This document shows, piece by piece, positions 1 to 39,083 of a stretch of 39,083 bases of DNA. A program made the translations under genes and the position numbers. The notes under the pieces were generated by a model that searched no databases, was not told the origin of the DNA, and saw only the letters and a list, made by a program, of their open reading frames with translations. The number at the start of each line of letters is the position of its first letter. Position 1 is the stretch's first letter. Source of the stretch: a virus; IMG/VR virus record IMGVR_UViG_3300032156_000036, positions 1 through 39,083 of that record; one strand, written 5' to 3'.

Positions 1-123
1 GCGATCAGCATGAGCCTCAAGGAAATCCTAGCCAGCCCACAGTTCAAAGCCATCCGAGAGAACTACCCAGACAAAATATGCTCTAAATGTTCCCAATGGA
101 TCGGTAAAGGCAAAACGCTTTGA
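1..123 (+). CDS. C-terminal end of a possible radical-SAM/SPASM protein (5' partial)
   Basis: The frame is open from base 1 and ends in TGA at 121-123, leaving 40 residues. The visible tail reads SLKEILASPQFKAIRENYP and then DKICSKCSQWIGKGKTL. A 'SLKEI..s..f..iR' stretch followed by a closing CxxC pair is what the C-terminus of SPASM-domain radical-SAM proteins usually looks like; there the last cysteines ligate an auxiliary Fe-S cluster. This is inferred from a short fragment, and the radical-SAM CxxxCxxC motif would lie upstream of the window. The gene sits 43 bases ahead of the fibre block on the same strand. It could instead be an unrelated zinc-binding tail. Confidence 0.45.
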   Translation, partial: AISMSLKEILASPQFKAIRENYPDKICSKCSQWIGKGKTL

Positions 124-166
124 AAACTCCTTGACAACACTCTGAAAAAGTGGAGTTACAGGAGTT

Positions 167-403
167 ATGCCTGGACCAAGGTTTAATTGGGAATACGATG
201 CCCTTCAAAAACTTCTTGAATGGTCGACCGGGACCACCGGGGCCAGCCAAGTGGACTTCATGGGCTATCATTCCTCACCTACCGCGCTGACCACAGAACC
301 TGATTGGCTGATCTTTAAGTACACCTGGGACGGAAACGAATGCGTCAGAATCCAGGGTCCGCTCGTGGGCGCGTGGGACAACCGCGCAGTATTGGGGTGG
401 TGA
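167..403 (+). CDS. Small hypothetical protein upstream of the tail fibre
   Basis: This 78-aa protein is acidic and Trp-rich (W at residues 5, 19, 43, 50, 65, 73 and 78), soluble-looking, with no signal peptide or membrane segment. The start has GGAG elements at two spacings upstream. The ending, '...YTWDGNECVRIQGPLVGAWDNRAVLGW', has the beta-strand look of small phage proteins encoded beside fibres. It stops one base before the fibre ATG (TGATATG), so the two are probably translationally coupled. It may be a fibre-associated or virion protein. No family is recognised. Confidence 0.7.
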   Translation: MPGPRFNWEYDALQKLLEWSTGTTGASQVDFMGYHSSPTALTTEPDWLIFKYTWDGNECVRIQGPLVGAWDNRAVLGW

Positions 404-404
404 T

Positions 405-3400
405 ATGGGATGGACCTTCAACCCATTCACAGGAAAGCTCGACTACTTCACCGCTGGCGGCGTCGGTCCTCCAGGAGCCGGGCCTTATCCTGCCAGTGAC
501 GTAACCCCCGGGACATTCAATTCGACTTACGCTCCCTCAGGGGATTACATCTTCCCTGCAAAGCTTGGCATTGGAAGTGCTGCTGCTGTGGAGATGGTGA
601 GTTGGGGATCTTGTCTTACAGTTTCAGAAACCTACGATTTGGCTGTTACACCCTTTCCAATGGGGATTGTGGTAGCTGATACAATTGCCGGAACTCTGAG
701 CGAGGATTCCCTATATGTAGGAATAGACGTTTACACCGTTGACTCTACAATTGATCTTAATGGCCACACCTTAGAATGGTGTGGGGTAGATGTATTTTAT
801 GCACCTTTCTATCCAACATTAACTGTGTATGGGATTCAATCTGGCATCAACAACCATCAAGCCGTGGTAATGTCAGAGGCTAGGGTATTTAGTGGTGAAC
901 TTTATAACATAGATCCTGGCGGCACGGTTACGCTTGGCATAGTGTATGATGCGAGATTTAGCCATGCTGGAACGATTGTGGATTCGTTCCTGTATCGAGG
1001 CTACTATGATGTCGCTTATTACGGTCCTGGAACCTTTACAAATAAGTGGGGGATATGGATAGATGGTGAGGACAAGAACTACCTATCAGGGATGCTTGGA
1101 CTAGGAGTTGATCCCTTCAATACGCTCGGAAGTGGAGCCTTGTTTTGCATTGATGGAGTCAACCCGAGTCTTCAACTGAGTGATTCGCAGTATTCCGCAA
1201 CCCACCATCCCGAAATACAGCTTAAAGCCTATGGCACGGATGCCGAGTGGCTCGCCTTCGGCGGGTACTATGACTCGACAAATAAGTGGCGGTCAGCAGG
1301 GACAAACTGGCCGTCGATGTATGTGTGGTACAGAAATAACGATCATTTTGGATTGTTTTGGGGCTCTGCCGCTTACGGAGCGGAGATCACCAACTTCTCG
1401 CAGATTTTAAGGATCTATACCAACAGCGGCGCTTCGACGTGGGTGATAGGAGAAATCCGTGGATCGAGTTCTTATGCTCCGCGATGGTGGGGTGATAATC
1501 CCACTTGCGCGACTTTGGAGTTAACTTCCGTATATGGTGGAGTTCTGATTTGTTCAACGGAAGTAGACGGATACCCTGGCGTAGCTGTCGGCATGTCCAC
1601 CGCACACGATTCCGGCTACATAGCGTTCGACGCTGTTTACGCTCCTGGGTACGGCTGGCAGTCCTGCGATCCTGGCTCGAATTTCATCATTCAGAAAGAC
1701 AGCGACACGCTAAAGTTTAAGTACGATACTGGAATCGTAATCACAGGCCCAGGGAACGACATTATTCCCTGGCATCTTGCTATGGCGATCACGTCTGAAG
1801 GCAAGATCGGCTTCGGAACTGAGACGGTGCCTCATGCCGGAATAGGATCGGCAAAACTCGCCATTGAGGGGGAGGACGGCTCTGTGAATGGGCCACACGT
1901 CCAGTTTACGACGCCCAATGACAATTACCCGATTCTTCAGGTCATGCCATGGGCTCACGGCACAACATTTATCGGAATGGATTGTTACTATGACGGAACC
2001 TACCGTTCTTCCCATATCGGCTATCTTGCCGCTATTCTGAAGTCAGGAAGCCGCCTGGATTTTCTCCTGAACGACAACGGTATATCCCCACCTAATGCAA
2101 TAGGGAATTGGGACCGTGACCTTTACCTGGACGCAAACAACAGCCTTTCTTACGAGCTTCAACAAGATGGTCTTCCGACTTGGTCGCTTTTCTCTTATGC
2201 TCACGATGATGTTTACCTATATTTTGATGGGTATTATTCCGGCGCGACAAAGGCGTCCGACACTAGCTCTTACATCATCGGGAAACACGCAGACAAGCTC
2301 TATATCTATGGTGGCGTCGGCTTTACGCCGGGTTCTGTCTATACTCCGAACGCCATGCTGACTTTCGATGCAGCTACCAACAACATCACTATCGGCTCTG
2401 GCGCGGCTGGCATTGACTACACCCTTACCTTCGACGGCGAAACCTATGACGGAACTTTGACCTGGATGGAAGACGAGATGACATTTGTTTTTAATAGAGA
2501 CATCTACGTGGGAACTGATGACGTGGGTCAAGGGCTAGTCGGTCTATATGGGTCAGCCTCTAAATACGGTGGTAATATAATCTTTTACGTTCCAGTTGCC
2601 AGCCATGCCATAATAGATTACTGGAGGATCAGGTCTTATTACGATTATATGCAGATTGGCCCAAATACCCTGCCAGACATGATAAGGCTGGATGCCAGCT
2701 TAGATGTCAGGATGACCGCAGATGTCTACATCTACGGCCGGACAGCAAATGCCCTGACTATAGGAAACGGTGCCGCTGGCGTTGACTACACTCTCACGTT
2801 TAACGGCGAAACCAATGATGGCGTTATCACCTGGATGGAGGACGAGGACGCTTTTACCATGGCTTGTGGCTTGGGCCTTGACGCTGGAGCTATCCTAAAT
2901 TGGGGTGCTACGCTTGGATCTACCGGATACGGGTTTTGTGATGTTGCGGGAGTTATGAAGTACAAGGACTCCGGTGGCTCGTGGATCGCTTTTAATTCAC
3001 TAGGTGGTGGTGGAGGTGCGTGGACTTCTGCTGGAGGGATAACCTATCTTGCTACTGAAACAGATGAGGTACGCATAGGAGCTGCCTCTGGTGGGACCTA
3101 CAACGGAAACACCTATATCATCACGGATGATCAATACCCGTCGGTTAATTTCAGAACCGGGACAACAATAAGTTCGAGGATCTACGCCGATGTGAGTGGA
3201 AACGATCTCTACGTTGATGCCGAGGGCACCATTGTCCTAAGAGACTACGCATCGGGTACCCCTGTAAACTTGGTTACATTCAAGGATTGGCCAAATGTCC
3301 TAGATATTAGTAAAGACCTGGATCTAAGTGTGTCAGGCGGAAACACACTTTATATGAATATCCAGCTGCTCAATGCTATCAGTTCAATGTCCAAAACGGT

Positions 3401-4070
3401 TAGAGGTTTCTATCTCTCCTTAAATGATCAGCGTCCATCTGGAAACGCTCTTTTCTGCTATGGAAGTTCCTACGATCTGACAATGGTTCATACTGTCACA
3501 AGCGTTGAAGGCTTCAGAAATAACATCTATCAGTCAGCCCTTGCCACCGGAAATATCACTGCTATGTATGGAATAAGGCAGATCCTGTCGGCTCAAGAGA
3601 CGACCGGAACTTATTCTATAACCACACTCTATGGGGAGTATGTAAGCGTTTCCGTTTCATCTGGAGCAAAGGTGGGAACCTCCTATCTATTCTATGGAGT
3701 AGCGTCAGACACTGCCGTGGGAATCACCGCCAGCTGGGGAATATACCTGACAGGAGAACTTAAAAACTACTTATCTGGTTCTCTCCTGCTTGGAGTGAGC
3801 AAATATCTGAACTTTGGGTTGACTGAAGGTTCTAGTGGCTATGGTATAAGGGACAATGCTACCAAGATTGAGTATAAGGACTCCGGTGGCTCGTGGATCC
3901 CCTTTAATGGTATAGGTGGAGGTGGTGGAGATATTGCCATGTCGATGTACGAACCGGACTCGGACGAAACCATTACGGCAAACAAATCGGCGGTTATCGC
4001 GGGATACTACCAGATCCAGCCAAACCGAGTTCTTGAAATCGCAGCTATGGGAATCATGGAGATACTATGA
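405..4070 (+). CDS. Tail fibre-like structural protein (1221 aa)
   Basis: The N-terminus (MGWTFNPFTGKLDYF) matches a start often seen in phage fibre or collar-appendage proteins. The body is beta-rich, with many Gly, Tyr, Thr and Asn residues and no catalytic motif, as expected for a repetitive trimeric fibre. Two internal repeats are visible. Residues about 663-690 and 786-813 share IG.GAAG.DYTLTF.GET and a following W-M-E-D-E. A KDSGGSW-containing segment occurs near residues 852 and 1157, each followed by a run of glycines. The last ~45 residues, after the second Gly run, may be a tip or trimerisation element. The gene overlaps the tailspike start by four bases (ATGA). Role: virion surface, probably host recognition. 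The receptor cannot be inferred. Confidence 0.75.
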   Translation: MGWTFNPFTGKLDYFTAGGVGPPGAGPYPASDVTPGTFNSTYAPSGDYIFPAKLGIGSAAAVEMVSWGSCLTVSETYDLAVTPFPMGIVVADTIAGTLSEDSLYVGIDVYTVDSTIDLNGHTLEWCGVDVFYAPFYPTLTVYGIQSGINNHQAVVMSEARVFSGELYNIDPGGTVTLGIVYDARFSHAGTIVDSFLYRGYYDVAYYGPGTFTNKWGIWIDGEDKNYLSGMLGLGVDPFNTLGSGALFCIDGVNPSLQLSDSQYSATHHPEIQLKAYGTDAEWLAFGGYYDSTNKWRSAGTNWPSMYVWYRNNDHFGLFWGSAAYGAEITNFSQILRIYTNSGASTWVIGEIRGSSSYAPRWWGDNPTCATLELTSVYGGVLICSTEVDGYPGVAVGMSTAHDSGYIAFDAVYAPGYGWQSCDPGSNFIIQKDSDTLKFKYDTGIVITGPGNDIIPWHLAMAITSEGKIGFGTETVPHAGIGSAKLAIEGEDGSVNGPHVQFTTPNDNYPILQVMPWAHGTTFIGMDCYYDGTYRSSHIGYLAAILKSGSRLDFLLNDNGISPPNAIGNWDRDLYLDANNSLSYELQQDGLPTWSLFSYAHDDVYLYFDGYYSGATKASDTSSYIIGKHADKLYIYGGVGFTPGSVYTPNAMLTFDAATNNITIGSGAAGIDYTLTFDGETYDGTLTWMEDEMTFVFNRDIYVGTDDVGQGLVGLYGSASKYGGNIIFYVPVASHAIIDYWRIRSYYDYMQIGPNTLPDMIRLDASLDVRMTADVYIYGRTANALTIGNGAAGVDYTLTFNGETNDGVITWMEDEDAFTMACGLGLDAGAILNWGATLGSTGYGFCDVAGVMKYKDSGGSWIAFNSLGGGGGAWTSAGGITYLATETDEVRIGAASGGTYNGNTYIITDDQYPSVNFRTGTTISSRIYADVSGNDLYVDAEGTIVLRDYASGTPVNLVTFKDWPNVLDISKDLDLSVSGGNTLYMNIQLLNAISSMSKTVRGFYLSLNDQRPSGNALFCYGSSYDLTMVHTVTSVEGFRNNIYQSALATGNITAMYGIRQILSAQETTGTYSITTLYGEYVSVSVSSGAKVGTSYLFYGVASDTAVGITASWGIYLTGELKNYLSGSLLLGVSKYLNFGLTEGSSGYGIRDNATKIEYKDSGGSWIPFNGIGGGGGDIAMSMYEPDSDETITANKSAVIAGYYQIQPNRVLEIAAMGIMEIL
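2391..2849 (+). repeat. Diverged internal duplication in the fibre gene
   Basis: Two segments of about 85 bases, starting near 2391 and 2760, encode near-identical peptides (IG-x-GAAG-x-DYTLTF-x-GET, then W-M-E-D-E). Wobble differences are scattered throughout, so this is an old, selected duplication of a fibre module rather than a recent slippage event. Confidence 0.75.
2964..3899 (+). repeat. Pair of identical 24-bp direct repeats in the fibre gene
   Basis: A 24-base identical sequence coding for KDSGGSWI lies at 2964-2987 and again at 3876-3899, in the same reading frame 912 bases apart. Each copy is followed by a related Gly-rich stretch (GGGGG). Identity at the DNA level, unlike the older duplication around 2391-2849, suggests recent copying or gene conversion. 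The pair could recombine to delete an in-frame 304-residue module. Confidence 0.8.
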
Positions 4071-5962
4071 GCCAGCTCAGACTTAACAAAATGGCGGTCA
4101 ATCCATCTACGCCTGCAGCGGACAAGATCTCTGCGTTTATGGCGTCTGATCTTCTTCTGAAGTACATCGACCAGAACGGCATAGTAAGGACTGTTGGGGA
4201 CGTAACAGTCAACGTGAAGGACTTCCTTGCCGCTGGTGATGGGACCACGAACGACACGACAGCCATCCAAAACGCGATCAATGCCGCTATCGCCAGGGGC
4301 GTGTCTGCGCGTGGGGTCGATCTATACTTCCCTCCAGGAGTATACCGGATTACCACCGGCCTGACCGTGCTCGGGAGCAATATCATGCTCAAGGGGTCCG
4401 GTGTCGGGTCTACCGTCCTTTACCCTGATTTCACAACTGGAGATATTCTGACGTTCGGGAACGGTGTTGGAACCTACGCCAGCGTGGGCCTGAAGGATAT
4501 GACCATCTTCGCTCCTGCCGCGCACACGTCCGGAATCACCATCAACGTCAACAAAGTCAATGATATCTATATCCAGGACTTCTCGATCAACAACTGCTTC
4601 ACGGGTGTCAATGTCATCGGGGGTTCGATCAAGGTCTATATCCAGAACGGAACCATTAACAACATCTACCCTGCCACCGGCAAGGGCATCATTGTGTACA
4701 ACGGGCTTGGCGGGGATACCTATGTCTCCAACATCGTCATGTCCAACCCGCCTGCTTCGAAGCCAGCAGTCGGAATAGAGATCACGCAAACAGGCCATGC
4801 TTCCCTCCAGAACTGCAATGTCACTTCCTGTATAAAGGGCCTGCACGTCAACCCCGCTGCCGCGGCAACGGACGTGAACTATCTGTTCATAGACCATTGT
4901 TTGTTCGACTCTTGTGGTACTCACGGCGCTCACTTCAACGCAACGGTGAACGCTGGTGCGCGGATCCGGTCCGTTATGGCGATCAATTCCTGGTTCTCAG
5001 GAACGACCACCACGGGATCGACCAGCTCGGGGATAGAGTTCACGGCTTCAACAGGGATCGTGGATGGATGCTCGTTCATCGGGTGCAGGATCTTAAACAA
5101 CCAAAGGCATGGGATTCTGATCAATGCAGCGGCCACGAACATCTCTTTCACCGATTGCACGATCGCTGGCAACGGGGCTGAGACCGTCAACACCTATGAT
5201 GGCGTATGGATCGCCGCCAACGTCAATGGCATCAATATTAACAACTGCAAGATAGGCCAGGTTGGAACGTCGGGGAACCAACATAGGTATGCGATAAACG
5301 TAGCTGCCGGCACGTCTGCTGGACTCCAGTTTATCGCCAACGACTGCCAGCCGAACGGAACACTCGGGAACCTGGGCTATATTCAGTTAGGCGCGATCAC
5401 CGGTGGTGGCAATGTTTTCCTAAATAATCTACCGTGCGTCCCAAGATCGTTCGGCAGCACAAGAGTAGCGGCGCTCGGAGCCTTTACGACAACCGAAACT
5501 ATCGTTACCGACGTAACGGCAGCGTTCAACCGGCTCATGGCAAATGGACTCAGACCGGGAACCCATATCCGTTTTACTGTGTCCGGGACGAGCACAATCA
5601 CAACGGCAGCGGGAACTTCCCAATGGCGAGTAAGAGTCGGAACGAATAACACCACAGGCGACGGCGTTGTAATGGACTCAGGCGCTCTCGCTACGGGTGG
5701 CGTTGGCGGTCCTATCGCCTTCAGGCTCACTCTGGATCTAAGCGTAAGAACGATAGGAGGAACGGCAACGGTGTATGGGACATTCTATTTCGCAGTGGAT
5801 AACGCAACAGGCGGTCTGGTTGCGGCTATCAGCAGGGTTGTAAACGGCACAGCAAGCACCCACAGCTCGGCAAATGCGAACTACTGGAACCTGACAGGGG
5901 TCGGTAGCGCGAACTGCTCGGTCACTGTCCAAACTTGCGTGATGGAGGTGGTGAATAGTTAA
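4067..5962 (+). CDS. Tailspike with pectate-lyase-like beta-helix
   Basis: This 631-aa protein has a short head-binding N-terminus (about 1-45), then the hallmark opening of a right-handed beta-helix: VNVKDFLAAGDGTTNDTTAI at about 48-67, and YFPPGVYRI at about 87-95. This is the 'Pectate lyase 3' pattern of phage tailspikes. Residues about 100-440 contain many Asn/Ile/Gly-rich rungs ending in C, N or G. From about 455 there is a distinct beta-sandwich (R/G/T-rich, with VRVGTNNTTGDG near 525), typical of a C-terminal trimerisation or carbohydrate-binding domain. The likely role is to bind and depolymerise a host surface polysaccharide. Catalytic acids cannot be assigned by eye. It is coupled to the fibre by an ATGA overlap. 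Confidence 0.85.
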   Translation: MSQLRLNKMAVNPSTPAADKISAFMASDLLLKYIDQNGIVRTVGDVTVNVKDFLAAGDGTTNDTTAIQNAINAAIARGVSARGVDLYFPPGVYRITTGLTVLGSNIMLKGSGVGSTVLYPDFTTGDILTFGNGVGTYASVGLKDMTIFAPAAHTSGITINVNKVNDIYIQDFSINNCFTGVNVIGGSIKVYIQNGTINNIYPATGKGIIVYNGLGGDTYVSNIVMSNPPASKPAVGIEITQTGHASLQNCNVTSCIKGLHVNPAAAATDVNYLFIDHCLFDSCGTHGAHFNATVNAGARIRSVMAINSWFSGTTTTGSTSSGIEFTASTGIVDGCSFIGCRILNNQRHGILINAAATNISFTDCTIAGNGAETVNTYDGVWIAANVNGININNCKIGQVGTSGNQHRYAINVAAGTSAGLQFIANDCQPNGTLGNLGYIQLGAITGGGNVFLNNLPCVPRSFGSTRVAALGAFTTTETIVTDVTAAFNRLMANGLRPGTHIRFTVSGTSTITTAAGTSQWRVRVGTNNTTGDGVVMDSGALATGGVGGPIAFRLTLDLSVRTIGGTATVYGTFYFAVDNATGGLVAAISRVVNGTASTHSSANANYWNLTGVGSANCSVTVQTCVMEVVNS

Positions 5963-5987
5963 CCGTAATATCTTAAAGGAGGATTTT

Positions 5988-6320
5988 ATGTTCAAAGTTG
6001 AAGTCGGAAAGGTGCTGAAAGATTTTCACGGGACACCGATCATTAATCAATCTACAACGCCGATGGCTGCCATGACGGTCAAGGACGTTTTTCTGACGCA
6101 CCTGGGGCTATGGACCCCGAGGGACGGCCAGAAGCACATCAGGGCGTATGCTCTTGGGATAAAATTGGTTTATGAGCCAAACGAGACGATTTTCCTGGAG
6201 GACGCCGAAATGGAGCTTCTCAAGGAATCCATGGCTGAACCGAAAACCGCTGTGATGGTCTATGCTCCTGCGAAAGAAGCATTGGACTCAGCGACCAAAG
6301 GAACAGGGACTCTCCAATGA
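5988..6320 (+). CDS. Small conserved phage protein of unknown function
   Basis: This 110-aa protein is preceded by a strong RBS (AAAGGAGG, 6 bases before ATG). It opens with a beta-hairpin-like VEVGKVLKDFHGTPI, and later has a helical LEDAEMELLKESMAEP and a VYAPAKEAL end. The overall plan ('...dl.G.pi......tl......l....K...a..L...i......i.L...e...lk.......v.....a..l') resembles small proteins found in many phages of Gram-positive and Gram-negative hosts, whose role is not established. It lies between the tailspike and a zinc-ribbon protein. A head-tail or adsorption accessory function is only a guess from position. Confidence 0.65.
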   Translation: MFKVEVGKVLKDFHGTPIINQSTTPMAAMTVKDVFLTHLGLWTPRDGQKHIRAYALGIKLVYEPNETIFLEDAEMELLKESMAEPKTAVMVYAPAKEALDSATKGTGTLQ

Positions 6321-6321
6321 G

Positions 6322-7269
6322 ATGAGCGGACCCATCCAAGACATACCCGTGCACGTATGCCGCGCAAGCAAGTGCGGCAAGATCGCGCCGTATATTCGGA
6401 CCTTGTGGCTGGCTGATCCGGCAATGAGAGATGACACGGACATTTGCCCCCGCTGCGGAGCACCCCTTGTGCCGTTCGAAGAAAACGTGGATATCACCAT
6501 GGACCTTGACCCGGTCGGTCAAGGGCCGGTCTCTGTGCCAGCTCGAACGCGATACGTGACCGTAAAACAGTCGTCTCCTCTTAGTATCAACCTTGCGAAA
6601 CTAACTGGATACCCGAATCAGACATTTCCGGAAGTCCTTTCTGTGACTCCAACCGTGTTTAATGCCCCATCAATCGATCATCCGTGCCAATTCCCCGCCG
6701 TTGTGAATGCGGGGGACCTTATAATCTGTTTTATCGTAATTGACGGCAACGGAGTTATCAATCAGATTCCCGGGGGCTGGAGCACGGAGTTAGACGTGTC
6801 AAACCTTGTTTATGTCCGGACGTACGCGTTTAGTTATGAATCAGCATCCGGAACCGAGGGGGGTACTACGGCGAATTTTAAGTCAACATCAGGCGCAAAA
6901 TGTGCAGCAGCTCAGATGTATAGGATCAAAGCCGGGACATGGGCCGGGGATCAATACCTTGACGTAAGGCCAGCGCAACTGGCTCGCGCGGGTACGAGCC
7001 TCTACCCACTGTCTCCATACATAACTGCACCCTGGGGGGAAGCGAAAAACCTGTTTATTGCGGTGGCTGGCAACGATCACGAGGACACAATGGTGGGCTA
7101 TCCTTCCGGATGGTCTGGGGGAATTAACACGCCAGGCTCCGGAGCAAGTTCGGTCGGGGTCTCAACCGCATGGAAGCAAAGCCTTCTAGGGGTGGAAACT
7201 CCTGACGTTTTCACCCTTTCAAATATCGAGGAGTGGGCCGCTCACGGTCTCGTAGTTAAACCATCATAG
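6322..7269 (+). CDS. Zinc-ribbon protein fused to a beta-sandwich virion domain
   Basis: The 315-aa protein starts at ATG 6322, just after the upstream TGA. An in-frame ATG at 6262 would overlap the upstream gene and lacks an RBS. The chosen start also aligns with the paralogue at 16204. Residues 1-95 carry C13-x4-C18 and C42-x2-C45, a likely structural zinc ribbon, then RTRYVTVKQ. Residues about 105-315 form a Gly/Ser/Thr-rich domain (VNAGDLIICFIVIDGNG; PGGW; ESASGTEGGTTANF), a beta-sandwich type common in phage appendages. The shared ribbon suggests an anchor and the variable domain a surface-exposed part; that is inference. It ends in TAG, which runs into the next gene's RBS (TAGAGGAG). 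Confidence 0.7.
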   Translation: MSGPIQDIPVHVCRASKCGKIAPYIRTLWLADPAMRDDTDICPRCGAPLVPFEENVDITMDLDPVGQGPVSVPARTRYVTVKQSSPLSINLAKLTGYPNQTFPEVLSVTPTVFNAPSIDHPCQFPAVVNAGDLIICFIVIDGNGVINQIPGGWSTELDVSNLVYVRTYAFSYESASGTEGGTTANFKSTSGAKCAAAQMYRIKAGTWAGDQYLDVRPAQLARAGTSLYPLSPYITAPWGEAKNLFIAVAGNDHEDTMVGYPSGWSGGINTPGSGASSVGVSTAWKQSLLGVETPDVFTLSNIEEWAAHGLVVKPS

Positions 7270-7279
7270 AGGAGTTACA

Positions 7280-7891
7280 ATGGACGCGATTCAAGAACAG
7301 GGTTTAGGTGAAATGGTCTGGGATATGTTCTGCAAGAAGGAACCTATCGCGTCCATCGTGTCCACTTTGAAGGAGTGCGGCCACAAGACCTCCTACGCCC
7401 AGGTTGCCCGGTTTGTCAAAAACAGAGTACGCGAAATGTCGGATGAAAGTCATGCTCCATCCGACAAAGAGCCGGAGAGCAAACACACCCTGGACCTGAT
7501 CACAAGCGTTTCACTCAAGAACGCTTGCATGAAGGGCACGTCAAGAGCCAAGGCTTTGGCCTATGTGCCGGCGTTTAGAGAGAAATTCGTAAAAGAGTGG
7601 GCTACGGCTCTTTATGACCGGATGGACGACATTAAAGAGCTGGAAAAACTTGCTGTCGAAATTCTCCTCCAGTGCTTCAGATGGGTATCTGCCGACATTG
7701 ATTGGATGAAAGTCCAAAGGCAGGAAAGGGAAGTTGCGCTGAAAGCCGTTGAAACCAAGTTGAAGTTCGCCAAAGAACTGAAATCGCAAACAGGAACCAG
7801 GATCGTAGTAAACCAAAAGTCCGATGGAGACGGCACGGACGGTTCTAAGGACCGGAAGGTCCTTTTATTTAAGGTAAAAAAAGATGCCTGA
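7280..7891 (+). CDS. Candidate small terminase subunit
   Basis: This 203-aa, charged, mostly helical protein has a GAGGAG RBS. Residues about 20-50 (IASIVSTLKECGHKTSYAQV, then ARFVKNRV) look like a helix-turn-helix of the type small terminases use to bind packaging DNA. The centre, DRMDDIKELEKLAVEILLQC, is helical and suits oligomerisation. The C-terminus is a basic/acidic tail. It lies two genes ahead of the large terminase, where TerS is usually found. No sequence signature is decisive, so it could also be another DNA-binding virion or regulatory protein. Its end overlaps the next gene by eight bases. Confidence 0.5.
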   Translation: MDAIQEQGLGEMVWDMFCKKEPIASIVSTLKECGHKTSYAQVARFVKNRVREMSDESHAPSDKEPESKHTLDLITSVSLKNACMKGTSRAKALAYVPAFREKFVKEWATALYDRMDDIKELEKLAVEILLQCFRWVSADIDWMKVQRQEREVALKAVETKLKFAKELKSQTGTRIVVNQKSDGDGTDGSKDRKVLLFKVKKDA

Positions 7892-8294
7892 CTTCATTTA
7901 CAACAGAGCGTCATATCATGTTGCCAACGGGAACGTAGACCTTGACTCCCATGAGTTGAAAGCCATGCTGCTCAATTCTGGGTATGTCCCTAATGCGGCC
8001 CACAACCGGATCGCTGATGTGGCGGCGAACGAAATATCTGGAACCGGATATACCGCGGGAGGCCAAACCCTAACTGGAGTTGCCCTCACGGAATCGTCAG
8101 GGACTACAACGCTCGATGCGAATGATCCCCAATGGCCTGGGGCTTCTTTCACCGCACGGTATATGGTCGTGTACGACTTCACGGCGAATTATCTCCTGGT
8201 CTGCTTCGATTTCGGATCCAATAAGACGGTCGTTGCCGGAACCTTCACTTACGAGTTCAACGTCCTTGGGTTTATGAGGTTCACCAAGACATGA
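7884..8294 (+). CDS. Small phage structural protein of a known but uncharacterised type
   Basis: The protein has 136 aa. The pattern 'N..i...s..lKamLL..gYvP......Ia.v..nEisgtGYtaGGqtLtg', followed by a WPGASFTARYMVVYDF region and a closing hydrophobic strand, is recurrent in tailed phages, where such proteins are annotated as hypothetical or virion proteins. It is all-beta in appearance. It is wedged between the putative TerS and TerL with overlaps on both sides (8 and 4 bases), so its dosage is tied to theirs. Function unknown. A tail or appendage role is more likely than packaging, given its fold. Confidence 0.65.
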   Translation: MPDFIYNRASYHVANGNVDLDSHELKAMLLNSGYVPNAAHNRIADVAANEISGTGYTAGGQTLTGVALTESSGTTTLDANDPQWPGASFTARYMVVYDFTANYLLVCFDFGSNKTVVAGTFTYEFNVLGFMRFTKT

Positions 8295-9802
8295 TAGACG
8301 ACCTCCAATTCGATTTAAGCCCGACACAGTACCAATTTGCCGTATCGGACGCTCATATCTGCATGCTGGTCGGCCCGATGGGAGAAGGCAAAACCTTCGC
8401 CGGGACTGTCGCCCTGATCGTTCATGCAGCTCGATGCGGGATCCCGATATTCGGGGCGCTCATCAGGGACACCCACACCAACATTCGCAAAAGCACGGCC
8501 AAGGACATGAAAGCCTATCTCGGAGAACACATCCAGTTCCGAGACCAGGAGCGAGAAGCCACCATAAAAACCGATCCCCCTGTTCACCTGGACTTATTCG
8601 GGATTGACGATCAAGCCTCTCTCAGCAAACTTCAAGGCCCACAGTACTCCATCATCTGGCTGGAGGAGCCGGCGCCGATCTACGAGAGGGCGAACGCAGG
8701 ACTTCCAAAGGAAGTGTTCATGATGGCTATTGCCAGGGCGGCGCGGCAGACCGGCACGAAGATGAGGGTGCAGATCACGCAGAATCCAGCAGACGAAAAT
8801 CACTGGACCGCCAAAGTCGCAGAGGAACCGGACGAGTATCTTACGGCAGAGGATGGAACAGTTATCTATAAAAAGCTGTTCAGAATACCAAGAGGTGAAA
8901 ATACCCACTTAAGCCCAATAGCCAGGGCGGCCAATATGGCAGCCTTCAAGGATGATCCGGGAAAATGGTCACGGTATGTTGAAGGGGTAGAAGCGGCCGT
9001 TCACATGGGGAAAAAAGTGACCACATCATACAACCCAAGAATTCATTTTTCAGACAAAATCCTCCCGGTCCTCAAAGGCGAGGCTTTGATGTTTTGGGAC
9101 GGATGGATGAACCCGACTTGTATCCTTGCACAGTATCGGCAGGTGGGAAATCTCGGAGAAGCCAGACAACTCGTGATCCACGATGTTTTGTACGACGAAG
9201 GTATCGGGACAAAGGAACTCATCCGAGAACAAGTCCAGCCGATGATGGCGAGTCCCAAGTGGAAAAACAAGGTCAGCCCTGAGGGATGGCGAGCCATTCT
9301 GGATCCCTCTATGGCTACCTCAGATCAGTCAAGCTCCAGGTCCTCCGCAAGAAGGGAAATCGAGAATAGCTTCGGGTGCCGGTGCGAACTCGGACCGGAC
9401 CGCTGGGAAGTCAGAAGGGAAACTGTCAATGAGCCGTTCAAGACCCTTATCGCTGATGGGATTCCAACGGTTATCCTGTCAAGAACCGCTGTCCGGTTGC
9501 ATAGAGCCTTAAAAGGCGGCTGGCATTACAAGACCGACAATAACGGGAACGTGATAGGAAACAAGCCTGTCCAGACCGACGAGCACTCGCATCCCGGCAA
9601 TGCCTGGAGCTATGGAGCAGCCATCTTATTTCCATACAATCCCATCCAGCGGATAAAGAACCAGGACAAAGAGAACCGCGCAAGAAGGGTTCTGAGTTAC
9701 GGTGGCCAGCATTGGAGACAAAAGCCGTCCGGTATCTATGCGCCGGAACGCCAATCGGGGGTAGTGATTCTACCTGGTAAAAATATCGCAAAGAACAAGT
9801 AA
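8291..9802 (+). CDS. terL: Terminase large subunit (packaging ATPase-nuclease)
   Basis: The 503-aa length is typical. N-terminal ATPase: Walker A is GPMGEGKT at 28-35; Walker B is SIIWLEE at 120-126, with the catalytic Glu within EE; the coupling motif QITQNPADENHW is at 161-172. C-terminal RNase H-like nuclease: candidate metal ligands are D270 in MFWDGW, D338 in AILDPS, and D430/H432/H434 in TDEHSHPGNAWSYG. It drives DNA into the prohead through the portal encoded at 10333 and cuts the concatemer. Its start overlaps the upstream stop (ATGA). The closing ~55 residues are basic and probably disordered. No intein or split is seen. Confidence 0.95.
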   Translation: MIDDLQFDLSPTQYQFAVSDAHICMLVGPMGEGKTFAGTVALIVHAARCGIPIFGALIRDTHTNIRKSTAKDMKAYLGEHIQFRDQEREATIKTDPPVHLDLFGIDDQASLSKLQGPQYSIIWLEEPAPIYERANAGLPKEVFMMAIARAARQTGTKMRVQITQNPADENHWTAKVAEEPDEYLTAEDGTVIYKKLFRIPRGENTHLSPIARAANMAAFKDDPGKWSRYVEGVEAAVHMGKKVTTSYNPRIHFSDKILPVLKGEALMFWDGWMNPTCILAQYRQVGNLGEARQLVIHDVLYDEGIGTKELIREQVQPMMASPKWKNKVSPEGWRAILDPSMATSDQSSSRSSARREIENSFGCRCELGPDRWEVRRETVNEPFKTLIADGIPTVILSRTAVRLHRALKGGWHYKTDNNGNVIGNKPVQTDEHSHPGNAWSYGAAILFPYNPIQRIKNQDKENRARRVLSYGGQHWRQKPSGIYAPERQSGVVILPGKNIAKNK

Positions 9803-9814
9803 GGAGGCACGATC

Positions 9815-10027
9815 ATGCCAGCAACCAGCAAAGCAATAAGACGCGCAACGGCGATTGCGGAGCACCATCCCGAGGAGCTTTATGGAAGAAACAAAAGCCT
9901 TCTCAACATGAGCAAGGGAGAACTTCACAAGTTCGCTTCGACGCCGGAGAAAGGATTGCCAGAAAAGAGTTCAAAGACGAGCCTCAGAAGCATTTACAAG
10001 AGGGGGAAAGCGAGAAAGTCCGCATGA
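9815..10027 (+). CDS. Small basic DUF3008-like protein
   Basis: This 70-aa protein has an AAGGAGG RBS eight bases before ATG. It begins MPATSKA and contains LLNMSKGELHKFASTPEKG followed by LPEK. That matches the short DUF3008 type ('MPAkSKaq...sMsekeL.eFAst..kgLPek'), found in many bacteria and phages, function unknown. The C-terminus is Lys/Arg-rich. It ends in an ATGA overlap with the next gene. Its position between terminase and portal is common for small phage genes. DNA or nucleic-acid contact is possible from the charge but is not shown. Confidence 0.7.
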   Translation: MPATSKAIRRATAIAEHHPEELYGRNKSLLNMSKGELHKFASTPEKGLPEKSSKTSLRSIYKRGKARKSA

Positions 10028-10320
10028 AATATGGCAAAAGGTATTGGGAGCTGAAAACCCCTAATCCGTTCGCAGAGGGTGGAGCCGAGGAAATATTCAA
10101 GTGTACGAAATGCGGTGGGGAAACATTTCCAGAGACCGGGTGGAACGGGGAACCGAAACCCCATGTTTGCTCAAAGGATTGTCAAATGGACCATGGAGAT
10201 GCTTCGACTGCCGTAAGCCGTCAGTTCATCGAGAACCTTGCAGCGATAAATTGGGCTGGTCACGAAATCAAACCGAAAGAAGTCCGAAGGAAGGGATCTA
10301 AAACGGTTTACGTGTTTTAG
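10024..10320 (+). CDS. Small zinc-finger protein
   Basis: This 98-aa protein has C27-x2-C30 and C49-x3-C53, with a nearby H57, suggesting one zinc site in a treble-clef or ribbon-like fold. The N-terminus is aromatic and basic (MKYGKRYWEL) and the C-terminus is a short basic strand. No family is recognised. It is translationally coupled to the DUF3008-like gene (ATGA) and ends TTTTAGGAGG, where the amber stop forms part of the portal gene's RBS. It might be a small head-assembly or nucleic-acid-binding factor; that is only positional inference. Confidence 0.65.
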   Translation: MKYGKRYWELKTPNPFAEGGAEEIFKCTKCGGETFPETGWNGEPKPHVCSKDCQMDHGDASTAVSRQFIENLAAINWAGHEIKPKEVRRKGSKTVYVF

Positions 10321-10332
10321 GAGGAAACGACA

Positions 10333-12366
10333 ATGGTTGGAGATGCCGCCAGAAAACAAGTGGAATATCTTGCGAAGCGAAAAAGCGAGATGGATAGGGC
10401 AATTGACAGTGATCTTCCTCCAGGCATGGACGTTAAAGAGCTTGAGGAAAGGACAGACGCCGCTCAAGCGTATGCCGGTGAAAACGAAAAGCATTTTGTA
10501 GACTACTGTCAGGACTGTATAGACAGCAGCCGAAAGGCCCACGAGGAGATCAGGACAACCTGGGCCGCAGCTTATGACACATTCAAAGAGAGGGAACCAG
10601 CGAATTACGGAAACAAAGAGGAGTGGCAATCTCGAATTGTCCTCCCGCGACCTTTCCAGACTGTCATGTACGGGGCTTCTGCCGTTAAAAAGGCCTTCAA
10701 CCCGAACTTTCTGAAGATCGAGAACAAGAGAACTCCTGAGGCAGCAGAATTCTGGCAAAGAATAGCGGCTGTGGCCTTTGACAGCGCTCACGCGAATTTT
10801 CCAGTTCAATTCACAGATGCCACTGTAATGGCTCTGGCGGTTGGGATGAGCGAGGAAATGATTCCGAGGTGGATTCCTGGGAAAGGGCTAGAAATCGCCC
10901 TTGTCGAACCATGGAAGATCCACCGGGACCTGGACACAGGGCCGAGAGATCCTCAGTCGGGGATGTTTTGGATCCACCAGGAATGGCTCGATTACTGGCT
11001 TTTGAAAAGAGGGGAACAGGACGGCCGGTATGAGAACGTAGACCGGGCGAAGGATATTTCCTCTGAACTACCAGACGATCCTTTCATGACGAGAGAGGCC
11101 GTTGCTGACAGGAAAGACCAAATCTGGAATATCGGTGATTCTAAATTCAGAAGTCTGATTTTGACCTCTGAATTTTTCGGGATTGTTCTGGCGCCGGGTG
11201 GTGAAATGCTTCTTCCAAGCGCCACCTTCACTATTTCGGGCGGAAGGGTGATATCAAAACCGAAACCGGTCCCTTACGGATCCCTGCGATGGCCTGGAGT
11301 TAGCTACTCTCCTTTGCCTGATATTCTCAGGCATGGCGGGAGAGGACTCCTCCAGGGGGTGATCAGCGTTTGGAACGCGATGAATACCGTTATGTGCCTT
11401 CACATGGACAACCTGATCTGGGTGGTGAACCCGATGACGGAGATAAACACCGATCGCCTGGTGGATCCACACGATGCGGCAACATGGCCAGGTAAGGAAT
11501 TCCAGACAAGAGAAGGAGCGCACGGTGAGCCCTCAGTGAGGTCGGTCGAAAGAAATTCAAGGACAAATGAAGTCATTGCAAACATTCAGTTCCTGGATCA
11601 GTCCTACTATCGGGGCTCCTTCGTGCCCGAGAATGTCCAGGGGCTCCCTGGATGGAGGCAGGACATGACTTTCAGAGAAGCATCCATGAATTTGAACCAG
11701 AGCATGAGCGTGTATGCGTTGCTCGGTGAAAATCTTGAGCTTGGAGCGAAGCAAGCTTCCATGGCTTGTCTTGACGTTGTCAGGTCGTTTGCCACTTGGG
11801 ATGATTACAGCCGGATGCTTACCGTTGAGGAGATTGAAAGGTTCAAGGGATCGCTCGGATTTGGCCCGAGTCCTGACAATGAGCTTGGGGTACAGGGGGT
11901 TCCTCCGATAGCAGGGGAACTGAGCATCTCCGGTATAGAGGCACTCTTGAAAGAGAACGAGGCCATGGAAGTCATCAGGAATGTCTTGGTTCCCCTCTCC
12001 CAAAACCCACGGTTTGGCCGATACATCAAAGCGTACCCGATCCTTTCGGCTATCGAGAAGCGCACAGCAATCAAAGACGAAGACATGATTGCCACTCCGG
12101 CAGAAGCGAAGCAGATAGACCAGATGGAGTCAAAGGCTCTTGCTGCAGCACAGGAGAGACAAGCGAAAACCGTTGACCTCCAGGAGGCTCTGGGAATTGC
12201 CGATTTGATGAAAAAGCTTTCCGAAGTGGAAAAGCTTGGCAAAGAAAACATGAAAATGATGCAGGAGACAAAGGCCATGATAGACGCAGGCAGGGGTGGA
12301 CTTTTGGCCCCTCCTGGGCGCGGTTCTCAGGAGGGCGGTAAAAAATCCTTGCAAAACGGCGAATAA
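10333..12366 (+). CDS. Portal protein (head-tail connector)
   Basis: At 677 aa this is large, in the range of podovirus-type portals. The N-terminal part has helical acidic segments, then a WQSRIVLPRPFQTVMYGASAV stretch typical of portal wings. Central residues about 300-350 (SLRWPGVSYSPLPDILRHGG, RGLLQGVISVWNAMNTVMCL) match the conserved portal core and stem: 'G.s.....d......N...d'. The C-terminal ~120 residues are a coiled coil ending in a Gly/Lys-rich tail, which may face the capsid interior. It forms the dodecameric channel to which TerL docks. The gene order TerL - portal - scaffold - capsid supports the call. RBS is AGGAGG. Confidence 0.88.
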   Translation: MVGDAARKQVEYLAKRKSEMDRAIDSDLPPGMDVKELEERTDAAQAYAGENEKHFVDYCQDCIDSSRKAHEEIRTTWAAAYDTFKEREPANYGNKEEWQSRIVLPRPFQTVMYGASAVKKAFNPNFLKIENKRTPEAAEFWQRIAAVAFDSAHANFPVQFTDATVMALAVGMSEEMIPRWIPGKGLEIALVEPWKIHRDLDTGPRDPQSGMFWIHQEWLDYWLLKRGEQDGRYENVDRAKDISSELPDDPFMTREAVADRKDQIWNIGDSKFRSLILTSEFFGIVLAPGGEMLLPSATFTISGGRVISKPKPVPYGSLRWPGVSYSPLPDILRHGGRGLLQGVISVWNAMNTVMCLHMDNLIWVVNPMTEINTDRLVDPHDAATWPGKEFQTREGAHGEPSVRSVERNSRTNEVIANIQFLDQSYYRGSFVPENVQGLPGWRQDMTFREASMNLNQSMSVYALLGENLELGAKQASMACLDVVRSFATWDDYSRMLTVEEIERFKGSLGFGPSPDNELGVQGVPPIAGELSISGIEALLKENEAMEVIRNVLVPLSQNPRFGRYIKAYPILSAIEKRTAIKDEDMIATPAEAKQIDQMESKALAAAQERQAKTVDLQEALGIADLMKKLSEVEKLGKENMKMMQETKAMIDAGRGGLLAPPGRGSQEGGKKSLQNGE

Positions 12367-12384
12367 TGTGGACTTAGGTGGTTT

Positions 12385-12690
12385 ATGGAAAAAGGTCATC
12401 CGGTTGATATCGTTACAGGGAAGCCACGGAAAGATGAGCAGTCTGAAGGAGAACAAGCAAAAGACCTTGAACTCCAGGCGAAGGCTCGTTTTGCCGGTAT
12501 CGCAGAAACCACAGCTGGAATGTTGCTTCTCCAGGAGGTCGAGGCGTGCTTGATCCGAAGGGTAGTGCAGCTGATGGCAGAAAACGACGAGTGCAAAGCC
12601 TACGTCAACCTGTTGACCACGTTGGGCTACAAGCAAGATGCCGGGAGGAAGGCAGTTGAGCAGTTAACAAAACGATTAAAACTACAGTAA
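12385..12690 (+). CDS. Small helical protein between portal and scaffold
   Basis: The protein has 101 aa with RBS AGGTGG, three bases before ATG. An acidic/basic N-terminal third is followed by predicted helices ETTAGMLLLQEVEACLIRRV and AYVNLLTTLGYKQDAGRKAV. No cysteine motif, signal or membrane segment is present. No family is recognised. Placement directly between portal and scaffold suggests a head-assembly role, such as portal-scaffold adaptor, but nothing in the sequence proves it. Confidence 0.65.
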   Translation: MEKGHPVDIVTGKPRKDEQSEGEQAKDLELQAKARFAGIAETTAGMLLLQEVEACLIRRVVQLMAENDECKAYVNLLTTLGYKQDAGRKAVEQLTKRLKLQ

Positions 12691-12700
12691 AGGGGGATTT

Positions 12701-13639
12701 ATGCCGGGAGAAAGCTCTCAGGAGCAGCTTGACAGTCTGGATCAGATCATTGATGCCGATGTAGAGGACAGAAAGAAGGAACTGGCAGCTTCATTCGATG
12801 ATGAAGCCGCAATAAAGAACCTTCCCGCGGAGGCTGAAAAATCTGAAACGGAAAAAGTAGCAGCCAAAGAGACGCCAGGGGACCAAAAACCTGCGGAGAA
12901 GGTACTCCCTGATGGCAAAACTGACGAAAAGTATGCAGGTCTACAAAGAACGATTGCCAAGAAGGACACCGAGATATCCGACCTCAAAACGAAGCTCACA
13001 GAAAGAGAGCAGGGCGAACAGAGGAAGGCGAAGCTCAAGGAAGTTGACGGCCTATTTGATAAGTACTTGGTAGATCGTGCCTTGGTGACCATGAAACAGA
13101 TCGGAGAAGTAGCCGAAGACGATCCGGCTTACGACACAAAAGTCGCCGGCATACGCGCCAGGGAGCTTGCCGATATCCGTAGATGGGAAAGGGATCATCC
13201 CGATGTTTTTGGGAACTTCGTGGAGAAAAAGGAAGTCCAGCCACCTGTTGAAAAGCCAGATGAAAAAATCGCTGCTGAAACCGCAGAGGAAAAAGCAGGT
13301 CTGGTGAGTTTTTGCGAGAAAACGCTTGTGGCGGCTGGATATGAGGCCAACGATCCGGTGTTCGGTTTTTTTGCAAGCCGCGCCCCCGTAAAGGACGAAA
13401 AAGGCGGCAGCGAATTAACTTTCGAGCAACAGGTCGAATGGGCACTCGGAAAAACCAAAGACCATTACGCTTCCGTAAAACAGAAATTTTCCGTGGAAGC
13501 AGGCGTCAAACGGCAAGCCCAAAATATCCCGTTGGGCAAAGGTACTGTGACAACTCCAGTCAAAACTGGCGTCGAGTCAGATAGGCCGGTCACCATTGAC
13601 GATGCTTTACAGGAAGTTCGCCGGGAGCGCACCTTGTAA
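12701..13639 (+). CDS. Capsid scaffolding protein
   Basis: The 312-aa protein is strongly charged and almost entirely helical. It is rich in Glu, Lys, Asp and Ala and poor in aromatics over the first ~110 residues. A coiled coil (LQRTIAKKDTEISDLKTKLT) lies near 85-104. The C-terminal third contains KQKFSVEAGVKRQ and a short basic end, the kind of region that contacts the capsid protein. No serine-protease triad is evident, so this looks like a scaffold without a fused protease. It lies immediately before the major capsid gene, 12 bases away, where scaffolds are expected. RBS is AAGGGGG. Confidence 0.85.
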   Translation: MPGESSQEQLDSLDQIIDADVEDRKKELAASFDDEAAIKNLPAEAEKSETEKVAAKETPGDQKPAEKVLPDGKTDEKYAGLQRTIAKKDTEISDLKTKLTEREQGEQRKAKLKEVDGLFDKYLVDRALVTMKQIGEVAEDDPAYDTKVAGIRARELADIRRWERDHPDVFGNFVEKKEVQPPVEKPDEKIAAETAEEKAGLVSFCEKTLVAAGYEANDPVFGFFASRAPVKDEKGGSELTFEQQVEWALGKTKDHYASVKQKFSVEAGVKRQAQNIPLGKGTVTTPVKTGVESDRPVTIDDALQEVRRERTL

Positions 13640-13651
13640 GGAGGGTGTTCC

Positions 13652-14617
13652 ATGGGTGCTACTTTTACTTGGACTTATGACGCCACGAGTGGCGTTTACA
13701 AAAATCATCAGCTCTCTGGCCAGCTCCTGAAGGTGGCAGCACGCGAATGGAAGTTCGTGCAGTTCACCGAGAAGGAGAAGGCCTTCGGAGCCCACAAGGG
13801 TGAGAGCATCACTCTTGTCTATTACAAACCTCTTTCCGACCCCACCACCTCTCAGCTGACGGAAGATATCCGGATCCCCATCGATCAACTGACCATGGGG
13901 AAACAGACCATCACGATCAAGGAATGGGGGCGTGGCGTTGAGTTCACCTCCCTGGCCGATGACCTCTCCGTGTTCTCTCCGCGAGATGGCGCCCAAAAGG
14001 GCCTTGTCGACCAGATGAAGCAAGCCATGGACGTGGCCGCTTCAGATCAGTTCATGGGAACTGACGCGAAAGTCTGTTTCATCCCGACCTCCCTCACGGG
14101 CGGCACCTGGGACACGGATGGAACTCCGTCAACCACAGCAACGGTCAACATCACCAAAAACCACATCTCCGCGATCCGCGACTACATGGCCAAAGACCTC
14201 CACATTCCTTTCTACTCAGGGGATACCTGGGTGGGCCTCCTTTCCACGAAGGCCTTGAGAGGGCTGAAGGACGATAAGGTCCTGGAGTCCTGGAACATGT
14301 ACCTGCAGAAGGGTGACTTCCTTTACAGGGGCGAAGTGGGGATGGTGGAGAATGTCCGCTTCGTTGAAGTCACGAACGATGCGGCCCTGTCCAACTCCAT
14401 AGGCTCCGGAAACATTCTCGGAGAAGGGGTCATCTTCGGAGAAGACGCGGTAGCCAGGATCGAGGTGGAATTCCCGCACCTCAGGGCGGACATGAACTAT
14501 CAAGGGGATTTCGGGAGACGCAAGGCTGTCGCCTGGTACGGGACAGTCGCTTTCGGAGTCAAATTCCCGACCGCAACTGATCGGGAAGCAAGAATCGTCA
14601 AGATCGTCTCCCAATAA
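13652..14617 (+). CDS. Major capsid protein, HK97 fold (N4 gp56-like)
   Basis: The 321-aa protein has RBS AAGGAGGG. The pattern of a short N-arm, then EKEKAFGAHKGESITL (E-loop region), DQLTMGKQTITIKEWGRGVE, a helical MKQAMDVAASDQFMG spine and a closing MNYQGDFGRRKAVAWYGTVA, followed by REARIVKI, is that of HK97-fold capsid proteins. It is most like the N4 gp56 type. There is no long N-terminal delta domain, which fits a separate scaffold gene upstream. It would build the icosahedral shell around the portal. Aromatic, low-Lys surfaces and ordinary codon use suggest high expression. The family subtype is less certain than the fold. Confidence 0.88.
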   Translation: MGATFTWTYDATSGVYKNHQLSGQLLKVAAREWKFVQFTEKEKAFGAHKGESITLVYYKPLSDPTTSQLTEDIRIPIDQLTMGKQTITIKEWGRGVEFTSLADDLSVFSPRDGAQKGLVDQMKQAMDVAASDQFMGTDAKVCFIPTSLTGGTWDTDGTPSTTATVNITKNHISAIRDYMAKDLHIPFYSGDTWVGLLSTKALRGLKDDKVLESWNMYLQKGDFLYRGEVGMVENVRFVEVTNDAALSNSIGSGNILGEGVIFGEDAVARIEVEFPHLRADMNYQGDFGRRKAVAWYGTVAFGVKFPTATDREARIVKIVSQ

Positions 14618-14656
14618 GACGATGATGACGTAGCCTAAGGAGGAGGTAAATAGGCC

Positions 14657-15136
14657 ATGTTGAGACATGCTGAACCGAATGCTTTGCAGTTCGTCTACTT
14701 CGGCACTGCCGCATCGTGCGTGAACGGTGCTATCAACCTTTCCGGGTATGCAACGGGCGATCTCGGGAGTTTCATGGCTCCGTACAAATGCGAGGTCGTT
14801 GAGGCCCAGGCTGCGGTTAAGACCGCTTTCGTGGGTGCTTCGATCTCCAGTGCGAAGATCAAGATGGACAAAAGGGTAAACTGCGGTTCGGACACCAACC
14901 GCGGTGACGGCGATGTTGCCGAAATAAACTTTGGCGTCACGGGCGCGTCATTACAGGGCGCGTGCGTGTACGACCTTGCTGGCCAAGGTGTCATGCTTGA
15001 ACCCGGCCAGGAGGTCGTTGTCGAAAATATGTACAACGGTGCGGGTATCACCGCTGGCGGTATCTGGCCCATGCTCGCTGTCAGGGTTATGCCCGAGGTG
15101 AGGGCCAACCTGTCCCGAATGAAAGAGACGACTTAA
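14657..15136 (+). CDS. Head decoration or minor head protein
   Basis: This 159-aa, Gly/Ala/Val-rich, beta-type protein is preceded by a very strong RBS (AAGGAGGAGG). Such strength right after the major capsid gene suggests abundant product. The fold looks like a beta-sandwich, with alternating hydrophobics through EVVEAQAAVKTAFVGASISS and VMLEPGQEVVVENMYNGAGI. Three cysteines are present, with no metal motif. A capsid decoration or cement protein is the most likely role, inferred from position and composition. A head-closure protein is the main alternative. Confidence 0.6.
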   Translation: MLRHAEPNALQFVYFGTAASCVNGAINLSGYATGDLGSFMAPYKCEVVEAQAAVKTAFVGASISSAKIKMDKRVNCGSDTNRGDGDVAEINFGVTGASLQGACVYDLAGQGVMLEPGQEVVVENMYNGAGITAGGIWPMLAVRVMPEVRANLSRMKETT

Positions 15137-15164
15137 ACCCTTTTCCAGCAGTGAGGAGTGATCC

Positions 15165-15527
15165 ATGCCTGATTTAACCGCTAGCAATGTGACGGTCACT
15201 CTGGGGCAACGCAACATAGAGCATCGTCCAGGAATGCTGAGAAGGGTTTTCCCAGACTTGACTTTCGGTAATGGCGCCCTGACGTATCCGGCTGGTGGGA
15301 TCCCGCTACCCGCCAAAGAGCAGTTTGGCTTTCTCAAGCAAATTGTATACGGGGTAGCTGAACCGGCGATTGACGCTTATGTGTACAAGTACGATCGAAC
15401 GAACCATAAGCTTCTGATCTACCGGGGCGGATCGCCAACGGCCCCCCCAACTCTGACACCTTTGGTGGAAATCACCGCGGTGGCTATTGCGTCCACAGTC
15501 GTAAGGATGCAATTCGTCGGGGAGTAA
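15165..15527 (+). CDS. Small structural protein after the capsid genes
   Basis: The 120-aa protein has a GAGGAG RBS. It opens MPDLTASNVTVTLGQRNIEH, a strand-rich start often seen in small virion proteins encoded downstream of N4 gp56-type capsids. It contains FGNGALTYPAGGIPLP and ends in short beta strands (VEITAVAIASTVVRMQFVGE). No enzymatic motif is present. It is probably a second head or head-completion protein; the specific role is unknown. Confidence 0.65.
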   Translation: MPDLTASNVTVTLGQRNIEHRPGMLRRVFPDLTFGNGALTYPAGGIPLPAKEQFGFLKQIVYGVAEPAIDAYVYKYDRTNHKLLIYRGGSPTAPPTLTPLVEITAVAIASTVVRMQFVGE

Positions 15528-15546
15528 CAAGAACCCTGGAGAACTA

Positions 15547-15590
15547 GATTGGAGGGCAGGTTTCTACTGCCCTCCAATCCGAATTGGAGG
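15547..15590 (+). promoter_or_regulatory. Perfect 13-bp hairpin with an alternative pairing to the next RBS
   Basis: GATTGGAGGGCAG (15547-15559) is the exact reverse complement of CTGCCCTCCAATC (15567-15579), with a 7-base loop. No T-run follows, so it is not a standard intrinsic terminator. The 3' arm's CCTCCAAT (15571-15578) can instead pair with ATTGGAGG (15583-15590), the RBS of the gene starting at 15595, across a 4-base loop. The two structures exclude each other: the long stem frees the RBS and the short one hides it. This is the only clear gap between the head and neck genes, so it may be a translational switch, an RNA-processing site or a partial terminator. Confidence 0.6.
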
Positions 15591-15594
15591 TTGT

Positions 15595-16170
15595 ATGCAA
15601 GTCCTGTATGTACAGGAAAAAGACGGATTCGATGAACAAGGCAAGCTGAAGAAAAAAGAAAAGAAGATTTTTGTCGTCAGGTCGTGGAGCGACTCCAGTG
15701 GTGCAGCGATCTACCTGCACGGAAATGGTATCTACGGGTACAAAGACGGTTCCCCAATCAGGAAGCCTGAGGAGTTCAACATCATAGGAAATGATCTTCA
15801 AAGGGAGCAGGCACTCGGCTGGTGGGAAAGAAAGGGGAAAAAGTTCTCGGAAGAATACTGGAGCAAAAAGAAGGAGGCCGAAAGGACTGCCCTTCTTTCG
15901 AGTTCTCCGGATGCTGTCAATGTCGGAATGAATACGCTTGACGCAGCCCTCTACGCACGACGACCAGCGGCAAAAAGGGCGAATAGCCTGTTCAGCGAGC
16001 CCATGCATTGGTGGGAATTTGGTTGGACCCTCCGACCTCCTTGGTGGGGATATCTTGTGAAAGCTGAAGATGCCAACTGGTATTACCGCTTGGCTAATCC
16101 GGAAACGGTTGGCCTCAAAGCAGAAGCGGTAAAACCAGAAGCAGAATCTGGGGGCGACTCCACGGAGTGA
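15595..16170 (+). CDS. Hypothetical neck-region protein, Trp-rich
   Basis: The protein has 191 aa with RBS TTGGAGG, four bases before ATG and inside the alternative hairpin. A Lys/Asp-rich beginning leads to GAAIYLHGNGIYGYKDGSPI (strand-turn-strand) and a helical charged middle. Near residues 139-157 there is a striking Trp cluster (MHWWEFGWTLRPPWWGYLV). The C-terminal tail is acidic and probably disordered. No family is recognised. It is placed between the head proteins and the tail-tube genes, so a connector or virion accessory role is plausible. Clustered tryptophans could insert into a membrane or pack against another virion protein; this is speculative. Confidence 0.65.
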   Translation: MQVLYVQEKDGFDEQGKLKKKEKKIFVVRSWSDSSGAAIYLHGNGIYGYKDGSPIRKPEEFNIIGNDLQREQALGWWERKGKKFSEEYWSKKKEAERTALLSSSPDAVNVGMNTLDAALYARRPAAKRANSLFSEPMHWWEFGWTLRPPWWGYLVKAEDANWYYRLANPETVGLKAEAVKPEAESGGDSTE

Positions 16171-16180
16171 TTGATCCTGA

Positions 16181-16202
16181 GAGCCGCCTAAAGGGGCGGT
16201 TC
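16181..16202 (+). promoter_or_regulatory. Hairpin overlapping the RBS of the second zinc-ribbon gene
   Basis: GAGCCGCC (16181-16188) pairs with GGCGGTTC (16195-16202) with one G-U pair and a 6-base loop. The only purine-rich RBS candidate (AAAGGGG, 16190-16196) lies in the loop and upper stem, and the ATG follows two bases after the structure. Translation of the gene at 16204 should therefore be weak or conditional. No T-run follows. Confidence 0.5.
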
Positions 16203-16203
16203 A

Positions 16204-16542
16204 ATGGCAGGTCCTATCGTAGATATCCCGGTCCACGTTTGCCGCGTGCGCAGGTGTCGGACTATTTGGTTGGCAGATCCTAACATTTGGGAGAACGTGG
16301 AAGTTTGCCCCAAGTGTGGAGGAATCGGAACCCACCTAACTGACCATGACTTTGACATATCCGGCAAAGGATTGGACTCCGATGGGTATACCCCACCTCC
16401 TTTAATCCCCACCCGCATCAGATTTGTAACAATCGAACAACCGAATTGCTTGGAGCTTAATTTAGAAATCCTGTCCGGCACAGTGAACGAAGGCGGCGTG
16501 TCCAGTTTCTGGAATGAGGACTTTTCAGCCTGTCCGACATAG
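16204..16542 (+). CDS. Zinc-ribbon virion-associated protein (paralogue of 6322)
   Basis: The 112-aa protein is clearly related to the N-terminus of the gene at 6322: both begin M-x-GPI-x-DIPVHVCR, have C13-x4-C18, a WLADP segment, a second CP-x-CG (C35/C38 here), and then R-x-R-[FY]-VT-[IV]. Here the protein ends in TAG soon after the ribbon. The TAG (16540-16542) is followed in the same frame by GGG ATC and the ATG of the 546-aa gene. The amber thus separates a ribbon module from a beta-rich protein that the other copy would carry fused. TAGGGGAT also serves as the next gene's RBS. Translation may be restrained by the hairpin at 16181. Confidence 0.75.
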   Translation: MAGPIVDIPVHVCRVRRCRTIWLADPNIWENVEVCPKCGGIGTHLTDHDFDISGKGLDSDGYTPPPLIPTRIRFVTIEQPNCLELNLEILSGTVNEGGVSSFWNEDFSACPT

Positions 16543-16548
16543 GGGATC

Positions 16549-18189
16549 ATGGCAGAACATCTGAACAACAACAAATTCATCAATCCGAGCCAGGTATACG
16601 ACTGTGACGCCGGCAGCGGACTCCATTCAACCGTTAACAGCCCCGGGTTAGCCTTCCACCGCTGCCAGCTATCTGGCCAATTCGAGATAGAGATTCGTGT
16701 GGACTATGACGGTACACCAACCGAGAAGCTTTTTTTCTATCTATGCAACGCTAAAACTGGAACTTCGCTGAAAACCTTTCTGCATGATCACTTTGAGGTA
16801 CCGGCCTGGGTAGAATACTCAGACCCGGCCTATTGGAACACCCCTGGAGGGGGTGCATTTACGTGGGATGCAGTGAACGAATGGTGGAATTTCAATGGCT
16901 CCACTGGCAATCTTTATGCCTTAGGTTCATGGTACGTTGGAAAACGATGGCCGGATCTCAAAATCGATATATTGGATATCGGAGGAACAATCGCGGCTTT
17001 CGATATCAAAGATCAGAACAATGTCACTATCGGGAACGGCACGTCCCCTTTATACTATTGTTACGAAGAACAGCCGCTCACCTTCGGTGCTTTTGATTTC
17101 AAGGGGATCAAGTCGAGTTATCCAGCGGGGCACGGTCACTTCAGGATTTTCGTAAACGAGGGGACCGCCTTTCAACCCACAGAACTGGTCTGGGTTGACC
17201 GTACCTCAGACGCATTTTGGACACCTTACCCTGATGCATGCTACGATGATTCATATTACGGTCCTGAGGGATGGCATCAAGACATGGATTGCGGGGGGGC
17301 TTATGGGTGGTGGCTTGATGTTGTGGGGACATGGGCTGTCGGATACCGGCCAAAAAAAATCAGATTGACCTGTGACGCTGCCTATATGACAGAGGTCAGG
17401 GTTCTCGATGTGCACGGCATCTTCATCCGTGATTGGACAGGAACCGCCTGTGCGCAGGTTACTTTAAACCTTTGTGGATATCAGGACGACATAGGCGGAA
17501 TTTACGTCAACGGGGATTGGTCGGTCGCCCCGTGTGCCCTTTGGAAAATCGAATTTGGTGATGCGCGGGTTGACGAAGACGGAGATGACGCGCCTTACGT
17601 GGTCGATGGATTCGGGTTCCGATACATGGGGTCACTCGACAAATATCCCTTTTACTGGAAGATCACCAGAAACGCTGCAAACCTGATCCAGTGCTATTAC
17701 AAAGAAGGTGGGGCAGGCGCTTGGCAGAATTGCCCAGAATCATTCACTGATGCGAGCATCTTATGCCTTGCGTTTCAGCCGAATAACCAGAGCAATTTTA
17801 GAACCACGAAGATCCAGTTGTATACCTACGCCATGTCTCAATGGGTTTCCTATCTGACCGACGATTTCTGGTCTGCTGTTACGGGAACGTGGACAGGTAC
17901 AGGCTGGGCTCCTTCTGGCGGGATCATCAGGATCGACCGGAAGGGAACAGTGTTTCCCTGGTATCAACTCTTTAGACCAACAAAATTAAAGGTAACCTTT
18001 ACGGGGGGTGGAACTGTAAACCTGACCCTGTATGATTTTGCCAGCAATATCCTGTACCAAAACGCTTCTTATGCAAGCGGGACAGAGGCGACCTTGAGCT
18101 GGCTCAGTGATGACCTTTATTATCTCTATATCACAGGATCTCCAACAGAAGTCACCAACATAGAATTTTATTGTGAGGGGGAATCCTAA
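16549..18189 (+). CDS. Large beta-rich structural protein, possible receptor-binding appendage
   Basis: This 546-aa protein is rich in Trp, Tyr, Gly and Asp, with many short strands and no transmembrane or signal segment. Near its end, the segments DDFWSAVTGTWTGTGWAPSG and VKVTFTGGG-like strands look like a carbohydrate-binding beta-sandwich. Around residues 170-210 and 350-400 similar strand-rich blocks occur, which suggests several stacked domains. No catalytic motif is recognised. It lies in the same frame as the preceding zinc-ribbon ORF, two codons beyond its amber stop. It precedes the tail adaptor, so it may be a neck whisker, collar fibre or tail appendage. Function is inferred from composition only. 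Confidence 0.65.
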   Translation: MAEHLNNNKFINPSQVYDCDAGSGLHSTVNSPGLAFHRCQLSGQFEIEIRVDYDGTPTEKLFFYLCNAKTGTSLKTFLHDHFEVPAWVEYSDPAYWNTPGGGAFTWDAVNEWWNFNGSTGNLYALGSWYVGKRWPDLKIDILDIGGTIAAFDIKDQNNVTIGNGTSPLYYCYEEQPLTFGAFDFKGIKSSYPAGHGHFRIFVNEGTAFQPTELVWVDRTSDAFWTPYPDACYDDSYYGPEGWHQDMDCGGAYGWWLDVVGTWAVGYRPKKIRLTCDAAYMTEVRVLDVHGIFIRDWTGTACAQVTLNLCGYQDDIGGIYVNGDWSVAPCALWKIEFGDARVDEDGDDAPYVVDGFGFRYMGSLDKYPFYWKITRNAANLIQCYYKEGGAGAWQNCPESFTDASILCLAFQPNNQSNFRTTKIQLYTYAMSQWVSYLTDDFWSAVTGTWTGTGWAPSGGIIRIDRKGTVFPWYQLFRPTKLKVTFTGGGTVNLTLYDFASNILYQNASYASGTEATLSWLSDDLYYLYITGSPTEVTNIEFYCEGES

Positions 18190-19091
18190 TGGATGGCAAG
18201 AAACTTACTCGCTTGGTGCTTGATGCCCTGGACGAACTCCAGGTAGAGAACAACTTTGCTTCTCAGCGCAAGATATACGAAAACCTTGAGTGGGCAGCCA
18301 TGTTGTTCCTGCGGGAAACCCGAGCTTTTCGTAAGACCATGACCATCGCAACGGTTATCGGGCAACAAATCTATGACCTGACTCCCGATTTCATATCCCT
18401 TTACATGAAGAACCCACAACAGAGATTTTTCATTAAGTACTCTGATGGGACAAACGACTCGTTCCCGACTGAAACCTCTTATGAGAAAATCTATAAACAG
18501 AACGTAGCAGATCAGAAGACAATCCCAAATCGCTTTGCCTTGCGCGTGAAAGAAACCCTGGGCAATCCTCAAGTGGTGATAGCTGAAGCTGACGGCGCAA
18601 AAAGTGGAGGACAATGTCAACTGGAGTCCTCACCGCTAAACTCTGCCCTAATCAAGCCCAGAGACATTGTCCACAACTTGACCGATAATTCGGATGGTTT
18701 CGTTCTTCAGATCAACACAGCTACGAAAGTCACCGTTGCTCTGTTTGATGGGACAAATGATGATATTTCGAGTTTAGACGATTTGGTACTCGTACCGTCT
18801 GCCAGACAACAGATCGTACTGGATGCCCCGAGCGCCGTGGGTGACCATACCATCACGATTCCTTACGTTGCCCTGCCGAGTCCGGTTTTCTCGGAGTATT
18901 CGCAGTGGGAACTTGAAGCAAAAGCTTGCAGAGCGATTGCCTGGGGTGCAGCTTCCCTTTTCAAGATGCCTCAAAATCAGTTCGGTGAAGCTCAGGCAAT
19001 CGGGGGGTTTTTTGCCGATGAGATTAGACGATATCGAAACGAGATGGCAACTCAGGCCCTTCACCAGAGAAGGTATCGGAGCGCTTATTGA
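18189..19091 (+). CDS. Tail tubular protein A-like adaptor
   Basis: The 300-aa length and plan fit podovirus head-tail adaptors of the T7 gp11 class. A helical N-terminus contains LVLDALDELQVENNFASQRK, then IYENLEWAAMLFLRETRAFR, the usual 'a...i...l..a..dl.r' adaptor pattern. A strand-rich middle has YDLTPDFISLYMKNP. Helices at the C-terminus end in DEIRRYRNEMATQALHQRRY. In related phages twelve copies bind under the portal and hold the nozzle. Its neighbour at 19091 fits as that nozzle. It overlaps both neighbours by one base (TAATG; TGATG), which suggests coupled translation of the tail complex. Confidence 0.8.
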   Translation: MDGKKLTRLVLDALDELQVENNFASQRKIYENLEWAAMLFLRETRAFRKTMTIATVIGQQIYDLTPDFISLYMKNPQQRFFIKYSDGTNDSFPTETSYEKIYKQNVADQKTIPNRFALRVKETLGNPQVVIAEADGAKSGGQCQLESSPLNSALIKPRDIVHNLTDNSDGFVLQINTATKVTVALFDGTNDDISSLDDLVLVPSARQQIVLDAPSAVGDHTITIPYVALPSPVFSEYSQWELEAKACRAIAWGAASLFKMPQNQFGEAQAIGGFFADEIRRYRNEMATQALHQRRYRSAY

Positions 19092-22000
19092 TGGCTACTG
19101 GAGACAGAAAAACTGAGGTAAAACAGTATTCCTTCGAGGGCGAATGGATCCCCTCCATAGACCCATTGAAGATAGGGGACGTTAATTTTGCCACCATGGA
19201 AAATTTGCGATACTCGGACGCGGGGATCGAGGGAGTCCTTGGGTACTCCAAGATCAACAGCGCGACGATCATGGACCCAAACTTTTTCAAAGGCAGGGCA
19301 GGAATTTTTCTTCCAAATCCGTACTCCGGTGAATCAAGGGTGCTCGTGCAAGCCAAAAACACTGGCTTGAGCGCCGGGGTAATCCTGGAGAACAAGACCG
19401 CTATTCCCAGCACCGGCAGCTTCGAAACAACCGATGTTTACACGGAAGCCGCAAATGCCGCCCAAGGCAGGTTCGGTCCTGGCCCGATATCTCATGCGGT
19501 CTACATGAACGGGAAGGAGACGTGCATCTTCGGTGGCAACGAGGCCAGAGTAAGAAATTTCAAGTCATACGATCCGGCCGGGACATTCCGCTATGACTAC
19601 ACCGAAGTCGTCCAGAATATCCTAGATGATGCTTCGAACGTGGCCACCATTATCGGCTGTGAGGAGAACTATGACTCATACGACAAACTGATTCTAAAGC
19701 TGAACAATAATCTGACTGACGAAAAAGGTCACACGGTTACTCAGTCCGGCACGCTGTCATACTCCAGCTCTATAAAAAAGTTCGGGTCATACTCTGCCGA
19801 TTTTGACGGAACGGACGATTACGTAATTGCTGCGCACCACGCCGATTGGGACGTTTCTGGAGGGACCTGGTGTTTCGAGGGTTGGATCAGGCTTAAAAAC
19901 CTACCTGGAACTGGAAAGAAATTTTTCATCTTCTATCAACAGACCGATGCGGCTAACTACATCTCCTTCGAGATACTGGAGACCGGCGCTCTCCATTTCA
20001 TAATCTCCGCGGCTGGAGCAGTAGTGGAGATGACTACCAGGGCGGGAATCATTGACTCCGGGCGCTGGTATCATGTGGCCGTATGCGAAAGCGGAGATAA
20101 TTGGTGGATTTTCCTTAATGGGCAGCAGGAATTTTATCTGAATGACAATTCCAGGGCGGCAGACTATACGGGTTCCCTGCTGTTCGGGTACGATGGGGCC
20201 TCCGGAGCCGGATACTACTTCAAGGGGTACATGGACTCCATCCGGTTCTGCAACGGATCTGCCCGGCACACAGCCAATTTCGAACCTCCAGGCCTTGGGT
20301 ACGAGTACGACTCTGACAAGACCTATATGCTCATTGGAGCCAACAGGCCGCTCAAGGCTATCAAGCCTTACGTCAAGAACGCGAATACCGTAGCTGGAAC
20401 AATGTTCGTATTCTATTGGGATGGGACGGATTGGGTGGAAGTTTCCAGCTTGGTTGATAACACGGCATCCGCTGGTTGCCCTCTTGCGACAACCGGATCG
20501 GTCACATTTTCCTCAACAGTAGCGGCAGCAAAACCAAAGCTCATAGATTCGGTTTTGCTCTACTGGTACAAGGTTGTCCTCACCTGTTCCGTCCAGGGGG
20601 CAGGATCAACGCCGGTTACCCTCTACCATGTGACCGTGGATCCACCTTTTCAGAAAATACTGGACCTGTGGGATGGAGTTTTCAGAACCTGCATTAAATT
20701 CCTGTTGAAGGGGACAACGACCTACGAAGATTTCACCACGAACGTGGCAGAGGAGGATTACGAGCTTGCCAACAGCGCCACGTATGCAACGTTATCCGCC
20801 CTTTCCTCATCCGGCTACTACGTTCTCGGCTTCGAAGAACCAATGACAAGCGTCATCATTAGCCTGGTCGAAGGGAACATAAACACAACAGCCAATACAA
20901 TCCTGTCAGTATCGTACTGGAACGGAACAGCCTGGGTGCTTTTGAAGGACTTGGTTGACGGCACATTTTACAACAACGCAAGCCACGCAAAAAGCGGAAC
21001 AATTTCCTGGACTCCTCCTGGTTTCAATACTGAGTTCAAGACGACCATCAGCAATGAGCTCCCACTTTACTATTACAAGTTCCAGTTCACCCAAAATCTC
21101 AGCGCCACTGTTTACCTGGATTACCTTGGCGGGATCCCCGCACAAAAGAATATCCATAGGGCCTATCGGTTTCCATTCACCCTAAACGACAGAATCTTTT
21201 TGGCAAATTCGATAGACACGAAGGAAGGGAACAGGGTTGACTATTTTGAGCGCAACACAACTGACGTGATGAACGGAGAAGATTCGAGCAACGGGTATGC
21301 GGGGCCTATCTATTTCGGGGGAGCTGAAGATTTAACGGCTGGAGTCGCCCTCTATAACCGGATCGGATCGCAGATTTACAATGTTGGGATCTTTACCAAA
21401 AAATCGCAAACCTACGTTCTCAACGGCACGGGGCCGGAAGATTGGAAGATTTACACGGTAAGCGAAACCCTGGGTTGTCCCGCCCCGATGACTATTGATA
21501 GCGCGGAGGTGGGATTCTCGGTAGGTGGAATGGCTGAAGAAGCAAAACGCAACATAGCCATGTGGCTCACGTATAGCGGCCCGGTGCTATTTGACGTTGC
21601 GGTTCCGATACCTGCCTGGAGGAAGATCAGGAACTTTTTTGACAAGACCAAGAGCGAGTGCATCAACTTCGACAAAATTGACCTCTCGATAGGATGGTTT
21701 GATCCGGAGTATTCGGAGTACAACCTGCTTTTCCCATCCGGATCGACCCAGCAAACAATCAACAAATGGCTGGTTCTGGATCTTGTCAGGTTCAGATGGT
21801 TTGAAAAAAAGCCATCAGCTTATCCGCAAGCGGCGTTTAGGGTGGTAGACCAGTATGGCAATTTCTACGTCTACGGGCTGTTTGATGATGGGTACATGAG
21901 AAGGTTGGAGTATGGACCAGCTTGGGACTCAGATGGAATCCAGCAACGGCTAATCACGTCTGACCAACTTCCATCCAAAACCGTATGGGAAGTGACGAAA

Positions 22001-22273
22001 ATAGTGAAGCTGAAGGTGATACTCGGGACCATCGCAGAGCCAATTATCACAAACGTTTTTCATTTTATAGACGGAGAAACAACGGGGCAGACTGTCTTGA
22101 CGACAACTCCAGTTCTGTCAGGAAAGAGGCACAAGAGGGATAAGGTGTCCCTGGCTGGAGAGGGAAAAGGATGGAGCCATCAGTTTGAGTTTAAGGCTTC
22201 TAGTTCGACTACGCGCAAAGGTGTGCCGTGGTTGGCATGGAGTTATCAATGGCAATTGGAAAGGGAGGATTGA
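19091..22273 (+). CDS. Tail tubular protein B-like nozzle with LamG-like insertion
   Basis: The 1060-aa protein starts at ATG 19091, overlapping the upstream TGA; an in-frame TTG at 19088 is the alternative start. Strand-rich ends (EGEWIPSIDPLKIGDVNFAT, MENLRYSDAGIEG near the start; FEFKASSSTTRKG near the end) match the beta-propeller nozzle class of short tails. Residues about 198-405 differ: NNLTDEKG, FDGTDDYV, GGTWCFEGWI, GRWYHVAVCES and YMDSIRFCNGSARH are the pattern of a concanavalin/LamG-like lectin fold. Two related Ig-like blocks of the form 'S.SYWNGT.W..L..LVD.T' follow at about 435-480 and 600-650. The nozzle closes the tail, and the insertions may bind host surface glycans. Confidence 0.82.
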   Translation: MATGDRKTEVKQYSFEGEWIPSIDPLKIGDVNFATMENLRYSDAGIEGVLGYSKINSATIMDPNFFKGRAGIFLPNPYSGESRVLVQAKNTGLSAGVILENKTAIPSTGSFETTDVYTEAANAAQGRFGPGPISHAVYMNGKETCIFGGNEARVRNFKSYDPAGTFRYDYTEVVQNILDDASNVATIIGCEENYDSYDKLILKLNNNLTDEKGHTVTQSGTLSYSSSIKKFGSYSADFDGTDDYVIAAHHADWDVSGGTWCFEGWIRLKNLPGTGKKFFIFYQQTDAANYISFEILETGALHFIISAAGAVVEMTTRAGIIDSGRWYHVAVCESGDNWWIFLNGQQEFYLNDNSRAADYTGSLLFGYDGASGAGYYFKGYMDSIRFCNGSARHTANFEPPGLGYEYDSDKTYMLIGANRPLKAIKPYVKNANTVAGTMFVFYWDGTDWVEVSSLVDNTASAGCPLATTGSVTFSSTVAAAKPKLIDSVLLYWYKVVLTCSVQGAGSTPVTLYHVTVDPPFQKILDLWDGVFRTCIKFLLKGTTTYEDFTTNVAEEDYELANSATYATLSALSSSGYYVLGFEEPMTSVIISLVEGNINTTANTILSVSYWNGTAWVLLKDLVDGTFYNNASHAKSGTISWTPPGFNTEFKTTISNELPLYYYKFQFTQNLSATVYLDYLGGIPAQKNIHRAYRFPFTLNDRIFLANSIDTKEGNRVDYFERNTTDVMNGEDSSNGYAGPIYFGGAEDLTAGVALYNRIGSQIYNVGIFTKKSQTYVLNGTGPEDWKIYTVSETLGCPAPMTIDSAEVGFSVGGMAEEAKRNIAMWLTYSGPVLFDVAVPIPAWRKIRNFFDKTKSECINFDKIDLSIGWFDPEYSEYNLLFPSGSTQQTINKWLVLDLVRFRWFEKKPSAYPQAAFRVVDQYGNFYVYGLFDDGYMRRLEYGPAWDSDGIQQRLITSDQLPSKTVWEVTKIVKLKVILGTIAEPIITNVFHFIDGETTGQTVLTTTPVLSGKRHKRDKVSLAGEGKGWSHQFEFKASSSTTRKGVPWLAWSYQWQLERED

Positions 22274-22275
22274 TT

Positions 22276-22650
22276 ATGCGAGTGAGGAAAAATGGTATCA
22301 CGGTAATTGGAGTTCTTTTGATGGTGTGGATCGCAGCCATGCTGCAAGGCTGTCCAGCGACCACGGGCACGGTTCCAACCCATTTGCTCGTTTACGAGCA
22401 GGCTCAAACGGCTTACTTGAATGCATGGTCATCTTATCATGCGGTGTGGAGTGCTTTGCCCGAAGCCGATGCAAGGAAAGCACAGTGGGTGAAAGACTAC
22501 CATCCGAAATTTCTAATGGCCGCGACCGCTTTGGTCGCTTGGAACAATAACCCTGGAAGCCAATCTGATTCTAGGGCCGCCAATGCGGCCATAGACCAGA
22601 TTACGGCCATCCTGCTGCAGCTTGCGATTCCAACAAAGGGAGGTAAGTAA
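22276..22650 (+). CDS. Phage lipoprotein
   Basis: The 124-aa protein starts at ATG 22276, preceded by GGGAGG at good spacing; the longer frame from 22228 has no RBS and overlaps the nozzle. The N-terminus is a type II signal: basic MRVRKN, then ITVIGVLLMVWIAAM, and LQGC with the lipidated Cys at 26. The mature part is helical and moderately polar. It lies just ahead of a holin-like gene, so it could be an outer-membrane spanin (Rz1-like), although it lacks the usual Pro-rich stretch. Superinfection exclusion is another possibility. A diacylglyceryl anchor implies a Gram-negative envelope or a Gram-positive membrane. Confidence 0.7.
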   Translation: MRVRKNGITVIGVLLMVWIAAMLQGCPATTGTVPTHLLVYEQAQTAYLNAWSSYHAVWSALPEADARKAQWVKDYHPKFLMAATALVAWNNNPGSQSDSRAANAAIDQITAILLQLAIPTKGGK

Positions 22651-22651
22651 T

Positions 22652-22834
22652 ATGGACCCGGTTCTCGCTATCGGATTGGCAAACATCGTGGCGAAGCTCG
22701 TTATGCAATACCTGGAACGGAACCCAAACGCCACAGAGGAAGAAGTTAAAGCCCATATAGCCCAAAATCTGCCTCTGATCCTTGAGAGCATCCAGGTCAT
22801 CAAGGATGAGATGAGCAAATACGGAGGAGGTTAA
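22652..22834 (+). CDS. Small helical protein in the lysis-like cluster
   Basis: The 60-aa protein starts at ATG 22652, with AAAGGGAGG upstream; the alternative start at 22622 would overlap the lipoprotein end. It has one amphipathic or weakly hydrophobic helix (PVLAIGLANIVAKLVMQYLE) followed by an acidic one. It may sit at the membrane surface. No family is recognised. It is packed between lipoprotein and holin-like genes, so an antiholin or lysis accessory role is possible but unproven. Confidence 0.6.
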   Translation: MDPVLAIGLANIVAKLVMQYLERNPNATEEEVKAHIAQNLPLILESIQVIKDEMSKYGGG

Positions 22835-22835
22835 G

Positions 22836-23051
22836 ATGCCTGATCCCGTGGTTGATCCCGTAAAGACTGAGGTCCCTGTCCGGACGTTAAAGGAGTACTT
22901 TTTCTATAAATTGGACAGGAATGTCGCTCTAGCTGGAATTGTGATTCTTAGCGGTTGGGCGCTGTATTTGAGAACGCCTGAAACGTTAAGTATCGCGGGT
23001 ATTGGGATTGGAGCGATTGCCACATACATAGGCAATCGAGCCAACAAATAG
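22836..23051 (+). CDS. Holin-like small membrane protein
   Basis: The 71-aa protein has RBS GGAGGAGG. A polar N-terminus (1-27) is followed by two hydrophobic segments, about 30-46 (VALAGIVILSGWALYLR) and 51-66 (LSIAGIGIGAIATYIG), separated by a short turn containing TPET. The C-terminus is short and basic (NRANK). Size, two spans and charged tail are those of class II-type holins. A transglycosylase lies at 25125, which could be the murein hydrolase, though it has no signal peptide. It could equally be a small virion-associated membrane protein. The stop codon overlaps the next RBS (TAGGAGG). Confidence 0.65.
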   Translation: MPDPVVDPVKTEVPVRTLKEYFFYKLDRNVALAGIVILSGWALYLRTPETLSIAGIGIGAIATYIGNRANK

Positions 23052-23060
23052 GAGGGCAAC

Positions 23061-23897
23061 ATGCCATCACTTCAAGGCTTATATCTTCCACAGAAAAGCG
23101 CAATGACCGGAAAGCCATCCAGCGGCCCAGCATTTCCGATGGGATCCTACGGAAAGACCACGGGTGCTGGAGGCGGATCGACAAGCGGATCGACAAGCGG
23201 ATCGACAAGCGGAACAATCGGATCGAATGAACCAAAGCAAAAACCCCAGGATGGCGGTTCCCCAATATCAATCGTAGACACAGGAATGGTTGGTGGTGGT
23301 GTAGGTCCAGAAGCTGGCAATGAGGGTGTGGAGGGTCCAGAAGCTGGCAACGATCCTGGTCTGGGCGGTTTCGTAGCGGCTACAGCGCTTTCAATGGCGC
23401 TGGGTCCGGCTGCAGTGTTTGGCCTTATGGCAGCCCTTGCTATCTCAGCAATAACCGGGAACCCACCGAGTTCCCCGCTCGGGGGCCTTCTTGGTGGCCT
23501 CTTTGGTGGTGGACACCAAGCGTCTGGCATGGAAGGCGGGAACCCGGCAGCGCAAGGCTTCACGGGTGGAGATACCCATGGTGGGTGGGGAGTAGGTCCG
23601 AGTCTTGGATCCTCTGCACCGAACGCAGGCGCACCAGATGCAGTCGGCGCGGCGGCTGGCGCGGAAGCTGGCGGATCTCCGGAGGCCGGTCAGGGAGAAT
23701 CCGCTGGAAACCCGGGGTTGGGTGTTGCTGCTGAAGGTATAGGCCCTGCGTCAGGAGGGATGGAGGGGTATGGGTCTGAAGGCCCAGGGCCAGCGGGTGG
23801 AAATTCTGGAAATTCTGGAAATCCGAGCGGTTCGGCACAAGGACCTGGCGCTGAAGGTTTCGGTAGCGGGTCCGGTGGTGGAGGAGGTGGAAAATGA
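23061..23897 (+). CDS. Gly-rich low-complexity protein with central hydrophobic segment
   Basis: The 278-aa protein is dominated by Gly, Ala, Ser, Pro and Glu. A central stretch, about residues 107-133 (LGGFVAATALSMALGPAAVF, then GLMAALAIS), is the only hydrophobic segment and could cross a membrane. Flanks are disordered, with short repeats: a 12-bp unit encoding GSTS three times, two copies of a GPEAGN coding unit, and a final poly-Gly. It is coupled to the next gene (ATGA). Proteins like this in phages are often minor virion or ejection components. No enzymatic function is visible. Composition, not homology, is all that can be described. Confidence 0.65.
   Translation: MPSLQGLYLPQKSAMTGKPSSGPAFPMGSYGKTTGAGGGSTSGSTSGSTSGTIGSNEPKQKPQDGGSPISIVDTGMVGGGVGPEAGNEGVEGPEAGNDPGLGGFVAATALSMALGPAAVFGLMAALAISAITGNPPSSPLGGLLGGLFGGGHQASGMEGGNPAAQGFTGGDTHGGWGVGPSLGSSAPNAGAPDAVGAAAGAEAGGSPEAGQGESAGNPGLGVAAEGIGPASGGMEGYGSEGPGPAGGNSGNSGNPSGSAQGPGAEGFGSGSGGGGGGK
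23175..23210 (+). repeat. Three perfect 12-bp tandem repeats
   Basis: The unit ggatcgacaagc repeats at 23175-23186, 23187-23198 and 23199-23210, in frame, encoding GSTS each time. A fourth degenerate unit follows. Perfect identity suggests recent slippage, and copy number is likely to vary among relatives. Confidence 0.9.
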
Positions 23898-24475
23898 CAG
23901 CGCCTTATGGAGCACAACAGTCTCTGAAGAAAATCTACGCGGCACAACCAGAACAATCCGCGACTCCGAACTATCTTGCTGAGCAGTTTGTAGGCAAGGT
24001 ATCTGCACAGGAGGCAAAGGATCAAGGACAAAGGGAAGTCCGTGGAGCTGAAACTGGACTCAAAGAGAAAACATTGGCTACTCATGCCGAGCTGTTTACA
24101 AAGAAACTTGGAATGGAGCAGCAGCAGTTTGACGTAAACCAAGACATAAACGAACAGGCTTTCCAGCTTGAGCAGCAGGTGGCTGATTGGCAAAAGGATC
24201 TCGCCAGAAAAGCCACTGTGTTTGCTGGTGTGAAAACCGCTTTGAACATAACTGGCGCGTGGTGGGCGGACAAACAGGCCGACAAATTGATAGGGATAAT
24301 GGTCGGCCAGAGGGACAAGCTGGATAAGATCATGGAGCTTTGGACCAAAGAAAAAGATGCATTAGTTGCGCAACATAGGACCGGGACCCTGCTGCTGTCT
24401 CCAAAGGAGTCACAAGAGCAACAGGAAACCCGGTACGTCAAACCATACCAAGCAAGGGAGTCAAGGGAGGAATAA
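23894..24475 (+). CDS. Coiled-coil internal virion protein candidate
   Basis: The 193-aa, Gln/Glu/Lys-rich protein is almost wholly helical from about residue 35 to 120 (a long heptad-like stretch with QQQFDVNQDINEQAFQLEQQ) and amphipathic. Residues about 114-130 (VFAGVKTALNITGAWWADKQ) form a less polar helix. It shares its style with the ORFs at 24479 and 26317: N-terminal Gly/Tyr-rich motif, then Gln/Glu-rich coiled coil, then Gly/Ala-rich end. The resemblance is in composition rather than alignable sequence. Such proteins in short-tailed phages line the capsid core and leave with the DNA. Translation is coupled to the upstream gene. Confidence 0.65.
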   Translation: MTAPYGAQQSLKKIYAAQPEQSATPNYLAEQFVGKVSAQEAKDQGQREVRGAETGLKEKTLATHAELFTKKLGMEQQQFDVNQDINEQAFQLEQQVADWQKDLARKATVFAGVKTALNITGAWWADKQADKLIGIMVGQRDKLDKIMELWTKEKDALVAQHRTGTLLLSPKESQEQQETRYVKPYQARESREE

Positions 24476-24478
24476 GCC

Positions 24479-24907
24479 ATGCCCAGCGGTCTCGGATTAT
24501 CAGATCTCTATACGACACAGTCCAAGGCAATGAAAGCTAAGGGTGGCGTTGCCAATATGCCATTGGCCACAATGATCCATGAGGAACTTCCAGCAAAGAT
24601 CGAGGCAGGCCGGAGGCTACAGGACATTACTTTCCAAGAGAGGGGCCTTGAGCAACAAAAACAAGAAGCTGAATCGACTATGGCTGAAACCCAGAGGCAA
24701 TTCGCGGAAACATCCGCTATGAATATCGAAAAGCTGAACTTCGAAAAACAGAAAGCGGAAGACGAGCAAGACGCCGCTAAGACGACACAGGCGATCCAGC
24801 TCGCAGGGCTCGGTGTCCAGACAGGTTTGACCGTGGCAAAAATGGCTGGTGAAGGCGCTTTCGAAGGTGTAGGTGCTGCCCTTGGTTGGGGAGCAGGTGG
24901 AAAATAA
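24479..24907 (+). CDS. Coiled-coil internal virion protein candidate
   Basis: The 142-aa protein has RBS GGGAGG. Its N-terminus, MPSGLGLSDLYTTQS, resembles that of the protein at 26317 (MAQLSGLYGPS). A Gln/Glu coiled coil spans about 50-105 (GLEQQKQEAESTMAETQRQF and onward). The last ~35 residues are Gly/Ala-rich and mildly hydrophobic (GLGVQTGLTVAKMAGEG), ending in GGK like the gene at 23061. It may be a core or ejection protein. No known family can be named. Confidence 0.65.
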   Translation: MPSGLGLSDLYTTQSKAMKAKGGVANMPLATMIHEELPAKIEAGRRLQDITFQERGLEQQKQEAESTMAETQRQFAETSAMNIEKLNFEKQKAEDEQDAAKTTQAIQLAGLGVQTGLTVAKMAGEGAFEGVGAALGWGAGGK

Positions 24908-24918
24908 AGGAGGGTGAA

Positions 24919-25125
24919 ATGGCAGAGAAAAAACTGGAAGACATGACGACCGAGGAGTTCCTGAAGGCTATGGAGGAGTCCACGAAAAAGAAGGAAACGG
25001 GACCGCCTCCCAAGGAACCGCCGCCTCCGCCCGTGAAGGACGTGGGAAACCCCGCTCAAGCTAAGTCTCAGGAGGATGCACTCAGGAGACGAAACAAGGC
25101 TTTAAAGGAGACGCTTAAAGACTGA
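24919..25125 (+). CDS. Small acidic/basic Pro-rich protein
   Basis: The 68-aa protein is assigned from ATG 24919, which follows GGAGG by five bases; an upstream in-frame ATG at 24886 overlaps the previous gene and lacks an RBS. A helical EKKLEDMTTEEFLKAMEEST start is followed by a KKKETGPPPKEPPPPPVKDV linker, then a basic helix. It is probably disordered. It overlaps the transglycosylase start (TGATG), so it may be a chaperone or tether for it. No family is recognised. Confidence 0.6.
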   Translation: MAEKKLEDMTTEEFLKAMEESTKKKETGPPPKEPPPPPVKDVGNPAQAKSQEDALRRRNKALKETLKD

Positions 25126-25556
25126 TGCCTGACGATGCCTCCACAGATTTGGTCGCCTTGATAGAGGATATAAAGGACGAGTATCCGAAGTTAAAGAATG
25201 TCCCTTCGGATATGCTACTCAGGTTGATCCATGCGGAGAGCACCTTCGATCCTGAGGCGGAAAGCCCGAAAGGGGCCAAGGGACTCATGCAGATCAAGCC
25301 GGAAACGTACGCATGGATTTATCAGAAAGAAAAGATGAGCGTTCCGGACGATATTAAGCATCCCTATAACAACGTCCTTGGGGGGATGTTGTATCTGAAC
25401 TATCTCAAGAAAAAGTTCAAGACGTGGCAATCCGCGGTAGAGGCGTACAACGTTGGTCCTAATGCCTACGTTGATGGAGAGAAAGCCCCACCGGTGTACT
25501 TGAAAAAGATTTTTCCAGAAAAGAAAACGAAAGCGATTAAAGCCCTAGGAGGATGA
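25125..25556 (+). CDS. Soluble lytic transglycosylase (SLT/GEWL fold)
   Basis: The 143-aa protein is a single goose-lysozyme/SLT domain. The catalytic Glu is E38 in LIHAESTFDP, followed by GAKGLMQIKPET (50-61, the G-LMQ-I motif) and AYNVGPNAY (107-115). It cleaves the MurNAc-GlcNAc bond of peptidoglycan with 1,6-anhydro formation. There is no signal peptide. With coiled-coil virion-type proteins around it and a holin-like gene 2 kb upstream, it is either a virion enzyme that opens a path for the tail (as in the T7 gp16 domain) or the lysis enzyme. The virion role is favoured by its neighbours. The domain is compact, without a peptidoglycan-binding module. Confidence 0.9.
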   Translation: MPDDASTDLVALIEDIKDEYPKLKNVPSDMLLRLIHAESTFDPEAESPKGAKGLMQIKPETYAWIYQKEKMSVPDDIKHPYNNVLGGMLYLNYLKKKFKTWQSAVEAYNVGPNAYVDGEKAPPVYLKKIFPEKKTKAIKALGG

Positions 25557-25557
25557 C

Positions 25558-25896
25558 ATGAATCTTACAGACATGAAGGTCCCGGCTCCGGCCCCGTTGG
25601 GCGTAGAATATGCGCCAGAGATGCCGAAAGAGGAGTATCCATACGGTCTGAGGGTTTCTTTTGAGGACAAGGCCCTTGAAGCACTCGAACTGGACGTTGC
25701 CGATTTCGCGGTTGGGGATAAGATCGCCCTAACGGCAGTTTGCGAAGTATGCTCGATATCCAGCAACAGTAGCGGCAGCGGATCATACGACCGCCTGGAG
25801 TTACAGATCCAAAAGGTCGCACTCGGGAAACCGGGAAAAGGCAAAACGATCACAGATGCCATGGACGAAGTGAAAGAGGAAAGACGCTTGAAATGA
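25558..25896 (+). CDS. Capsid staple-like phage protein
   Basis: The 112-aa protein has RBS TAGGAGG. It begins MNLTDMKVP and contains EEYPYGLRVSFEDKALEALE, then LDVADFAVGDKIALTAVCEV, CSISSNSSGSG and LELQIQKVAL. This order ('M.L.dMk......yPyGlri....e.l..Lgl.....vGd...l.a...v..iss......LqIt.l.l') is that of small phage proteins annotated as capsid staple or minor capsid proteins, which clamp capsomers. The match is from memory of the pattern, not a search. Unusually, it lies about 11 kb from the capsid gene, between a transglycosylase and a GNAT enzyme. ATGA overlap with the next gene. Confidence 0.65.
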   Translation: MNLTDMKVPAPAPLGVEYAPEMPKEEYPYGLRVSFEDKALEALELDVADFAVGDKIALTAVCEVCSISSNSSGSGSYDRLELQIQKVALGKPGKGKTITDAMDEVKEERRLK

Positions 25897-26306
25897 TCTT
25901 CGAGCTTTCCAATACCGTGCCGGTAGGTCTCGAAACCAAGATAGTCTTTGGAGCTGAACCGGAGTTCATTCCTGGTCAGGTGCTGCTCATCTACACCGAT
26001 GCCAGGGAACTAGCCGGGTACTTCTCTTTTTACTGGCACGACAGGGATACCATCTACCTCCAGAGGCTGGCCATGACTGACGCGAAAGCATTATTTGCTC
26101 AAGGTGTCGGCCTTGGACTGAGGAAGGTGTTGGTGGATGCGTTCGATTTCCTTTGGGTGAACGTCAAATTTCGCTACTTGATGGCTGCTGTTCTAAACAC
26201 GAACACAGCGATCCTGATGCAAACCCTAAGGATGGGTTTTTTGATCCATGGCATACGGGTTTCCACAACGGGGAAAGTCTTTGTGCTTCTGATCATGCAG
26301 AAATAG
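25893..26306 (+). CDS. GNAT-family N-acetyltransferase
   Basis: The 137-aa protein has the GNAT layout: strand-rich start, LAGYFSFYWHDRDTIYLQRL (40-59, central hairpin), AQGVGLGLRKVLVDAFDFLW (about 69-88, acetyl-CoA pyrophosphate-loop region, here G-x-G-x-x-L), AAVLNTNTAILMQTLRMGFL with IHG (about 98-120, the 'N...A......GF' closing motif), and a last strand. It would transfer an acetyl group from acetyl-CoA to an amine. The substrate is unknown. Placement within virion genes suggests modification of a phage or host protein early in infection or during assembly. It overlaps the staple-like gene by four bases and ends in TAGGAGG. Confidence 0.75.
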   Translation: MIFELSNTVPVGLETKIVFGAEPEFIPGQVLLIYTDARELAGYFSFYWHDRDTIYLQRLAMTDAKALFAQGVGLGLRKVLVDAFDFLWVNVKFRYLMAAVLNTNTAILMQTLRMGFLIHGIRVSTTGKVFVLLIMQK

Positions 26307-26316
26307 GAGGAAGATC

Positions 26317-27615
26317 ATGGCTCAACTCTCAGGACTATATGGCCCTTCGGCGGCTTTAGCAGGTGTTGGGGAGTCCATTTCGGACATTATGAAAACCTGG
26401 GCAGGGGTGAAAATACAGGAAGCAAAGCTGGACCTGGAAGGAAAGCGCCAGGACGTGGATCTTGCCAGAGTTATGGGGGAAATGGAGATCAATCGGTCAA
26501 AAGCCGGCCTGGAAACCGCGAAGCTGGGAGCAGAGGAAAGATGGAAGGAAAAAGAGCAAGGGTACAAAATGGCGACTCTCGCGGAGACCCAGCGCCACTC
26601 CATGGAATTAGAAAGTCAAGGGCGGGAGCAGGTACAGATTGCAAAGGAACAGAAGGGAATCAATCAGCAGATGCTGAAAATTGCTCAAGACAACCACAAG
26701 TACGCCATGCTAGAGAAGGAACGGGACGAGGAGAAAATCTCGTATCAGCAATATGTGACCGAAAGCCCTGCCATCCCTCCAATGTGGAAGAAGGCTTTGT
26801 TGACGGCGGAACCGGAAATACTTAGCCAAATGAACCGCAGAGTCGACTTTAAGCAGATACACAAATGGTTGATCACGGAGAAACCAGGGACCGGCGCCAT
26901 AATGATCAAACAGCAACTCATGGACCGGTACAACAAGCTGAGCGCTGCCGTGAAAGGAATCCCCAAGGGCAATACCCCAGAGGAGATCGCCCAGAACGAG
27001 GCGCAGGCAGAAGCTATCATGCTAGGTGGTGGAGGTCTTTTCGATACGCACACAATGATCGTCAACATGCATATGCTCGGGTCACAAGACGAAGACGACG
27101 TGATCAAGGCCGCGAACGCAATGGTTTTGAAAGCGGAATCGATGGGCAAAGACCTCACCTTCGGGCAGGCTTACTCAATGATCAAGAAGGCTCAGACTGA
27201 TTACCAAACCGAAGTTGGTGGACCTGACAAAGTATTCAAGAACCCGCAAGAAATGTTGCAGTATGTCCGGTTGGCAACCCACGCCAACCAGCAAGGAGTG
27301 GATCCTGATGCCTACATGAATACCCTTGCCAAGGGTATTGCCGATACCTTTCAAGGCCTGGATGAAGCGCAATTTGCAACAGCCGTGAAGGAGCGCGTTA
27401 AGGAATTTCAAAAGAATTACGGAGAAGTGAAAGCCCTTGAATTAAACAAAATGATTTCTGAAAAGCGCAAAGCACGGACCAGCCCGAAGGCCGGTGTCAG
27501 CCTAACTCCCGAAGAAAGGTCAGGGATGGGAATGCAACCAGGCGAAGCACTTGTCAAAGGGGCAAAAAGCCTTGGATCTCTGTTCAAGAATGCTGGGCCG
27601 GTTCCGTTAATGTAG
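26317..27615 (+). CDS. Large coiled-coil internal virion protein candidate
   Basis: The 432-aa protein has RBS TAGGAGGAAG. The N-terminus is Gly/Tyr-rich, then Gln/Glu/Lys-rich coiled coil spans about 30-145 (VKIQEAKLDLEGKRQDVDLA and onward), followed by a helical globular part (about 145-375) and a Gly/Pro-rich tail. There is no catalytic motif, signal or membrane span. It directly precedes the giant polyvalent gene (13 bases) and is likely co-packaged and ejected with it, as core proteins do in podoviruses. That is inference from order. Its stop codon is fused to the next RBS (TAGGAGGAGG). Confidence 0.7.
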   Translation: MAQLSGLYGPSAALAGVGESISDIMKTWAGVKIQEAKLDLEGKRQDVDLARVMGEMEINRSKAGLETAKLGAEERWKEKEQGYKMATLAETQRHSMELESQGREQVQIAKEQKGINQQMLKIAQDNHKYAMLEKERDEEKISYQQYVTESPAIPPMWKKALLTAEPEILSQMNRRVDFKQIHKWLITEKPGTGAIMIKQQLMDRYNKLSAAVKGIPKGNTPEEIAQNEAQAEAIMLGGGGLFDTHTMIVNMHMLGSQDEDDVIKAANAMVLKAESMGKDLTFGQAYSMIKKAQTDYQTEVGGPDKVFKNPQEMLQYVRLATHANQQGVDPDAYMNTLAKGIADTFQGLDEAQFATAVKERVKEFQKNYGEVKALELNKMISEKRKARTSPKAGVSLTPEERSGMGMQPGEALVKGAKSLGSLFKNAGPVPLM

Positions 27616-27627
27616 GAGGAGGTTTTG

Positions 27628-30600
27628 ATGCCTGCTGAATGGATCAATGAAATTTTCGAGAAACAACGGCAACAAGACACTGGTAAGCCATGGGAAGCTA
27701 CCATCACAGAGGGGAATCCTTGGTTGGAGTGGGAGAAGAAGTATGCCCCGGATCTGTACGAGAAAACGATTTCTTCATTTGCCAAGAAAGCTCGAGTATC
27801 TCCTATCGAGGGAGAGGACATTCCAGACTGGAAAGTTCCTGATGTAGAACTCGCTCCAGAGCATCTCCAGAAGCCCGACTATCAAGAATTATCCAACAGT
27901 CCAGACTATCTTGATTTAGTAAGCAGGGGTCTCCAGACCGGAGTTTACGAAATGCTTGCCCTGCCTGGTGTTGTCGGCTCATGGCTCGCGCATAGGCTGC
28001 GGCTTGAAAGCGTAGCGGAATCTTCAAAAGGCTGGGCCGATTTCTGGATGAACAAAGCGGATGAACTCCGTCCGAAAGATCTGGATATGTTCAACGTCAT
28101 GGACAATCCGGAGGTTCTGGCGAGCGCTGCGTGGTGGGTTTACAACCTTGCTGAGATGGCTCCGTCGATGGTCCTGACCATGGGAGCCGGGGCATTGGCC
28201 ATGAAAGGGGGAGCCAAGCTCGGTGCACGGATGTTTGCCAGGAAAATGGCCGGAAAGGAGATTACGACAGAAGCGGGGTTTACAGCCGCAAAAGAAGCCG
28301 GAGAGAAATTCGTTACAAGGGCCGGTAAAATCGGCGCGTGGATCGGCGGCGGCGTGACCGGAGGCGCTACAGAGGCGCAACAGACCTACCTGGAGATATT
28401 AAAAAGGGGTGGGTCAGAAGAAGAAGCGGCACGGTCGGCAGAACTCATGTTCTTCGGGGTGGGCGCCCTCAATGCGTTCGGGACTGAGTGGATCCTGCGC
28501 AAAGCCGGGAACACCTTTCTCTCAAAAGTCGGCCGCGTTTTCGGGGCCTCTATGGTTGAGGGGATCACGGAGGGTCTTGAAGAACCCTGGGAAGTCATTT
28601 CCAAACTCGGCGGGGCGATACTGGCGGGTCAGAAACTGCCTGACGATGTTGAAGGCATGTTCTACGACTCACTCAAGAGCGCCCTAACAGTTTTCCCGCT
28701 GGCTGCCGTGATGGGCGGCGGCGCAGAAGTGGTGACGACCGTAAGCAACACGAAACTGGAGCGTCTCCGGAAGGAATACGAGGACAACAGAAAGCTGGCG
28801 AAGGATTACTACTTAAAGAAAATAACCAAAATATCCGATGAGACGATAGACAAAACCTCCACAACCGGCCACCAAAAGCGACTGTTCCGAGAACCTCCAG
28901 GCTTATTCGATCAGCCGATGGGAACTCAGGCGGATGAAACGGCTAAAACGGTCCTAGAAGAAACACCACCGGCAGAAGCCATTATTAAAAAAGCAGAAGA
29001 AGGACAGAAATCAGATGTCAAAGCGATTGAGGACATGCTTCCCCCAGAGGGTGCTGGGCCTGCTGGACAGCCTGGGCCTGCTGGACAGCCTCCACAGTTG
29101 GGGCCTGGGCCTGCTGGAGAAGGAACAGCAACCGGTGCGGAGGAGGCTCCGCTTGGTTTCATCCCGTTCCCGCAGTTCTGGGACGCAACACCAGCGGATC
29201 AAGCTGAGGAGTTCAAGCGGACCGTAGACTTCATGGGCAATCAAGCTCCTGAGATTCACAAGTATATCAAGGAAGCGTATGAAAACATGCTCATGGAGCA
29301 CTTCGAAAACATTAAAATCGAAGTGACTAAGGCAGCTCAAGAAGCTGGCGTTCCGAAAGACAAGATAGACGACGTTGTCGAGCAGTTCACGGTAGAGGCC
29401 CAAGCCAGTTTTGACAATCGGATAACCCACAGACAAATCCTGGATCGGATTCTTGAGCCTTTCGCAGAAGAACCGGGGGGCGAGGGAGCGCCAGGGACCG
29501 GGCCAGGGGAGATCATAGGAGGGCCAGTAGGGGGCGGGGAAGGTGGCCTTAAGGGCACTCCGACGAACATTAAGGAAATAAATCTCGCCTTGGACATTGA
29601 AGACAAGACCGGGGAACTGCCGGAACTGCCCAGAGAACACTTCGTAAGGCTTGCCGAAGCCAATGGGATCGAGACGAAGGGCAAGACCCCAAAGCAAATG
29701 ATGGACGAGCTTAGGGCTATCCGTGACGCTAAACCAGTAGCACCAGGAGGCGAAGCCCCTGCCGAAGCCCCAAAAGGGACGAGAGCCGGAAGATGGAAGA
29801 AACTATTTGGAGTAGGAACGAAGACAGAGCCGACACCCGAACCGATACCGGCAGCGGGAGCTGGGGAAGCCCCAAAAGCCGCTGAACCAAAACATCAACC
29901 CCCTTTCTACACTGATACCCAGGGCCGGAATATCTACGTCAACGAACTTTCGAAAGAAGCTGGAGGCGGTTTCGGATGGTACAGGACTGAGGATCTCAAT
30001 AAGAAAGGCAGACGCTTCAAGCCTCCATCTGTCCCGGGTGACATGAAGGGAACCTCAACCGCGGTCTCTACCGGGGAACGAACGGAGTTTACCGTCCCGG
30101 CCACGTGGACCACGCGGGAAGCAGCTCAAGAAGCCCTCCACAAGTACGCTGCAGAACAACCCTGGACAGCTCCTGAGGGATTTGAAAAGAGGCCACGCGC
30201 TCCCAAAGAAGCCGTAACGATCCACCCGGTAGAGAAGATGCAAGCCCAGCAAAAAGCGAGACAGGAGCTTGCCCGCAGGCAACCATATCTAGCGGAACAC
30301 ATTCTCCTTTGGGGCGGAGTATCCACTAAGGCTGGGGAAGAAATTACCAAGGTCGTCCAGGGCATGTCCGGCAAGCGAATGACCGTGGCGAAAGGCCTGG
30401 ACCTGTTCAGAAAGAATGGGAATGCCATGGACGAGCTGGTCTCTCATGCCACAGAGGGTTCAAACCCGTTCATCCAGAAAAGGGAAGGCTGGAGCGCGAG
30501 CGAGTATGAGGAGGAGTTCATCAGGCTTTTTCTCAAGGACTTGGAGGCCCGTACGGAGTTCTCTGAGCTCACCGGCAACCACCAGGCCAAGTGGCGAAGG

Positions 30601-33600
30601 CTGAACGAAAAGTTAAATAAGATCCCGAAGGAGGCCACTGAGGAAAGAAAAGCGATCCAGCTCAAGCTAAAGCATATCGAGAACCAGATCAGGGCGTTCG
30701 GTGAACAAACTGGCCGAGTTGGAAGGATAGCTGATGAGGAGGATAGAGCTGGAAACCAGCAGCAACCACAGGAAGAACCGGAGGAAGGAGGCCCGGAAAC
30801 TCCGGTCCTTAGCCGTAAGGACTTCACTACATGGGCCGAAGGCGAAGAAAGGCTTAAAGCCTTGGAGCCATGGGATCTCGATCTCGTCTTTCAAAAATTG
30901 GATCAATGGACATTCGACAACCCGGTAGAGGCAAACAAGCTCACTACTTGGGAAGAACGGATGGACGCAGCTGACGCGTGGCCTCCTGGAGGTGGAGGGA
31001 CCGCAGAGACAGTTACCCCAGGGTTCAAGATTGAATACGGTGGGACTCCTATTTCCGGTAAAGAGGCGGTCGCGCCAAAGCAGGGAGTAATTACCCACAT
31101 CACTCCCGCCGAGAATGCAGCGGAAGCCATCGAAAAAGCGAAGCCTCTATTCCCAAGCCCAGCCATGAAGGAGCTTACCAAAGCTGAGAAAATGAAGAAG
31201 CTTTTTGAGGAACCCGAAAAGCCTTTCGAGTTGAAGCCCACGGAACCCACGACTGAGGAGAAGATAGCCGAGGGCATTAGAAAAGGTATACTCAAGAAGG
31301 GTCCGAAGGGCGGTCCACGGGCGAAACTTCCAGAGGAGAAACGGAAAGCTCCTACTACCGGGAAACAAGAGTCCATCATAGAGAAGCCTGCAGAGAAGGG
31401 CGAGCAGTCCGATTTCCTGGACGAAGCGGTGAAGCAGGCCAAAAGCGAAGAAAAGAGGAAAGCTCTTGAGGGGCAGGCAAAGGAAGGAGACGAAGCAGCT
31501 CAGAAAGACATAAAGGATATCCTGGACACGCTCCAGATGCGCAAGGAGGGCATCCCGCACGACACCCCGATCTCTCCGGCCGGACTTGTCCAGGTGATGA
31601 TGGCAAATGCGTATTTCAAAGCCGCCAAGAGCGGTGATGTGGAAGCCGCTGCGAAACTCGTTCAAGCCCTTGTATCACCGCAGCAGATTGCTTTTGCCAA
31701 GAAGTTCGGGAAAGAAGCAATTTACGTGCCGATCATTGCCGACGAAAAGGAAGGCAAGAACAAGATCCCGCTCGCGTTCGCTTATCACGTCGCTTCTAAG
31801 ACCGGGGCCAAAGTAAGCACGGACATTATCCAAGCGAGCAGGGTAGCCAGAAAGGGCAAGGGACTCCTGGAAAGGATGTTCCGAAGGGCAGATTTTGAAG
31901 GAAAGGTCCGAAAGGGTGGGCTGTACGTCATATTCGATGATGCCCTGGTCACCGGGGGGACTATTGCTGAAGTAGCAAACCATATCCTTCAGAACGGGGG
32001 CCAGGTGGTTGGAATAATGGCTCTTGGCAAAACGCCTGGAGCCTGGTATGATCTCACCATAGATCAGGCCACTTACAACGAAATCAGAGAGAGGTTTGGT
32101 CATGCGATCGAAGAAATCTTTGCAGTCAATCCTTCCGCGCTCACCAGCCGTGAAGCGCAGTTCTTCCTTAAGGCCTATCGCACAGTTGACGCCCTTAGAG
32201 AAGCGGCAGCTGAGACAGGATACCGCCAGTTCCGTGGAGGCTTTGTCTCAGCATTACCCGAAGGTGGCCCTTCTTCAATAGATCCAGAAAAGTACGTCAA
32301 GATCAAAGCCATCCTGGACAAACTCTGGAAGGAAACCCAGGCGCTTGCCAAAACCAACGGACTCACGGACGATGAAACCGACGTGTTTTTTATCGACCGT
32401 GTCCATAAGTTGATTGGCAGAGACGACCGGATCAAACCCTATTTCCACAAATTTGCCGAGGACACATGGCAGGAGGCGAAAGATGAGAAAGCTACAAGAC
32501 GAACCGAAGTTCATGAGCCAGCCGATCCAGGAGGACCGCCCACTCCTGGAGGAGTTGGAGCGGCTAGCCCTGGAGGGGGACGACAAGGAATTCGCCCAGG
32601 GCTTAGAGTGGCTGACGAAGACAATCTACCAGAACCCAGAGATCAGATCCCTGCTGGACAATACAGTATTCTTGGGGAGGAGCAGCGACTCGGAATCAAC
32701 CTCATCCTTGACGCCTTCGACAGAGGGAAAAAAGGTTTCCTCCTGAGTGACGGAACTGGAGTGGGTAAAACCATGATCCAGTTAGTCGCTGCGAAGCTGT
32801 GGGCGCAAAAAACCGGGAAGAAAAGTCTGATCATCGCCCCAAACCTTCAAATCATAGAGGGACGCTTCAGAGAGGATGCCAGATATCTCAAAATGGACCT
32901 CTCTCAAATTGAATTCGCCACGTATTCCGGCCTTAGAGTCGGGAAAGGTGGTCAAGGGACCTATGGAGTTGTCATCTTTGATGAGGCCCACAATCTCAAG
33001 AACATGGAGGCTGAAAAAACACTCGCCGCAAACGATATCAAAGCCGATCACCGAGTTTACGCCACCGCAACCCCGATGGATAAGCCGACCGGAGCAGCTT
33101 ACTTCCTTTCCAGAATTACCGGGATCCCAGAAGCCAGATTGCACACGGAACTTGGTTTTGTAGTTCGCGAGGTCTGGGACGCAGAAGAAAAGAAATTCAA
33201 AAAGTTCACAGAACGGCTTCCTGGAGTGAGCTGGGCGAGGGTCATGGAAAACATCGTCAAGTTTCGCCACAAAGCCATCCTGGAAGGAACTATCCTCAGA
33301 AGGGAGTACCCCTTATTCGGTAACATAAAGATTGAAGCTGAGCCACTTCCCGCTCACCTGGCGGCAGAACAGCACAGGATCGAAGACTATTGGGGTGCAA
33401 GAATCGCTGCGGCAGCGATGCCGATTGCAAAGATGCACCTGCGGGGGCAACGCACCCAGGAACTTTCTCGGTGGGCCGATGCCCAAAAGGTTGACAGGAT
33501 CTCCGAGCGGGTCGCGGACGACTTGGCAAACGGTTTCAGGGTGGTCATTGTTGCCCACGGAGTTGAGCCTACAATCATCAAGGGATTACAGAAGCGGATC

Positions 33601-36600
33601 CCCCAGCTCATCGGCGGCCTTGTGGAGAACCTTAAGCAGAGAGGGATAACTGATTTTGCGAAAATATATGGCCCTAACCAAGTAAAAAAGCTGTCTGAGA
33701 TTCGCAGGTTTCAAGCCGACAAAGTGAAGTTGGCCATCATGACCGCAGAAAGCGGCGGCGCCGGCGTCGACCTGGACGATGTTCACGGAGACAAGCCAAG
33801 AAGGGTTTACATTTCCTCCCCATCGTTCCAGGGTGATACTTTCCAGCAAGTGATAGGAAGGTTTTCGCGGCGAAACACAGCGAGCCCCGTTGAAATCGTT
33901 TTTCCCATGTGGCAGGATTCGGAGGGGGACAACCGGCGAGCTATCGTTGTTACAAGGAAGATAGAAACCCTCAGGAGGATCCAAGAGGGTGATGACATTG
34001 ACAAGGCTATCGGGTTTGAGGATACCGAGGAGATGCCTACTGGATCACCTCCAATGTCCGATGAAACTCCCAGGTCGCCCCCCAGAGAGGACATAAAAGC
34101 CAGGATCGATGAAATCGCCCAGGAGGTGAAAGCTCGCCCAGTTCATAGTTCCATACGGGACCACGAACTTGCCCTCCTAAAGAGGCTTGCCGAGGGAAAA
34201 GAGCCAATCGTCTATGTTAAGGATGACGCCACCCGAAAGCATTTCCAAACCAACCTATGGCTTACCTGGAAAGCGCAGTCGCACGGGATCTCACAAAAGC
34301 CAATTGCAGATCATGTCGAGCTCGTCCATGGCGGCGGCGATATAAACGCCATGACCTTCCAGGTCCTTCGCCCTTACGGGAAACTTCACTTCGATCCAAG
34401 GGACGGAGAATTGAAGCTTCTGTCCGGCACAACTCTGATTACCGATGCCATTTTCCAAGGGCCACTGATCAACGCCGCGCGCGTTATTCCATTCCCTGTA
34501 AGACCCTCCAGAGAGATCAAGACGGAGCCCTGGGATGAAGGATGGGAAACCAACCCTGAAGATCCCCTTGCTTCAATTGCTGTAGGCCAAGCAGATGCGG
34601 AAGTCCAAGTTTTCAAGAACGATGAAGCAAGTCTCATGTTGAATGATGAGGACAAATATTACATAGCCAGAAAAGACGGTACGTTGGTCTACAATCCAAC
34701 GTCCGAAAGCGCCATATTTGACACGGCGGAAGATGCGAAGAAACAGTTTTTCAAGGAAAGACAGGTCAATGAGCCACTGATCAACGCTCAAAAAACTGAG
34801 CGAGAAGTGAAGGCTGGAATCGATCCGTTCACTAACTGGATCAACCGAATGAAGGACGTGGCAAATGCAAACCCTGCGAAAACACTTGTCACCGAGTTGT
34901 TCCAGAACTCAAGAGATGCCTTGGTCCAGATGGCAAAAAAGGGTGCGAAACAGGTCGGTGCGTACGCCCCAACCTTAACCATCAGATGGAGCCGCTCGGA
35001 GAACCTGGTGGAGTTCGATGACAACGGGGTCGGAATGACTGCCACCCAGATCGAAAAGAATTTTCTCGTTCTTGGAGATATCAACAAGGGAACAGAAGAT
35101 TCCGGCGCGTTCGGTCTGGCAAAGGCTTTCTTCTTGCTCTATCCGAAAGCTGGACGCTTGGAAACCGTTAAGGATGGCAAGAGACACATCATCGAATGGG
35201 AGCCAGAAGACGTTTTTCTAGCGAAAAAAATGAAAGTCCGAACGGAGGATTTCAACGGTCCGAATGGGACGAAAGTCACCCTTTTCCTTAATGAGAAAAT
35301 GACACCCCGTTTCAAGTGGGAGGATTTTGTTAGCGAGCTTGACCGATTTGCCTCCTCCGTTCGGACTCCAGGGCTGCGGATCAACCTTGAGCCGAATATT
35401 GGGGTCGTTAATGATCGAGGTCCCCTCTCCAAAGTACCGGATTTTGACAGGACAATGGGAGACAAAGGCTCTAATATGTGGAAAACGGTGACAACCGTTG
35501 GTTGGGACTCTGAAAAGCTCTGGAAAGGATCCCCGAAAGTCCCAACCGGGAAGATGAAATTCAACTACCTTGGGAATAAGGGGACGGTCTATTTTGTTGA
35601 AATCGATCCACTCGATCTCCTCAGGAAAAACGTAAAAAGCTTTGATGGGAGGCCGGTGGTTAGAGCTTTTACGTATAATAAAGGAATGCCCACTCAGGTC
35701 AACCTTCCGAACTTCATGTATTGGCATCCCCTCAGCTCCCCAGAAAACCTATGCATTTATGTGGATTTTGAGGACACGGTCAGGCCGGAACAGTCTCAAT
35801 TCGATCTCAAGGAAGCATGGGAATCGGGGGATAAAGACAGGATCGATGCGGCACGCGACAAGTATGCCAAAGATGCCGATGCGTACCCGTGGATTAACAA
35901 CAGGAAAGATTTATCTGATTCAAGTAGCAATAATCTCAGCCAGGTGATCGGGCCAGTCCTAGACCAGCTACGTGATGATCAGATCGCACAGAAGATGGAA
36001 CGCTTCAAAAAGATGATCAACGAAGCGGCGGTAGTGAACGGCATGAAGGTCCTTATCCCGTTCAAGGATGATGCGGAAAAACAAATTGCCAGGAAGATTT
36101 TTGATGACAACAAGGATTTCTTCGGCGCATGGACGGAGTACTACGATGCCGTAGGGAAACTCATGGAGAACGTCAGGAAGGAATACCCCGGCATGCAACT
36201 GCCAGAACGCAAGCTCTACCTGACGCTGATGCAGGGAATCGCCGGGTTTGTTCCTAACCAGAAAACAGTACTGGAACTTAGGGGACCTGAGTACGCTTTT
36301 ATTGCGCTCAACCCACTCGGACATGATGAAAGATATCTTAAATGGATGAAACAAAATGGCATGGATATTACAGATCCAGCCAACCTGCATGACCGAGCTG
36401 CCATGATCGTATTCGCAACAATACACGAATTCGCCCATCTCTACGGGGAGGGACACACAGATTCCAATTCTGATCCTTTCGCTATCGCGCACGGCATGCT
36501 TGGCTCAGCAATCAAACACATTAGGTTGGCTATTTTAGAGGAGCAGGTTTATGAAATTCTACAACGTTTCAAAGGCAGACTGTCAGGCATTGAAAGTGGC

Positions 36601-39083
36601 CTATCAAGCCTGGGAGCAGGCGGGAATGAATTTTCGCAAGATCTTGGAACGGTGGTTGGACCTGAGTGGATCCAGGGACCAGGCGCGGGAATCATACATC
36701 CGCTTTCTACCGGTACTGGAAGCCCTGGAGAGAGGGGAGGAGGTCGAGGGTTTAACAGAGGAGACCTCACCAGCGCCCTCCTTGGAAGGGCAGGAAGCCC
36801 CCAAGCAATCCAAAACCTGACCCAACAACCCACAGGGCGGCAGGTGGCCTGGGACTACGAGCAAAACCGCACCTGGGCCGTGAAGCTGTTCGAAATGCTC
36901 AACCCCGCTGAAATCCATATCTCGAACACGATCAACAAACTTCAGAAGAAGATTCAAGGTCTGGCCGGAAGCGCCAGTAAAGTGCATCCGGTAAGGAATC
37001 CGTTCTGGTTTTTGGCTTACGACAAAAGATTGAAAAGAAGTCAAGCATCGGATGATCTTGACCGGGCGATGTTCCTTTTCCGTGACAGCGCAAACGGCAA
37101 CCGAGAGGTTTTCAACCGGTTCCGGCAAATCGCTGACGCTCAGCTGAATGATCCAAATGGCTACCTGACTACCATGGGAATGGCTGCCGATAGCCCAATG
37201 GGCAAAAGGATCCTATCCGGAGAGCACAAACTGTATCTTAAGAAAATCCTGAGACTCTTGGACGTTGCAGAGCGCATGAACCCTGATCAAGTCCATTTCG
37301 TTGATGAAATGGCAGAGCTGTTCAGAGATGCCGGAGCCCTTGCCAACCGTCATGGTCTGCTCAAGTCATTCGTGGAGAACTACGTCCGCAGGGTTTACAA
37401 GGTCAGGAAGGGAGAGGACATTACGCCGACCGGCCAGGGCCACGCCTTCAAGACCTACTTCACTCCTGCAATGCCACGAACCTACCATTATGTGCTTGAT
37501 GCGATTCTAGATGGATATGAACTCGGGACCGAAGGGATCACCAACGCTTACAAAATTTACATGGACGAGCTTACCAAGGTTATCCAAAACAAAGCCTTCA
37601 TCAAGCTCGGAATGGGCACTCATGATTCCCTTGGCCAACAACTGTTCAGCACCAACCGGAAAGACGGTTACTCCAAGCTCAATGGATTCAACGTTTGGGT
37701 GTGGGCCGGAGACGTGTGGGCCGAAAAAGAGATCCCTGGCTTCCCCGCGCTTCATATAAACGAGTACGGGAAACGATTCTTTGCGACTCCTCCGCGGGAA
37801 CTGCCTGAGATGTGGAAAGTCGGCCGGAAGTATTTCGATGATGAAGCAGCAGCCAGACAGTATGCAAAGGAACGCGGTGGCAAGGAAGTCACATATGTGA
37901 AAGCCAAAGACACATCAACCTTTTTCGAGAAAGTCGATCTGTACGCTCCAAAGCAACTTGCCGAGATAATCAACAAAATGACCCAGACGGATACTCTTTT
38001 CCGTTCCGGTGCGCTTAATGAGGTCATGCGGTTCAACGCAGGGATTAAAGCCTGGGTGTTGATGAGTTCGTTCTTCCATCATTTGGCCGGCACCAGATCC
38101 TGGGTGTTCGGCGTGCATCACGGATGGAAGTGGTCCAAGGTGGCTCCATGGAGGGCTTACAAGGCGGGCCTGGACAAGATTAATGCCCTTCACCCTCAGA
38201 TCATGCTTGGAGTGAAAAACGGGCTTACCCTAGGGGAGATTGCCGACTTTTCAGAATTCGAGCTGAGATCCGCGAAGGGCTTTACGGAAAGGATCGTTTC
38301 CCATTTCGGTCTTGAAAAGCCTCTCGGCTTGGTTGAATGGTTCAAGTTCAAAAGGGAGAGTTGGGCTGACAGCTTGTTCAAGAAATTCTTTGCAGGGCTT
38401 AAAGCAGAGGCTTTTGTAATCGAGTACAACCACGCTCTCCAAGGGGCAATGGATGAGTACCGGCTTGGAAAAAGAAACGCCCCACCGGATCCAGACAGGA
38501 TCGCGGAAGCGGTGGCCAAACTGATCAATGACGATTTCGGTGGCCTGCATCTCAAGAGGATGGGCAGGAACCCCACTCTGCAAAACCTTTTCCGGCTGAC
38601 CTTTTTGGCGCCGGACTGGACTGAGTCCAATTTCCGGTATGTGTTCGCCTCCCTTGGTCTGGAGGGCGTGATCAACAAAATGGTCACGGACATAGCCCCG
38701 CCACCGGAATACAAGGCCCTGGCTCGAAAGTTCGTCACCCGGGTCATGTTGAGGATTGCCGTGATGACGATCCTTGCCCAGCTCATGCTCAACTGGAAAG
38801 ACGACACTGAGGATTTTCTTAAGGAGCAGATGTTCTCCAACCGCTTCAACCGATTCCGGTGGACCGAGGTGGATATCTCGAAGCTCTACCAGATGATGGG
38901 TGTGGATCCGGAACAAAGAACGACCTTCAGCATTGGTGGTCATTTCTTTGACCCGCTCAAGATGATCGCGCCCTTCAAGCTCATGAAAGGCAAAGGAAGC
39001 CCGGTCTGGAGGATAGGAGATGCCTTATTCTCCGGCTCAGATTGGGCAGAACGGCCTTTCACTTCAATCTCCGAACTTGCCGC
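27628..39083 (+). CDS. Giant polyvalent protein: PRTase - SF2 helicase - GHKL ATPase - metzincin (3' partial, at least 3818 aa)
   Basis: The frame is open to the window end, with RBS AGGAGGAGG. N-terminal third: Gly-rich hydrophobic helices (about 165-370) suited to membrane passage, Pro/Gly/Glu linkers, and a SAP-like motif (about 668-699). PRTase (about 1345-1475) has VIFDDALVTGGTIAEV at 1434-1449. Strawberry-notch-like SF2 helicase (about 1685-2110) has Walker A DGTGVGKT 1708-1715, DEAH 1785-1788, ATATP 1812-1816 and motif VI QQVIGRFSRRN 2073-2083. GHKL ATPase (about 2395-2650) has E2423...N2427..D2430, DDNGVGM 2464-2470 and GAFGLAKAFF 2493-2502. The zincin motif is HEFAHLYGEGH at 2933-2943. 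The C-terminal part (3070 onward) includes hydrophobic stretches near 3470 and FLAPDWTESNFRYVF near 3668. Such proteins are thought to be injected with phage DNA to counter host defences. All active-site residues are intact. Two linkers are overprinted. Confidence 0.9.
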   Translation, partial: MPAEWINEIFEKQRQQDTGKPWEATITEGNPWLEWEKKYAPDLYEKTISSFAKKARVSPIEGEDIPDWKVPDVELAPEHLQKPDYQELSNSPDYLDLVSRGLQTGVYEMLALPGVVGSWLAHRLRLESVAESSKGWADFWMNKADELRPKDLDMFNVMDNPEVLASAAWWVYNLAEMAPSMVLTMGAGALAMKGGAKLGARMFARKMAGKEITTEAGFTAAKEAGEKFVTRAGKIGAWIGGGVTGGATEAQQTYLEILKRGGSEEEAARSAELMFFGVGALNAFGTEWILRKAGNTFLSKVGRVFGASMVEGITEGLEEPWEVISKLGGAILAGQKLPDDVEGMFYDSLKSALTVFPLAAVMGGGAEVVTTVSNTKLERLRKEYEDNRKLAKDYYLKKITKISDETIDKTSTTGHQKRLFREPPGLFDQPMGTQADETAKTVLEETPPAEAIIKKAEEGQKSDVKAIEDMLPPEGAGPAGQPGPAGQPPQLGPGPAGEGTATGAEEAPLGFIPFPQFWDATPADQAEEFKRTVDFMGNQAPEIHKYIKEAYENMLMEHFENIKIEVTKAAQEAGVPKDKIDDVVEQFTVEAQASFDNRITHRQILDRILEPFAEEPGGEGAPGTGPGEIIGGPVGGGEGGLKGTPTNIKEINLALDIEDKTGELPELPREHFVRLAEANGIETKGKTPKQMMDELRAIRDAKPVAPGGEAPAEAPKGTRAGRWKKLFGVGTKTEPTPEPIPAAGAGEAPKAAEPKHQPPFYTDTQGRNIYVNELSKEAGGGFGWYRTEDLNKKGRRFKPPSVPGDMKGTSTAVSTGERTEFTVPATWTTREAAQEALHKYAAEQPWTAPEGFEKRPRAPKEAVTIHPVEKMQAQQKARQELARRQPYLAEHILLWGGVSTKAGEEITKVVQGMSGKRMTVAKGLDLFRKNGNAMDELVSHATEGSNPFIQKREGWSASEYEEEFIRLFLKDLEARTEFSELTGNHQAKWRRLNEKLNKIPKEATEERKAIQLKLKHIENQIRAFGEQTGRVGRIADEEDRAGNQQQPQEEPEEGGPETPVLSRKDFTTWAEGEERLKALEPWDLDLVFQKLDQWTFDNPVEANKLTTWEERMDAADAWPPGGGGTAETVTPGFKIEYGGTPISGKEAVAPKQGVITHITPAENAAEAIEKAKPLFPSPAMKELTKAEKMKKLFEEPEKPFELKPTEPTTEEKIAEGIRKGILKKGPKGGPRAKLPEEKRKAPTTGKQESIIEKPAEKGEQSDFLDEAVKQAKSEEKRKALEGQAKEGDEAAQKDIKDILDTLQMRKEGIPHDTPISPAGLVQVMMANAYFKAAKSGDVEAAAKLVQALVSPQQIAFAKKFGKEAIYVPIIADEKEGKNKIPLAFAYHVASKTGAKVSTDIIQASRVARKGKGLLERMFRRADFEGKVRKGGLYVIFDDALVTGGTIAEVANHILQNGGQVVGIMALGKTPGAWYDLTIDQATYNEIRERFGHAIEEIFAVNPSALTSREAQFFLKAYRTVDALREAAAETGYRQFRGGFVSALPEGGPSSIDPEKYVKIKAILDKLWKETQALAKTNGLTDDETDVFFIDRVHKLIGRDDRIKPYFHKFAEDTWQEAKDEKATRRTEVHEPADPGGPPTPGGVGAASPGGGRQGIRPGLRVADEDNLPEPRDQIPAGQYSILGEEQRLGINLILDAFDRGKKGFLLSDGTGVGKTMIQLVAAKLWAQKTGKKSLIIAPNLQIIEGRFREDARYLKMDLSQIEFATYSGLRVGKGGQGTYGVVIFDEAHNLKNMEAEKTLAANDIKADHRVYATATPMDKPTGAAYFLSRITGIPEARLHTELGFVVREVWDAEEKKFKKFTERLPGVSWARVMENIVKFRHKAILEGTILRREYPLFGNIKIEAEPLPAHLAAEQHRIEDYWGARIAAAAMPIAKMHLRGQRTQELSRWADAQKVDRISERVADDLANGFRVVIVAHGVEPTIIKGLQKRIPQLIGGLVENLKQRGITDFAKIYGPNQVKKLSEIRRFQADKVKLAIMTAESGGAGVDLDDVHGDKPRRVYISSPSFQGDTFQQVIGRFSRRNTASPVEIVFPMWQDSEGDNRRAIVVTRKIETLRRIQEGDDIDKAIGFEDTEEMPTGSPPMSDETPRSPPREDIKARIDEIAQEVKARPVHSSIRDHELALLKRLAEGKEPIVYVKDDATRKHFQTNLWLTWKAQSHGISQKPIADHVELVHGGGDINAMTFQVLRPYGKLHFDPRDGELKLLSGTTLITDAIFQGPLINAARVIPFPVRPSREIKTEPWDEGWETNPEDPLASIAVGQADAEVQVFKNDEASLMLNDEDKYYIARKDGTLVYNPTSESAIFDTAEDAKKQFFKERQVNEPLINAQKTEREVKAGIDPFTNWINRMKDVANANPAKTLVTELFQNSRDALVQMAKKGAKQVGAYAPTLTIRWSRSENLVEFDDNGVGMTATQIEKNFLVLGDINKGTEDSGAFGLAKAFFLLYPKAGRLETVKDGKRHIIEWEPEDVFLAKKMKVRTEDFNGPNGTKVTLFLNEKMTPRFKWEDFVSELDRFASSVRTPGLRINLEPNIGVVNDRGPLSKVPDFDRTMGDKGSNMWKTVTTVGWDSEKLWKGSPKVPTGKMKFNYLGNKGTVYFVEIDPLDLLRKNVKSFDGRPVVRAFTYNKGMPTQVNLPNFMYWHPLSSPENLCIYVDFEDTVRPEQSQFDLKEAWESGDKDRIDAARDKYAKDADAYPWINNRKDLSDSSSNNLSQVIGPVLDQLRDDQIAQKMERFKKMINEAAVVNGMKVLIPFKDDAEKQIARKIFDDNKDFFGAWTEYYDAVGKLMENVRKEYPGMQLPERKLYLTLMQGIAGFVPNQKTVLELRGPEYAFIALNPLGHDERYLKWMKQNGMDITDPANLHDRAAMIVFATIHEFAHLYGEGHTDSNSDPFAIAHGMLGSAIKHIRLAILEEQVYEILQRFKGRLSGIESGLSSLGAGGNEFSQDLGTVVGPEWIQGPGAGIIHPLSTGTGSPGERGGGRGFNRGDLTSALLGRAGSPQAIQNLTQQPTGRQVAWDYEQNRTWAVKLFEMLNPAEIHISNTINKLQKKIQGLAGSASKVHPVRNPFWFLAYDKRLKRSQASDDLDRAMFLFRDSANGNREVFNRFRQIADAQLNDPNGYLTTMGMAADSPMGKRILSGEHKLYLKKILRLLDVAERMNPDQVHFVDEMAELFRDAGALANRHGLLKSFVENYVRRVYKVRKGEDITPTGQGHAFKTYFTPAMPRTYHYVLDAILDGYELGTEGITNAYKIYMDELTKVIQNKAFIKLGMGTHDSLGQQLFSTNRKDGYSKLNGFNVWVWAGDVWAEKEIPGFPALHINEYGKRFFATPPRELPEMWKVGRKYFDDEAAARQYAKERGGKEVTYVKAKDTSTFFEKVDLYAPKQLAEIINKMTQTDTLFRSGALNEVMRFNAGIKAWVLMSSFFHHLAGTRSWVFGVHHGWKWSKVAPWRAYKAGLDKINALHPQIMLGVKNGLTLGEIADFSEFELRSAKGFTERIVSHFGLEKPLGLVEWFKFKRESWADSLFKKFFAGLKAEAFVIEYNHALQGAMDEYRLGKRNAPPDPDRIAEAVAKLINDDFGGLHLKRMGRNPTLQNLFRLTFLAPDWTESNFRYVFASLGLEGVINKMVTDIAPPPEYKALARKFVTRVMLRIAVMTILAQLMLNWKDDTEDFLKEQMFSNRFNRFRWTEVDISKLYQMMGVDPEQRTTFSIGGHFFDPLKMIAPFKLMKGKGSPVWRIGDALFSGSDWAERPFTSISELA
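29056..29091 (+). repeat. Two perfect 18-bp tandem repeats in a linker of the giant gene
   Basis: The unit gggcctgctggacagcct occurs at 29056-29073 and 29074-29091, encoding GPAGQP twice. A partial third copy follows around 29105. The repeat lies in a Pro/Gly-rich spacer (residues about 477-500), where length variation should be tolerated. Confidence 0.9.
32483..32746 (+). CDS. Overprinted small ORF in the PRTase-helicase linker (+1 frame)
   Basis: The 87-aa ORF has AGGAGG (32471-32476) six bases before ATG 32483; an in-frame ATG at 32414 lacks an RBS. The first ~60 residues look like a real helical protein (RPLLEELERLALEGDD, EFAQGLEWLTKTIYQNPEIR). The last ~25, where the helicase domain begins in the other frame, are a Ser/Thr-rich tail. 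Over the first 60 codons I count about 8 with G at codon position 2, against about 18 in the giant frame, where the same DNA reads as PADPGGPPTPGGVGAASPGG. This is the pattern expected if the small frame came first. It may encode a separate protein or be a relic. Caveat: the RBS also follows from the giant frame's Q-E-A codons. Confidence 0.5.
   Translation: MRKLQDEPKFMSQPIQEDRPLLEELERLALEGDDKEFAQGLEWLTKTIYQNPEIRSLLDNTVFLGRSSDSESTSSLTPSTEGKKVSS
36551..36820 (+). CDS. Overprinted small ORF after the metzincin domain (+1 frame)
   Basis: This 89-aa ORF has AGAGGAG (36537-36543) seven bases before ATG. TTTTAGAGGAG recalls the stop-RBS junctions used between genes elsewhere here (for example TAGAGGAG at 7267). 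The protein looks normal: MKFYNVSKADCQALKVAYQA, RKILERWLDLS and YIRFLPVLEALERGEE give amphipathic helices with aromatics, then an acidic Pro-rich tail. The giant frame reads the same DNA as Gly/Ser-rich linker (GLSSLGAGG, SPGERGGGRG). About 15 of 89 codons have G at position 2 in the small frame, against about 33 in the giant frame (hand count). Function unknown. It may be expressed independently. Confidence 0.55.
   Translation: MKFYNVSKADCQALKVAYQAWEQAGMNFRKILERWLDLSGSRDQARESYIRFLPVLEALERGEEVEGLTEETSPAPSLEGQEAPKQSKT

What the first reader, a model, noticed from the sequence alone, without database searches (positions are those of the whole stretch)
27628..39083. Injected-type giant protein of more than 3.8 kaa combining PRTase, Sno-like helicase, GHKL ATPase and metzincin
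One uninterrupted frame carries four complete enzymatic signatures plus a hydrophobic N-terminus and a long C-terminus, directly after core-type virion genes. Polyvalent proteins of phages and conjugative elements are known to combine helicases, PRTases, peptidases and methylases. This particular ordered set, with GHKL next to a zincin, is not one I recall. It could remodel host nucleoprotein or disarm defence proteins on entry.
Basis: partly seen in the sequence, partly recalled or inferred. Interest (0 to 1): 0.85.

Follow-up and report, generated by a model that had tools for sequence, protein, structure and literature searches.

The report
Giant phage protein with ATPase-protease module
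A phage from a metagenome encodes a giant, probably virion-delivered protein of about 4,000 residues with four enzyme domains, two of which (an HSP90-like ATPase and a zinc protease) turn out to form one conserved unit that recurs in dozens of other giant proteins of uncultivated phages and seems not to have been described.

Summary
One open frame (27628-39081, 3818 codons, cut by the contig end) encodes, in order, a phosphoribosyltransferase (PRTase), an SF2 helicase, a GHKL ATPase and a zincin. A 96-97% identical relative has the complete 3916-aa orthologue without a stop. Overall dN/dS is 0.11. Two labels change. The helicase is SNF2/ResIII-type; 'Sno' is not established. The zincin is nearer WLM/SprT (Wss1-like) than metzincin. 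The 31 aligned modules (27 clusters at 70% identity) keep the GHKL catalytic residues, a middle domain with an invariant Q, YP and R, and HExxH. So GHKL and zincin form one composite module. It was not found in 398 Pseudomonadota genomes (only HtpG-type ORFs matched, over the ATPase part), nor as a whole in 50,697 phage records with four queries. Best reading: a polyvalent virion-type effector carrying an ATP-gated metalloprotease. Injection, activity and target are inferred. Novelty: new variant of a known kind.

The parts
27614..27622 (+). Shine-Dalgarno-like site AGGAGGAGG, 5 nt before the ATG
   Evidence: sequence
27628..39081 (+). giant polyvalent protein gene, 3818 codons, 3' end cut by the contig end
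   Evidence: complete orthologue in the relative; purifying selection
27955..28827 (+). N-terminal region (residues ~110-400) rich in Gly/Ala with moderately hydrophobic segments; weak match to the N4 virion RNA polymerase family (E 0.028)
31603..32262 (+). PRTase domain (residues 1326-1545) of the phage/plasmid KfrC-like group, PRPP motif FDDALVTGGT intact
32665..33957 (+). SF2 helicase, SNF2/ResIII-type (residues 1680-2110): Walker A GTGVGKT, DEAH, QxxGRxxR
34461..34787 (+). in-frame 312-bp stretch (104 aa) absent from the relative, bounded by 15-bp direct repeats GCCACTGATCAACGC (34461-34475 and 34773-34787), of which the relative keeps one copy
34870..35307 (+). GHKL (HSP90/rIIA-type) ATPase domain (residues 2415-2560): ELFQNSRDA, DNGVGM, SGAFGLAK, NGT
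35308..36174 (+). middle domain (residues 2561-2849) with residues invariant across 31 modules (G2686, Q2690, Y2753-P2754, R2759)
36175..36657 (+). WLM/SprT-like zincin domain (residues 2850-3010), NP at 2895-2896, HEFAHLYGEGH at 2933-2943 (36424-36456)
36820..39081 (+). C-terminal region (residues 3065-3818) shared with giant proteins L184, L282 and L298 (28-43% identity); no Pfam family
25125..25556 (+). SLT lytic transglycosylase, virion-lysozyme-like gene
   Evidence: Pfam SLT 1.8e-22; PHROG 342 internal virion protein
26317..27615 (+). 432-aa gene directly upstream of the giant, no family found; conserved in the relative (96%)
8291..9802 (+). terminase large subunit (virion-module context)
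   Evidence: PHROG 979
10333..12366 (+). portal / head-tail connector-like gene
   Evidence: PHROG 332 2.9e-7
13652..14617 (+). major capsid protein
   Evidence: PHROG 1357 2.5e-16; Phage_capsid_4

Best explanation
It is a polyvalent giant protein of a tailed phage, most likely packaged in the virion and delivered with the DNA. Shown by sequence: one protein joins a KfrC-type PRTase, an SF2 helicase/translocase, and a composite ATPase-protease module made of an HSP90/rIIA-type GHKL domain, a middle domain and a WLM/SprT-like zincin at a conserved distance. Inferred: after entry the PRTase uses PRPP to perturb host metabolism (the related plasmid PRTase KfrC is toxic when overproduced and needs its DD motif), the helicase moves along DNA, and the GHKL part, as a dimer, works as an ATP-driven clamp or chaperone that presents selected, probably DNA-bound or defence-related, host proteins to the zincin for cleavage. 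That GHKL and zincin work as one enzyme rests on their conserved pairing; the substrate is a guess from the WLM/SprT and rIIA resemblance.
For: Intact frame and constraint. PRTase; KfrC toxicity and its DDT motif, PMC8124265. Helicase. Composite module: GHKL followed by HExxH 442-588 aa downstream (median 522) in 40 of 43 ORFs, against ~0.12 HExxH expected in a slot of that size; 31-row alignment with invariant catalytic residues in both halves; the module starts at 3% to 71% of the ORF length, so the two parts move together; HATPase_c_3 hits 31 of 31 members, best 2e-15, and WLM 12 of 31, best 1.4e-5; PDB matches to HSP90/TRAP1 (1e-11) and, weakly, to Wss1/WLM proteases (0.02); relation to an rIIA ATPase domain. 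Virion context: terminase, connector-like gene, capsid and SLT genes in the window; T7-type connector gene in 5 module-bearing records; polyvalent-protein precedent, PMC5512222.
Against: No virion proteomics, no activity, no substrate. The zincin of the focal protein itself reaches no Pfam zincin model. The only structure attempted for the module failed (pLDDT 31, two sequences), before the deep alignment existed. The middle domain shows no significant match to the HSP90 middle domain. Most module-bearing giants lack the helicase and none but the focal pair showed the PRTase, so the four domains need not act in one pathway.
Confidence: 0.58

Rival explanations
1. The zincin is a self-processing protease: it cuts the giant protein into its working pieces during assembly or after entry, with GHKL as an ATP-dependent switch. 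This is the processing theme proposed for zincins of polyvalent proteins in general.
For: Iyer et al. 2017 propose that zincins process polyvalent proteins (PMC5512222). Large linkers rich in Gly, Pro and Ala separate the domains (sequence). The module sits inside multi-domain chains.
Against: The zincin is tied to one particular partner (GHKL and a middle domain) at a near-constant distance wherever it was found, which simple self-cutting does not require.
Confidence: 0.3
2. The giant is a virion structural or ejection-channel protein, and its enzymes are relics or serve only in genome ejection, not in host attack.
For: Position after an SLT gene and an unknown 432-aa gene in the virion gene block; Gly/Ala-rich N-terminal region and faint N4 virion RNA polymerase similarity; C-terminal region shared without the GHKL module in L282 and L298.
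Against: Catalytic residues are invariant across 31 divergent modules, and dN/dS is 0.05-0.18 in the helicase, GHKL, zincin-region and PRTase segments tested. Relics would decay.
Confidence: 0.15
3. The protein is made in the infected cell and works in phage replication or counter-defence there (as rIIA does in T4), never entering the virion.
For: The GHKL domain is related to a phage rIIA ATPase domain (1.4e-14 against the module profile). rIIA is discussed as a counter-defence protein in PMC7824862.
Against: The gene lies in the virion block rather than beside replication genes, and several other PRTase-bearing giants also lie by terminase, portal or virion genes.
Confidence: 0.15
4. Four domains placed by chance motif matches in a long low-constraint frame.
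For: Pfam scores of GHKL and PRTase in the focal protein alone are below curated cut-offs.
Against: Independent profile, fold and family evidence for the domains; dN/dS 0.11.
Confidence: 0.02

Closest known systems
Polyvalent proteins of phages and conjugative elements (Iyer et al. 2017, PMC5512222), including P1 DarB-like and N4 virion RNA polymerase-like giants
   Same: Giant multi-enzyme protein beside virion genes; PRTase, SWI2/SNF2-type helicase and zincin are all listed domains there
   Different: The main text has no mention of GHKL, HSP90, WLM, Wss1 or SprT; no methylase motif beside the helicase here; the GHKL-zincin pairing is not described there. The supplementary files could not be read.
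KfrC PRTase of IncP/IncU plasmids and the MuF-type PRTase protein of Moraxella phage Mcat8
   Same: Same PRTase group, 31-37% identity in the alignment, same DD...GG[ST] and NKIP motifs
   Different: There a small protein or a coat/MuF-type fusion; here one domain inside a giant
HSP90 family (HtpG, TRAP1)
   Same: Closest solved relatives of the GHKL domain (1e-11; hhalign 98% to HtpG); a collinear P[FL]NxxRE motif in the middle region
   Different: No significant match to the HSP90 middle or C-terminal domains; followed by a zincin
rIIA proteins of T4-like phages
   Same: GHKL domain of a module member matches Klebsiella phage rIIA (28%, 5e-6; 1.4e-14 against the profile)
   Different: rIIA is a 725-754-aa protein; only its N-terminal GHKL part matches, and T4 rIIA itself was not found by the profile
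WLM/SprT proteases (Wss1, SPRTN), minigluzincins, YgjP
   Same: HExxHxxxxxH-type active site; WLM model matches 12 of 31 modules; WLM/Wss1 proteases and proabylysin lead the PDB list
   Different: Weak, local similarity; third-ligand position is Glu in some members; fused behind a GHKL ATPase

Membership tests
Phage polyvalent protein | several unrelated enzymatic domains in one polypeptide | tested here: met
   PRTase, SF2 helicase, GHKL, zincin
Phage polyvalent protein | encoded with packaging/virion genes | tested here: met
   terminase, connector-like, capsid and SLT genes upstream on the same strand
Phage polyvalent protein | packaged in the virion and delivered to the host | not testable with these tools
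   needs virion proteomics
KfrC/phage PRTase group | PRTase fold and PRPP motif with DD | tested here: met
   predicted model pLDDT 79.6; the listed PDB matches are PRPP-binding PRTase-fold proteins, Z up to 9.5; D124, D125, G130 and T132 invariant in 39 sequences
Strawberry notch helicase | AAA_34 N-terminal and Helicase_C_4 C-terminal models | tested here: inconclusive
   AAA_34 21.9 bits against cut-off 27; Helicase_C_4 not listed at E<=1; ResIII and SNF2-rel_dom pass
GHKL ATPase | N-box, G1 DxGxG, G2 GxxG motifs and family profile | tested here: met
   motifs invariant or nearly so in 31 modules; HATPase_c_3 in 31 of 31, best 2.2e-15; hhalign 93% against 0.1-1.2% for other, non-overlapping stretches
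HSP90 | middle domain and C-terminal dimerisation domain after the ATPase | tested here: inconclusive
   middle region against HtpG: hhalign 0.1%; a collinear PxNxxRE match scores below zero bits
rIIA | full-length rIIA similarity | tested here: not met
   only the GHKL domain (profile positions 5-188) matches Klebsiella rIIA; T4 rIIA not reported
Metzincin | HExxHxxGxxH conserved in the family | tested here: not met
   present in the focal pair, but the Gly occurs in only 2 of 40 family members; H (32) or E (5) at position 11
Metzincin | Met-turn below the zinc site | tested here: inconclusive
   no structure; hhalign of the zincin profile with metzincins 57%, over 43 columns
WLM/SprT-like zincin | profile match over the domain and HExxHxxxxxH motif | tested here: inconclusive
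   WLM matches 12 of 31 members (best 1.4e-5), YgjP 7, SprT-like 2; focal member none; PDB lead is WLM at E 0.02

The most novel reading that the evidence does not exclude
GHKL-zincin is a phage-specific class of ATP-dependent metalloprotease, built from an rIIA/HSP90-type ATPase and a Wss1/SprT-like protease, that is injected with the genome to remove host DNA-bound or defence proteins at the moment of entry.
Probability: 0.25. Interest if true: 0.88.

Novelty: new variant of a known kind. Interest (0 to 1): 0.68.

Why it matters
Giant phage proteins are known to pack many enzymes, but an ATPase and a protease kept together at a near-constant distance across 27 divergent clusters point to a specific machine rather than a loose collection. 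If the module is an ATP-driven protease delivered with the DNA, it offers a direct test of how phages disarm the cell in the first minutes, a possible link to the rIIA counter-defence proteins, and a new kind of regulated protease for biochemistry. It also gives a sequence handle for finding and classifying such giants in uncultivated phages.

Tried and rejected
(1) Structure of the GHKL-zincin module from two near-identical sequences: pLDDT 31, unusable. (2) Early searches with the focal protein alone found only the one close relative, which first suggested that GHKL was unique; the motif survey of PRTase giants and the Pfam scan of 50 PRTase records seemed to agree. The pattern scans with mixed alignments A5 and A3 overturned this. 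(3) hhalign of the focal zincin with ArdC-type MPTases (0.7%), zincins of other PRTase giants (1.8%) and metzincins (23%, 18 columns) did not place it. (4) T4 rIIA against the focal GHKL: no match; the link came through another module member and Klebsiella rIIA. (5) HSP90 catalytic-Arg idea for R2759: the motif lines up but without significance; kept as a suggestion only. (6) Terminase scan of prokaryote genomes to find prophage kin: none. (7) Search of cellular genomes with the deep module profile (398 Pseudomonadota): only HtpG-length ORFs, matching only the ATPase part. (8) Three other module members and the focal protein against phage records: no full module. (9) SLT as a general neighbour of the module: found in only 3 of 34 records. 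(10) PADLOC: the helicase resembles ZorD-type SNF2 helicases over short stretches only; not taken as a defence system. (11) A last scan with the module alignment found no loci beyond the earlier set.

Full report
What was checked. The finding claims one frame of more than 3.8 kaa with PRTase, Sno-like helicase, GHKL ATPase and metzincin. The frame is open from ATG 27628 (preceded by AGGAGGAGG) to the end of the contig; the window is a whole 39,083-bp virus record. A relative, IMGVR_UViG_3300032894_000334 (68,760 bp), carries the same virion block at 93-97% DNA identity and the complete giant orthologue, followed by a 538-aa gene. Across 3703 aligned codons no stop or frameshift occurs and dN/dS is 0.11; the helicase, GHKL, zincin-region and PRTase segments give 0.05-0.18, and the segments 1545-1680 and 2650-2800 are looser at 0.37-0.40.

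PRTase. Residues 1326-1531 hit PHROG 22413 at 4e-44 and KfrC proteins of IncP-type plasmids at up to 39% identity, as well as the coat/MuF-type protein of Moraxella phage Mcat8. A 39-sequence alignment keeps the PRPP motif. The AlphaFold model (pLDDT 79.6) matches PRPP-binding PRTase-fold proteins, Z up to 9.5. This fits the phage/plasmid PRTase group of Iyer et al. 2017, who call its role enigmatic. KfrC of plasmid RA3 is toxic when overproduced, condenses nucleoids, and no longer slows growth when its DDT motif is replaced (PMC8124265). The same PRTase sits in many other giant phage ORFs: 58 of 63 PRTase ORFs of at least 600 aa in the survey reach 2000 aa or more. Some of them lie beside terminase, portal or virion genes.

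Helicase. ResIII (37.7 bits) and SNF2-rel_dom (29.1) pass Pfam cut-offs; AAA_34, the Sno N-terminal model, does not (21.9 against 27), and the Sno C-terminal model is not listed. Relatives at 35-45% identity occur in many giant phage ORFs, up to 5,986 aa. 'SF2, SNF2-type' is safe; 'Sno' is not.

GHKL. In the focal protein alone the evidence was moderate: HATPase_c_3 1.2e-4 on the fragment, NCBIfam HSP90 family 1.2e-4, and hhalign 93% to a set of cellular GHKL domains, against 0.1-1.2% for other stretches of the giant that do not overlap the domain. It became strong with relatives: a pattern scan seeded by a mixed GHKL alignment (A5) found 44 loci, nearly all in giant ORFs.

The composite module. 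In 40 of 43 ORFs with at least 500 aa after the GHKL start, a HExxH lies 442-588 aa downstream (median 522; 530 in the focal orthologue), where about 0.12 HExxH would be expected in a slot of that size. The three exceptions are 822-835-aa standalone GHKL proteins. Complete ORFs with the pair run from 1,709 to 4,970 aa. The 31-row alignment (27 clusters at 70% identity, median pairwise identity 25%) keeps as invariant GHKL residues (N, D, G, G, M, K, G, G, A, G), a middle region with G, Q, Y-P and R, and N-P and HExxH of the zincin. The module starts anywhere from 3% to 71% of the ORF length, so it travels as a unit. HATPase_c_3 matches 31 of 31 members (best 2.2e-15), WLM 12, YgjP 7, SprT-like 2. 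In the PDB the whole-module profile finds HSP90s (1e-11) and the zincin profile finds, weakly, WLM/Wss1 and the minigluzincin proabylysin before metzincins (0.02-0.05 against 0.17 and above). The third-ligand position (11th residue from the first His) is H in 32 and E in 5 of 40, while the metzincin Gly is present in only 2. The zincin is therefore better called WLM/SprT-like, still without fold proof.

Where it occurs. In 398 Pseudomonadota genomes the module profile finds only ORFs of HtpG length, and only over the ATPase part. tblastn of the focal protein and three other members against 50,697 phage records finds no full module; one member matches the ATPase domain of Klebsiella phage rIIA. 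L184 is collinear with the focal protein over helicase, the whole module (25% identity, 5e-37) and the C-terminal 740 residues (30%); L242 shares helicase and module; L282 and L298 share the C-terminal region and part of the helicase but not the module. So these giants look built from interchangeable enzyme modules on shared terminal regions. A further sign of modular change is a 104-aa in-frame stretch between helicase and GHKL in the window that the relative lacks, bounded by 15-bp direct repeats. Five module-bearing records carry T7-type connector genes, so at least those are probably podoviruses.

Mechanism. Shown: gene integrity, domain identities, and the conserved GHKL-zincin pairing. 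From established knowledge of the families: GHKL domains bind ATP and commonly dimerise, and zincins cut peptide bonds. Inferred: ATP-gated proteolysis by the module, delivery with the DNA, and a host target. The resemblance to Wss1/SprT suggests DNA-bound protein substrates and the resemblance to rIIA suggests counter-defence, but neither is shown. Self-processing of the giant is the main rival.

Known or new. The overall kind, a phage polyvalent protein, is known. The main text of the defining paper does not mention GHKL, HSP90, WLM, Wss1 or SprT, and searches of the held open-access library found no description of the pairing. Its supplements and subscription papers could not be read, so 'undescribed' is limited to what was searched.

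Noticed in passing
L005:13631-15244 (minus strand), relative IMGVR_UViG_3300032894_000334: The gene that overlaps the end of the giant gene encodes a 538-aa Wzy_C O-antigen-ligase-like protein (3.9e-14), possibly for host surface modification and exclusion of other phages.
   Followed up: no
window 405-5962: The large genes at the left of the window, one of them tail-spike-like, have no counterpart in the otherwise closely similar relative, which suggests a receptor-binding module swap.
   Followed up: partly
window 34461-34787: In-frame 312-bp stretch between 15-bp direct repeats, present in the window and absent in the relative; it encodes a small 104-aa segment between helicase and GHKL.
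   Followed up: partly
window 19088-22270: Virion-block gene with a Laminin_G_3 (concanavalin A-like) domain (6e-14).
   Followed up: no
window 26317-27615: 432-aa gene directly before the giant, conserved in the relative, without any family; the giant in L061 also follows an unknown gene of similar size (L061:1136-2644).
   Followed up: no
L061 and L029: Other PRTase giants of 3,700-4,300 aa with further polyvalent domains (inorganic pyrophosphatase, helicase, methyltransferase-like MTS, LPD39, DUF6908).
   Followed up: partly
L221, L222, L224: Standalone 822-835-aa phage GHKL proteins related to the module's ATPase, of roughly rIIA-like length.
   Followed up: no
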